From Brachycybe producta (lineage: Eukaryota; Arthropoda; Diplopoda; Playtdesmida; Andrognathidae): a DNA stretch of 64,000 bases. Position 1 is the stretch's first letter; each line of letters opens with the position of its first letter. Under the pieces are notes generated by a model. That model searched no databases and was not told where the DNA came from. It was given only the letters and a program-made list of their open reading frames with translations. A program made the position numbers and the translations under genes. The stretch lies in contig JAUPFP010000020.1 of NCBI GenBank assembly GCA_036925085.1, positions 3,218,995 to 3,282,994 of the forward strand, read 5' to 3'. Positions 1 to 64,000 of this stretch are shown here, piece after piece.

Positions 1-137
1 GGTTTCGATCGGTTCCAGTAATTGGCGAACCGGTTTCTATCGGTTCCAGGAATTGGCGAACCGGTTTCGATCGGTTCCAGTAATTGGCGAACCGGTTTCT
101 ATCGGTTCCAGGAATTGGCGAACCGGTTTCGATCGGT
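1..137. repeat. 31-bp tandem repeat, two alternating variants
   Basis: Four and a half copies of a 31-bp unit beginning GGTTTCGATCGGTTCCAG alternate with a variant (GGTTTCTATC, CCAGGAATT), giving a 62-bp higher-order unit. It runs off the left edge. Confidence 0.9.
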
Positions 138-392
138 AGACATCTCTACATACACAAGTTAAAAAATAACATTTAAAAAAAAATTATAATTAAATCTGAA
201 GGCGCAAAACTGGCTCCTGTAACTCCCCTTTAGTAAATTGTACACGGTCAATGTCCCAAACCACAGTCTAGTGATATACAGGAATAATTCTACGCCCCAC
301 CCACCCCGAAGGGTATAAGGGCACTTCAATCACCCACTTTCTCACTTATCACACCAAGGCGCTGGACAGCTAGTCAGCCTGGACCCGCCCAG

Positions 393-985
393 TTGCGGAC
401 CTCTAAGAAGACCGTGTTTGTGGGGAAAAAGCTTCGCTCAAAAAACCTACTTAGCATTTACTCTATTGCTGCTTCTTTCAAAGCATTGTATGTGGGAAGG
501 GGTGACCCCCACTCTTATTATTGGTCGTTTTTTCTCCCAAGGGTTACACGACAATGGAAGCCTCTTCCTAAACAGGCTATTGATGATGTTATTAATGAAT
601 TGTCTGTTTAAATTTTCATGACTACATTTATATTTTATTATATATTTGCAATGCAGGTTATTTGGTGTAGTTATTATATAATATGGGCAATTAGAAATCG
701 GGACATACAGAAGTTGGCTCCACCCTTTTTTATGACGACCGGCAACTTCTAATTGGTTGGTTATGTAGTCTGACGTCACAGGCTCCGCCCTTTTCATCGT
801 CGAACCACACAAAAAAACCAATTAGAAGTTGCCGGTCGTCATAAAAAGGGGCGGAACCAACTTCTGTATGTCCCGATTTCTAATTGCCTTTATTATATAT
901 TGACAAATGCATCTTGCAGGACTTGGATCTTAAGGTCCCTCTGCCATAGGCCAACCGGCTGCTTGCAGAGTATTTTTTTTTTTGT
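393..985 (+). mobile_element. LINE 3' end (non-LTR retrotransposon), interrupted by a MITE
   Basis: A 72-residue fragment ends LPRVTRQWKPLPKQ, the C-terminus typical of CR1/L2/Jockey-group reverse transcriptase ORFs. It is followed by a 3' UTR with CCCTCTGCCATAGGCC and a TGTAAT-type tail near 985. The UTR is split by the MITE at 685-888. The same tail occurs at 35601-35945, 10802-10939 and 25030-25145. Confidence 0.7.
685..888. mobile_element. MITE family B1 (GGCAATTAGAAATCGGG ends), copy 1
   Basis: About 204 bp, almost fully palindromic. The arms contain GACCGGCAACTTCTAATTGG, and the centre has the exact CRE TGACGTCA (771-778). Inserted in the LINE 3' UTR. Confidence 0.8.
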
Positions 986-1024
986 AATTGTAATGGTTTG
1001 TCTCCGATATGCTACCTGACGTCA

Positions 1025-1259
1025 CAGGGATGGCAATTTGAAAAAAAAAAAAAAAAATATGAATTCCGATTCCGATTTCAATACCATAAAAGTGATTATT
1101 TATCAATTCTGGTTCCAATTCCAATATTTTTTTTTTCTCAAATTTTTGTAATACCGATTCTAATTCTAATTATTTTTTTCTCCCCAATTTTTCGAATACC
1201 AATTCCGATTTTAATACCCACAAATACGGATTAAATTCCGATTCTAATCCCCATCCCTA
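1025..1259. mobile_element. Small inverted-repeat element with GGGATGG ends
   Basis: Begins CAGGGATGGCAATTTG and ends CTAATCCCCATCCCTA. The interior is built of degenerate ATTCCGATTCTAAT units. A related stretch lies at 1800-1927. Confidence 0.45.
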
Positions 1260-1325
1260 CTAGAGATAGTTCCACATACGTATCTATATTATAAGCCACA
1301 TATAAATGATATGATACTTATATTT

Positions 1326-1771
1326 AGAGGTGGGACGAATCCTAAATTTTCTCGAATCCGAATCTTAAAAAGGTCCTCGAATCTCCGGAGGGAATCTCGA
1401 ATCTCTCGAATCCTTCATATAAGAATCCTAAATTATTCATTAAGAAAATACAAATAAAGGAAATAGTATTAAATATTAAATTACTAATAATAAAAAAACA
1501 AGTGGCATTCAGGGTTGCCACAAGGTGATGATATTGGTGATCCGGATAACCACCGAAATTGCAACAATCACCGGTTTTTTTTTGTTAGTGAACGCTTCTA
1601 TTGGACGTCAATGGAGTTAAAACTAATTTTACCAAAGTTTTTAACAGTTTTTTTAAGGTTAGGATTCGAAAGATTCGAAAAGACGAAAAAACCGAAAAAG
1701 ATTCAAGTTTTCGAATCTCGAATATTTTTCAAGATTCGCGCGGGATTCGAGGATTCGAATGGCCCATCTCT
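1326..1771. mobile_element. hAT-like non-autonomous element, TAGAGATGGG family, copy 1
   Basis: Ends TAGAGGTGGGAC and CCCATCTCTA. The flanks CTTATATT and CTTATAAT look like an 8-bp target duplication with one mismatch. The interior is rich in TCGAATCC and carries a conserved core GTTGCAACAATCACCGG. Confidence 0.65.
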
Positions 1772-2162
1772 ACTTATAATTATAGGAGAGGAATTATAAT
1801 TTAATGAATCCTTTATTTTCAATTTTACGAATACCAATTCGGATTCTAATACCAGAAAAAAAAAAAAAAAAATATGGATTAAATTTTGATTTTAATTCCG
1901 ATTTCGATTGTAATCCTCATCCCAAGCCTGACGACGATGCCGTAACTCGCTAAGTTTATGCTATAACCACAATGCGAGTGATTTTTCACTTCCGTGTTTT
2001 AATATATTTTTTTTTAATTAAACAAGTTTGTTTAATTATCCGTGAATTGTCAAATTCACACTCTGATGACTGTGGCATTTGACAGTCTATTTGGTACAAT
2101 TCATTAAAAAGAAGTCACTGAATTAATTTAATTCCGTTTTTTGTTGTTGTTGTTGTTATCAG

Positions 2163-2375
2163 GCAAAGTCCGAATTCCAGTTAGCGAGCGAGAAGGCATT
2201 TCTGGATAATCAAAAAGTATGGCTAGTTCACAAAGGTGGTTACGCGGGAGCCGCTCTCGTTACGGCAAAGGAGAACAACGTAGACGTAACCGAAGACGTT
2301 AACGAAGGTAAAACGAGAATCAAATTAGATCACAATGAGGAAATCGTCGAAGTGGACGAAGAGGATTTGGAAAAG
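2163..2375 (+). CDS. MYO18: MYO18 exon 1 (first visible)
   Basis: 71 codons, phase 0 at both ends, from acceptor ttatcag to donor gttcgt. It encodes [10 protein letters not shown] and later IKLDH and EEDLEK, matching the pre-motor SH3-like segment of MYO18A (WLVHKDGF, VKLDHDG, DEDDIEK). The open acceptor shows that upstream exons lie outside the window. Confidence 0.93.
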
Positions 2376-5300
2376 GTTCGTGTTGACAAGTTTTTGAGTT
2401 AAAAGTTGAATGAAGCTCGTTTCACGAATTCGCACATCGGTTTTTTTAGGCCAATCCGCCGCAGTTCGATCGGGTCGAAGACATTGCTCAGCTCCGTTTT
2501 CTCAACGAGTCCGGAGTGCTGCACACTCTTCGGCAACGTTTTGCCGGAAGCCTCATTCACACTTACGCTTCCTCTTCGATGCTCGTCGTCAATCCGATGC
2601 AGCCGCTTTCGATCTACACCGAAAAGGTTGAGATTTGGTGTGCAATGTCGTCTCGACAACGCAAAAATGTTAATTCGCGTTGCTTCTTTCTTTCTTTCTT
2701 TCTTTTTTTTTTGGTTTGTTTTGTTATAAACTTAATCCAGGTGATCCAAATGTTCAAAGGTTGCAAGAGGGATGACATGCCTCCTCACATCTACGCAGTC
2801 GCACAATCTGCATACCGTAACATGCTCACTTCTCGCACGAATCAGTCGATTGTGCTGATGGGACGAAGTGGAAGCGGCAAATCTTTCAATTTTAACCACG
2901 TTCTGTCTTATCTGTGTCATACTGCGGGAACAGTAAACAAAGTGCTTACTGGTACGTTCGTATTTTAAAGAGGAGAAGGGGGGGGGGGCACCGGAGTAAA
3001 TATTTATTCCCCTCTTTCTGTAAGTAACTCTACAAGTTTGCCCACAGTTGAAAGTGCGCTCCCGCAGATAGTTGACCTCGTCGATTTCCTTGTGTAAAGG
3101 ACCAAAATTTAACGTATGATGGGCCCCTATTAAAAGCAATTTTTTTTAGGGATGGGGCAATTCGAATCCCTGAATCTTGAAAAATGTTCAAGATTCAAAA
3201 AGTCGAATCTTCACGCTTTTTTCTTCTTCTGAATCCTAACCTTAAAAAAAAACTAGAGGTGGGAAGAATCCTAAATTTTCTCGAATCCGAAAAGGTTCTC
3301 GAATTCCTCAAATCCCTCGAAACTCCCGAATCCTTCATACATTGTATAAGAATCCTCTATTATTCATTAAGAAAAGATACAAATAAATGAAATAATAATA
3401 AAGAATAAATTAATATTAATCAAAAACACAGTGTTGCTTAACTTAGGGTCGCCACAAGGTGATCCATTGGTGATCCGGTTGCAACAATCGCCGGTTTTTT
3501 GTTAGTGAACCGCTTCTATTGGACGTCGATGGAGTTAAAGCTAATTTTAACAGCTTTTTTTAGGTTAGGATTCGAAAGATTCGAAAGACGAAAAAAAGCG
3601 CAACGATTCTAGTTTTCGAATCTCGAATAGACTTCCAATAGACGCGTTCACTAGCAACAAAACGGCCATTGTTGCAATTTCGGTGGCCGACCCGGATCAC
3701 CAATATCACCACCGTGTGGCGACCCTGAGTGAAGCCACACTTGTTTTTTATTACTAATTATTTAATATTATTTCATTTATTTGTATTTTCTTAATGAATA
3801 ATATAGGATTCTTATATGAAGGATTCGAGATTTCGGAGATTCGAGAACCTTTTAGGATTTGGATTCAAGAAAATTTAGGATTCACTCCCACCTCTTAATT
3901 TTTTTTCTATTTTGAGACAGTCTCAAAATTGTGACCAAAGGTTTTTTTTTTTCATCATAGACATCATAATAGAAATGAGTCAGAAATACTCTCGGTGTTT
4001 AATCCCTCATGGATTAAATACCTTTTTTTTTTTTTTTTTTTTTTACGTGTTTGGGCTGCCCTAGTGAGGTACCGCGGTGTTCTAAGAGAGAAAAAAAAGT
4101 TTATCGTTTTTGCACGAATGAATGAGTCAGTGGCGTAATTTAAAATTATAATTATATTCGAATAACATTTATTGCAATTAAACAGTTCGGTAAACAAATT
4201 AAACAACTTTAAACAAAGGGTAAGCAAATTGTTTAATTTGCTAAATTCATGTTTCTATTTGAATAATCTTTGCTACAAATCTTTCTAATTATAATTTTCT
4301 TAAATACGATACCTACTTAACATGTCGTTCAAAATTGAATATTATGTTTAATTTCCCCCACTTATTACATTAAATGAGAAGGAGGGGGGGGGGGAAGCAT
4401 ATCTGATTAAAATAAATCTGATTTTGTTTTACGGTAGATGGTTTTCTATTCATTTCATACTTTGTCTTAAGATAAAGTAATATACTCCAAGATTTCAGTG
4501 GATGTAGACCAGTAGTCCCCAAACTTTTTTTTTGATCGCGTACCCTTAAACCCTGTTGCGGGGCAGAATCGCAACTGACGCGATTCAGACCCACAACATT
4601 GTTCCGTGTCCACACCTACACTCAAGTGTTTCTACAATTCTACCTCCGTCTTGCTTTCACCATGTTAATATCACCAGCGGAAGCGGCCCTTGCAATATGG
4701 GCTTACACGATGATTCATATAGAGGGGCAAATAAAGTAGAAACGGTGGTGGGCACACAAGCTCTTCTCTGCTGAGAGCACATTCGGTTTAAGCCTTTTGG
4801 ACACCCTGAAATTGGAAGATGGGGCAGGATTTCTAAATTTCATTTCTTTTAGTTACCATTGTAGTCAGAAGACCATAACTTCCCACTTGTAACACAATTT
4901 ATACAAAAGGTTCTCAATTAGTTTAAAAATATTTTCAGTGGTCCACATATTTTTTAAGTCTAGTACTAGACATAAAAAAAGATATGGACCACTGAAAAAA
5001 AGACTCAAAGGGCTCAAGTTTGCTTTTAATTATTAAAGACGTCTTTAATAATTAAAAGCAAACTGAGCCCTTTGAGTTTTTTTTTCATGTTTCAAAAGAT
5101 GTACACACCATGAAATGTCCCGCAATAATGTTGAAATGTTTCCCATTTCGATGAGACTCAAAAAACATGAATCTGAGCTGCTGCGATTCAGCCCCGCAAC
5201 ATTTCAACATTGTTGCGGGACAGAATCGGAACAGACGCGATTCTGTCCCGCAACAATGTATCGCAACAAGGAATCCTGGTGTGTACTACCCTTAAGGCAG

Positions 5301-8300
5301 AAGAAATAAGTAGTGGGTACTTGTGGTACAAAAGTCTGCCACTAGTGTTATATAATAAGTGTTGCTGTCTGCCAATACTATCGGGGGGGGGGGGGGGGGG
5401 GTTTGGTGCTATTTTTATGAACTGCTGAACAGTCGGAAATAGTCAGAACGGGTGGACACTAATAGTCAGAACAATTGCAACAACAGTAGAAACAGTCGGA
5501 AGGTTAGGTTTTGTTTAATTAAGCTTGTTGCAGGAAAAAAAAACTTTTAACATAATTTTTTACCATTCTAGTTTTGAAAACAATTAGAATTTTTTCATAA
5601 TGTTGTTTCTAAAAAAAAATCGTTCACTTGATGTTTTTGCGTCCAAATTTTACCAAAAAAAACGTCTGTGGAGCATAGCATTAACCACTGAGCCGTCTGT
5701 TGGGAACACAAGCAAAATAAATATCTGTAGAGCCACCTAAATAAATACAAATTGGCTTAATCATTTTTAAGTTACTTTTCAAATCCAGTATAAATTACAT
5801 TTCTCGTCTCTTTAATCTTATCAGTCGAAAAGCTGAGGGCCATCACGACTTTACTCGAATACTTTGGTCACTGCCGAACAACACTGAACTCAAACGCCTC
5901 CCGTTTTACTGTCATATTCTCATTGGATTTCGATCATGCCGGACAAATTGCCAACGCGTCTCTTCAGACATTTATGCTGGACAGAGAACGGGTCGTACGA
6001 AGGCCAGACGAAGAATCGAATTTCAAAGTGTTCTATCTTCTTCTCGCTGGAATGGACGACAAACTAAAGTGTGTTATGTTACATTTTTCATATTGCTGTA
6101 AGCTCGCGTACAGACCAAGCTCGCAAACCGTTCTAGAACAGTTCGCGAATAGAAACTGAACCCTGTGTCTAAACGGGAGCTCGCAAACAGTTCTAGAGCT
6201 GTTTGCGAACCTGGACAGAGTTCGCTCTCGAGACGGTACATCAAAGGGTTAGTTCTCGAATATCTGCCGAACAGAGAACCTGGTTCTAGACATGAGTGAG
6301 TTCGTCTCGCCAGTTTAGAATTATTACAACCGACCTATGCGAAACTCTTGTCAAACTCACAAACAAAACCTCGAGAACTGTTCCGCCAAACGAACGCGAG
6401 CACGCTAATTTTTTTTTGGTGTAGACGTTAAGCTCGCGAACATTAAATTTTGGTCTGTATGCGGCTTTAGCTTTTTGTTGTCGTCGTGAAAACATTTCTA
6501 AACGGGAATATATTTTCAGGAAGGAATTTTACTTGGATGGTCCACTGAAACCAAACCTTTTCTTCGGTCTTCCATTTCGAGTCAGTGTTTTTTTTTTATG
6601 AACGGATTCAACGCTTTTTTATGATTAGTAGTAACTTGTGTTTTTTTATGTCTTGTTGTTCGGTTTGAAAAGAATGAAGATGTCCAACATGCGAACGTTC
6701 AATGGATTAAAGCTCAGGGTTGCTTGGACATGCTCGGAGTCAAAGAGGAAGAGTCGAAGGCTCTTTGGAGTGTTCTCGCTTCCATTTATCATTTAAGCAT
6801 TGCTGGGGTGGACGTTAGTAAGTGTCTTTGTGGGTTGTATTCAGTATATTTAACAACCGGCATATTAGCTGTGTTAAGGGGCTACATCGCAAAATTACTT
6901 TCAGAAATCTCCACAAAGAGCGTTAGCATCGTTTTTCTATTGATCCCATAGGCCTAATGTTAAAGAAAAAATGTTAATTTTTAAAATACACAGTCGCGGC
7001 CGCAATATGTTTATTTTTTATATTTAAAGTTGTCCAATATTAAGTTTTCAAAGTGCAATGTGCACCTTAAATATATGCTGATCGAGTGATAGATTGACAA
7101 ACAATTGGTAAGTGCGGTTATATTTTTTAAAAAGTATTTGAAAATCGCGAATTTTTAACTTATGTTAAACTTCATTGAGTACGCGCTCGTAAGCAAATGA
7201 CATCCATTAAAATGCACGTAAAAATACCTAAAAATAATTATAAAAAACCACAAGTAAGCCACAGTGAACCCAACACAATGGCCCACATACTGGTTTTTTA
7301 AAATTATTTTTACGAACATTTTAATGGATTTTTTTATTACGAGCACGTACTCAATCGAGTTTAACATAAGAGTTAGAAATTCGCGAGTTTGAAATAGTTT
7401 TTAAAAATAGAACCGCACTTACCATTTTTTTTGTCATTCTATCACTAGATCAGCGTATATTTAAGGTGTACACTGCACTTTGAACCATCAAAATTGGACA
7501 ACTTTAAACATGTAAAGTAAACATATTGCCACAACTGTTTATTTTAAAAATGAACATTTTTTTCTTTAACATTGGGTCTATGAGCTCAATAGAAAAACGA
7601 TGTTAGCGCTGTTTGCCGAGATTTTTGGAAGTAATTTTGTGCTGTAGCCTCTTAAGCCTAGTACACACTTGGATACAAAGTCGTGTTTTGCTTTCTTTTA
7701 TATAAAGGTGCTGGCGGCAGATTCCAATTTGCTAATCCTCAAGCGGCACAACGAGCAGCAGCCCTGTTAGGAACGAACATGGAAGAGTTGGCACGATATG
7801 TGTTCCAGGCCGGAGGAAACGCATTGGTTCCTCCGACACGGTCGACGTATCGAACGTCGCCCACCGACCGAAGTGGAAACTTCCTCGAGAGCAAACCGTC
7901 GGATGCGTTAGATGCACTAGAGGGAATGGCCATGGGTCTATACAGTGAAGCATTCAATGCTTTAGTGTCTCTCATGAACCGGTTAATATTACTTAGAAAC
8001 CGATAAATACTCTCCCATGTCTTATCTACCGAGTTGCTAATGTTCGGCGAACTCCTGTTTCAGAGCCGTATCTTCGAGTTCGAGAACCGTTTCTTCGATA
8101 CTGATATTGGACACGCCGGGATTTCAGAATCCTGCCACTTGCGGGCGCCACGAAGGCGCCACGTTTGAAGACCTGTGCCATAATTACATTCAGGAACGTC
8201 TTCAATTGTTGTTTCACGAACACACCATTGTTGCGCAACAAGACAAATACACTCAGGAACATATCGACTACAATGGAGATGGCGAAACGAATTGCGACAC

Positions 8301-11300
8301 TTTCAGTCCGGCCGCAATTGTTAATCTCATCGATAAACCACTGCAACAGGGATTGGTACGAGATCTGTCCTGATCCGAACGAGTAGACGACAGAATCGTG
8401 CCTTTAAAAAAGACTTGTTTGTTTTTGTTGTCGTTCAAGGTTCGAACTTCTAATCTGGATCTTCGAAATGCCGATCAACGTGGTCTTCTTTGGCTTCTAG
8501 ACGAAGAAGGGATTTTTCCCGGTTCCAGTGACGAATCGTTCGTCGAAAGACTCTTCATTCACAACAGCGAAGATCAGAGCCAGCACGGAAGCCTTCTCAA
8601 TAAATCCAATCATCCTCTGCGCTTTGTAATACAACACATGCAGGGAACGAATCCAGTGTTTTATAATGCACAGGGTTGGCTGAAATCGTGCCGTGAAAAT
8701 CCAAACATTCGTGCCGCTGTTTTGTTGCTTCACGATTCACAGAAGTAAGAATCAACTTTGTATTAATCCGGCTACAATTGGATCCCCTGGTATAAAAACC
8801 ATCTTTCGATATTAATAGTTGTGAAATCTGTGTTATATTTTAAGAGAGAATATCAGCAAACTGTTCGTGACTTGTCGTGGGCCGGTATCGATGACGGTCA
8901 GTGGTTCCGTCGTAGGAATCGAGGGCACGTCGTCTCTGAGAAGAGCATCGAGTATACGTCGGACTTACACAACCGGAACGGCTGGTATCAAGCGGAAATC
9001 CATTTGTCTTCAAGTTAAATTTCAGGCAGTAAGTTTTTTAAGATTTACTCAATTGATCTTTTTGACTTATGCTCAGTAGTCTTGCTTGAAGAACTTTCTT
9101 TTCTTCAGCTTTTCCGAAGCTTCTTTAAGAGGGTACATCACAAAATTACTTCTAAAAATCTCCATAAAGAGTCTAGCATCGTTTTTATATTGAACAGATA
9201 GACCCGATGTTAAAGAAAAAATGTTAAGTTTTAAATTACACAGTCGCGGCAATATGTTTATTTTTCGTATTTAAAGTTGTCCAATATTAAGTTTTCAAAG
9301 TGCAATGTGCACCTTAAATATATATTCTGATCGAGTGATAGAATGACAAAAAATTGGTAAGTGCGGTTCTATTTTTAAAAACTATTTCAAAATCGCGAAT
9401 TTCTAACTCTTATGTTAAACTCCATTGAGTACGTCCACATAAAAAAAACCTCGATTAAAATGCTCGTAAAAATATTTAAAAATAACTTTAAAAAACCACA
9501 ATTAAATCACAGTGAAGCCAACACATTGGCGCACGTGTTTTTTTTTAATTGTTTCTAAAGTTATTTTTAAATATTTTTACGAGCATTTTAATCGAGGTTT
9601 TTTTTTTATTTGGACGTACTCAATGGAGTTTAACATAAGAGTTAGAAATTCGGGATTTTGAAATAGTTTTTAAAAATAGAACCGCACTTAACCAATTTTT
9701 CGTCATTCTATCACTCGATCAGAATATATATTTAAGGTGCACATTGCACTTTGAAAACTTAATATTGGACAACTTTAAATATGAAAAATAAACATATTGC
9801 CGCCGCGACTGCGTATTTTAAAAATTTCTTTAACACTGGGTCTATGGGCTCAATAGAAAAGCGATGCTAGTGCTCTTTGCAGACATTTTTCAAAGTAAAT
9901 TTGTCATGTAGCCTCTTAATGATTTCTGTATTTTATTTAACATTTGTATTAAAATTGCATCTTAAGCGTTTTTTTTTGCTTTCATAGGATGGAATCATCG
10001 AGACATTGCGACGTTCCAAACTGCATTTCATCCATTGTATTTTGCCACAGCACAATTCCGGGTTGTGCGAATCGAAACCGATCGTAACCGACGGCCAGAT
10101 GAACGTGCCTTTGGTTCGATCGCAAATCCGTGGGTCGCAAGTTATCGATGCGGCAAGGATGAACAAGCAAGGTAGCCATTAGTAAATGTTTTATGATTTA
10201 CGTTACGCATTCTTTGACTTTTCCGATCTTCTTGTTTTTAAGGTTTTCCCGACCATATGTCGTATTCGGAATTCAGACGCCGGTTCGAGCTGCTCGCTCC
10301 ACCTGAAAACAGGCAATCGAGTCCGATACTAGACGAGAAAAAGGCTGCAGAAATGCTTATCGAACACATGGACATTGACCGAACGCAATACAAGCTGGGA
10401 CTAAGCCAGGTGAGTTTTTTTTTTAACATCCATCTGATTTTTGTGAAGGACATTTTTTTACGACGGTTTATGAACAGCTAATTTTCAAACTTTGATTATT
10501 TTGGGCTTTCACGAGCCCAATTAAAAGGAACTTGAAAGTGTTTTAGAAACTAGAAGGGTATTTAAATGTTAATATCTTTCAAAATAAACTTTATAGATGA
10601 TAATAAAAAAATATCGTCTACTTAAAATTTGTGTCATTTTTCAAACTTGCATAAAAAGCTTATTATGAAAGATTATCAACGTGAAATTTTTCGCTTGTAG
10701 GCATAGTGTGGATTGGTTTAAGAGACTACATAGCAAAATCACTTTGAAAAATCTCCACAAAGAGCACTAGCATCGTTTTTCTATTGAGCCCATAAACCCG
10801 ATTTGAATTTGAATTTGAAAAATTACTCTGCAAGCAGCCATAAAGGCCTATGGCAGAGGGACAAGAGTCCAAGTGCAGCATAGAAAATGCATTGTCAAAA
10901 CCAGAAAATATAAAACCCCATTGATATAAACCCAACAATCCGATGTTAAAGAAGAAATCTTAATTTTTAAAATACACAGTCGCAGCAATGTTTATTTTAA
11001 ATATTTAAAGTCTGGACGACTTACAATATTTAAAATAAACATTGCTGCGACTGTTCAACGTGCAATGTGCACCTTAAATATATGCTGATCGAGTGATAGA
11101 ATGACAAAAAATTGGTAAGTGTGGTTCTGTTTTTATCTCTTTATGTTGAGTATGTGCTTGTAAGAAAAAAACATCCATTAAAATGCTCCTAAAAATACCT
11201 AAAATAATTTTAAAAAACCACAAGTAAACCACTGTGAAGCCAACACATTGGCGCACGTGCTGTTTTTTTCTGGTTTTTTAAAATTATTTTACGTATTTTT

Positions 11301-14300
11301 ACGAGCAATTTTAATGGATGTTTTTTTTTTCTTACCGAGACGTACTCAATGGAGTTTAACATAAGTTAGAAATTCGCGATTTTGAAATAGTTTTTAAAAA
11401 TAGAACCGCACTTCCCAATTTTTTGTCATTCTATCACTAGGGTTTTGGGATTTTGTGTTTTTTTTTGTGAGTGGAAAATAATTAGCCAAAAAGCCAGCAA
11501 GCCACTGGACTTGCGCTGCTTTTTCTGGCAACTAAGCTGCTGCCCTGCCAGCTCGGCATCAATTGAACGTTTTTTTTCTTCAACATTATGGACTTGTTTG
11601 GAACAAACTTTAAAAACTTTGTCTAGACGATATTTCATTTTTTTTGTAATGTAACGAAATTAAACTTAATTGATTAAAAATAGGTTACAACGTTATATTT
11701 AATTATTTCAAATGCAGGTTGTGGTGTTTTTTTTAAAAAAAAAAATCGGAACGGAACGGATCGGGATATTTTGATAACAAGCATTTCAGTGGAGTTTGCT
11801 ATATCCGATCCGATCCAAGCTAGTGTGCCGGGCTCCACTGAAATGCTTGTTATCAAAATATTCCGATTCGTTCCGTTCTCATCCGATGTGATGTGCAACA
11901 AGATTAGTACTGCTTTTTCTAAATCAATATTTAAAATAAAAGAAACCCACCAAAAAAAAAATCCAATTTTGGGGGGATTTTTTTTTAATAATCAAGTGTT
12001 TTTTTTCACCCTGCCCTTAAGTGATTCACCACCACTTCTAGTTTTTAAAACACATCCAAGTTTCTATTCATTTTGCTCCTGAATGACAGAATAATCAGAG
12101 TTCGAGAGGCGTTTACGTTATAAAACCACCTTAAAGAGGCTGCAGAAAAATAGAAAACGAAGGGAATTGATCTCCTGACAGATTGTCTCTCTGGATTCAG
12201 TCTTTCATCATCTGAAGTATGAAAAAACTTATGACAGATCTTCATAATTTGTCTTTTATCATAACTTTATAAGGAATTTTGTTATACTTAATATTTTTTC
12301 TAACCAATAACAAGAGACCCTTTTGTAGTTGTTGGTTTACGACATGACGTATTGTCGCCAGTGTTATCACGAAGACATAATGAATACAAAGCATTGTCTC
12401 AACTGTTGTAAGTATGCCGAAAGCAAACGAGTAGAATGTCGAGGTCAGAACTAGACTTTTGTTTACAGCAAGCTACTAAACAGAACATTCAGCAAACACT
12501 CTAGAAATATCTATATTTTCCGAAATAAAAGTACGTAGTAATATGGGGTGGGGGTGGGGGGAACTCAAAGAGTACTCGGCGAAACAAAATGCAGCAATGC
12601 AATAGTTTCGTTTACACACTGCACGAGTGTGACACAATGTAACTAGCATAAGCAGTTGATAAAAGTAGATTGAATTTTGGAACGTCGTGCAGAGATTTTC
12701 AGCATTACAATAATGCTAGGGTTTAGCAAAGTGTCAGCTACAACCGGAAGATGTGTGGGTCCGAAACGCTTTCGTACTGAACTTGAGGTATTTATCATTA
12801 ATGTTATGCGACGGTTTTATTCGTAGTTTTTTTTTTACACTTCGGCTCAGAGAGATATCTGCACGCGGTTACCATAAACGTGCAAGAGGTTAGAAATGGT
12901 TATTCAGTTCAGTTCAACTAAGTACGCCTGCAATCATCCCGAGAGCCATGTATCAGGAGGGACAATTAATTCTCAATTATAAGTGGTTTTCATTTAGACA
13001 AGGCATCGACATCATCGTCAAATTGTATTCGTCCTAAAACAGAACAGTGTGCTTGAAGAGACCCTTAACTGCTATTACGTATAGCTGGGCAAACCTCTGC
13101 AGTTTGTCTTGCAAACAAAATAACGCCTTTTTTTAGTTAAGCGCGGGCTACATCACAAATTTACTTCGAAAAATCTCCACAAACAGTGCTAGCATCGCTT
13201 TTCTATTGAGCCCATAGACCCACTGTTAAAGAAAAAATGTTAATTTTTAAAATACACAGTCGCAGTGGCAATATGTTTATTTTTCATATTTAAAGTTGTC
13301 CAATTTTGATGGTTCAAAGTGAAATGTGCACCTTAAATATATGCTGATCGAGTGATAGAATGACAAAAAATTGGTAAGGGCGGTTCTATTTTTAAAAACT
13401 ATTTCAAACGACAAAGAAGAAAAAAAACATCCATTAAAATTGCTCGTAAAAATAATTTTAAAAAAAATCAGCACGTGCGCCAAAGTGTTGGCTTCGCCGT
13501 GGTTTAATTGTGGTTTTGTAAAATTATTTTTACGTATTTTTACGAGCATTTTAATGGATGTTTTTTTTTTCTTATTTGGTGTTTGAAATAGTTTTTAAAA
13601 ATAGAACTGCACTTACCAATTTTTTGTCATTCTATCACTTGATCAGAATATATTTAAGGTGCACATTGAACTTTGAAAACTTTATATTAGGACAACTTTA
13701 AATATGAAAAACAAACATATTGCCGCTGTAACTGTGTATTTTAAAAATTAACGTTTCTTCTTTAACATTGGGTCTATGGGCTCAATAGAAAAAAAACGAT
13801 GCTAGTGCTCTTTGCGGAGATTTTTCGAAGTAATTTTGTAATGTAGTGTCTTTACAAAAAAAAAATACTATGGTATTTTGTTAATAACAGTTTTCAACAA
13901 TTTCTATCCACCACCAGCACTGATCTTGTGATGTCTAGCAGTTTACAAGGCCCATATGAATAACATATGGAGGAGCTTTTACGAACTCAAACTGTGAATA
14001 TCAAGTTGCATTATTATTATTCGCAAGATTTTGTTTATGCCAAGTAGCTGTCATTTTCTAGAATTTATTACCAAAATTGGAAGTTTCGAGGCAAGAGATG
14101 TGCACCAGTTTAACTACTAGTGAAATTATTTTGCACTTTGCAACTATAATTTAATGGTAGTTGCCACTTTGAAAATGGTCATTAGTTACTCTAGTTATTT
14201 AGGTAGTTAAGTTACAGAAAATTTTAAATTTGTTTTTACATGCAAATGCTGTCTCTTGTGTACACGGAATAAAGCATAGCACTTGGCTCGTTTGTGGTTT

Positions 14301-17300
14301 TATAAGTTTTATATAATCTGCAGTGGCATTTGCCAATTGCTTGAGAGAGTGGCTGTCTGAGGGCTGTGGCTGTGGCTGTCTATTTAGTAGTCTTATTAGT
14401 TACTATTGACTGTGTTTGACATTTCGTCGGTTAAGAAGTGATACACCATGTAACTGGCAATTTAGATGCTTTTGAGGTTTTGCCATAAAAAAGTGCATCG
14501 TTCGGAAAATGTCGCGAAACAAACAAAAAATTATTTTAAAAGATATTGACTGGTAGAGACATCTTGGTAAGAGGGGGTTTCAAAACCATTTACAGGAATG
14601 TGATTTTGCAAATATTTAGTAAAACAAATTGTTTGTGATGTCATGTACGTAACGTAATTATATTAATTATAGCTCAAAAAACGTACAAATAATTTTATTA
14701 GCGTAAAATTGTGTAACACAACCAGGGTGGCAGTGATTTAAATCAAATGATTTTTTTTAAATAAATCAAATGATTTTTTTTTAAATAAATCAAATGATTT
14801 TTTTTTAAATAAATCAAATGATTTTTTTAAATAAATCAAATGATTTTTTTTAAATAAATCAAATGATTTTTTTTAAAATAAATCAAATGATTTTTTTTAA
14901 ATAAATCAAATGATTTTTTTTAAATAAATCAAATGATTTTTTTTAAATAAATCAAATGATTTTTTTTAAATAAATCAAATGATTTTTTTTTAAATAAATC
15001 AAATGATTTTTTTTTTAAATAAATCAAATGATTTTTTTTAAATAAATCAAATGATTTTTTTTAAATAAATCAAATGATTTTTTTTAAAATAAATCAAATG
15101 ATTTTTTTAAAATAAATCAAATGATTTTTTGAAAATAAATCAAATGATTTTTTAAAAATAAATCAAATGATTTTTTTAAAAATAAATCAAATGATTTTTT
15201 TTAAATAAATGAAATGATTTTTTTTAAATAAATGAAATGATTTTTTTTAAATAAATGAAATGATTTTTTTTAAAATAAATCAAATGATTTTTTTTTTAAA
15301 TAAATCAAATGACTTTTTTTAAATAAATCAAATGACTTTTTTTAAATAAATCAAATGATTTTTTTAAATAAATCAAATGACTTTTTTTAAATAAATCAAA
15401 TGATTTTTTTAAATAAATCAAATGACTTTTTTTAAATAAATCAAATGATTTTTTTAAATAAATCAAATGATTTTTTTTAAATAAGTCAAATGATTTTTTT
15501 AAAAAAATATTCACATTTATTTAAACATTTCAATTATACAATAAAAATAAAACAGTTCCCAGCATTTTTCTCTGTGTTTATAAAATAAAGTCCGGTGGTA
15601 GTCCTTTCATCAATGCATTATTTTTTGGAAGATATACTTGAGGAAGTATCCCCCAATTGACTGGTGGAATAATCATTAAAGATGGTTTTTATGGTCCTGG
15701 AAAGTCTGTTGGGCCCTTCTGAATTCATTTCAGTGCTTTTCAGGGCATCTGGAAGACTCATTTATTGCCATTTTTTGAAAATATTCATGGGCTATTTATA
15801 TAACTTCGAAAATTCATTGCAAGTGAAACAGACGAGCGGGAATGGAACTGTTGGAATCGATGCGTTCCCAAAAAAGTCTGGAATGCAGGGATGTTTTCAT
15901 GTAGAGTGTGCACTGCACGCTTCAAAAAAATCAAAAAAATTTGATTTAAATCAAATAAATCGATTTATTTGATTAAAAAAAAATCAAAAAAATCAGCCAC
16001 CCTGAACACAACCTTAAATTTTCATTACAATAAAACCTTAGATTGCGAGTAACGTAGTCTGCAAGGGTTTTGCAAGACGAGCAAAAATTTTAACTTGTTA
16101 AACGGGCGTGTGGTCTTGCAATACGAGTAGTACGTATACGCTTTTGTCTGCCGAGCGTAACGTGATCACAGCTGAGCCGATGGTTCGCTTTGATATACGA
16201 CTACTTTGGATTACAAACACGTTCTTGGAACAAATTATGCTCGCGATACAAGGGTTTTTTTGTTCCTCCTGTAAAATTTATACTTTGTTAGTTACGTGGT
16301 ATCACTTTTTAAACGATGATTTGTTGAAGACAAGTTTTATTCATCTTTAAAAATCATTTGAAACTAATAGTTGAAATGTCATTAATACAACAAAAGTAGT
16401 TTCTTAAAAACGTTTCAACTGCCTACTTTTATAAGTAGTTAACAAGTGCTGACCAAAGTATAACACGAGTTCGAGACAAAAACACAACAAAAACCTCAGA
16501 AAAAGCAGACCTTGAAAACAAAACAAACCCTGAAACAACTGTCAGCTGCCTTGTACTTAAGACAAAATCACAACACATTTGTGTCACACAACAAAAACAA
16601 ATTATTATAATCAGTATTAGAATATTTAAAAAAAATACTAAAACTTCACTTCAGTTTCAAAAAAAAAAAAACGTTGTAAATGCCAACAACATGCAACAAC
16701 ATATGCTGACAAGTTGTCACTATAGTGACCTTGTTGGCATTTACAACGTGACTATAGTCACTAAATGACGGGCTATGTTGCCACTCGAATGGCTATTGGC
16801 TGTTACAATGTTATGACTTGCACAACAATTCTACTTCAGCTTCTTACCGTTAGGAACAGCACTTTTGTGACAAGCAAATTCCCCTGCAAGAAGCAAGGCA
16901 TTTACAACCCATTTTCGATTAAAAACGTACATGTATTTTACTCCCTCATGTGGCATTTACAACGTTTTTGGAAATGCACGTTTCATTTATAAAGTTATTG
17001 TAATACTAAACGTAATTATATTTGTCATAATCACTGATTAACCATCTTAAAGTTACGGGTATCAATTACTTCTTTTCTAAAAGGGACTGTCATTGGTCAC
17101 TCATTGAAAGTGACAGTCACATCACAAGCAACTCGTAAACCTGTAACTTATAGTTTCCTTTTTTCTTATGTGGTTCGAAGATCTTCTTTCGTACCGGAGC
17201 TCTTTTGCAACTCGAGGAGCAACGTGATGAGCGCCTTCAAGATACGATTGTCCGATTTCAAGCTCTGTGCCGAGGTCAACTGGCCAGAAAACACCTCATT

Positions 17301-20300
17301 AAACTTAAGGTAAACCAAATTGCAGACCCTCAACTTTGGGAGTTGCCTCTCTCGACGCAAAAAGCTCGTAATCTCTAACGGTTAAAAATTTTTTTTTTAG
17401 ATTCAAGACCTTGCCATTAGATGCATTCAACGAAATGTTCGCAAATTTATGGCGATTCGCAGCTGGCCGTGGTGGCGATTGATGGTCAAAGTGTTGCCCT
17501 TACTGAACGTCCATAGGACCGAGGAGGAACTAAGGCAGACAAGTGTAAGTCACGATACGATACAAATGCGGAATTTTTTATGGGAGAGAAGGGGGTGGAG
17601 TTTAGCCTGGCTTTTTTTGTACTCAACAACGTATTAGGTCCTGCTAACACACTCAATGAAGTGTTTCACGTACATTTGAGCACAGTTTGAACGTAAACTT
17701 ACTTTTTAAGACTGTGACATGTCTGGTTATCACTTTTAGATTCCATTTAAACACTTTGTGTCGCCACAAAATGTGTTTGTTAAAATTGTTAGATTACTAT
17801 GGGGGTGTTCACACGAGACAACGCCATCGTTTATGTTTTTGCTTGACAGTGGCGAGGGGTGGCGAACAACATCTGTTTGTCAATGGTGATGAAAGTCATG
17901 CCAGTGGAATGATCGGACAGCATATTCCATTGTAGTTCTGTGGTGGTCCCGTGTGTAGGAAGTCGCGTCAAACACTACGTGGCGCCACTTTGTGGTGACA
18001 CAGTCTAAGACTGGGCTAAACACTATTCTAGTTAGCGCTGAAATAATGTGTTCCTAGACAAACAACGTTTAGTTGTCGAGATGGATTTGCAAAAAGTGGT
18101 CAGCATGTTGCCGAAACCGCGACCATTCGAGTCGACTGCCAGCGCCTAGTGTACTTCAACGAACTACAAAAATGTGTTCGGATAGATTCGACTTTTGAGT
18201 GATTGGTTTTCAGGCCAGACAACGACCTTATTTTGCAGTCCGTCTCGACCACTAAAAGTCGTTCATGTCATAAATAAATTTGATGGTTTTTTGTGGTAAA
18301 ATTTAGATGTAAAAGCCGAGCCACATGAAGCTGACAAAACAAAAACAAAGCAAAAACTCAAGTGTTTCAAGACGAATGGGCAATAATTCTAAAACATTTC
18401 TGCGACTTTCGTGTTTTGTTTTTGTTTTGTCTGCAATTTCGACAAACTATTCCATGTCCCAGCTCAAGTCAGTATAACCATGAAAAGGTTTGTGTTTTCT
18501 GTCGGTATTATGCAACATTTTGTCAACTGTTTTGTTCTGTGCAGTGTGGACAGTTAGTATTAAAACAACAACAACAACAACAACAGAACAGTTTGTGTAG
18601 TTTATGCAGGACACCTATAGAAACAAAAAGAAAAACCAAATTTGTTTGTGTTGTGGTTTTGTCTTGAGTAACTGCTGACAGTTTTTTGTCTTGTTTTCAA
18701 AATCTGCTTTTTTTTTTGTTTTTTTCAAAATCTGCTTTTTCTGGCTTTTTTTTTGTTTTTTTTTTGTCTTGAACTCATGTTGCACTTTTGTCAGCTTGAT
18801 GTGGACCGGGCCTAAATAACTCTTTATCAAAATAATCCTGATATTTTGGAAAAAGCAACAAAAAAAAATGTTTTTATTAAGACAGATGTATGTACAAGGT
18901 GTTCAAAAAGTAACGCAACCCATGGAGCAAGTATATATATATGTTTATTGTAATCTCCATGGGTTTGCGGTTATTTTTGAACACCCTTTGCTATATAGCA
19001 TGGCACCTTCTCTTCCAGGAACCAAGTGTTTCCAAAATTAACCCACACTCACTTGGTAGCGAAACCTTAAACCCCGGAAGCAACTTTTTTCTTCCTTTCT
19101 TTCTTTGAATAAAATTCGGTTTATATCTGACACTCTGACGTGTTCTATTTTCTGAAACATACTCGGAACATTATAAGGGAAAGGGGGTGGGGGGGGTGGT
19201 GGATACAAAAATATAATTGCTTAGCTAAGCAAACGTTTGATTATACCTCTCTACCCCCACCCCCAATAGTTAACCATTTCGGGGGCCCGAGCCCCATTTT
19301 CAGTTTCTATATAAACTCTAGCTTTTGAATGTCCACATTTAGAATCACTTTTTCGTAAAACCCAGAGAGAGTTTTAATATACATTTAAGACACCGTCTTC
19401 GTGTGTCGTAAAAACTTCATTGGATTTCGAATGCTTGTAGAAAAATAGAAACACATTTCGGCTTTTTTTTTTTTTCTTCCTTTTTCTCTTGCACTCTGTT
19501 TGGATTTGAAAAAAAAAAAAAAAGGAACGATGATTGGTTAGAAATAAACTTCAGAGCTCTCGTTTCTTCTTTGGAAGGCCTTTCTTCACTTAACGAAAGG
19601 GTTGTTTGTGTGTTTTTTTTTTTTTAAAAAAAAAAAACCTAAAAGGCGCAAGTTTGTCCTCGAATACATCTCAGAGAACATCCTCGATCATCATCAAGGA
19701 AGAAAATCAGGCCTCGAGAGTGTGAGAGAAAGTGTTTGGTTTTTTTCCTACTTCTTGTCTCATTTAATATACTAATCTTTGTTTGAGGAGAAATAAGTTG
19801 TTTTTTTCTTCTTTTCTTCTGGCAATACATTTATAAATTTCTGGTTCAAATGCACAGTTTGTGGAAAGCCAAAGTACAAATTTTTACTAATTGATTGGAT
19901 GGTTTTCGAGTGCAGTTAACACCTAACGAAAGCTTGCATACTTGGTGTCTGTGTGTTCTAATGTGTGTCAATCTGTGTGTATGTTTGGAAGATGTATAAA
20001 ATTTGCAATTTTTGCAATATATAGGCTGCGCACAACAGTCTCTCTGGGTGCGTTTGACAGTCGCTTGATATAGTACGACTGTTTATGTCTGTTCGACGGG
20101 CATATGTGGTTGAGAGAAAAAAAAGCACCCGTTTGCCTGCAGTAAAACGTCTTTCACAGCTGATGAAAAAAAAAAAAACAAGCAAAGGCAAAAGTTCAAC
20201 AAGCACGGCGTCGAAGAAGGGGGGTTTTACTGTCCTTCCTGTTAGTTAGTTGCGTTTATGGCTAACGGTGCAGCTTATAGTGTGTTTAGAGCAATTCATT

Positions 20301-23300
20301 CATTCATTCATTCAAAAAAAAGCAACCAAGCTGTGACTCCTGTCTTAAAAATTAACATAGGATCATTTTTCGACACGAGCCACTTTATTAATGCATGCAA
20401 GTTCGACTGCAAAATGTAGTCGAAAAACGACGACCAGTCGTTCGACTTTCATTGACAATGTACAGGCTATGGAAATCGTCACAGATCTTTGTTACGCGAG
20501 CGACATGTCGGCTACATTTTGCAGTTGAACTCAACCACCAAAAGTGGTCTGTGTTAAAACTAAAACTTATTGGCTAGAACTGAATGCATATTTTTCCCCC
20601 AAATGTAATGTGACTATGGAATTCGCTTCCAGTGCATGTGGGACATTTGCCCTAAAGACACTTGGCCTATGGACATTTGCCCTAAAGACACTTGGCCTAT
20701 GGACATTTGCCCTAAAATCACTTGCCCTAAAGGGCCATTTGCCCTAAAATCACTTGTCCTAGTAAGTAGTCCACCTGCGGCGCGCAGAACCTATTTAGCA
20801 TACTCCACCGAAAGACATTAAACCGTATGAAAAGAGAACAAAAAGTGGTTTTAGGGCAAATGTCCCTTTAGGGCAAATGTCTATATCCCCTTCCAGTAGA
20901 CGATTTCAATTTAACAATGTCTTATTTTGTCAAAATGACAATCATTCATGATCGGGAGCAAAATCCCCCTTCTGCCGCATGGCTTTCGAGCTGATTGCAG
21001 GCGTACTGAACGGAATTGTATTGAATTCCAACTGGTAAAATAAAAATTGGCTATTTTAAAAACTAACATTTATAATAAAAGTTAAAAGCTGCGTAACCAA
21101 TTTTCTGTTGTTTTTTGTTTTGTTTGGTTTTTGTACATTGCAACCTTTAGCCAATCACTGAAGCCAAAATATGACAATATTTTTTTCTTCTTTAATTTTC
21201 TATTCACAGGAGGAACTGCAATTGCTGAAATCTAAGTTCGACAAGCTCGACAAAGAGAGAAATGAACTGAAATACGAAAACAACAAGTTGGAGGCAAAGG
21301 TAAGAGTCTCTCGTCGTTGGTATATTTAAAACGCAGGACGAAAACTTTGTCTGAGAAATATTTGCTGTTAAGTTAGAAACCTTGTGAGGGTTTCTTTAAG
21401 ACGTTTTACCTCTCAGTATTACAAAACAAGTCATAATTTTGTCAGGGGGTTTACTCCCCCGACGCGTAACTCTTTTTACCGTTACCCAACCTATGGCACT
21501 CGTGGTCACCTTTGACCACGGTCGGTCCACATATGACTACGGTAGGTCACAAGTGGGCCCGGGGTTGCCCATCCCCATGCCGGGTCCTAACCGACCGGGA
21601 TCGGCAGACGCTTTTTCGACAGTAAAAAAAAAGTGTTACTTAAAATAAGGCTAAGCTTAAAAGATGACAATATGACAGAAAAAGCAACGTTTTAGAGCAG
21701 CGGTCGCCAACCGGTGGTCCGCGAGACATTTTTGTTGGTCCGCAGAAAAATCTGGACAATATTTGCATTTTTTTTTTGTTTTATTAATAAAACAAAAACA
21801 AATATTCTTAATAAATTCTTCTATTCTGAATGACAATTTTCGCCTTTATATTTGCAAAACATCACTAAATGTACTAGAGTCTAGTACAGTTCTCGTAAAA
21901 TACTGCACGCGCGAGAGCTACATTTCGTTCAGTTTCCCCCACCACACACAAGCTTCTCCCCTAAGCTTCAATCATTTTGTAATAATTAAACTAACTTTAA
22001 TAATTTTGTTACAATTAAACAACCATTAAAGATTTTCTATTAATAAAATGGAAGTTCTCTAATCATTATTTGACAAACGTATTTATCTTTTTTTAAAAAA
22101 AATCATATTACTGGTCCGCGAGATTTAAAATTTTGAATTTAGTGGTCCGTGAGGTCCGAAAAGGTTGGCGACCGTCGTTTATCTAGCAGGGCGGGAAAGA
22201 ATCATTATCTATATACTATATTTCTGAGAAATTTGTATACTGTATACGAGGATGAGTCAAAAATGATCCGCACTCTGGCTGTAGAATTTATTTAAATCAA
22301 CTTTTAGGAAAGACAAATACATCATTTTTTTTTTCGAAATAACCTCCTTGCTTTTCAATACACTTTGTCCGATTCCCTTATTAAAAATATTTTAGGCTGA
22401 GCAGCTGCGCGAGCCACGAATGCACCGCTGTCTTCACTTCTTCATCACAGGTGAACATGCCTTCGTCCTCGAAGGACTGCTTTCAGGGGACCAAACAGGT
22501 GAAAGTCCGACGGAGGACACAAGATCAGGACTTATTGGGAGGAGAGGATGCTTTAACACCTGACACCTAACCTGCAGAGTGTAAACAGTATGAGGGAGAG
22601 GTGTGCAGACGTGCATTGTCATGCACAATCACAATGCCCATGGGGGTAACAAGTCCTCTGCGTTTAATCCGAAGTTTAGGCTTCAGCTCTGCAGTGAGCA
22701 TCTATCTCACTGTAACAAGCACTGTTGATTGTTGAACCTTTTTTTCCCTGATTTTTGCCAGCATGGCCCTTGAGAATCCCAGAAAACGGGAGCGCGGATA
22801 ATTTTTGACTCACTCTCGTATATATTTGTCTGCGGAGACGCCATTATAACTCGCGAACGAACTTTGCATATGAAGACGATGTTACACGTGGCAACGATTA
22901 AGCAACTTAAGAGCAACATAGGCGTGTCGTTCTTATTGTTTTATGTTGTTGCTCACAAATTGAAAGCGACAGAATTTTCAAATAGAAATTGATTCCATTT
23001 TCAAGCAACCATTTCAGCCAAACAGCCAATAAAAACGGTTTATAATAATCACATGACTATTTCAACTGATAGAGAGGATTACCTAGGCCTAGGCAATCTG
23101 CAGATTGACAGTAACATATGTGCGCTTGATTGCTTCAAAAGCCTCCTCCTACACTCATTTATTATGTGTATAGTAAGGAATACTATATTCTTTATACGAG
23201 TCCTTGCATGTAGCCCAGAATTATACAACTGTTTAAGTTATAGTCACTTTAATTTTATGCAAGTTGCACGACAAGTTTATACTAGTAAAGCCTCGTTTTC

Positions 23301-26300
23301 ACGATAGTTGCTGTCATGACAGCAGCAACTATATCGCGAGAACTATCATCATGAAGACCACATGATAGTCACTACACCACACACTGTTGCGATAGCACTA
23401 TCACAACTATCTCGTTTGACTAGATAGTTGATAGTACTGTGTCGCGATAGTAATAGTTGTTGAGTGACCACTTGTAGGGAAAAATATCCACTTTGTAGGG
23501 AAATTAGGCTTCTGGAGGGAGGAAGAGGCAACACTGTTGTTGACTCAATGATATCTGAAGTAGACGTCACACTGTCATGTGACAGAACTATCACGTTCCT
23601 TCAAGACATGTAGACAGATGCTATCGTGCGAGCGAACGATCGCAACTTTCATGACAGCTACTCTCTCGAAAGAACTACCGCCCATGAAAACTAGGCTTTA
23701 ATTAAAACATCGTAATATATAATAATGAATTAGTGATTATGGTTACCTACTATGGATGATTTCTTGGCACAGCCATCAACAGTTGTAAGAACTGTTTTGT
23801 TATTTATGCCTTTTCATTGAAGACGAATCTAAAATTACAAAAAAAAAAAAGCAAAAACCATTTAGAATTTGTACGTCAAAGAAGTACACAATTTTGAAGA
23901 AAAAAAATCGTCAATGACGTACAAGATTTAGGTGAGGAAAAACGTTTCGAGTAAAGCCACCGTAAAGTTATGATTGGGAATTACTGAATACAATAGGCGA
24001 TCATGGCGACGATAAACAATAAATTAGAAATGACAAAAAATTGGTAAGTGCGGTTCTATTTAAAAAAAAATATTTCAAAGTCGCGAATTTCTAAGTCTTT
24101 TTGTTAAACTCCATTGAGTACGCCCAAATAAGAAAAAAACATCCATTCAAATGCTCCTAAAAATACCTAAAAATAATTTTAAAAAACCACAAGTAAACCA
24201 AAGTGAAGCCAACAACATTGGCGCACGTGCTGATTTTTTAAAATTATTTTTACGTATTTTGACGTGTATTTTTAAATGGTTGTTTTTTTTCTTACTAGGA
24301 CGTACTCAATGGAGTTTAACATAAAGACTTAGAAATTCGCAATTTTGAAATAATTTTTTTAAAAATAGAACCGCACTTACCAATTTTTTGTCATTCTATA
24401 ACTCGATCAGCATATATTTAAGGTGCACATTGCACTTTGAAAACTTAATATTGGACAACTTTAAATATGAAAAATAAACATATTGCCGGCGCGACTGTGT
24501 ATTTTAAAAATTAACAGTTTTTTCTTTAACATTGGGTCTATGGGCTCAATAAAAAAACGATTCTAGCGCTCTTTGCGGAGATTTTTCGAAGTAATTTTGC
24601 GATGTAGCCTCTTAACTCTAGACGTGTTTAATGCTTGTTTTTTTTACATATATAAATGTCATTACGATTGTAAAACATACGCGACAAAAGACAAGTCAAG
24701 TATGGTAACCATGTTTGAAAACATCTGGAGTTTTTTTTTTTTTCATTCTATTTAAATATAAAAGGCAATGCGATACTTGTTTGGAAATGTGTCAAACATT
24801 CAAAGTTCTGAATACAATAGCATCTTTTTTTTTGTTTGAAGGCATCGAAGACGAATGGATCGGAGCCAAACAAACTTCAGAAATAAATATACATTTCTGA
24901 GGTTCGATGGCCCGAGACACAATTAAATCTCAAAGTTCCACAACCATTTTTTGTTTACTATTAATAAACTGTACAAGTTTCAATAAAGTAAAACTGTCTA
25001 CATGTATACGTTGTACATTTAAGCCAGCAGGATTCATTGAATTTGAAAAAAATTACTCTGCAGGCAGCAGCCAAGAAGGCCTGTGTCACAGGAACAAGAG
25101 TGTCAAGAGACAAATTGCAGCATGCGAACAGCATTGTCATACCTCAAATATATATAAAAAACAAAACAAATAACAATTGCAATGTGTTCTGGTGCAGCTG
25201 AAATAATGTATTATAAATTTATAAGAAAATGAAGAGCCCCATAATACAAGTTTATTTTGAAAAATCCACCCTAGCAACAAATGACCAAGGGCCCCCGTCC
25301 CACAAAACTACAAGCCTTGTCAGTAACAATTGTAGGTTACAAGTCCTTGTAATCACAACTTGTGGAACTGGCTCACTACAGCTACCTGGGTCACTACAGC
25401 TGCCAAAAAATATAGGCCTTTTTATTTAGCAATACGGTCACTACAGCTACTTGAGTAATTAAGTTCAGGTTAGATTCGTTAAGGTTCAGTTAGGTTCGCT
25501 TTCATTAGGTAAGGTTCGGTTTCATTAGGTAAGATCCGGTTAGGTTAGGTAAGATCCGGTTAGGTTAGGTAAGATCCGGTTAGGTTAGGTAAGGTTCGGT
25601 TAGGTTCGGTTTCGTATGGTTCGGTTAGGTAAGGTTCGGTTAGGTTCGGTTTCGTTCGGTTTCATTAGGTAAGGTTCGGTTCGGTTTCTTCAGGTTCGGT
25701 TTGGTTAGGTAAGGTTCGGTTAGGTTAGGTGAGTTTCGGTTAGGTTAGGTGAGTTTCGGTTAGGTTAGGTGAGTTTCGGTTAGGTTAGGTAAGTTTCGGT
25801 TAGGTTAGGTAAGGTTCGGTGAGTTTCGGTTAGGTTAGGGAGAAAGGGTTATATTTTTTTGGTAGCTGTAGTGACCCAAGTAGCTGTTCTCCCCGTTGTA
25901 GCTGTAGTGACCCCCAACCCAACTTGTTGGTTGCATGTGTTACAAGTGTAGTTAACAAAACGTGTTAGTAAATATTCATAAAATAGTCGTTTACTTTTCT
26001 TTGTGTGTCATTTCCACAGTGTCAAAAATGTCTAAAAGTGTTGCATTAGGAAATAAGCTATGCGTTTTAAAAGGAATACGAGATTGGAAATTTTCTTCTA
26101 AACACTTGAAAATAATCTTACCTACCCTTTGAGTTAGGTAAAAAAATCTTTGGTTGGCAAGAAGTGTCATTGACAAGTTTGTCAACTACACTTGTTAGTT
26201 ACAAGTGATCTTTTGTGGTTTACTAGGAATTCGCTTGTAAACTTGTAAAAATTCACTTGTAATTACAAGTATACACTTGTACTTTTGTGAAACACTAATA

Positions 26301-29300
26301 AGTAGATATTTTACAAACTTGTACAAAAGATTAGTTGTTACTGACAAGACTTGTAGTTTTGTGAAACCGGCCCCAGTAATACAAACTGTACAATACAGTA
26401 CTGTGCCCTGCACGGGTGTGGGACATTTGCCCTAAAGACACTTGCCCTAAAGACAATTGCAATAAAACCATTTGCACTAAACTGACAATTGCCCTAAAAC
26501 CATTTTCCATAAAGAGATATTTGCTCTAATCAGTATAGTGTAAATTTACATTAAGTGGCGTTTTTTGCGCGCCTGCAGCGTGCAGAACCGATTTAATATA
26601 CTCCACTGAAAGACACTAAAACGTATGAAAAGAGAACAAAGAAGTGGTTTTTAGGGCAAAATGTCCTTTAGGCAAATGGTTTTATGGCAAATTTCCCTTT
26701 AGAACAAGTGGATTTAGGGCAAGTATCTTTAGTGCAAATGTGTATATATTCCGCCCGTGCCGGGCGAAAGTTGGTTTAGGACAAGAGCCTTCTAACATCC
26801 GTTTAAAAATGTATGATCTCTAACAACCCAAAAGTTGACCCAAACAATTAAGACAATTAAATTCTACTCGATTTTAAAACATATTTCATTTTTTTTTGTT
26901 TCAGGTGAGCGAACTGAATGCCGATTTAGCCGAAGAACATGACACTTCAATGCATGCATCCGAAATGTTAGAAGCCGAATCATCCGAAAGAATGAGACTC
27001 GAAAAAGAACTACAGGGGATTCAGGTACCACCAACAAAGATGATGTTGTTGGCACCTTAAATTATGTATACAGTGTGTCGTAACCACAATTCAGTAAAAA
27101 TACCTAACGTAAGATTTTCTTTTAACAAGCTTTTCTAGCATTTTCTAGCAATTTCTAGCATATTAAAAACTAGACTAGCCAGTGAATACCTTTTAAGTCA
27201 TTCAATGGCTAGTCTAGTTTTTAATATGCTATCAATTTCGTCTGAAAGTTGCGTTTCGAAAGCTTGAAGAACTTAAGTAACTTACGTCAACAATGCAAAA
27301 TGGCCCAAATTAAAGTCAAATGTCAATACTGAGTGATTTACGTTACACCTTGTACAATAGAAATCAAAACCTGATTCACACACCATTTAGGATTCGGATT
27401 CGAGACAGTTTAGGATTCGTCGAATCCTAAACTGTCTCGAATCCGAATCCTAAATGGTTCTCGAATCTCCCGAATCTCTCGAATCCTTCGTATAAGAATC
27501 CTATATCATTCATTAAGAAGATAGAAATAAATGAAATAATATTAAATAATTAATAATAAAAAAACAAGTGTGGCTTCACTCAGGGTCACTGCCACAAGGT
27601 GATCCATTGGTCATCTGGGTCCCGACCACCGAAATTGCAACAATCGCCGTTTTTTTTTGTTAGTGAACGCTTCTATTGGACGTCAAAAGAATTAAAACAA
27701 ATTTTTACCAAAGTTTTGACAGTTTTTTAGGTTAGGATTCGAAAGATTCGAAAGACGAAAAAAAGCACAAAGATTCGAGTTTTCGAAATTCGAATATTTT
27801 TAAAGATTCGCGGGATTCGAATGTCCCATCCCTAGTGTTCACTTTGCAGTGTGAACTAGGCCTTATTGTGTACTAACATAAAAACTGCAATTACAGACGC
27901 AATTTGTGGACATTCAAAAGTCGCACGAACGTATGGAGATGGAAGTGATGGAGGTTCGAATGTTGAGAGCGTCCGAAATGAACGGAGATCTCTCCGGCGA
28001 CGATGACGATGGTAATCATTTACAAAGGTTTTTTTCTTCTCACATTGTGGATATATTCAGAATTATTAAATTACTTGAATATTTTTTAAATGAAATTATG
28101 ATTCCCCCCCCCCCCCCCGCTTTTTTATTGTTAAAACAAGCCACCGTTTTAATATTTTGATTTCGTTTTTTCACTTAAAACCTAAACAGGAGCATCCGTT
28201 TACAAGCAACGGTACGAAAGTGTTCGTCGCGAGTTGGAATACACGAAAAAGAAGTTGCAGCAACAACAGGAGGACGAAAGCGAACAACACCAAATTGCCA
28301 AGAAGTCGCTCGAAAGAAAGCTCGCCGAAGCAATGGATGAGTGCGAACAACAGCGACAGGCGGTTAATCAGTGGAAGCGTAAAATTCAGCGCTTTACGCA
28401 AGAAATGAACGACGTCAAGTATATGCTAGAGGAGCAGACGGTTCGCAACGGAGCGCTCGAAAAGAAACAGAGAAAGTACGTTGAGAGTTTCAATTTTATC
28501 CTAAATCAATGCAAAACACGAGGAGACAAAATAAAAGAGAAAAATCTCGACTATTTTAATTTTTTTTTTTAAAAAACACATTCAATGGTATTTAAATACT
28601 GTATTTCAATTCAACTCGGTAAACCAGCAATCAGCTCCAGAGCCGTGTGACAGAGAGGATAATTCTCAATCATAAGTGGTTGTTCTTTAGGCAAGGTTTA
28701 GACAAATCATCGTCAAATTGAATTCCTCCTAAAACAGAACTATGTGCTGGAAGAGAATTCCATTGTCTGAATGAGGAATGGGACATTCGAATCCTCGAAT
28801 CACGCAAATCTTGAAAAATATTCCAGATTCAAAAACGCGGGTTTTCTTCGTCTTTCAAAACTTTCGAATCCTAACCTAAAAAAAAACCTGTGAAAACCTT
28901 TGGTAAAATTATTTTTAACTCCACTGACGTCCAATAGAAGGCGTTCACTAACAAAAAAAAACCGGCGATTGTTGCAATTTCGGTGGTTATCCGGATCACC
29001 AATATCATCACCTTGTGGCCTTTACCCTCAGTGAAGCCACACTTGTTTTTTTATTATTTATAATTTAATATTTAATATTATTTCATTTATTTGTATCTTC
29101 TTAATGAATAATATAGGATTCTTATATGAAGGATTCGAAAGATTCGAAGGATTCGAGTATCTTTTAATATTCGGATTCGGATTCGAGAAAATTTAGGATT
29201 CGTTCCACCTCTGGTTTAAATACATTTGGAAAGAAAGAAGCACTAGTTCTAGCTCTTATTTCTTTAATAAGCACTGGACGGCTATGTCGACTTATACGGG

Positions 29301-32300
29301 GGAGGGGTTTCTAGTAAGAATTCCATCTAACAGTGCTCTGTTCCCTGGAGCCAGCAAGCGTTCACAAAGGGGGCAAGGCTTTACTCAGATTCCCAATGAA
29401 GTTCATCCAGCTTGAGGGTCACATTGTCAGAATATACACGTATTTACAGTTAACAAATCTTGCAGTGCTACGCTGTAGCTTTTCCATTTCCGATTAACTC
29501 GAAAGGTATTCCAAATTGGTGAACAATGTTAAAATAGTTTAATTTACTATTTTATAACTGCGAAAGTTTAAAAATAGTAACAAAAAATAACATAAATCCG
29601 CATACAGACCAAAATTAGATGTTCGCGAACTGCTCGGGAACTGTTTCAGAGCTGCTTGCGCGCATAACACGTACACCAAAAAATCAGCGTGTTCGCATGG
29701 CGAACACCTGTGAGTTCGCGTAGGTTGATTGTAATAATTATCAACTGATGAGACGAGCAAACTGACGTCTAGACGGGGTTCTCCGTTCGGCAGATGTTCG
29801 AGAACTAACCCTTTGCTGTACCGCCTCGAGAGCGAACTTTGTACCGGCTCGCGAGCTTTGTCTGTACGCGGCTTTAAGTTACCGGTACTTTTAAAAATTG
29901 GAATTAATCATTCTGCAAAATTAGTCAGTTTGCAAAACGACCAATTCGGTAATCAATCTACACAGAAACTAGAATTTTAACGAATTTGCATCATGCCTAT
30001 ACAGTATATATGCCGATAAGCTTATCGCTTTTCTCTCTCTCTAGGTTTGATAGTGACTTGCACGCAGCTCAAGAAGATGCGAGACAAGAGAAATTAAACA
30101 AAGAAAGGATCCAACGTGAAAAGGACCATTTGATGGGCGAGAAATACACACTGGAGCAAGATATTCAGGTAAGAAAGCATTTTTTTTTATTCACCAGTTT
30201 TATATGATATTGCAAAATATGTTAAGAGGCTACATTGCAAAATTATTTTGATAAATCTCCGCAAAGAGCGCTCCCATCGTTTTTCTATTGATCCCATAGA
30301 CCCAACGTTAAAGAAGAAACGTTAATTTTTAAAATACACAGTCGCGGCAATATGTTTATTTTTCATATTTAAAGTTGTCTAATATTAAGTTTTCAAAGTG
30401 CAATGTGCACCTTAAATATATGCGGATCGAGTGATAAAATGACGAAAAATTGGTAAGTGCACTTCTATTTTTAAAAACTATTTCAAAATCGCGAATTTCT
30501 AACTGTTATGCAAAAAAAAAAATCCATTAAAATGCTCGTAAAAATGCGTAAAAATAATTTTAAAAAAAATCAGCACGTGCGCCAATGTGTTGGCTTCATT
30601 GTGGTTTAATTGTAGTTTTTTAAAATTATTTTTAGGTAATTTTACAAGCATTTTAATGGATGTTTTTCTCTTATTTGGACGTACTCAGTGGAGTTTAACA
30701 TAAGAGTTAGAAATTCACGATTTTGAAATACTTTTTAAAGACAGAACCGCATTTACCAATTTTTTGTCATTCTATCACTCGATCCGCAATATAGTGAAGG
30801 TGCACGTTGCCCTTTGAAAACTTAATATTAGACAACTTTAAATATGAAAAATAAACATATTGCCGCCGTGACTGTTTTATTTTAAAAATTAACATTTTTT
30901 CTTTAACATTTGGTTTATGGGCTCATTAGAAAAACGATTCTAGCGCTCTTTGTGGAGATTTTTGAAAGTAATTTCGTGATGTAGCCTCTTAAAAGCTGAA
31001 AGTGAGCTATCCCAACTTTCATGACAGCTATTCTCATGAAAGAACTATGGCCCATGAAAACGAGGCTTTAAAGTTGAGCCAACAAATTCTAACTGTATTC
31101 GAATAACAGGCAACTTCTAATTGACTGGTTATGTAGTCTGACGTCACATGCTCAACGTCAGACTACATAACCAACCAATTAAAAGTTGCCGGTCGTCATA
31201 ACAAGGGCGGAGCCAACTGAAGTTCTCCCCTATTTCTAACTGCCTGTTATTCGAATATGTCCCATGTCTAGTTTTAAGTAAAAAAAAAAAAATTAATTTA
31301 AAATTAATTTATTTTCTCATTCTGAGAAAGTTAACATCCCTCTCTCTTCTTCTCTCTCTCTCTCTCCGGAGAGAGAAAGAGAGAGAATCAAAAGTGGGGG
31401 AAACACGTCTTCCGAAAAACAGCCCTCTATTATTAATTTGTATAGTTGGTTATTTTTGTAATATTTGTAAATTTCTAGCATCCCATCACCCCTCAGACTT
31501 TTTCTCAGGTGTGTTCAGTGGACTATTCCTTTCCACCTGCCGCGACCCTATCAATTGTTTCTCTCCCCCTTGGAAACCCCCCCCCCCTCCCCTTGCTTCT
31601 CCTCCCCTAATTCATTCAGTCATATCTCCACGACTGAAGTGGGCCATCAGAGAAAGAGAAGAAGAAAAAAAAATACCCTGAGCTCGAGAGTAGGAATCAA
31701 AGAGAGAGAGAGACACGAGCAACGTTTTTTTTTTCCTCTCTTCTTTCTCTTGTTTTAAGTTCGATCGAACACAATTCTCAATTCAATATCTAATTATTAA
31801 TTTTCTCCAGAAACTCTGAATTAAGTTTTTTTTTTTAAAAAAGCAAATTTATTGTTGTTGTTGTTTACTTTGAAAAAAAAAAAAACAACATTTATAGTCA
31901 AGTATTAATATCATGGTGGATATTGTTTCGGATAAACCGGTGCATTCGTTATTATTTCCGATTTATAACGATTGGAAATCTAACAAACCAAAGGTAAAAT
32001 AGCTGTTGTTTTATTTACAACTTTATAATCTAAACAAATATGAAGTTGCCGATTTAACGTTTATTTTTTATATATAAAATAAACTTTGTTAGAAACTAGA
32101 ATAGTAAACAAATGAGCTCTTAAAAGTAATTACAAAATAAACTATATAAGTTTTCTATATAAGTTTGTAGATGTCAATAGTTAGCGTTTTCGTGACGTAA
32201 AGTTGACGATTTAGTTATTTATTTGTTTAAAAAAAACTTTGAAGTATTTGCATTTAAAGTTTCCTAAAAAAAAATAACTGCTAATACAACTAAAATAGTA

Positions 32301-35300
32301 AATGATTTAGTTAAAAATTAGAGGTGGGACGAATTCCAAATTTTTTCGAATCCGAATTCTAAAAGATTCTCGAATCTGCCGAATCTCTCGAATCCTTCAA
32401 TATAAGAATCCTATATTATTCATTAAGAAGATACAAATAAATGAAATAACATTAAATATTAAATTATTAATAATAAAAAAACTAGTGTGGCTTCACTCAG
32501 GGTCACTGCCACAAGGTGATCAATTGGTGATCCGGATAATCACCAAAATTGCAATAATCGCAGGGTTTTTTTTGTTAGTGAACGCCGCTTCTATTGGACG
32601 TCAATGGAGTTAAAACTAATTTTTACCAAAGTTTCTAACAGTTTTTTTAGGTTAGGATTTGAAAGATTCGAAAGACGGAAATAACAACCCGCAAAGATTC
32701 GAGTTTTCGAATCAAGAATATTTTTTAAGATTCGCTGGATTCGAGGATTTGAAGTAGTAATTAAAAGTAATTTCATGATTGTCTTTCGAAATAAACTTTT
32801 TCTAGAAATTTGAAAATGTCAATAGTTAGCGCGCTTTCGTGGTCTTTAGGGCGCGTTCAGACTACTCGTGCTTGGGCTTGTGTCCCTTGTTGACCTTGTC
32901 GGGCTCGGGGCTTGCGCTCTTGTCAACTGAGGGTTCAGTTACTCGAAAAGTTACTCTTGTGGATCCGATGAGCAACGAAGAAGTTTTGATAAGCAATTCA
33001 AGTTTTATTATCACGCACTCATTGTCGAGAGAAACACCATGAGTACAGCGAGTCAACTAAACTGTGCTCGTCCCAGTCTAATGACGTTCAAGTCTTGACG
33101 AGCACCTCTTTGATGTATCGCTGCTCGCGAGTCCGTCCGCATTACTCGAGCTTGTCGACGAGCCACCTCACTGAGCCCGAGTATAAGCACAAGTAAGTCT
33201 GAACGCACCCTAAAAAGGTAAAAATAATGATTTACCTTTTTTAAAATAAGTAGAAAATTTTAACAGTTCGCTTTTTTTTGTGACTTAAGAGACTACATCG
33301 CAAAATTACTTTGAAAAATGTCCACAAAGAGCGCTAGCATCGTTTTTCCTATGGAGCCCATAGACCCAATGTTAAAGAAAAAAAACGTTAATTTTTAAAA
33401 TAACAAAGTCGCGGTGGCAATATGTTTATTTTTCATATTTAAAGATGTCCAATATTAAGTTTTCAAAGTTCAATGTGCACCTTAAATATAATGCTTATCG
33501 AGTGATAAAATGACAAAAAAATTGGTAAGTGCGGTTCTATTTTTTTAAAAATATTTCAAAATCGCGAATTTCAAACTCTTATGTTAAACTCCATTGAGTA
33601 AGCGCTCCTAAGCAAAATACATCCATTAAAATGCTCGTAAAAATACCTAAAAATATTTTTTAACAACCCACAGCGAAGCCAACACATTGGCGCACGCGCT
33701 GTTTTTACTCAGGTTTTTTAAAATTATTTTTTAGGTATTTTTACCAGCATTTTAATGGATGTTTTTTGCTTAGGAGCACGTACTCAATGGAGTTTAACAT
33801 AAGAGTTACAAATTCTCGATTTTGAAATAGTTTTTAAAAATATAACCACACTTAACCAATTTTTTGTCATTCTATCACTCGATCAGCATATCTATTTAAC
33901 GTGCACATTGCACTTTGAAAAATCAAAACTGGACAACTTTAAATATGAAAAATAAACATATTGCCACCGCGACTGTGTTATTTTAAAAATTAACATTTTT
34001 TCTTTAACGTTGGGTCCATGGGCTCAATAGAAAAAAGCGATGCTAGCGCTCATTGTGGAGATTTTTCAAAGTAATTTTGCGATGTAGCCTCTTAAACAAA
34101 GATGATGAAAAGTTGACCATTCAGATTCTTTTCCACTAAAAAAAAAACAATTATTTACAATCAAAGTTTGTTAAAAGCTAGAATGAGTTAAAATATAAAT
34201 TTCACCATATCTTTCAAAGTAAACTATTTTTCTCATGAAAGTTAAGATAGTCCCCTCGACCATATCTTAACTTTAATGAGAAGAAAAAAAAAGTTTATTT
34301 TGACAAACTTTGATTGCCAACTTTCATCATCCTTGTTTAAGAGGCTAACGTCGCAATATTACTTCGAAAAAATCTCCGCAAAGAGCGCTAGCATCGTTTT
34401 TCTATTGAGCCCAATAGACCCAATGTTAAAGAAAAAATGTTAAAATTCACAAAATTCACGTGCAGTTTGCAGCAATGCAAAACGTATTTGTCAATGACTT
34501 GTTATTTTCTCCTGATTGTAATTTCACAGTTTATCACACTTTTATCAGCTTAAACCCTGTCTCTAGAATGTGTTGAAAATCAAGATAGTCATAATATTTG
34601 ACAGCATCAGTTTTTGTTTTCTGAGAAGAAAGACAGAAACTAATTGTAACATCTCTCTTCATTGGGCCTGTTTACAAGGGACTACTTAGTATCGATGCAT
34701 ATATACAGTATGTCCTCGTATATGCAGAGGCTCCATTCCACTTCTTTCTCACATTGCAAGACGATTTATTTAAAGAGACCATTATCTCCAGAAATATCTT
34801 TTCAAAATATTGTCAAGACATTTAATTAATACCTTGTACAGACATGAGTTAAATGAATTCAAATTAAATGTGTTTAGGTGAATTATACGGAAGCCAGTTA
34901 AGGACATGAACCAAATAAAAATCCACTTTCAATTATTAATATTTTAAATTGAAATACTAAATCAATCATTTTGTCAATAGTTTATATAAATTATATTTAA
35001 GTTATTAACTCAATATTTTCAGATTATTAACTGAATAAATTGAATTCGACAATATTGTTTGTTGGTCCTTAACACAGGGCTCTGTAAAACACGTTTATTA
35101 TTTAAATGCATTTAAATTATCAGTTGTGTACTAGGTATTACTCAATGATTGTGAAAACGATTTTTAAATTTTAAAATAAGTCAATAAAACCATACAAAAC
35201 TTAAAAATGGAAGTAACTTTTCCTGAGTCACCAAACGCGACGCCATTTTAAATTTCCAAAAACGAAAGTCTCCCCCACTTCTCCATTTTTGTGGCAAAGG

Positions 35301-38300
35301 TTGTCATCTCCCATTTCCAGAATTCCTTAACGAAATATAGGTATTCCCTATTCATGTTCAACTCAATACAACCTTCCATGTGGGGAATAATTCAAATATT
35401 AAATCCATAGTACTTTGGAATGAAACTTGTAATGTGAGCTGGTGATCGCAACACATCAGGATTCGAGTAGAGGAGTAGACTTTGGGGGGGGGTTTTTTTT
35501 GTTGCCAGTGTCTGTTGTTGGGTGGTGCATCTAGCTGATAAAGTCCATTTATAGGAAGTCAACTGATTTTTAATTTTTTAAATTATATCAATGACATTGT
35601 TTGGAAAAAATGACACGTGGTGATTGTCCTAAACCGCAGTCCAGTGATATTCGTAAAGCACTATACATGGGCAGGGCTGACCACTCTAAGAAAATTAGGG
35701 AGATGTTTGCTAGGACAGATTCATATTCTTGTTCTTTTTTTCCTAGACTTATAAGACAATGGAACTCCCTTCCTGAAGAAGTGGTGAATGGGGATAATTT
35801 TGTTTTGTGGGATTGACAATTGTATATTCATTTTGTTTTTTTACATATGTGCTTGACAATGCTTAATGCGGCATGTGGACTTTTATGACCCTCTGCCATA
35901 GGCCTATTTGGCTGCTAGCAGAGTACTAATTGTAATTGTAACTTATTTTAAATTTTAAAAATCGTTTTTGTAATCGTTGAATACAATACGTTCGAATCAT
36001 GCTAATTTGCTCGACCTATGGTTAGAATTTTCCAAATAACTTGTGACTTATGTCACATTTTAACAGCTCATAGTTACACTAAAAAAAGAAACTACAGTAA
36101 ATATCACGTGATATATGAAATATTTGAATCCCTGGATATCTTTAATTTGGTTGATGCTGACCTCAAAATATTCTTCCAAAGTTCCAATTGTCTAGCTGTG
36201 ACCTTTGCCTAAAATATACTGCCTCCCTCTCCCCCCCCCCCTCCCTCCCTTTGTGCTTCCTGTTACACGTATTTGTCAGCAAACAACACACACACACACC
36301 TTTTATATTTATCACCTTCATAAACTGAATATAAATTTTGTACCTGTCACAATTATCGTTATCACTTATCAGATCACTTGTTTTTATTTTGACATTCAAA
36401 ATTTCTAATGTACGGAGCCCTGTAAAGGTCATACAGTGAAAATAATTTTTATTATAGTTGACACTTTTTCTGTCAATTGACACTTTTCTTCCTAACCTAA
36501 CCTAACCTTTGACAGAAAAAAGTGTCAATTTGACAGCAAACAAAGTATCAATTGACAGAAACAAAGGCGTCAATTGACAGAAAAAAGTGTCAGCTGTATG
36601 ACCTTTACAGGGCTCCGTACTATGCGCCCAGAAGGGAGAGAGAGAGAGAGAGAAAATATCACAAACGTTTATTTTAAGGTTCGTCCACACAGATTGCAAC
36701 AAGTGGAGACATTTCTGTTGCATAATTATGTCGCCAAAATTGGGTAGTCCACTTTGGGCAATAGATGGACAGGCAGTTCTGCCCAGCACTAAGACTTCGT
36801 TTGTCCCAAACTTTTATGAACGTCAGACCAAATATCAACCAATTAGAAACTGACGTTCCTCATAAAAGGGCGGGGCATGTGACATCAAACCAATTAGAAA
36901 TTGATGAACTGCCTGTATAGATGGCGCCAAGTGAAACGCAATTTATTGTCGAGCACTTATTGCAAGTGGCAAATTCGTTTGCGCCGCCCTTTTATGAGCG
37001 TCAGACCAAATATCAACCAATTAGAAATTGAAAAGGGCGAGGCATGTGACGTCAGACCAAATAACAAGCCAATGAGACGTTGCCATTCCTCATAAAAGGG
37101 CGGGGCAAACGACTGTATTCTGCTGAGCACACTTGCCTGTTTCAACAGTTGTGCATTTTGTAGAATTTTCACACATTCAGTCAAAAATTGAGCACTCTCT
37201 TAGTATCCGTCATGTTTTGTTTGTAGGCTAAAGTTGTTTGAACACAGGAAGTGACGTATTTAACCATTCACCTAATGTGATTAATCACATTGTGTCAATG
37301 CAGTTGAGTTAACATGAATGAATTTAACCATGGTTAACATTACCACAATTTAAACATGGGTTAATGTAACCACATTTGTTTCTACTAGAAAGTTAACTGT
37401 GATTAACTTTTTAACTTCAGTTAATTTTTTTTTAGTAGAAACGAGGTATAAGCGTCGTCTGCTTAAAATATATCAACATGCAAATGATTGTGCTACCCCT
37501 CTAACAGGCATCTCTGCCCAGTCCTAACTTTTCGTTTGCCCCGCCCTTTTATGAGCGTCATCAATTTCTAATTGGTTACTTGGTCTGATGTCACATGCCC
37601 CACCCTTTTCAATTTCTAATTGGTTCTCATTTGGTCTGACGCTCATAAAAGGGCGGGGCAAACGAAAATTTAGTGCTGGGCAGAGATGCCTGTATCCCTA
37701 CCGTCTAGTTTCTAAAAAAGAAAACATATTGAAGCTTCTCTTCATTTTGCACCTGAAAGCGAGGCGTTTACACTTACAAACCACCTTCATTAATAATTGT
37801 GCCCTGATTAAATGTGTAAGTCACACCCTGTATCATCATCATCATCATCATCATCTATCACCACAACTATACCATTCTCGATAACAATAATCCCATTGTT
37901 GCAAATGATATAACTTCTTCTGTAATTGTTAATTATGGAGCGGAGTAATTAAAAAAAAACTAACATCTGATTGTTGTCCCTATAATGGGTCTAAGAACAA
38001 AGTTATTTGCTCACAATTTATCTATTGTTTTTTTGTTTGAAATGTGTTTTATTTCAAGACACTAATGTGAACAACCAACAAAACAGTAAAACAATTAGAA
38101 AATTAACCTCAATTACAGGGTGTTCTAAATTATAATCCTTACTTACTCTGCACTATGATTGTGTACCATTGGCAGTGTATAATTATACTAATTATAATAG
38201 GATTAATTAATAAAATAATTATAATAGGATAATTTCATGGGGGGGGGGGCGATTCCCAGCACCACTACGTGGGTATAAGGCGCCCTTGTGCAAAAAAGGG

Positions 38301-41300
38301 GGTACTTCTAGGGCCAGTTGAGATATTTTTAGGGCATTTAAATATTTTTCGACTTTTGGCCGTTTTTTTAAAAAAAGTCAAAGACTTGGCTTTTGACCCA
38401 TTTTTTTGAATTTTAAAAATTCTTTCATTTTTCTGCCATGTCAAGCTTTTGGGGACTTCTGGGGCCAGTTGGGCGCTCCTGAGGCATTTTTAGAGCTTTT
38501 AGAAGATTTAAATATTTTTCCACTTTTGGCCGTTTTTTGAAAAAAAAGCCAAAGACTTGGCTTTTGACCCATTTTGTCGAATTTAAAAAAATTCTTGAAT
38601 CCTTGTGCTTTTCCAAGCTTTTGGGGACTTCTGGGACAATAAACAAAATAGTTCTTCAATGACCATTGGTAGAATTTAGGGTGGTTTCACATGGAACACT
38701 TTGTGGCGCCACATAAAGTGGTCGTTCTTAGCTCATCACTGATTACTACAAGCTCGAATTTCTATACAATATCCACAAGCAGATTGTTTTTCAATTTGTG
38801 ACCCAAGTGCCAGTTGTAAAGTAGGCCTAATCATCATTAGAGTAACCGCGATTATGCTTTTATTTATTTTTTTTCTAATCAAAGAGGCTTTTTAGAGGCT
38901 AGAGGTCTGGTTACTATCAAGTTGTCAACTAGAGTTCTAGCCTTTAACCAATGTTCTTGATTGAAAAAAAAAATATTGTTGGTTGATCTAAAGGGGGGGT
39001 TGTTACTTCATAGTTGGCCCTTTGGCCACACAGATTGAGAAACATTCGGTTGATATTGCATAATAATCCGAGCCCTACTGAATACATAAGATGTTTTCAC
39101 ATGAACCATCGCTACAGGTTTTTTTCTTTCTTCTGCGACACAGTGGCAAAGAGGTGGTTGAGTCCCGCCACAAGTGGCGACCACCAGCTTTTTGTCAATG
39201 ATGATCAAGGTCACACCAGTGGCTCAGACTGATAATAGGCCACTCTTTTTCAATGGTGGTCCGTGTGAAGCAAGCCACGTCAAGCACTTTTTTTCACAGG
39301 CAGTTCTGCCTAACACTAAGTTTTTTGTTTGCCCCGCCCTTTTATGAGCATCATCATTTTCTCATTCGTTTGTTACTTGATCTGATGTCACATGCCCCGC
39401 CCTTTTATGAGGGACGGCAATTTCTAATTGGTTGATATTTAGTCTGACGTTCATAAAAGGGGCGGGGCGAACGAAATCTTAGTGCTGGGCAGAACTGCCT
39501 GTCTTTGTTTCACCACAAAGTAGCGCCACAAAGTGGTCCGTGTGAAGTGATTGAGCTGTTTGAGCAGCAAGCTGACTAATTAAGTCAATTAATAAGCCAT
39601 GTTAAAACTATGAAATTAAACATAAAATTTACAGCCAAATCAGCTTTTTTTTTTCTTTTTTCAAGAGAAAGAAAGTAATAAGCGGGCCATCTTAAGCTAT
39701 AAGAAATAATTCGAGCTCATTAAAATTTTTTATTTCTTGTGAGAAATAACTCCAGATTGTAAACACACGTTCAAAAATGCTGACGAAAAAAAGGCTGCTA
39801 AATTTCAGTCACCCAGAACCTAAAAGTGGGAAAAGTGCTTTTTTTTTTTTCGTCTTCGTCTTTTTTTAAAACTTGAGTGAAATCTTTAATTGGATTTTTT
39901 TTTAGGTCTTCGTGTGAAAAGGAAAAGTTCGAAGGAGGAAGGAGATTAGCCATTTGAAAATATGGTTTTCATTTCTCATTTCCTATTTTGCATAATAAGT
40001 TCATAACTTCATAAATCATTCTTACAAAAACACCTGGAAAAATTCAGTCTGAAATATATATGGTTTTGAAAGTTAATAACGGAGACTATGGACGACGTGA
40101 CATAATGAGCCATCAGATTTTTTAAAAAAAGTGAGCACTTGCTCCTGAGCATGAGCTAATAAAGCAAAAGGTAATGCTTCTGAGCCCACAGTGTGAGTAT
40201 TTGTTTCAGCAGCTTGAATATTTACTCAGTACTTGGAGCAAATGCACCAAATAGTCGAGCACTTGCTAGAAAAAATTGAGTCTGGTCAGAATCTCCGCAA
40301 AGAGCGCTAGCATCGTTTTTCAAATGAGCCCATAGACCCAATGTTAAAGAAAAAATGTTAATTTTTAAAACACACAATCGCGGCATTATGTTTATTTTTC
40401 ATATTTAAAGTTGTCCAATTTTGATGGTTCAAAGTGCAATGTGCACCTTAAATATAGGCTTATCGAATGATAGAAGGACAAAAAAATTGGTAAGTGCGGT
40501 TCTATTTTTAAAAAGTATTTCTAAATCGCGAATTTCTAACTTTTATGTTCCTCCTTCCATACTCCATTGAGTATGCACTCGTAAGCAAAAAAAACATCCA
40601 TTAAAATGCTCGTAAAAATAATTTTAAAAAACCAGAAAAAATTTCAGCACGTGCGCCAACGTGTTGGCTTCACTGTGGTTTAATTGTTTTTTTTAAATTA
40701 TTTTTACGAGCATTTTAATGGATGGTTTTTTTTTCTTATTTAGGAATACTCAATAGAGTTTAACATAAAGAATTAGAAATTCGTGATTTTGAAATACTTT
40801 TTAAAAATAGAAGGACACTTACCAATTTTGTGTCATTCTATCACTCGATCAACATATATTTAAGGTGCACGTTGCACTTTGAAAACTTAATATTGGACAA
40901 CTTTAAATATGAAAAATTAAACATATTGCCGCCGCGACTGTGTTATTTTAAAAATTAACATTTTTTTCTTTTCACATTGTGTATATGGGCTCAATAGAAA
41001 AACGTTGCTAGTGCTCTTTGTGGAGATTTTTCGAAGTAATTTTGTGATGTAGCAAATGGTATAATCGTTTTCTTTATTCGTACATAAATGAGCAAATGCT
41101 CATGCTCCAACTATTTGTATAGGAGCAATGATATTTTTTATTACCTTTTGCTTACGCTCACGAGCAATTGCTCGTTTTTTTTTTTTCATATGGTCCAATG
41201 AGTTATAAACTGAACAAGAATCGAACTGAATTCAGTTTCATCTCTTGGCCAGTTTGGATTCTTATTGAGCTTGAGTCTTGTCTCGTACCGGGTTTGTGTG

Positions 41301-44300
41301 AGAAGCTGCCTGATGCCTCTGTCTAGCTTGACTCTTGTTCAGTTTGGCCCTTTTTATGGAGTTTAGCTACTGACTAAGCTTGGCGCCTGTCCAGTTTAGC
41401 TACTGCCTATAGTTTGATCCTAGTCAAGTTCTTCTGTCCACTTTGGCTCCTTATTAAATTCGGCTCTTGTCCAGTTTAGCCTTTTATCCAGTTTGATTTC
41501 TGTTCAGTTTAGCGACATTACAGTCTAGTTTTATGGTCCTGGCACACATGACAGGGGTCGGACTGACGGCCGTCACCCAGTGGAGGCACTGCACCGTTCA
41601 ATGACATGTGTCTGTTCACACAACAGCGTGCCGTGCCATGACAGGACAATGCATTGGCCCTGCGACTGGCCCCAGTGGATATTGTCATGTTCCTTCTTTT
41701 CTCGGTCACGGTCCTGTCTTGAATTGCAGATTAGAAAAGGGGGGGGGGAAGGAGGTGTTTGCATTAATTATTAAGTTATTAACAAATGGAAGCCCCGTCA
41801 TTGGGCACGGTCCGATCAAGTGTGTCCTAGACAACCGAGCCGAGGCAATGCCAGAACGCGGAAATGTCGCTCGGACCAGTGTGGTTTCCAGATTATTGGG
41901 CCGAGACAGGGTCATGTGTGCTGGGACCATTATCCTTGTAGAATTTATCTCCTGTCCAGTTTTACATAGGAAAGTTTTGACCCACAACTTGACTTCTTTG
42001 CTGTTTTTGACGAAGTTCGTAACAATAAAACACGATCTAATCAATTTTGTATTTTATTCAAACAGAACATGAAGTTGGAAATGGAAATGAAAGACGAGAA
42101 GCTCGGAGCTCTGACTCGAGAGTTGGATGATTTGACGTTTGGAAACAAAGGAGATGAAGAAGTGAGGCCTTTTTTTTTCCTTTGCGTATTATGTTAAAAG
42201 CTGTTCCCGTAATGAACCGATTTGTAAATCGTATTTTTTCCCCCGCTAATCAGATCGCTCAACTAAAACGAGGAAAACACGAACTTCAACTAAAATTAAA
42301 AGACCAGGAAGAAGAACTGGACGATTTGGCCGGACAAGTTCAGCTGTTGGAACAGGCAAAGTTACGACTCGAGATGAATCTGGAGAATGTGCGGAAGGAA
42401 TATCGAAAGGAACTTTCTCAGAAAGAGGAAGAGATTGAAGAAACACGAGCAAGCTGTCAAAAGAAGGTAAAACTAACATTTTTCATTGTTTTAGCAATTC
42501 TTTTTATAATCTATATATAAAGACGGAGTACTTCGTCAACTTTCGGAGGCCGACAGCGACAATGAATGTGTCAAAATAGAAGAGCTCAAAATGTAGGCAT
42601 GGCGTAAAGTACCACTTTCTTAAATTTCACCCCAAAAAAACCTGGCCCAACAGGTCAAAATAGGTCAGATTGTGTGTGTGCGCCACCTGGCGGCCTTCTG
42701 CGCAATTGCAAATGACGTTACCGCCTCCCCAAAATCAAAAGCCTAGACTGCGCTCTCATCATTTTAATGCAGGCATTTAGAAATCGGGACGAACAGAAGT
42801 TGGCTCCGCTCTTTTAATGACGACCGGCAACTTCTAATTGGTTTGTTGTGTGGTTCGACGTTGAAAAGGGCGGAGCATGTGACGTCAGACTACATAACCA
42901 ACCAATTAGAAGTTGCCGGTCGTCATAAAAAGGGCGGAGCCAACTTGTGCTCGTCCCGATTTCTAAATGCCTGTCATTTTAACTTCAAATAATTTTTCCA
43001 TTTGTCGAGTGTGAAGGGTATCCACTAGTTAGTATAATTACATGTGGTTCCGGCCTCTCGAGGTCTGGGACGTCTTCGCACGAATCCATTTAGTAAACTG
43101 GCCATTGGGAAAATGTGATTCCTCGTACTAAGAAACTTTGAAGTTTTGCAAGCTCGCCAATAGTGATACCTACTCGCAGCGCTGTAACTAGCTAATTTTG
43201 TGCCCCAGTGTCTGCGCAGCGCTTTGAGCTTTGCATTCAAGGCAAGTGCTTCACTCGCCATGCCCTCGTCACAGCTCTGCCCACAGCAGATTTACCGTTT
43301 TTGCGGCAAAACGGTAGACAATCGAATTGAATCGAAAGACTTAAAATTGTATGTGGGCTTAAGAAAGTTGCATTTCAAGTGAAATTCCTGGAAAACACAT
43401 CCGATTACTGGCATTCGGCTCCCGTTCAATCATTGTGACCCGTCTCCATATTCTGGAATTCCGCATAAATGGAACTTCAGTCCAATTTTTTTTTTTGGGC
43501 GTTTTCTTCCAAATGTCTGTTACGCCTCCCCATAAATATTACGGTCTATTAATAATATTTTATTTTGGTTTTGTTTAGCTCAAAATACTCGAACACCAAC
43601 TTGAGACAGAACACGATGACAGACAATCTCTGATAAGAGAAAAACACGACCTGGAACGTAAACTTTCCGACCTTCAAGACAGACCCGTGGTAAACCACGA
43701 TGCCGATACGGTCCATCGTCTTCGTAAGGATTTGAAACGTACAAAAGCCCTCCTCAAAGACGCTCAGATTATGTTAGATCGAAGCAGAGAAGAGAATCCG
43801 TCGAAATCTGTTATCAGGCAGTTAAAGAACCAGGTAAGACGAGAGGCTACCATTACGACACTTAAAAGAGAATCATCAGTTTTGACTCCTGTGTTTTTTA
43901 ACGTTTCAGCTCGAAGATGCCGAATTTGCGAGAACGGCGGCCATCAAAGCGAGACAGGGAGCCGAGCTCGAGCTTCAGGAGGCCGTGTCTCAGGTGGAGG
44001 ATACGTCCAAAGCGAAACACGAACTCGAAAAGAAGCTACAACTCGTCTTACGAGAAAAGAACGAACTTCAGGCTCACGTCGAAGAAAACGAAGAGGAGAT
44101 GTCCGAAGTGATGCGCAAATACAAGGCGGCTGTTTCTCAGCTGTCGACCGATCAGATCCAACTCGGAGAACTCGCATCTCAAGTGTCGGACCTCGAGGTC
44201 GAACGCAACATGCTCAAAGAGCAACTGGCCGAAATGAGCGGCAAAGTGGAACAGCTCGAAGGAGAGACTGTTAGTTCTCACGAACAGAAGAGGCTAGAAC

Positions 44301-45873
44301 TCAAGATTAAGGAGCTCGAAACGAGGCTCGAGTTGGAAGTGACGACTCGCAGCCGACTAGAAGTTCAGATGGGACGAGTGCACGAGAATCTAGAGAAAGT
44401 GACCGAAGAATGTGACGCGCTTAGGCTCAAGGAACAACAGTCTTTGGAGGCAAATCGGAGGCTACAGCGGCAGATTAGAGAACTTAAAGAGGATTGTGCC
44501 GTGTTGCAACAGAAGGAACTAGAAGTCACGCAAAAGAGACGTGAACTAGTGAGTGCCGCGCTTTTCTTGTGGGGGAGATGAGGGGGAGGGGGGGAGGTTT
44601 CGTGTGTTTATTTGCTCAGATGAGCGCTTTGCAGGCAGGAGAGCGCTTTAGATCAATCAGTGAGGATTCAGAATCGTATATAATTTATATTTTTAAAATG
44701 ATAACATATGTGAAGAAGAGGCTAAGGGCACTTGGCACACGGACCACTTTCGAGTGGTCGGGTTCGACTGCAAAACGTTGGTCGCTGGTGGTTCGGCTGT
44801 GGTTGTAATATTTTGCTATGGAAACACGACAGACTTTTGCACACGAGCAGCTTCTCAACAACTTTTGAACTGCTATCGCCCGAAGGTGGTCGATCTCGGC
44901 TACCGGCGACATCGTTTTTCTCCATTGCGCAATAACCACTTTCTAACCACCCGTCAGGGTATCTTTGATCTTTCTCAATTTCTACGACTTTTAATGACGA
45001 ACGAGGCCGTTCGTGTCGCTAAATACGACCACTGTTTTGCAGTTCACTCAACCACGGCTAGAACCACATTCCGACTACCGCCGTGGACTCGAAGTGGTCG
45101 GTTTTGGCGACATCTCCCGACTTCATTTTGCAGTCGATCCAGACCACTCAAAAAATGGTCCATGTGCTAAGGTCCTAAAGGGTTGGAACACACACACACA
45201 CGGGCGACTTTTGAAAGACTTTGGGTGACAAAAAGAAGTTGAAGGTCGCTGGGCTGTCGTCATAATATATTTTCTATAAAAAGACGCCAAACCTTGGCAT
45301 ACACTTTAAAGTCGCCTGTGTGCTAACGTTGATGTTTTTCCATGAAAAATACTTTGCGACGACAGCCCAGCGACCTTCGACTTCCTTTTGTCGCCAAAAA
45401 GTCTTAACGTAAACGTTTCGTACAAAAGAAACTAAAAGATAATTTTGAAACATTTCCGTTGTTTTAAAGGAAATGGCTCTCGAAAATGCGGAAACCGAAA
45501 ACCAGACAACTAAATCTGATTTAAAGTTAGCATTAAAGAGGATAGAAGATCTTCAGGCGGCCATGGAAGATAACGAAGACAGCGATGCCACCGAAAGGTT
45601 ACTTTTTTTTAGATTAGAAAAACGTTGTGACCGACTGGACCGACGGGTTCTGTGAATGTGTCTCTTAAAAATTTAACGTTCTCGTTTTGTTTTCTTTCCA
45701 GTGGTAGCGAGAGCGACAGTAGCGATTCGAGCATGGAGTCATTCCTAATGAGTCATCGTTCGAGGCCGAGTCTCTGTAGGAGTCGACTCGAAAGCAACGC
45801 CAGCAGTGTTTCGTCGATCGGCGCCAGTCGCGGATCTGGTTTCACAGTTGGTGACGATGTCATAAGTAGGTAG
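2163..45873 (+). CDS. MYO18: Class XVIII unconventional myosin (MYO18A/B-like), 5'-partial gene span, 25 exons
   Basis: Joined exons: 2163-2375, 2450-2626, 2741-2951, 5825-6068, 6520-6580, 6673-6817, 7708-7981, 8064-8355, 8440-8744, 8845-9028, 9988-10171, 10243-10409, 17181-17309, 17401-17544, 21210-21299, 26905-27024, 27897-28011, 28190-28475, 30045-30168, 42066-42161, 42254-42466, 43579-43833, 43910-44548, 45470-45597, 45702-45873. Every junction keeps frame. Visible residues: [12 protein letters not shown]3-like start (18-27), P-loop GRSGSGKS (171-178), switch I NSNASRF (222-228), switch [10 protein letters not shown] (458-465), GFPDHM converter entry (about 764), IQ motif [12 protein letters not shown] (845-856), coiled coil about 911-1600, Ser-rich tail. 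DTPGFQ and the tail wording match vertebrate MYO18A as I remember it. Family knowledge: MYO18 binds actin, hydrolyses ATP very poorly, and links membranes (via GOLPH3) or sarcomeres to actin. The N-terminus, including any PDZ domain, lies left of the window. Confidence 0.95.
2450..2626 (+). CDS. MYO18: MYO18 exon 2, motor start
   Basis: 59 codons, phase 0. It contains [20 protein letters not shown] and [13 protein letters not shown], the classic entry to the myosin head (LNE..VLHNLR.RY...IYTY). The intron on the left is only 74 nt. Confidence 0.95.
2741..2951 (+). CDS. MYO18: MYO18 exon 3, P-loop
   Basis: 70 codons plus 1 nt. It holds [19 protein letters not shown] and the Walker A loop GRSGSGKS. 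The second position is Arg where human MYO18A has Ser (GSSGSGKT). The left intron carries a CTTT-rich microsatellite. Confidence 0.96.
3147..3894. mobile_element. TAGAGATGGG-family copies 2-3, rearranged head to head
   Basis: A partial copy starts TAGGGATGGGGC at 3147. A second copy starts AGAGGTGGGA at 3255, runs to about 3625, and is joined to an inverted arm ending TCCCACCTCTT near 3894. Confidence 0.6.
4508..4620. mobile_element. Fragment with hAT-like end
   Basis: CAGTAGTCCCCAAAC at 4511 resembles a hAT terminal repeat. It is followed by TTGCGGGGCAGAATCGC, which recurs at 5190-5262. No matching right end was found. Confidence 0.35.
4938..5078. repeat. Two adjacent long hairpins
   Basis: 4938-4997: CAGTGGTCCACATA pairs with TATGGACCACTG around the palindrome GTCTAGTACTAGAC. 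About 5003-5078: arms of about 36 bp meet with no loop at AAAGAC|GTCTTT (5040/5041). Confidence 0.85.
5101..5265. repeat. Inverted TTGCGGGACAGAATCG repeats
   Basis: GTCCCGCAATAATGTTG, GCCCCGCAACATTTCAACA, TTGTTGCGGGACAGAATCGG and GATTCTGTCCCGCAACAA form overlapping inverted repeats. Confidence 0.6.
5383..5401 (+). repeat. G19 homopolymer
   Basis: Nineteen consecutive G in the intron between exons 3 and 4. Could form a G-quadruplex or be a length error. Confidence 0.85.
5825..6068 (+). CDS. MYO18: MYO18 exon 4, switch I
   Basis: The codon split across the intron gives Val. The exon encodes [15 protein letters not shown], switch I NSNASRF, then [20 protein letters not shown] and [18 protein letters not shown]. 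It aligns with MYO18A NGNATRF and LDFDQAGQVASASIQ. Confidence 0.95.
6098..6472. mobile_element. CTCGCGTACAGACC inverted-repeat element, copy 1
   Basis: Left AGCTCGCGTACAGACCAAGC, right TGGTCTGTATGCGGCTTTAG. The interior repeats TTCTAGAACTGTTCGCGAA-like palindromes. It occupies almost the whole exon 4-5 intron. Confidence 0.65.
6520..6580 (+). CDS. MYO18: MYO18 exon 5 (short)
   Basis: 61 nt encoding [20 protein letters not shown]. It restores phase between exons 4 and 6 and corresponds to the variable loop after VFYYLLAG. Its borders are less constrained by homology than its neighbours. Confidence 0.82.
6673..6817 (+). CDS. MYO18: MYO18 exon 6
   Basis: Encodes [18 protein letters not shown] and [16 protein letters not shown], matching the MYO18A stretch MKVLGISPDEQKACWFILA and AIYHLGAAG. 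Donor gtaagt. Confidence 0.94.
6874..7655. mobile_element. TTAA-flanked foldback element (family A), copy 1
   Basis: 782 bp including TTAA at both ends. Arms of about 390 bp read GGGCTACATCGCAAAATTAC on the left and the reverse complement, ...GTAGCCTC, on the right. It fills nearly all of the 890-nt intron between exons 6 and 7. Confidence 0.85.
7708..7981 (+). CDS. MYO18: MYO18 exon 7
   Basis: Encodes [20 protein letters not shown], a low-conservation loop rich in Thr/Ser, then [20 protein letters not shown] and LMNR. The last part matches MYO18A CLEGMAAGLYSELFTLLVS. Confidence 0.95.
8064..8355 (+). CDS. MYO18: MYO18 exon 8, switch II
   Basis: Encodes [12 protein letters not shown], then [20 protein letters not shown]. 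Switch II has Gln where active myosins have Glu (DIxGFE), as in vertebrate MYO18. The donor is placed at gtacga because the next exon resumes [10 protein letters not shown] in frame. Confidence 0.95.
8440..8744 (+). CDS. MYO18: MYO18 exon 9, motor lower 50K
   Basis: Encodes [20 protein letters not shown], then [13 protein letters not shown] and LLLHDSQK. It aligns with MYO18A RGLLWLLEEEALVPGAS, GTNWVEYNVTGWL and LLQDSQK. Confidence 0.95.
8845..9028 (+). CDS. MYO18: MYO18 exon 10, loop 2
   Basis: Encodes [39 protein letters not shown] and QA. The basic Ser/Arg-rich loop 2 and the following helix match MYO18A [20 protein letters not shown]. Confidence 0.95.
9125..9919. mobile_element. Family A foldback, copy 2
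   Basis: 795 bp, TTAA to TTAA, two arms joined by a short GCGCACGTG centre. It accounts for most of the 959-nt intron between exons 10 and 11. Confidence 0.85.
9988..10171 (+). CDS. MYO18: MYO18 exon 11, SH1/SH2 helix region
   Basis: Encodes [19 protein letters not shown], a shortened variable loop, then [20 protein letters not shown]. It matches the MYO18A helix [20 protein letters not shown]. The loop between the two helices is much shorter than in human. Confidence 0.95.
10243..10409 (+). CDS. MYO18: MYO18 exon 12, converter
   Basis: Encodes [20 protein letters not shown] and later [16 protein letters not shown] and KLGLSQ. It matches [20 protein letters not shown] of MYO18A. Confidence 0.96.
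10718..11441. mobile_element. Family A foldback, copy 3, with LINE insertion and 3' truncation
   Basis: Left end TTAAGAGACTACATAGC. A LINE fragment interrupts it at 10802-10939. The right arm stops at CATTCTATCACTAG. Confidence 0.8.
10802..10939 (-). mobile_element. LINE 3' fragment inserted in a foldback element
   Basis: Reverse complement of the LINE 3' UTR: a GAATTT-type tail first, then CTCTGCAAGCAGCC and GGCCTATGGCAGAGGG. It interrupts the TTAA foldback element at its ...CCCGATGTTAAAG site. CCGAT is repeated on both sides as a short target duplication. Confidence 0.65.
11747..11882. repeat. Long hairpin, arms about 46 bp
   Basis: GATAACAAGCATTTCAGTGG and its reverse complement CCACTGAAATGCTTGTTATC sit within near-perfect arms, with a loop of about 42 nt. 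Confidence 0.75.
12121..12936 (+). other. Intron sequence without recognised content
   Basis: AT-rich part of the 6.8-kb intron between exons 12 and 13. No ORF, no repeat I could match. Confidence 0.5.
12937..13070. repeat. Dispersed repeat shared with 28636-28775
   Basis: Shares CTCAATTATAAGTGG, CATCGTCAAATTG and CCTAAAACAGAAC with 28636-28775 (the second has CAATCATAAGTGG). Same order and spacing, so a mobile or ancient repeat of unknown class. Confidence 0.6.
13137..13854. mobile_element. Family A foldback, copy 4
   Basis: Left TTAAGCGCGGGCTACATC; right end degraded (ATGTAGTGTCTTTA). Arms conserved. Confidence 0.8.
13855..14714 (+). other. Intron sequence without recognised content
   Basis: Stretch before the hAT element. 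A short CTGTGGCTGTGGCTGT repeat near 14365 is the only regularity seen. Confidence 0.5.
14723..16004. mobile_element. hAT-type non-autonomous element carrying a minisatellite
   Basis: Terminal CAGGGTGGC and GCCACCCTG, exactly flanked by an 8-bp target duplication AACACAAC (14715-14722 and 16005-16012). Subterminal GATTTAAATCAAAT is inverted at the other end. 1282 bp. The interior has the minisatellite at 14740-15515 and about 400 bp of unrecognised sequence that could be decayed transposase. Confidence 0.85.
14740..15515. repeat. Minisatellite, 22-25-bp unit
   Basis: More than 30 tandem copies of AAATAAATCAAATGATTTTT. Length varies in the T run, with sub-variants (ATGAAATG, ATGACTTT) in blocks. 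The unit resembles the host element's subterminal sequence. Confidence 0.95.
16024..16262. mobile_element. Small DNA transposon, pogo/Tigger-like ends
   Basis: Left AAAACCTTAGATTGCGAGTA and right TATGCTCGCGATACAAGGGT are inverted. Interior GTGATCACAGCTGAGC. From memory, near-identical wording occurs in vertebrate DNA transposons; not verified. Confidence 0.5.
16671..16968. mobile_element. Inverted-repeat element with ACGTTGTAAATGCC ends
   Basis: 16671-16749 folds with a perfect 19-bp stem (ACGTTGTAAATGCCAACAA). The motif recurs inverted at 16953-16968. GTCACTATAGTGAC lies in the loop. Confidence 0.5.
17181..17309 (+). CDS. MYO18: MYO18 exon 13, lever arm and IQ motif
   Basis: Encodes [20 protein letters not shown] and [18 protein letters not shown], one IQ motif for a calmodulin-type light chain. 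It matches MYO18A VFFRAGTLARLEEQRDEQ. The acceptor ttcgaag has an unusually weak pyrimidine tract next to the AG. Confidence 0.95.
17401..17544 (+). CDS. MYO18: MYO18 exon 14, neck to tail
   Basis: Encodes [20 protein letters not shown] and [20 protein letters not shown], matching [20 protein letters not shown] and DWPWWKLFTTVRPLI. The exon ends QTS before gtaagt. Confidence 0.95.
17803..18015. mobile_element. GTGGCGCCAC-type inverted-repeat element, copy 1
   Basis: Starts GGGGGTGTTCACACGAGAC. Contains CAGTGGCGAGGGGTGGCGA and ends CTACGTGGCGCCACTTTGTG. Related to 38682-39565 and 46155-46445. Confidence 0.5.
18308..18812. mobile_element. AAGCTGACAAAA inverted-repeat element, copy 1
   Basis: Left GCCACATGAAGCTGACAAAA, right TTGTCAGCTTGATGTGG. 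The interior includes an ACA microsatellite. Homologous to 62783-63175 over most of its length. Confidence 0.65.
18895..18991. mobile_element. Mariner-like MITE, about 97 bp
   Basis: TIRs AAGGTGTTCAAAAAGTAACG and the inverted ATTTTTGAACACCCTTTG enclose two inverted CCATGG-bearing arms around an AT microsatellite. Confidence 0.65.
18992..20364 (+). other. Intron sequence with homopolymer runs only
   Basis: Several poly-T/poly-A runs (19468-19480, 19510-19523, 19612-19637) and an ATTC microsatellite near 20298. No coding signal. Confidence 0.5.
20365..20565. mobile_element. Inverted-repeat element with TTCGACTGCAAAATGTAG
   Basis: GTTCGACTGCAAAATGTAGT at 20400 and CTACATTTTGCAGTTGAAC near 20513 are inverted. 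Related to 44727-45178 and more weakly to 18065-18260. Confidence 0.5.
20634..20889. mobile_element. ACATTTGCCCTAAAG element, copy 1, with target duplication
   Basis: Bounded by perfect CTTCCAGT (20626-20633 and 20890-20897). The inside is short tandem GGACATTTGCCCTAAAGACA units at the left and GGGCAAATGTCC units at the right. Confidence 0.75.
21210..21299 (+). CDS. MYO18: MYO18 exon 15, coiled-coil start
   Basis: 30 codons: [20 protein letters not shown] and [10 protein letters not shown]. Heptad pattern; matches [20 protein letters not shown] of MYO18A. Confidence 0.94.
21698..22177. mobile_element. hAT-like non-autonomous element
   Basis: CAGCGGTCGCCAACCGGTGG at the left; GGTTGGCGACCGTCG at the right. 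GGTCCGCGAG occurs near both ends. Ends of this kind are typical of hAT transposons. Confidence 0.65.
22243..22824 (-). pseudogene. Internally deleted mariner transposon
   Basis: TIRs CGAGGATGAGTCAAAAATGA and the inverted ATTTTTGACTCACTCTCG sit next to TA. On the - strand, 22592-22640 reads [15 protein letters not shown], the HDNA(R)xH mariner transposase motif, and 22403-22470 reads [15 protein letters not shown]. Frames are broken and the element is about 0.58 kb against a usual 1.3 kb. Confidence 0.85.
23286..23700. mobile_element. AAAGCCTCGTTTTCA inverted-repeat element
   Basis: Left AAAGCCTCGTTTTCACGATA, right CCATGAAAACTAGGCTTT. The interior repeats CTATCRCAACTATC palindromes. A right-end fragment lies at 31006-31071. 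Confidence 0.6.
24026..24615. mobile_element. Family A foldback, copy 5, left-truncated
   Basis: Starts inside the left arm (AATGACAAAAAATTGGTAAG) and runs to GTAGCCTCTTAA. Confidence 0.8.
25030..25145 (-). mobile_element. LINE 3' fragment
   Basis: Reverse-oriented copy of the same tail: TTGAATTTGAAAAAAATTAC, then CTCTGCAGGCAGC and GGCCTGTGTCACAGG. Shares the fragment at 10802-10939 nearly end to end. Confidence 0.6.
25289..26375. mobile_element. Composite inverted-repeat element with nested minisatellite element
   Basis: Outer ends CCCACAAAACTACAAG (left) and CTTGTAGTTTTGTGAAACCG (right). Inside, 25373-25913 is a second inverted-repeat element (CACTACAGCTACC and GGTAGCTGTAGTGACCC) holding the TTAGG-like array. 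Confidence 0.65.
25440..25848. repeat. GGTTAGGT-rich degenerate tandem array
   Basis: About 20-bp units such as TAGGTTAGGTAAGATCCGGT and TAGGTTAGGTGAGTTTCGGT, with internal TTAGG steps. Confidence 0.9.
26410..26760. mobile_element. ACATTTGCCCTAAAG element, copy 2
   Basis: GCACGGGTGTGGGACATTTG to CCGCCCGTGC, with the same central block (CAGAACCGATTTAATATACTC) as copy 1. Confidence 0.7.
26905..27024 (+). CDS. MYO18: MYO18 exon 16, coiled coil
   Basis: 40 codons: [20 protein letters not shown], then [13 protein letters not shown]. Matches the [20 protein letters not shown] part of the MYO18A rod. Confidence 0.93.
27157..27230. repeat. Hairpin, 31-bp stem with 12-nt loop
   Basis: AGCATATTAAAAACTAGACT... 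pairs with its complement ending TTTTTAATATGCT. One mismatch in 31, loop ACCTTTTAAGTC. In the intron between exons 16 and 17. Confidence 0.85.
27387..27834. mobile_element. TAGAGATGGG-family copy 4
   Basis: Contains the family core (CAAGGTGATCCATTGGT, ATTGCAACAATCGCCG) and ends GATTCGAATGTCCCATCCCT. Its first 75 bp form a palindrome GATTCGAGACAGTTTAGGAT. Confidence 0.6.
27897..28011 (+). CDS. MYO18: MYO18 exon 17, coiled coil
   Basis: Encodes [20 protein letters not shown] and an acidic DDDD run. Very close to [20 protein letters not shown] with DDDD in MYO18A. Confidence 0.95.
28190..28475 (+). CDS. MYO18: MYO18 exon 18, coiled coil
   Basis: 95 codons including [20 protein letters not shown] and [16 protein letters not shown]. 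Matches [20 protein letters not shown] and GQQVRNHELEKKQRR. Confidence 0.95.
28636..28775. repeat. Dispersed repeat, second copy
   Basis: Second copy of the repeat at 12937-13070, directly before a TAGAGATGGG element. Confidence 0.6.
28770..29212. mobile_element. TAGAGATGGG-family copy 5 (reverse)
   Basis: Starts AATGGGACATTCGAATCC, includes the ATTGTTGCAATTTCGGTGG core and ends GGATTCGTTCCACCTCT. Confidence 0.65.
29595..29876. mobile_element. CTCGCGTACAGACC inverted-repeat element, copy 2
   Basis: Left CCGCATACAGACCAAAATTA, right GAGCTTTGTCTGTACGCGGC. Shares GATGTTCGAGAACTAACCC (inverted) with copy 1. A degraded third relative lies near 56507-56620 (CCGGCTGAGACGGGAGTGAG). Confidence 0.65.
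30045..30168 (+). CDS. MYO18: MYO18 exon 19, coiled coil
   Basis: Encodes [20 protein letters not shown] and [20 protein letters not shown], matching [20 protein letters not shown] and [20 protein letters not shown]. An 11.9-kb intron follows. Confidence 0.95.
30222..30992. mobile_element. Family A foldback, copy 6
   Basis: TTAAGAGGCTACATTGC to GTAGCCTCTTAA, 771 bp, just 53 nt after exon 19. Confidence 0.85.
31006..31071. mobile_element. Right-end fragment of the AAAGCCTCGTTTTCA element
   Basis: ACTTTCATGACAGCTATTCT and CCATGAAAACGAGGCTTTA match the end at 23645-23700. Lies between family A copy 6 and a B1 MITE. Confidence 0.6.
31106..31247. mobile_element. MITE family B1, copy 2, with target duplication
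   Basis: ACAGGCA to TGCCTGT, flanked on both sides by TATTCGAATA (31096-31105 and 31248-31257). CRE TGACGTCA at 31139. Confidence 0.8.
31325..31912 (+). promoter_or_regulatory. Putative internal promoter / 5' UTR with GAGA-CT tracts
   Basis: Several CT and GA runs (31341-31367, 31368-31386, 31639-31660, 31700-31712) resemble GAGA-factor sites. An Inr-like TCAGT occurs near 31618. Then comes a pyrimidine-rich stretch, and an ATG exon follows at 31913. The stretch carries none of the dispersed repeats that fill the flanks. The promoter reading is inference. Confidence 0.35.
31913..31993 (+). CDS. Candidate alternative first exon of MYO18 (rod-only isoform) or start of a nested gene
   Basis: An ATG at 31913 opens 27 codons beginning [10 protein letters not shown] and ending SNKPK, followed by donor gtaaaa. 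An in-frame TAG lies 18 nt upstream (31895-31897), as expected after a 5' UTR. Codons such as TCG, CCG and GTG resemble the myosin exons rather than the surrounding AT-rich intron. The exon ends in phase 0, and the next + strand coding exon, MYO18 exon 20 at 42066, starts in phase 0. The predicted product is about 527 residues: 27 unique plus 500 of rod and tail. Drosophila Mhc makes an analogous motor-less 'myosin rod protein' from an internal promoter. No transcript evidence is available here. Confidence 0.5.
32320..32752. mobile_element. TAGAGATGGG-family copy 6
   Basis: Starts AGAGGTGGGACGAATTCC. Carries the shared CACAAGGTGATC core and the TTCTATTGGACGTCAATGGA block. Confidence 0.65.
32846..33213. 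mobile_element. GGGCGCGTTCAGAC inverted-repeat element
   Basis: Left AGGGCGCGTTCAGACTACTC, right GTAAGTCTGAACGCACCCTA. The interior is rich in GAGC/GCTCGTC palindromes. Confidence 0.65.
33285..34095. mobile_element. Family A foldback, copy 7
   Basis: TTAAGAGACTACATCGC to GTAGCCTCTTAA, 811 bp. It abuts a small hairpin element and the copy-8 fragment. Confidence 0.85.
34092..34443. mobile_element. Small TTAA-bounded hairpin element plus family A fragment (copy 8)
   Basis: 34092-34340 runs TTAAACAAAGATGATGAAA to TTTCATCATCCTTGTTTAA and is palindromic. It is followed by a 107-bp left end of family A (TTAAGAGGCTAACGTCGC) that stops near 34443. Confidence 0.6.
34444..35590 (+). other. Intron sequence without recognised content
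   Basis: AT-rich, no ORF over 60 codons, no matched repeat. Lies between family A copy 8 and the LINE end. Confidence 0.5.
35601..35945 (+). mobile_element. LINE 3' end, 5'-truncated
   Basis: Encodes [20 protein letters not shown], then SLPEEVVNG, the conserved end of a CR1/L2-like ORF2. It is followed by a short UTR with CCCTCTGCCATAGGCC and a TAATTG microsatellite tail. Only the last roughly 65 codons remain, so it is inactive. Confidence 0.75.
36232..36300. repeat. C-rich and CA microsatellites
   Basis: CCCTCCCTCCC run followed by ACACACACACAC. No coding signal. Confidence 0.8.
36410..36620. mobile_element. MITE with GTACGGAGCCCTGTAAAGG ends
   Basis: Perfect TIRs of 27 bp starting GTACGGAGCCCTGTAAAGGT. 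The interior has repeated GTCAATTGACAGAAA units and CCTAACCTAACCTAACC. 211 bp. Confidence 0.8.
36769..36916. mobile_element. MITE family B2 (ACAGGCAGTTCTGCCCAGCA ends), copy 1
   Basis: 148 bp between perfect ATAGATGG duplications (36761-36768 and 36917-36924). Shares the ACAGGCA termini and TCTAATTGGTT, CCGCCC blocks with family B1. Confidence 0.8.
36949..37141. mobile_element. MITE family B2, copy 2 (diverged)
   Basis: Inverted-repeat arms CCGCCCTTTTATGAGCGTCA and CTCATAAAAGGGCGGGGC. CRE TGACGTCA at 37047-37054. Outer ends are degraded. Confidence 0.65.
37504..37693. mobile_element. MITE family B2, copy 3
   Basis: ACAGGCATCTCTGCCCAG to CTGGGCAGAGATGCCTGT, nearly full-length palindrome with GC-box-like CCCCGCCC motifs. 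Confidence 0.8.
37837..37858. repeat. ATC microsatellite
   Basis: About seven ATC units. Confidence 0.9.
38304..38640. repeat. Direct repeat, about 150-170-bp unit, two copies
   Basis: Both copies start ACTTCT(A/G)GGGCCAGTTG and contain CACTTTTGGCC-type and GACTTGGCTTTTGACCCAT blocks. A third start (ACTTCTGGGAC) lies at 38627. Confidence 0.8.
38682..39565. mobile_element. GTGGCGCCAC-type element, copy 2, with B2 MITE inside
   Basis: Left GGTTTCACATGGAACACTTT, right CGCCACAAAGTGGTCCGTGT. Contains a second partial copy at 39110-39290 and the B2 MITE at 39296-39502. Confidence 0.5.
39296..39502. mobile_element. MITE family B2, copy 4
   Basis: ACAGGCAGTTCTGCC to GGCAGAACTGCCTGT. Inserted inside a GTGGCGCCAC-type element at 38682-39565. 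Confidence 0.8.
40108..41200. mobile_element. GAGCAAGTGCTC inverted-repeat element containing family A copy 9
   Basis: The outer arms, 40120-40280 and 41085-41185, share motifs such as GAGCACTTGCTC, AAAGCAAAAGGTAA and GAGCAATTGCTCG. Family A copy 9 (about 40290-41053, left tip missing) sits between them, so the element is nested. Confidence 0.65.
41225..41520. repeat. Degenerate CTTGTCCAGTTTGGCT tandem repeat
   Basis: Ten or so imperfect units built on (C)AGTTTRGCTCTTGTC. Confidence 0.75.
41532..41931. mobile_element. TGGTCCTGGCACACATGAC inverted-repeat element
   Basis: Left ATGGTCCTGGCACACATGAC, right GTCATGTGTGCTGGGACCAT. 400 bp, lies 134 nt before exon 20. Confidence 0.75.
42066..42161 (+). 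CDS. MYO18: MYO18 exon 20, coiled coil
   Basis: 32 codons: [20 protein letters not shown], then [12 protein letters not shown]. It starts in phase 0, so it can accept splicing from exon 19 and also from the candidate alternative first exon at 31913-31993. Confidence 0.9.
42254..42466 (+). CDS. MYO18: MYO18 exon 21, coiled coil
   Basis: 71 codons with [20 protein letters not shown], then [17 protein letters not shown]. Nearly identical to [20 protein letters not shown] and [15 protein letters not shown] of MYO18A. Confidence 0.95.
42770..42973. mobile_element. MITE family B1, copy 3
   Basis: CAGGCATTTAGAAATCGGGA to CTAAATGCCTG. The flanks share TCATTTTAA. CRE TGACGTCA at 42880-42887. Confidence 0.8.
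43579..43833 (+). CDS. MYO18: MYO18 exon 22, coiled coil
   Basis: 85 codons with [20 protein letters not shown], then RQLKNQ. Matches [20 protein letters not shown] and AQLKNQ. Confidence 0.95.
43910..44548 (+). CDS. MYO18: MYO18 exon 23, longest coiled-coil exon
   Basis: 213 codons, phase 0. Contains [35 protein letters not shown] and [14 protein letters not shown], matching the REKNEIQNRLEED, KIRELETRLEFE and KRLQRQLRDTKEE parts of MYO18A. CpG-rich codons (TCG, CGA, GCG) contrast with the AT-rich introns. Confidence 0.96.
44727..45178. mobile_element. TTCGACTGCAAAAC inverted-repeat element
   Basis: Left GGACCACTTTCGAGTGGTCG and GTTCGACTGCAAAACG; right TTTTGCAGTCGATCCAGACC and ATGGTCCATGTGC. 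In the exon 23-24 intron. Confidence 0.6.
45183..45412. mobile_element. Palindromic element with GGTCGCTGGGCTGTCGTC arms
   Basis: AAGGTCGCTGGGCTGTCGTC near 45242 is inverted as GACGACAGCCCAGCGACCTT near 45359. Directly abuts the preceding element. Confidence 0.65.
45470..45597 (+). CDS. MYO18: MYO18 exon 24, end of rod
   Basis: Encodes [20 protein letters not shown], then EDSDATER. Matches [20 protein letters not shown] of MYO18A, close to the end of the human coiled coil. Confidence 0.94.
45702..45873 (+). CDS. MYO18: MYO18 exon 25, Ser-rich tail and stop
   Basis: Encodes [20 protein letters not shown] and later [19 protein letters not shown], ending DDVISR and TAG at 45871-45873. The tail is non-helical and rich in Ser and Arg, as expected for a MYO18 C-terminus but divergent. 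The last codons AGT AGG TAG overlap a possible donor (AG|gtagga), so a longer isoform with exons I could not find is possible. Confidence 0.8.
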
Positions 45874-46154
45874 GATTTAATGACTAAGAGGCATGACCAA
45901 ACCAAAGGCTCTTTGGCATGCGTTGGACGAGTGTGTTTTATCGGAATGGGTTTGTGTAGAGCCTGTAGATCCGTAGATCGGTTTCGTACTAACTAGGGTA
46001 GTTACTAGTTTGCATTCCGGGGGGGGGGGAGGGGGAAACGGGAGACAATTTTCAAACTGAACAAGAACCACTGAATCGCGGTTGGGAACGACTGGGTTTG
46101 CGAAACATTGTTGGGTGTAATTTTATGGCAATTTAACGAGCGGCTCGCATACGA

Positions 46155-46445
46155 GCGACTTTTAGGGCCAACTTAACGTGAACCACCCTGTGGTGCCATA
46201 AAATGTGGTTGACACGACTTCAATCATACAGATCACCATTGAAAAACAATGGCGTGCTGTCAGTGTGAGCCATTGGTGATTGTCACTCTGATAGGTGGTG
46301 GTCGCCACCTTGTCGCAGGACTTGACCACCACTCATCGCCACTTTGGTACAAAAAAACAGTGGTGGTGTCTTGTGTGAATAACCCCATATGTAATCAGTG
46401 ATCAGTAGGGTCACAAAGTGGTCCGTTTCAAGCCGGACTTAATGG
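46155..46445. mobile_element. GTGGCGCCAC-type element, copy 3
   Basis: Contains GAACCACCCTGTGGTGCC, CACTCATCGCCACTTTGG and AGTGGTCCGTTTCAAGCCGG, just downstream of the MYO18 stop. Confidence 0.5.
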
Positions 46446-46497
46446 GTCGAGAGATGAACTATAAAAAAATGATCTGATGTGTGGCTGAACTAGATAA

Positions 46498-46838
46498 TTA
46501 ACTGCACATGTCTATCGTCGCAAGTATACTAGAGCATGTACACTACTTGTGCAAATGCGGAACAGTTCTACTATTTCGCTTATGTTTGCGCAAGTCCAAC
46601 TGCACATCGGAGCGTGTAAGTTGAGTATGTATGTGCAATCATCATTCAGTTTCGCTGTTTTTTTTTTTTTGGTTCGTGCCGTTTGCCGACAATCTCTCAA
46701 CGTCCTCTTCTTCCGACGGCACGATTCACACACCGAAATGTCCACAACTGTGGTAAACTTCCAGCGATATATTGCTTGTATCGTCTAGGAGGTGACTTGC
46801 ATAAGTCTTGGACCTGTTTGGTAGACATGTGCAGTTAA
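46498..46838. mobile_element. TTAACTGCACATGTCTA inverted-repeat element
   Basis: Ends TTAACTGCACATGTCTA and TAGACATGTGCAGTTAA are perfect inverted 17-mers. In the intergenic region. Confidence 0.7.
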
Positions 46839-46920
46839 TATTGCACGTTTAAACATTATTTCTAGGGCCCCGTCTTAGACCTGCATCTTTTCGTCTGCCT
46901 ACTTTCAACCAAATAATTAT

Positions 46921-47425
46921 GCCTTGTTTCCACTGTGGCAAAAATTTGTACTGTTTTCTATAGAGAAAATGTGTGAATGCATTTCTATATTAATACGAAA
47001 AAAAGAAATTTAACGTGGAGAACAAACGTGGCCCCCGCCTAGTTACTATTATGGTTTGGTACATTATGTTAGGCCAATTGGAGTGAGAAAACCACACTAG
47101 CTCCTACCACTTTAACTAAACCCTAAATTTCCGTTTCTCATCAATGTTTACATCGAAACGACGTTATTTTTCTATAAAACTATAGTTAAATATATCGTAC
47201 AACTAATTAGAATACATTAATTTACCTGAAATGATGAGAAATTGAAGAAAAATCGATGAAAAAAACAACTCACCAAAAACAAAGATGGCGACCAGAACGC
47301 CTGTTATATTAGGCCAACTAACAGACATGCGCATTAGCTCACTTCTCCATAGGAAACACTGTTATTTTTAAACAGTTGGAATTTTTACACGGCAAAATTT
47401 TTCCAACCAATGGAAACAAGGCCTT
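46921..47425. mobile_element. GCCTTGTTTCCA inverted-repeat element
   Basis: Left GCCTTGTTTCCACTGTGGCA, right CCAATGGAAACAAGGCC. About 505 bp, no ORF. Confidence 0.65.
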
Positions 47426-47589
47426 AGAAATACAATTTAAATAAGACAAGTTTATTTTCATTTGGATTTGTTTCTGCATGTGAGGTTGGCGCATGTTCGG
47501 CGTTTCCGCCAAAAAAAAATACGATTGCATAGTAGGGGGAGACTGATTCGGGTTTACCACTGGGGGAGGTTGGCACAAGTGTGTAGGGA

Positions 47590-47790
47590 ACAGGCAATTA
47601 GAAATCGGGACAAACAGAAGTTGGCTCCGCCCTTTTTGTGACGACCGGCAACTTCTAATTGGTTTGTTGTGTGGTTCGACGTTGAAAAGGGGCGGAGCAT
47701 GTGACGTCAGACTACATAACCAACCATTTAGAAGTTGCCGGTCGTTTGGCGGAGCCAACTTCGGGTTTTTCCCGATTTCTAATTGCCTTG
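47590..47790. mobile_element. MITE family B1, copy 4
   Basis: ACAGGCAATTAGAAATCGGG to CCCGATTTCTAATTGCC, with the same palindromic layout. CRE TGACGTCA at 47702-47709. Confidence 0.8.
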
Positions 47791-47935
47791 TCCGGTAGAA
47801 CCGGTTCGCCAGTATACTCATAAGAACTGGTTCGAACCGGAACCGGTTCCCAAAAAAAAAAAATCAGAAACTGCGAACCAATTAAACCGGTTCCGAACTT
47901 AGTAGAAATGGTTCGGTTCCATCCGTTGGTCTTTT
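47790..47935. repeat. GGTTCGAACCGG-rich stretch
   Basis: Repeated GAACCGGTTC-type words. Similar wording occurs at 51712-51842 and in the array at 1-137. Confidence 0.55.
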
Positions 47936-48627
47936 TCTCATTACATTTGGGTTTTGTTTTTCTTCTTACAAACAAGATCAACACCGAAAGAAGAGCCAAT
48001 CGAAAACCACACACGGAAGAGCGAAATGAAGAGTAAAGAAATTAACAAATCGAACGAATCAATTGTCTGACATTTTGTATAAAAAACCCCATAAATTTGT
48101 TTCTAAATTTGTTTCCTATTTTTTTTTTTGTAAATATTCTTGTATCGTTTTTTTTAAAGAAGAAAAAAAATCAAATTCATTTAAATATTAATTTCTTTAA
48201 TTTTGTTTTTATTAAAATTAATCAAATTAAGTTATTTTATTAAAAAAAAAGAAAGAAATAGTTGAAACGAAAATTAAATTTAAATAATTGAATTTGTTAA
48301 TTATATATTTTAATCAGTATTTGTTAATTAACCCGTTTAATGAACTTAATTGTTTTTGTTTCGTTATTTATAATTGCAATCAACTCTTAAGAGAATCATC
48401 AAAGATTACAAAAAAAAATGTTTCTAATTTGTGATTGACAGAATTTAAAAATAAAAATTATTATGCAAATGAGTTATTTTACCTTTTTTATTTCCTGTTG
48501 TCTTCAAAAGTTCCTTCCATTTTTCTTTTAATAAAACGATGGAAATTTTATCTTTTTAACTAATTATAACTCAAGTCACGCACTTAAAACAACTATTAAA
48601 ATTGTTCATCAACAGCTGATTGTCAAA

Positions 48628-49672
48628 ACAGGCAGTTCTTCCCAGCAGTAAGATTTCGATTGCCCCGCCCTTTTATGAGCGTCCTCTCTGATTATATTCT
48701 GTTTTTTAGAAGAGCAAAATGAAGAGAAACTAGAAGGGTGGTAAAACTCAGTCACTTCAAGTGGCTGAATAGATATTTATTTTGTTTTTGTCCTCCTAGA
48801 TGGCGCTCCTGCAGTGGCTATTATGTTCTATAAGATGTCTCATCACTCCACCCGCGGTTTTGAGAAAATTTATATTTTTCAAGCGTACGTTTTTCAGGAG
48901 AAACATTACGAAAAAATTCAAAGTGTTTTGGAAACTAGAATAATTGGTGATAATGTTAAAAGTTTGCAAGAAAGGCGAAAATAGTTTTTCATTGGAAATG
49001 TCACTGGAAAAACCTAAAAATGGGTCATTTTTCAAATTGAACTATAAACTTATTTTTAAGATATTCACGAAAAGTCACGAAAAAACTTAACATACTCTTT
49101 TACCTTTCTAGTTTTGAAAACAATTTGAAATTTGTCATGATGACGTTTCTAAAAAAAAAAAACGTTCCCTTGACGTTTTTGAGGACCGGCAACTTCTAAT
49201 TGGTTTGTTATTTCGTCTAACGTCACATGCCCCGCCCTTATCAATTTCCAATTGGTTGATATTTGGGCTGACGCTCATGAAAGGGCAGAGTAAACGACTG
49301 TATGTTCCTGTCTTTACTCCAGGCAGTTCAACCCAGCACTAAAATTTCGTTTGCCCCGCCCCTTTTATGAGCGCCATCAATTTCTAATTTTTTGTTACTT
49401 TGTCTCATGTTATAAAAGGGCGGGGCAAACGAAATTTTAGCCCTGGGAAGAACTGCCTGTGTTTTTACTTGCCTGTGGTTGAGCTTCCACACAGGCATGT
49501 AAAGACATAGAGATTCAGTCGTTTGCCCCGTCCTTTTATGAACATCAGACCAATTGGAAAATTGAAAAGAGCGGGGCATGTGACGTCAGGCCAAATAACA
49601 AAAAAATTAGAAGTTGCCAGTCCTCATAAAAGGGGCGGAGCAAACGACTGTAGCTTACTGTTTTTACTTGCC
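48628..49672. mobile_element. Cluster of B2 MITE copies (5-8), partly broken
   Basis: 48628-48695 is a left end only. 49181-49310 has arms without termini. 49319-49460 runs CAGGCAGTTCAACCCAGC to AACTGCCTGT. 49487-49672 has CRE TGACGTCA at 49581. Between 48700 and 49180 lies a different repeat with TCTAGTTTTGAAAACAATT. Confidence 0.65.
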
Positions 49673-50088
49673 CGTCCCTTATACCCTCTGGGTGGGCGGG
49701 GCGTAGTTTATTCCTGTCCTTTACTTGCCTGTAGGTTACCACCCTTCTAGTTTCTAAAACACATTCAAGTTACACTTCATTTTGCACCTGAAAGGCAGAA
49801 AATAATCAAAAGTTTGAGACGCGTTTTCATTTTAAAACAACCTATAGATATACGTTTAATAAACTGTTACACGTTCTTGTTCAAATTCAGTTCACGTTAT
49901 TCTTTCCACTTCCAGTTTCAAACATATTTGATGAAAATTTCTTGTTCATAAAGTTGCATTTTTTTTTTAGATGAACAAACAATATCCAGCAGTATAGGCT
50001 CACTGCTGCTTAGAAAAACGATCCTTCAAATGAATTGCAGGTCACATTCATTACTTAATAAAATCCCGGCTATCAATCTGAATTAATT

Positions 50089-50231
50089 ACAGCCAATTGT
50101 GCTCAGCATTAGAATTTCTTTTGCTCCGCCCTTTTATGAACGTCATCAATTTCTAATTGGGTTTGTTACTAGGTCTGACGTCATAAAAGGTGGGAGCAAA
50201 AGAAATTCTAATGCTGGGCACAATTGCCTGT
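50089..50231. mobile_element. MITE family B2, copy 9, with target duplication
   Basis: 143 bp bounded by a perfect 9-bp GAATTAATT (50080-50088 and 50232-50240). Internal CRE TGACGTCA at 50176-50183. Confidence 0.8.
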
Positions 50232-50960
50232 GAATTAATTAATATAAATTATTTATTATTAATAACGAAGAGAAACATTTAATTGACAAATTTTCGTACT
50301 GCAGACGCACGTTGAACTATAATTTGCGACTTGAATCGCATTAAAATTATAGGCATTATTTTTTTTTACTGAAAATTAGCAGCCAATTCCCGATAGAAAA
50401 TGGCGGTCATCTCCAAAGAACAACAAGTGACCTTTACCTGTTTCAAAAAAAAAAAAAAGGTGAAACAGCTCGGTTTCTTAAGCTAATTTTCTTATTCAAT
50501 GCGCAATCTAGTATATTCGATTTCTCATTTATTATAAATTCCTAACTGTAAATTGCTATTGGTCAATTTGTCTACAACTATGACGTCACAAAATGAAAAC
50601 CTATTCACGTGATGTCACATTCACTGGATAAATATGTCGTTGTAAGTACTCGAGTGACGTCATAGAAGAACAACAGTAAATAAAAGAGTGAAATACTGTC
50701 ATGCCATCACATTTGTGAAGATCATATTTTCAAACACTGTGGGGCTTCCTCCTTTACATTTAATGATAATGTGAACGCCACATTGGGTCACCTCTCTCGT
50801 TGACAAAAAAAAACATTTCAACTAGTACATTGTGCTTCAAAACGTCACTTTATAAACGTTTGCTTATGTCTAACTTCTTACACATAATTACTCTTGGCGA
50901 CTGCTACTACGTCAAAATCTCAAAATCTCATTTGTTACCAAATTCGAAGAAAACAAACAA

Positions 50961-51167
50961 ACAGGCAATTAGAAATCGAGACATACAGAAGTTGGCTCCG
51001 CCCTTTTCTTTGACGACCGGCAACTTCTAATTGGTTGGTTATGTAGTCTGACGTCCCATGTTCCGCCCTTTTCAACGTCGAGCCACACAACAAACCAATT
51101 AGACGTTGCCGGTCGTCATAAAAAGGGCGGAGCCAACTTATGTTCGTCCCGATTTTTAATTGCCTGT
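50961..51167. mobile_element. MITE family B1, copy 5
   Basis: ACAGGCAATTAGAAATCG to AATTGCCTGT, 0.2 kb downstream of the THOC5 stop. Its CRE position reads TGACGTCC, one base off. Confidence 0.8.
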
Positions 51168-51371
51168 AAAAAAAATATTCGTCAAAAGGCCATTCGGAAC
51201 TTACGTTATGTGGTTTTAATGTTTACAATCAAATCATCAGCCGAACAATAAAACCTGATAGTGACTCCCATAAAGCTACAATTAAACATTCGTATGGTGT
51301 GGATTAACTAGCTATACGTAATATTACGATGGTATTAATTTTTAAAAATCAAAAGTTGAAATGCGACCGTT

Positions 51372-51632
51372 CTATCGATGAGTAAATAGACACAACTTCG
51401 AGTCGTACTTAAAAGGCTTACTTCGACTGCGGCCGCGAGACTGTTGAAAGAACATCTTCTCTTTCGCAAACTCTTGAGGCCCTTCGACCACCCCGTTCGT
51501 AGCTTCGGTCTCGAGATAGACGTCGAAACACATGGCCAGACACTGTACCTGGTTGGAGAGTAAACAGTGGTGAGGTGGCTTCGAAGCCGATGCCAACTCC
51601 TTCCAATGGACATTAACTTCTTGTTCCATGTC
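51372..51632 (-). CDS. THOC5: THOC5 exon p, C-terminus and stop
   Basis: 86 codons plus TAG. Encodes [32 protein letters not shown] and SRSKPFKY, ending LFTHR. Human ends PSRMKPFKYNHP and FFSHR. I saw no clear AATAAA on the - strand just downstream. Confidence 0.97.
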   Translation of the reverse strand, partial: DMEQEVNVHWKELASASKPPHHCLLSNQVQCLAMCFDVYLETEATNGVVEGPQEFAKEKMFFQQSRGRSRSKPFKYDSKLCLFTHR

Positions 51633-54600
51633 CTATTTGAATAGAAATAAGTCTTGTTTCAAAAGTTTGGAAACAACTAATGCCGAGGTCACATTAATCA
51701 CATAGAGGTGGCAACGGGTACGACCGAACCGTTTTTTACCAGGTTCGGAACCGGTTTAATCGGTTTGTGATTCTCTGGAAACCGGTTCTGATCAGTTCCG
51801 TCGATCTTGACGAAACGGTTCAAACCGGTTCCCAATATACATTAGCAGATTTATAACTAAAAACCTAACGGACACACCTTAAAGTCACAATAAGTAATTT
51901 TACCCATAAAGCTGAGTCGTTTAGACTTGTTTTCGCCTGTTGCCAAACGGAGCTTAGCGCAATCACAGGAGGCTCCAGTGGATAATGTGTACTGATCGCC
52001 ACGAGCGCAGTTAATACCGCTGTCAAAATAAAGAATTATCATTATTATATTAAAAAGCTTTGTGAAGCTACGAAACATGTTGGGGGCACCTTGAGAACAC
52101 CTAGTAATCATGGGATAAGATCGCCTTTTAAGTGTTTTTAGAGCGCTTTTTCGCTTGTTTTGCATCTGGTGGTGGTGGTGGTGTTTTCAGAGAGTTTGCC
52201 ACGTGCACGCCAATAATAAAATTTCATATGTATTAACCACTTTGCAACCTTTTACGAGCATTAGACACACCAACATGCACGTGCGGCATGACTCCACAGA
52301 CACAACGTTAAGCGAAATTTGATGTTTCCAAAAAACATGGTCACGATTCTAGCCACCTTTATGTCTTTTAAGTTGAATTTTAACGATAATTAACGTTGTA
52401 ATGTCTTCTTCCATGTTGTGGCCACGTATATTAACGGCAGTTTATTGGAATATATTTAAAGGCGTTTTTATTTTATACAATTTTGAATTATGCTAATTTG
52501 CTTGACCCCATGTTAAAGAGACCATTTACTTCAAAAAAGGTCCATTTTGCTAATCACCTTTCGGTTCTTTAATAGGCTACATCACTAAATTACTTTGAAA
52601 AATCTCCGCAAAGAGTGCTGGCATCGTTTTTCTATTCAACCCATAGACCCGATATTAAAGAAGAAACGTTAGTTTTTAAAATACACAGTCGCGGCGGCAA
52701 TATGTTTATTTTTTATATTTAAAGTTGTCCAATTTTTATTTTTCAAAGTGCAATATGCACCTTAAATAAATGCTGATCGAGTGATAGAATGACAAAAAAT
52801 TGGTAAGTGGGATTATATTTTTAAAAACTATTTCAAAATTGCGAATTTCTAACTCTTATGTTAAACTCCATTGAGTAGCACTTGTGAGAAAAAACATTCA
52901 TTAAAATGCTCGTATAAATACCTAAAAATAACGTGCGCCAATGTATTGGCTTACAAGCGCGTACTCAATGGAGTTTAACATAAGAGTTAAAAATTCGCGA
53001 TTTTGAAATACTTTTTAAAAATAGAACCGCACTTACCAATGTTTTGTCATTCTATCACTCGATCAGCAATATATTGAAGGTGCACATTGCACTTTGAAAA
53101 CTTAATATTGGACAACTTTAAATATGAAAAACAAACATATTGCCGCTGCGACTGTGTATTTTAAAAATTAACGTTTCTTCTTTAACATCGGGTCTATGGG
53201 CTCAATAGAAAAACGACACTAGCGCTTTTTGCGGAGATTTTTCGAAGTAATTTTGTGATGTAGCCTCTTAAGAAAAATTGGGTATGTTCTATAGGTAAAT
53301 TGATGGAGGTTTCGAATTGCAGTTTAGTTGCTAAAGCCATTATTTGAACAACTTTGGTGATCTACAATAGAAACCTCTGCACATGATTATGACACACGTC
53401 ATTATGATGCTACGGAATAGTCCTAGTCAATGTTAAAACAGGTGAAACAACTGGACATGACTAGTAGTCATGTCCAGTTGGTTCACCTGTTTTAACACAC
53501 TGTAGTGAACTTCGAACAAACTGGCCAACGTTTTCAAACACCTCCAACAAATGCACTAATAGGTGTATGAAAGAAAAATTGAAATACCTGATTGTCGCTC
53601 TAATTTGGCCGAAAACACGAAGTGCTTGTCAGTAACCAGTCCATTACTGACAAACCGTGAAACCTGAGGCATGGCCTACGCAAAATAAAATGTAGAAAAT
53701 AAATCTTAAAATTCTTTTCGCATAATAAATAAAATAAACGCACAGTACATTTACTATACATTACGTTAATAAATCTTAACTTGCATTAACCAGCTTTTTT
53801 ATATTTTTTTTTCCTACTACAAGTTTCCAAACAAACTTCGAATTTCGTTTAAATGTTGTTTTTAACGAGCTTCAATACAATAATACTTCGCTTAAAACTT
53901 CCCTGTTTAGCACTGTTTCGTACGCTCGCATCATCGCTCGCATTCATTTACGTAATTCCGACCTATAATGACCAGGTTTAGTGCAGTTTCAGTTAGTGCT
54001 CCACTTTCCAGAAAACTATCCTGGGCGCTTACGGGTGTATTACCATACCTGTTCAGTGCACTAAAAAGTGGACTCTAAACGTTTTTTAAGAGGCTATCTT
54101 GTCACCTCAAATACCATGTTTTATAAAAAAAAAACTTTTATCAACATTTTTTGTGAAATTTTGTAAAAATTTGGAGAAATCTTATGAAAATTTGGGAAAA
54201 TTTGTGAAAATTAAAAAAAAAAATTGTGAAAATTGTAATCCTGAAAACGAATTGTGTTTATAAGAATCTTAATAAATTTCTTGATGTTTATACAGTCGAA
54301 CGTCGATTATCGGAACTAATGTCGGACATGTCTAGTTCCGATAAATGAAAATTCATAAGATCGAACTCCCATTAAAAAAAAAAGTGGAGAAAAGTAAGAA
54401 AAAACCGATTGCAACGATATTTTATTTATTTCCATAAAAATAAATTTATAAAAAAAAATTGGTTCCAATAATTATCGACGCTCTACTGTATGTTGTTAAC
54501 AAAAAAAAAGTTGTGCTCACAATTAAGTTGCCAACCCTGGTCCATCATTGTAAACAATGTGCAATAGAACAGTCACTCTATTGACACTAGTTACACTGGA

Positions 54601-57600
54601 GTGATTTGATTCTATCAGTGTATATCTCCCACATACAGTAGTAAGGCACCCATAGAATTTTTTTCAACATTATTTTATGTTTCTTGACGAAATTAATCAT
54701 TTTTATCTAATAACCTCTGTTCATCTACGGAAATTAACATGCCTGCTATTTCAAACGTTTTTTTTAAATACAGTAGAAGGAATCATAATTAAGTTATGCA
54801 ATCCATCCGTGGATCGACAGTATATTTAAAGCGCTTATTGCACGAAACGACTAACCTTACTATGAAACGACTAACCTTAAACACAACACGTTAAATGGCT
54901 ATAACAAACAGAAAAAAATCATCACGTGCGCCACTGTGGTTTTTTAAAATTAATTTTACGTATTTTTACGAACATTTTAATGGATTTTTTTTTTGCTTAC
55001 GAGCGCGTACTCAATGGAGTACATAAAAGTTAGAAATTCGCGATTTCGAAAATAGTTTTTAAAAATATAACCGCACTTACCAATTTTTTGTCATTCTATC
55101 ACTTGATCAGCATATATTTAAGGTGCACAGTGCACTTTGAAAACTTAACATTGGACAACTTTAAATATGAAAAATGAACATATTGTCGCGATTGTGTGTA
55201 TTTTAAAAAATAACGTTTTATCTATGGGTTCAATAGAAAACGATGCTAGCGCTCTTTGCAGAGATTTTTCAAAATAATTTTGTCCCTCTTAAGCCTCTTA
55301 AGTTTTGAATAATAGCAAAACGTGTTGACGAACAAAATCTGCTTCGCATCATTATCTTCCACAATTCTTGCAATGAAGGTTGCATTTTACTTTGTACGAA
55401 AACAATTATTTTCAAGCGACCAAAAAGCTCGACACAGACAAAAATAAAAAAGACAAATAAGAAACTAACTTGATAGTCTTCCCAAGTCAAACTTGTCCAC
55501 GAAGTCAAACGAGTCGAAATTTTGGCCGGAAACAATTTCAACGACTCCGAAGGAACAGAAACAATTCCCTGTTCTGTAAATAAACAAATAAAAGAAACCA
55601 CATGGTTTTAGACGTTTTGTAATCATACTCTGCATTTATAAAGCAACATTCAAAAGAAATTAATAGCGTTTTACAAATGTATACAATTTTGAACTAGGTT
55701 AATTTGCTTGACCCACGTTAAAGACCATTCACATTAACAAGGGATTCAGGGAACCCTTTAGAACTCCATTGCTTTAATATACGCTTTCATATATCAAACA
55801 ACCAATTTTCTTTCATTGTTACATGCATATGCACATGTACACGCATGCGCGCATGTGTAAGCCCATGTACACACGTGCGCACATGTGTATGTAGATAAAC
55901 GCACACGTATGTACTCACGTACATGACATAGGTACATGTGATGCACATGCGTTATTCATTTGTAATAGTATAGTTTAAAATGAGAACACGTCACATGTAT
56001 TTTAATATACAAAAATAATAACAGAACATAGAAAGGAACACCCCTCCTAAATAATAGGAATTGTCCCCCTTTCAAATGCTACAACTAGAAAGAGGAAGAA
56101 TCTCGATTTTTTTTAAAAAAAATTTACGTTTTTAAAAAATCGAAATTTCATATATTGGAGCACTCTAAAATTTCAATTTCTTTCCAGATTCATCATCAGA
56201 AAGTGTACATAATTTTAGGTCTGATGACATTTTGTTGTTGGTGGCACCCACAAAAATTTATGACCAAAAACTCAAAATTTGTTTCTAAAAAATTCATAAC
56301 AAAATAACCCCTGGGTAAAATTTTCTGATTTTACGTCAGGAGCATCATATTAGCCCACTGAATCAAATAAAAAACACTCCATGTTCTTGAGTTGTTCAAC
56401 CCACAAACTCGGCCATCCAGACACACAGACATTTTTTTTTGCCCCTTTCCTTGCACGATTCTAAAAAGGTCCATTTTCCTAGCCACCTTCTAGTTCCATT
56501 AAAACATTGTTCAGCTTTAAAGCCATGAATAACACGCCCGCGAGAAGTTCCAGAACAGTTCATGAACAGAATCCGAACCCGGCTGAGACGGGAGTGAGCT
56601 TGTCTCGCCAGTTGACATTTATTACACCTTCGTCGTTTGATGACGTTTTTAATAAAACGCGATCAAGGTCAACTATATGTTGCACCCTTCCCAACCAAGA
56701 ACCCGATGCTATTAAATTGGAGAGGGGAAAAGGCTGGAAAGTGTAGAAAGGGGGGGGGGGGCAGAGAAACGCGGAGGGGGAAAAAAGTGGGAGGGGGTGA
56801 AAGAAATTGAAATGAAAGGAGTAAAAAAGGAACAAACGATGCGCATGCGCACAACTGCCTGTGAATTTTGCTCCCGTCATTTATGACGGGTTACCCCACT
56901 AGTATATATATATCCTTCCGATATTAAGGTATTTTCATGACGTTCCGAAATGTTATTTGGTAGCTAGAATCATTTAAACAACTTTGTAACCATTACACTG
57001 ACTAGTGTCTCATGGCACGTTAAACTCTTAAGGTGTTAGGCTCTTAATATGCTCTTTAGGTATTGAGATAATTTCATGACGTTTCCATTCCCGTTTGGAT
57101 GTGAGGGGCATTTCAGTAATTATGGAATTCCAAAATTGACTTTGTCTCATGGCACGTGCAGTTCCGGAGTGTAACTATTAAGGTAAAATGGCATTTTCGG
57201 AACATTTCGAATTGCCATTTGTTTGGTAGATTCGGGTAATCGGTTAAACTTCTAGTTTTTAAAACACTTATCTTTTGTTAAAAGTAATTTTTAAAAAGCA
57301 GTAAATTAATCTATATTCAAGTAATGTTTTCACATAAAAGCTAGCAGACGATAACACTCAAAACACCTAAAATTTTCCTACAAATAAAACACGCACCCAA
57401 ATCTACGAGAAGTTTCTGCAGAGAGATTCGAGCATCGAGCCGTTCCTTAATCGCATGTATGACCATTTCCATGTGGCTGCAGCTAATGTCCGAAGGCGAA
57501 TTTCCTTTAGAAAGCGTCACGTTCAGAGACGATTCCTTCGTCCCTTGAGCTTGAACGAAGTCGAGTCCGCCTAACCGTTGAGCCCAGACGTACGGACGAC

Positions 57601-60600
57601 CAATCTCCGAAACATACGTCTCAAAATCGTCCATACTAGAGACGACAACAAGACGGTAAAAGTTAATTTCAGACAATATAAGTTATATTTTACCCCAAAC
57701 GTTTTAATTGGTAGTAATTGGCTTTATTCGGCGTTACGAGTCCAAAATCGTCTGGAAATAAACAATCCAAAAGTATGGACAGCGATAAAACATCCCTTAA
57801 AAAGAAACAAAGTTCGAAGCTGAGTAAAAACAAAAAACTGTGTCCGAAATTGTTAAATTGTGATTTTTCTTTCATTCTAACCGAGACGGTGTCTGCATTT
57901 CGCTTGCAAGAGTTAATTCCGTCATAACGGTAATTATGTGTAAAGCGACTAAATAATAAAATCGCAATTTCAATTTGCTGCCATCTACAAAAAAAGAAGA
58001 AGAGATTCATTGAAAAGGATGAAAGACGTTGATTCCTCTCGACAAACAGGAAGTTACCTTTCGCAGTTAGAACGATCGTGACGCAGAGCGGATGCTTCTG
58101 AAGAATTTTCCGCCTTACTTCGGTCAGTTTGTCTGTAGTACTTCGTCTGTACCGCTTCTACGGCCGATAAAAAAACATAAATCCACAACTCGTAACTAAA
58201 CAATTAACGAAGACAAATTGTTTAACGTACGACGCCAACTAATTCCTCCTGATCCGAATCGCCACTATCCTCATCTAACAACAAAAAAACATTAAGGTAG
58301 GTTGAACGTTTTTTTTTTTTTTTGAAACATCATCATGAAAACATTCAAATTGTTTTTAAAACTACAACGGTAGGAGATTAGGCTAAAAGTTTTTTCATGG
58401 CAACTAAATATGTTACAGCAATTCGAAATTTTTTCCATTGACATTTCGTGAAAAAGTATTTCTGACCCTTTCCATCACCAGTCAGTCAGGGCATGCCACT
58501 CATAATCACCAATTTTGATGAAAATTAAATTGTGTGTAGAGATTACAAAATAATTACACCCTTATTTTTTATTTTGCCATATGACCATTATTTCTTGAGA
58601 AAAAAATTCCCAACGTTTGGGTATCGGACGCAAAAATGCATTTTTCTGTAAAATTTTAAAATTCAATATCTCGTAAACCGTAAGACAGATTTGTATGATA
58701 TTTTCAGGGTATAATCTACATAGTATATATCAACACAGTATATATTCATTATTGAATATTCTAATTTATAAATTGGAGAAAAAAAAATTCCCTAAAACGT
58801 TGCGAATTTTGAAAAAATGTGTCTTTTCTGATGCCCTTTATAATGGCAAAGAAAAGCGCCATTTTCACATGAAACACACCAGTGAATTCTGTATTCAAAG
58901 ACGAATTCAGAAATACCAATGAAGTTAATATGTATTAATAAACACAAAAACTACGCTGAAAACAAATAGTACATTTTGCCGAAAATCGTCATTTTCATGG
59001 GTTTTTGACCTTTAAAAAAATAGGGGTCTAATTATTTTGCAATCCCTACACACAATTAAATTTTCATCAAAATTGGTGACTATGAGTGGCATGCCCTGCC
59101 TGACTGGTGATGGAATCGGTCCTTCCGCCTTTTTTTCAAAACTGTCATAAAAAGTTTATTTTGAAAGATATCATGAAAAAACTTTTAGCATTATCACCAA
59201 ATTCACCAACTATTCTAGTTTCTTAAAAACTCGTGGGTGGGAACGAAGAAACCTCTTACGGTCACCTTACGGATAGTTTCATGGTGAAAAACTCAATCAC
59301 TTAAGGTGGCTGGATAGATATTAAGAAATCATCATCAGAGGGCGGAATAAAATGTTTTTATTATTGGAAAATATGTACATATATATGTACTCAAAATGGG
59401 CAAAATATGTATTAAAATATTTTTAAATTCCTAAATATTCTTTAATAAGCAAATAGTCTGTTTAATACTTTTAATTCGTTTATTTTAATTTTCTTAGAAA
59501 GTAAAAATGTTTTATCATCAGAATTATCATAAAATGTAGATGTTAGATAATTGATAGTGAGAGAGCACTTTACTACAATAGGGACTTAGCGAAATTTCGT
59601 ACGAAATTAAGTTTCACGAAATTTATATATTTAAATTAAGTGATTTCGTTTTCGTTTCAATTTCGTTATTGTAGTTAGCGAAGCAACCCAAAAACGTAAA
59701 CGAAATCATTCACCTTTTACGGCGTGCGGTAATTTTTGCCTAATTAATCGCCACTAAGCGTAGATTGTTTTAATTTTTATTGTTCTTTGCACTTAATATT
59801 CTTGCTTTAATCGGAAATCTTTCATGTAGGGTTGGTTATTCTTTTTAAAACGACGTCGTTTTCCATCGACAAAATCCAACTACGAAATAATTTTATAATT
59901 TCGTAAAGAAATGCCTCATTTCGTACGAAATCTTTGTGTTGTAACGAAATCAGCCGGAAATGACGTCAAAATAATGGATTTCGTAAATAAATTTATTTCG
60001 TACGAAATTTTGCTAAGTCCCTAATACTTCACAAGTTACTGTAAAAGACAAATTTTCTTTCAAATAGTAAATGGTTTTGTTAAATTTCATTAACAACTGG
60101 AAAACAGACATAAAATAACTTAACTTTCTTTGTCTTCTTTGTTTCTAACATGTGGTCTCTACTAATTAACCTTATATAAAGTAACTAATGATTCACGAAA
60201 TAACATTTAGATACTTGAAAAATTATAATTTTGTTAGTTTCTTTCCAATTCAGTGATTAATAATGATTGTGATTGGTATAAATATTTGAAATTTGAAAAA
60301 AAATATTTATATGTTTAAATTTCAATAAATATTTACAAAAATATGTGTATTTAAATATTTTCCAAAATATGTAAAATATGTATTTATAAATGTAGTTTAT
60401 TCAATTCCTAACATTCTGAAATGGATGGATATTAAATTTGGGCATGATAGCTGAATGTATTTGGAATATGTTTTTTATAGAATTCCGCCCTCTGATCATC
60501 ATGAATAAACTTGTGCCAATTGGTTGCCACCAATTTTTATTTCTGAAATTCCCCGATTTGTTTCAGTTTTCCATACCAAAGTTGGATATTTTCCAGGTTT

Positions 60601-63600
60601 TCTTTTCAAAAACCAACTTCCGCACACTAATAATAATGGCCGTCACTGTGGTATGTACATTTTCTACTACTAGAAGTTAGTACCCATGGGCCTCATTACA
60701 GAAACAAGTCATAAATTTGTGATAATCACACCTAATGCTATCACTGCTAATTATTATTTTTCTCATTGTCATATTATCCTGGGGCTCATTAAAGCAAGGA
60801 AGGAAATGACCTTGTAACAGGCAGTAAACTAAATTACATATCATTGATATCAATATGAAGCCGAGTAATCACCAAAAGCGCAAACAAGAACAAGCGAGCG
60901 CCGAGCAGCCTCACTCAATAATCGTCTGGTGAGTAGCGGTTAGCGAGCGGTACATGGAAGAGAAGCCTTATTCATGCTTGTTCAGCGTGAACGGTGCTCG
61001 CCGTAAATGGTAGATCAACTGCGAACAAGAACCTATTCGCTCGGGTATAGATGCAAGGTGAGCCTTTCAAGAGAACACATATCCATCATTTGCTTATAAT
61101 TGGTCTAGAATAGTCTTAAGATGTTCCTTAGCTCGTTTAAATACAGCACCTAGATATACTGCAATAGTAATGAAGGAATAACAACTTGTAAAAGACAAAT
61201 AAATAGGAACAAATAACTAGAAATTTGTCACATCTGCAAAGTTGACAAGACCAGTGTCTGACTGTTGCGGGCCCACAATGTAACTAGCATACGATTGGAA
61301 TTGGTACGCACGAATAGTAACATGGTTTTCGTTCATAGAAATACGAAATCGAAATTGACGAGACACTCCCTACCTTGTTCTTCGACCATATCTTTGAGTG
61401 CTATCGCCTCGTCCACATCACCGTCTACATTAACATCCATCTTCGCATCTGAAACAACAAAAAGAAACACATGAAACAAACGAAAAACTCGACGACGGCG
61501 CGGTTTGATTTCACTTTGTTCCTTACTCCAAGCTTCCGCGTACGCCGTCGACTGCACGTACAAGATGAAAAGTGGCGTCGGCAAGTAAGTTGCCATCTTG
61601 TTTTGCTGTCGTTTCGTTTCGCTCTGGACTCCCAACTGATCCTGAACGGGAGCCGCGACCTTTAATAGAATGAAATAATTCGATTATTATGTGTTTTTAG
61701 AAACTAGAAGGGTCCCCTCGATCACTTAATTTTATTTCCATGTCAATATCTTTCAAAATATACTTTTTATAGACAAATTAAAATTGGTTTATTTTCAAAC
61801 ACACACAAAAAGCTTGTTCTGAAAAATATCAACATGATCAAAATGATTAAGCAACTCTTCTTGTTTCTAAACAGATTCACAAAATAATCAGCATTCGAGG
61901 AAACCACAATAAATTTAAATTCAGAGATTTAAAACAAAATTTAAATGAAACCATCAGGGGTCTGTCGTACTTGTAAAATAGCCGTCAAACACGGAGCCAA
62001 CGCTTCGAGATACTCTTTCTGTTTCTTTATGTCTTTCAGCGTCACTTCCTTCTGTTTTTCGGCCTCGCGACACTTGGCCGCAAGTCTCTTACGCTGCTCT
62101 AACTCCCAATCGAGTCGAGCCAAAGTCTGCTGATGAGTATCACTCATCGTACGATCCTAAAAAAACAAAAACAAAAGAAACGACGATTTGCCACCAATAA
62201 TCCTTTTTTTTTTCTCTCTCGATCTTTGTTTCGAACCGGTCTCGAGATCTCCTCCGGAGCTTCTTTGTAGAAATCTTCGACCGAAACAAGTTCGATATCT
62301 TCATCTTTCGATCTTAATCGTTAAGACCAAAATCGATTTTTAGAATAGAAAATCTCGAGAAGCAAAAGTCAACGTGGCAAACTAACTTGAATTCTAGACA
62401 TTTATTGACTTCCTTCGTGAGATGAGTCACTTCGTACAAAAGATTCTGTAACTGAAGATGATGAGTGTCCACCTTCTGTTTTGCCTGAAAGAGGTAAAGA
62501 TTTTTTTTAAAAAAACGTTAGAAATTTTATAAGAAATAAAAGCGATGAGAAAAAACCCGAACCTCATTTGTTGCGTCTCGAACTTTACGATTTCGTATCT
62601 TCTCCAAACGATTCAACTTCTTCATCGTTAAGAACAGTAACGACGCTTGAACTCGCTTCTCGGCAATCTCGGAAGAAGACTGCAGCAAAAAAATAAGGAA
62701 ACAAAAGAGCGGGAAAAAAAAAAAGAAAACATGAATGAAAAATGTCCAGAAGTGAACACAAAACGATAAGAAAAATATTAATGCCAATCCAAATCAAGCT
62801 GACAAAACAAAAACAAAACAGAAAGTGTTTCAGGCGAAATTCTAAAACATTTATGCAGCTTTTGTGTTTTGTTTTGTCTACAATTTCACAAACTATTACA
62901 TGTCCCGGCTCAAGTCGGTAAACATCAAAAGGTTTGTGTTTTGTCCTGATGCTACGCAACAGTCTATCAACTCTGTCCGTTCAGTGCGGACAGTTAGTAA
63001 TTAAAACAACAGCAACAGAACAGCTGCATAGTTTACGCAGGACAGCTATAGAAACAAAAACAAAAACCAATTTGTTTCTATTGTGTCACAAATGTGTTGT
63101 GGTTTTGTCTTGAGTACAAGCAGCTGACAGTTGTTTCAGTTGTTGCATTTTTGTCAGCTTGATGTGTATCGGCCTTTAAAAGGCTAAAAACAAGAGATGG
63201 GACATTCGAATCCTCTATTCCAGAGAATCTGGAAAAATACATTCGGGATTCGAAAACTTGAATCTTTGCATTATTTTTCGTCTTTCGAATCTTTCGAATC
63301 CTAACCTAAAAAAAAAACTGTTAAAAACTTTGGTAAAAATTAGTTTTAACTCAATTGACGTCCAATAGAAGCGTTTTCACTAATAAAAAAAACGGCGATT
63401 GTTGCAATTTCGGTGGTACACGGATTACCAATGGATAACCTTGTGGCGACCCTGAGTGAAGCCACACTTGTTTTTTTTTTATTATAATAATTTAATATAT
63501 AATATTATTTCGTTTATTTGTATCTTCTTAATGAATAATATATACGATTCTTATATGAAGGATTCGAGATTCGGGATATTCGAGAACCTTTTAGGATTCG

Positions 63601-63970
63601 GATTCGTCCCATCTCTAATAAAAACCTACAGAATCTCTAAATATTAACAAGAGTGATTGATAAACAAATAAAGTGCGCCAAAAAAATTACAAAAATCTCA
63701 GAAGCTTTTGAAGAAAAAAAAAAAACATTTGAATTTATATTAATTGATATGATTATTTACAATCAAGAAAACATAAAAGTAGCAACAAAAAAATAAATTC
63801 TACTAGAAAATGAACATAAAATGTATTTTTTTTTTTACGTTTTTGCGTTTCTTTAGATCCACAATCTCCTTCATGATTCGCCTAATATTTCCACAAGTTT
63901 GTTTAAAGAGTTGTTGGTCTTTTTCGGGATCCCGATTGTTCGCTTCTTCTTCTTCCATTGCCCAAACATC
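51372..63970 (-). CDS. THOC5: THO complex subunit 5 (THOC5), gene span, 5'-partial, 16 exons
   Basis: Exons in transcript order: 63970-63839, 62679-62563, 62484-62387, 62312-62237, 62156-61971, 61659-61527, 61448-61374, 58274-58231, 58157-58058, 57984-57882, 57795-57694, 57635-57397, 55573-55470, 53675-53588, 52019-51904, 51632-51372. They join in frame to 657 residues plus TAG; human THOC5 is about 683. Diagnostic segments: [97 protein letters not shown], and C-terminal FTHR (human FSHR). Family role: a subunit of nuclear THO/TREX, paired with THOC7 through coiled coils, coupling transcription to mRNA export. The N-terminal residues with the human NLS are beyond the right edge. Confidence 0.96.
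51712..51842. repeat. GAACCGGTTC-rich stretch
   Basis: CCGAACCGTTTTTTACCAGG, then GGTTCGGAACCGGTTTAATC and CAAACCGGTTCCC. In the intron before the last THOC5 exon. Confidence 0.55.
51904..52019 (-). CDS. THOC5: THOC5 exon o
   Basis: Encodes [20 protein letters not shown], then ALSSVWQ. Human: [20 protein letters not shown]. The frame matches its neighbours. Confidence 0.92.
52569..53271. mobile_element. Family A foldback, copy 10
   Basis: TTAATAGGCTACATCAC to GTAGCCTCTTAA, 703 bp with a shortened centre. In a THOC5 intron. Confidence 0.85.
53431..53497. repeat. Near-perfect inverted repeat, 33-bp arms, 1-nt centre
   Basis: TGTTAAAACAGGTGAA... pairs with ...GTTCACCTGTTTTAACA. One mismatch; centre is a single G at 53464. 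In the THOC5 intron, 91 nt past exon n. Confidence 0.9.
53588..53675 (-). CDS. THOC5: THOC5 exon n
   Basis: Encodes [20 protein letters not shown], then RQS. Equivalent to a less conserved human segment (VDAGLAGDTNLYYMALIERG). It is placed mainly by phase and splice sites. Confidence 0.85.
54293..54488. mobile_element. pogo-like MITE with TA target duplication
   Basis: CAGTCGAACGTCGATTATCG to ATTATCGACGCTCTACTG, flanked by TA. The GATTATC-containing ends are typical of pogo/Tigger elements. Confidence 0.7.
54910..55301. mobile_element. Family A foldback, copy 11, right arm only
   Basis: Starts at the CATCACGTGCGCCAC centre and ends CCTCTTAAGCCTCTTAA. The left arm is missing. Confidence 0.75.
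55470..55573 (-). CDS. THOC5: THOC5 exon m
   Basis: Encodes [20 protein letters not shown], then EDYQ. Human: YLFPAKVVSRLVKWVIVAHE and DYME. Confidence 0.94.
55622..57396 (-). other. THOC5 intron, few recognised features
   Basis: Contains the alternating CA/TG tract, a CATATGTATATA-type region, a degraded CTCGCG element near 56507 and a G-rich tract at 56748-56760. Confidence 0.5.
55823..55950. repeat. Alternating purine-pyrimidine tract
   Basis: ATGCATATGCACATGTACAC and ACGCATGCGCGCATGTGT are nearly uninterrupted alternation, prone to Z-DNA. Confidence 0.75.
57397..57635 (-). CDS. THOC5: THOC5 exon l
   Basis: About 80 codons with [20 protein letters not shown], then [20 protein letters not shown]. 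Human: [20 protein letters not shown] and [20 protein letters not shown]. Confidence 0.96.
57694..57795 (-). CDS. THOC5: THOC5 exon k
   Basis: Encodes [20 protein letters not shown], then [12 protein letters not shown]. Human: [20 protein letters not shown] and PANQYQFDKVG. Confidence 0.95.
57882..57984 (-). CDS. THOC5: THOC5 exon j
   Basis: Encodes [20 protein letters not shown], then [12 protein letters not shown]. Human: VLHLTFYYLMNLNIMTVKAK. Confidence 0.93.
58058..58157 (-). CDS. THOC5: THOC5 exon i
   Basis: Encodes [20 protein letters not shown], then TIVLTAK. Human: LDDKRKEMLKRHPLSVMLDL. Confidence 0.93.
58231..58274 (-). CDS. THOC5: THOC5 exon h, acidic linker
   Basis: Encodes [15 protein letters not shown], equivalent to the human acidic DDESDSDAEEE linker. 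The donor could be gtacgt (exon to 58231) or gttggc (exon to 58240). Both keep phase 0; gtacgt is the better consensus. Confidence 0.85.
58463..59122. mobile_element. 660-bp palindromic element
   Basis: Left CCATCACCAGTCAGTCAGGG and CACCAATTTTGATGAAAATT; right AATTTTCATCAAAATTGGTG and CCTGACTGGTGATGG. Arms over 90 bp. A 75-codon ORF inside (58695-58922) has no recognised domain. Confidence 0.7.
59328..60510. mobile_element. ATCAGAGGGCGGAAT element with nested TAGGGACTTAGC element
   Basis: Outer ends ATCATCAGAGGGCGGAAT and ATTCCGCCCTCTGATCAT. Nested at about 59578-60023, a palindromic element starts TAGGGACTTAGCGAAATTTC and ends AAATTTTGCTAAGTCCCTA. Confidence 0.7.
61374..61448 (-). CDS. THOC5: THOC5 exon g
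   Basis: Encodes [20 protein letters not shown], then VEEQ. Human: SVAIEGSVDEAKALFK. A 3.1-kb intron with several repeats follows. Confidence 0.92.
61527..61659 (-). CDS. THOC5: THOC5 exon f
   Basis: Encodes [20 protein letters not shown] after a variable [10 protein letters not shown] stretch. Human: [20 protein letters not shown]. Confidence 0.95.
61689..61880. repeat. TTTAGAAACTAGAAGGGT repeat
   Basis: Starts TTTAGAAACTAGAAGGGT and ends TTGTTTCTAAAC. Related pieces lie at 10541-10690, 12010-12120, 37706-37800, 48715-49130 and 49737-49850, all keyed on CTAGTTTCTAAAA. Confidence 0.55.
61971..62156 (-). CDS. THOC5: THOC5 exon e
   Basis: 62 codons with [20 protein letters not shown], the most conserved THOC5 block, then a charged helix ending APCLTAILQ. 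Confidence 0.97.
62237..62312 (-). CDS. THOC5: THOC5 exon d
   Basis: Encodes [20 protein letters not shown], then EISRP. Human: [20 protein letters not shown]. Confidence 0.95.
62387..62484 (-). CDS. THOC5: THOC5 exon c
   Basis: Encodes [20 protein letters not shown] and [13 protein letters not shown], matching human [20 protein letters not shown]. The intron to exon d is 74 nt. Confidence 0.95.
62563..62679 (-). CDS. THOC5: THOC5 exon b
   Basis: 39 codons: [20 protein letters not shown], then [16 protein letters not shown]. Human: [20 protein letters not shown]. Confidence 0.95.
62783..63175. mobile_element. AAGCTGACAAAA inverted-repeat element, copy 2
   Basis: Left AATCAAGCTGACAAAAC, right TTGTCAGCTTGATGTGTATC. 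In a THOC5 intron. Confidence 0.65.
63193..63616. mobile_element. TAGAGATGGG-family copy 7 (reverse)
   Basis: Starts AGAGATGGGACATTCGAATC and ends GATTCGTCCCATCTCTA. The flanks CTAAAAAC and ATAAAAAC match 7 of 8 bases, again suggesting an 8-bp target duplication. Lies in a THOC5 intron. Confidence 0.7.
63839..63970 (-). CDS. THOC5: THOC5 exon a (first visible)
   Basis: 44 codons, phase 0. Encodes [20 protein letters not shown], then [12 protein letters not shown], matching human [20 protein letters not shown]. An acceptor precedes it, so at least one 5' exon lies outside. Confidence 0.93.
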
Positions 63971-64000
63971 CTAAACAGAACACCCAAAACAGGTTAACAT

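Follow-up and report, generated by a model that had tools for sequence, protein, structure and literature searches.

A 27-codon open frame that meets a usable donor within a long intron of MYO18 is probably a chance frame

An open frame of 27 codons within a long intron of a MYO18 gene, put forward in an earlier note as the first coding exon of a motor-less rod, probably arose by chance and happens to be followed by a usable donor. We favour this reading because the frame scores -3.3 bits for codon content, because chance would supply 0.14-0.33 frames of this kind on each strand of the intron, and because CT/GA tracts of the kind found nearby rarely precede the starts sampled in this genome. 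On this explanation the frame would sit in a single-copy, microsatellite-rich segment, which may or may not carry regulatory activity, between dispersed repeats of the intron, and would be removed with the intron, which would add no separate product; we infer that no transcription begins at a start of its own. What weighs against chance is the coincidence of phase, donor, Kozak context and in-frame stop just 3' of a GC-richer CT/GA segment, together with a plausible 5'-UTR intron, in what is the sole such structure on the + strand of the intron. Judged from the letters, phase, donor and stop fit a geometry that allows a motor-less MYO18 product. Throughout, the window is the whole 64-kb stretch of DNA that was analysed; feature coordinates within it are collected in Table 1.

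The name MYO18 given to the host gene in the earlier note is accepted because its KE-rich start and its tail sequence resemble MYO18A; we take both to be MYO18A-like, and a KE-rich extension to be typical of MYO18A-alpha. The apparent main coding start (MFHFMKRGDRSDEKERKKKEEKEK..., KE-rich) lies 18.5 kb 5' of the window and is tied to the exons in the window by position. Pfam matches above cut-off place the myosin head (PF00063, 2741-2941 and 8146-8370) and an IQ exon (PF00612, 17172-17309) on the + strand 5' of the intron, and weak matches to Myosin_tail_1 below cut-off fall at 42254-42466 and 43910-44548. The P-loop, within 2741-2941, reads GRSGSGKS; the usual P-loop of active myosins is GESGAGKT, and the MYO18 letters would fit an ATPase that is weak or missing. 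The intron, between 30168 and 42066, is 11,897 bases long; the numbers 19 and 20 for its flanking exons are those of the earlier note, and exon 45702-45873 was assumed from its stop to be the last. Further 3', on the minus strand, the window holds THOC5 (57392-57676 and 61947-62156; PF09766, with the 57-kb piece below cut-off), and genes for an H1-like histone (L014:2026-2595) and H3 (L014:3840-4241), named by eye from their translations, lie ~26-28 kb 5' of the window.

Table 1. Coordinates of the candidate frame, its surroundings and the flanking MYO18 exons (window positions, except in the first line; a dot marks features given without a strand; a slash marks an exon-intron boundary).
Feature	Position	Strand	Basis or remark
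Analysed window	C20:3218995-3282994		64 kb; searches against 295-Mb genome
Other two phase-0 frames in window noncoding sequence	19053-19160, 51878-52165	-	Same criteria as the candidate
MYO18 exon before intron (exon 19)	30045..30168	+	Ends phase 0, CAG/GTAAGA; boundaries by eye
~0.8-kb dispersed repeat, at least 3 copies in intron	30222-30993, 33285-34095, 40290-41053	.	Among 39 scored of 25,332 candidates
CT tract then GA tract, imperfect palindrome	31337..31387	.	Tracts listed from 31340
Possible 5'-UTR intron, prediction only	31509..31810	+	Donor CAG/GTGTGT 5.35, acceptor ttttctccag/AAA 6.2
TCAGTC, Initiator-like hexamer	31616..31621	+	Hexamer match, weak evidence
Second GA tract	31701..31712	.	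Tract scan
In-frame TAG upstream of ATG 31913	31895..31897	+	Sequence
27-codon frame put forward as an alternative first exon	31913..31993	+	ATG to phase-0 donor
Donor GTAAAA, phase 0	31994..31999	+	Donor score
MYO18 exon after intron (exon 20)	42066..42161	+	Phase 0, AAC ATG AAG; own Met is codon 2
Later coiled-coil/tail exons	42254-42466, 43579-43833, 43910-44548, 45470-45597, 45702-45873	+	Boundaries by eye

Much of what had been described for the frame itself is borne out by the letters, i.e. an ATG at 31913 with Kozak-like context (ATCATGG), 27 codons, an upstream in-frame stop and a clean donor, AAG/GTAAAA at 31993, which scores 3.97 and is identical in letters and score to MYO18's own donor at 42466. 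The phase match claimed with exon 20 also stands, the donor at 31993 and exon 42066 both being phase 0, and joining 31913-31993 on paper to the six exons from 42066 to 45873 gave 527 residues and a stop, reproducing the proposed 27 residues on 500 of rod and tail. The donor score, computed with approximate animal frequencies, is a weak filter, since several of MYO18's own donors score poorly (e.g. those at 2626 with -2.9 and 2941 with -1.8); one scored donor, 21305, is probably not a true exon end. The frame's peptide found only itself in the 295-Mb genome, without a second copy, and had no match in PDB at E up to 10 or in Pfam, results that count little because they are expected for any 27-residue stretch.

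The claim of exon-like codon choice, on the other hand, was not borne out. Under a codon model built from 5,209 codons taken elsewhere than MYO18, from loci of the same genome that encode myosin heads or Ras-type GTPases, the candidate scored -3.3 bits and the 13 MYO18 exon stretches tested scored +5.9 to +88.2; none of 188 overlapping 27-codon windows of MYO18 scored as low, whereas 38.6% of the intronic ATG-started open windows of this length (n=370) scored at or above it. Other training sets gave -3.6 (heads), -5.5 (Ras) and -3.9 (all plus MYO18), with MYO18 windows as low again 0/188. For synonymous choice alone over the 27 codons, 9.6% of MYO18 windows fell at or below the candidate and 35.9% of intronic windows at or above it, the corresponding figures with heads-only training being 22.3% and 29.7%; by this measure the frame is ambiguous. 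Ten start-anchored stretches of 27 codons, from nine of the 15 sampled loci and the MYO18 main start, ranged from -0.0 to 12.1, all above the candidate, a comparison that is only indicative because the nine loci come from families used in training and may include false starts. The codon content of the candidate frame looks like that of noncoding sequence, in a 27-codon test whose power is limited because the codons of an alternative first exon can be unusual. A CpG enrichment of the frame, with observed/expected at 2.1, was tried as coding support and dropped; nearby 200-base windows reach 1.9.

How often such a structure arises by chance was estimated by counting frames that open at the first ATG in frame, stay open for 27 codons or more and reach a donor scoring no lower than the candidate's. 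The + strand of the intron holds one, the candidate itself, and the - strand one, which is not phase 0. In 200 simulated third-order Markov copies of the intron the mean was 0.42 frames when phase was ignored and 0.14 for phase 0, with at least one phase-0 frame in 13.5% of copies, whilst the noncoding sequence of the window, candidate included, yielded six in any phase and three in phase 0 over 108,626 strand-bases, i.e. 0.33 in phase 0 for each strand of the intron. Among the six listed frames the candidate's donor scores lowest, which is uninformative because that score set the threshold. With 0.14-0.33 expected per intron strand, chance can explain the open frame and its donor, and a search of the whole window could be expected to turn up a structure of this kind.

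The surrounding segment had been described as a repeat-free stretch with GAGA/CT tracts. Its tracts are present and it is single-copy, 31325-31993 having no other match in the 295-Mb genome save two simple-repeat ones of 34-37 bases. Five of the nine CT/GA tracts in the window fall in 31340-31712, and other sequence from the genome holds 41 in 236,485 bases. A tract within 1.5 kb upstream was found for one of the nine sampled loci with a usable in-frame ATG (two among the full 15), and the 1,038 bases that precede the MYO18 main ATG hold none; on this sample the tracts do not mark other starts of the genome. GC content is 36-45% at 31000-31799 against 23-31% at 30200-30999 and 31800-32799, and also reaches 47-49% at 32800-33199. 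The hexamer at 31616 resembles what we take to be the arthropod Initiator consensus; the motif scan reported the overlapping TCATTC at 31612, and TATA[AT]A is absent from 31201-31995. Taken together, the features of the segment are promoter-like, not diagnostic. Among the 39 scored of 25,332 repeat candidates, dispersed repeats flank the segment at 30222-30993, 31103-31251 and 33285-34095; at that scope, absence of the segment itself proves little. Scans for tandem and inverted repeats gave nothing decisive, and a transposon origin of 31325-31993 is unsupported, the genome search having returned the segment itself and the two simple-repeat matches.

The ~0.8-kb repeat occurs, within the same 39 scored of 25,332, in at least two dozen other places in the genome, mostly at 81-89% identity, and many of these match it in either orientation, as would be the case for an element of long inverted symmetry. 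Elsewhere in the genome, C13:234873-237343 carries four successive matches to the same part of the myosin head (~378-435 of PF00063), each with one TAG inside, an array that appears arranged as in the mutually exclusive exon clusters of muscle Mhc. The mitochondrial genome is a contig (C442) of 15,359 bases and 18.8% GC, read with the invertebrate code, and its cox1 has the look of an arthropod, perhaps a chelicerate. The genes nad4L-nad4-nad5, named by eye, share the strand of cox1, and a pair of similar, oppositely oriented stretches occurs at ~4.8-5.1 and 10.8-10.9 kb. Further copies of cox1 were seen at C1:12697416-12698753 and C17:4027703-4029047, of which the former, at 427.2 bits, nearly equals the 428.5 of the mitochondrial contig and is therefore a recent transfer or an assembly error.

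An internal MYO18 promoter with an alternative first exon, giving a headless rod-only MYO18, is an unlikely reading. Transcription would start between 31.3 and 31.7 kb, perhaps with removal of a 5'-UTR intron, and the 27 codons would be spliced to 42066; the resulting 527-residue headless rod would join dimers of non-muscle myosin-2 or MYO18 as a filler or a brake. Phase, donor, stop and Kozak context fit this, the segment is single-copy, the intron offers no convincing other exon to join, and exon 42066 supplies a second Met. The C-terminal coiled coil of both MYO18A and MYO18B is needed for association with non-muscle myosin-2 filaments (PMC13249394), and the related muscle Mhc gene has rod-only products (PMC3912159, PMC4410989). 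Against an internal promoter stand the noncoding-like codon content, the chance rate given above, a start signature that was not validated, and the acceptor at 42066, which ranks only 11th of the 530 AGs between 31994 and 42066. It is doubtful that a rod with a private 27-residue N-terminus serves as the MYO18 counterpart of myosin rod protein/catchin, tuning mixed myosin-2/MYO18 filaments.

Less probable again is that the frame begins a nested, unrelated gene or a noncoding RNA with its promoter in 31.3-31.7 kb, which would make use of the same promoter-like features and the long intron. Six-frame comparison of + 31913-42067 and - 30240-42067 with Pfam gave no family at cut-off, only PF07759 below threshold, at the beginning of the intron stretch 3' of the frame (E 0.25), and Rfam gave no match at gathering threshold over the whole window. 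On the + strand between exons 30168 and 42066 there is no segment of at least 12 bits by codon score, a value that known MYO18 exons mostly exceed; short or fast-evolving exons would escape both Pfam and codon tests. A coding-like segment of 13.3 bits, without a Pfam match, does occur near exon 42066 at 41597-41716, but on the minus strand. With no Pfam or Rfam family at threshold and no + strand coding segment of at least 12 bits, 42066 is the natural partner if the exon is real.

Very improbable is an alternative internal MYO18 exon, which would be a cassette of 32 in-frame codons (31898-31993) or else a poison exon running from 31811 to 31993. Both joins are phase 0, the score of 6.2 at acceptor 31811 falls inside the range of the true ones, and an in-frame cassette exon is described for human MYO18A (PMC3053589). 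Against this, the acceptor of the cassette, the AG of TAG 31895-31897, scores a poor -7.6 against 5.2-14.0 for the 11 true MYO18 acceptors on which the scoring matrix was itself trained, and its proline-bearing insert would be expected to break the coiled coil. The longer exon, placed after the one ending at 30168, runs at once into a stop (AAA CTC TGA).

Were the rod real, rod-only products would have arisen among class 18 myosins too, besides those of class 2, and mixed bipolar filaments would have a natural regulator drawn from a myosin without measured motor activity. The chance reading carries a caution of its own: in an AT-rich intron of 11.9 kb, finding an ATG frame whose donor fits is weak support for an alternative first exon.

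Among titles and abstract openings, with subscription journals mostly outside their scope, no rod-only MYO18 product from an internal promoter was found. Several myosin products lack a motor, e.g. Lottia Mhc8 (PMC3912159), shrimp LvMYH4 (PMC6537884) and the human MYH16 product (PMC13249394), but these are separate class 2 genes or pseudogenes, whereas the candidate would start inside a MYO18 gene that also encodes a motor. A 110-kDa form of mammalian myosin XVIIIA (Cross et al. 2004), known here by its title alone, is far smaller than the 196-230 kDa forms of MYO18A. MYO18A likewise has alternative N-termini from one gene, the forms being named alpha, beta and gamma in a review (PMC11112018); according to a figure legend of another review (PMC7900500), all known isoforms of MYO18A and of MYO18B carry the motor domain, unlike the candidate rod. 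Of the features of a rod-only isoform, an open, in-phase, non-motor N-terminal exon with a donor was found here, where 0.14-0.33 such exons per intron strand would arise by chance, whilst coding-like content of the unique N-terminal exon was not (-3.3 bits).

The closest parallels come from muscle Mhc, which yields rod-only proteins in Drosophila, as myosin rod protein (MRP), and in molluscs, as catchin (PMC3912159). The earlier statement that Drosophila Mhc has a comparable rod-only product agrees with that paper, which describes MRP (Standiford et al. 1997, cited there) as a motor-less rod with an alternative start 3' of the head exons. MRP, however, is a muscle myosin-2 product found by experiment, whereas the candidate belongs to MYO18, has a separate, distant exon, covers only the last 500 residues and is predicted from sequence; the same comparative study states that MRP isoforms of Mhc are not reliably predictable without mRNA. 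Conservation of the N-terminal exon is reported for catchin, whose long N-terminal exon is found in several molluscan Mhc genes, but not for MRP, and the N-termini of Drosophila MRP are reportedly unconserved. Catchin/myorod differs from the MYO18 candidate in being an abundant purified protein of muscle Mhc with a phosphorylated N-terminal domain; its plan, a C-terminal rod identical to that of myosin preceded by a unique N-terminal domain (PMC4410989, PMC3912159), is the one that the candidate would share.
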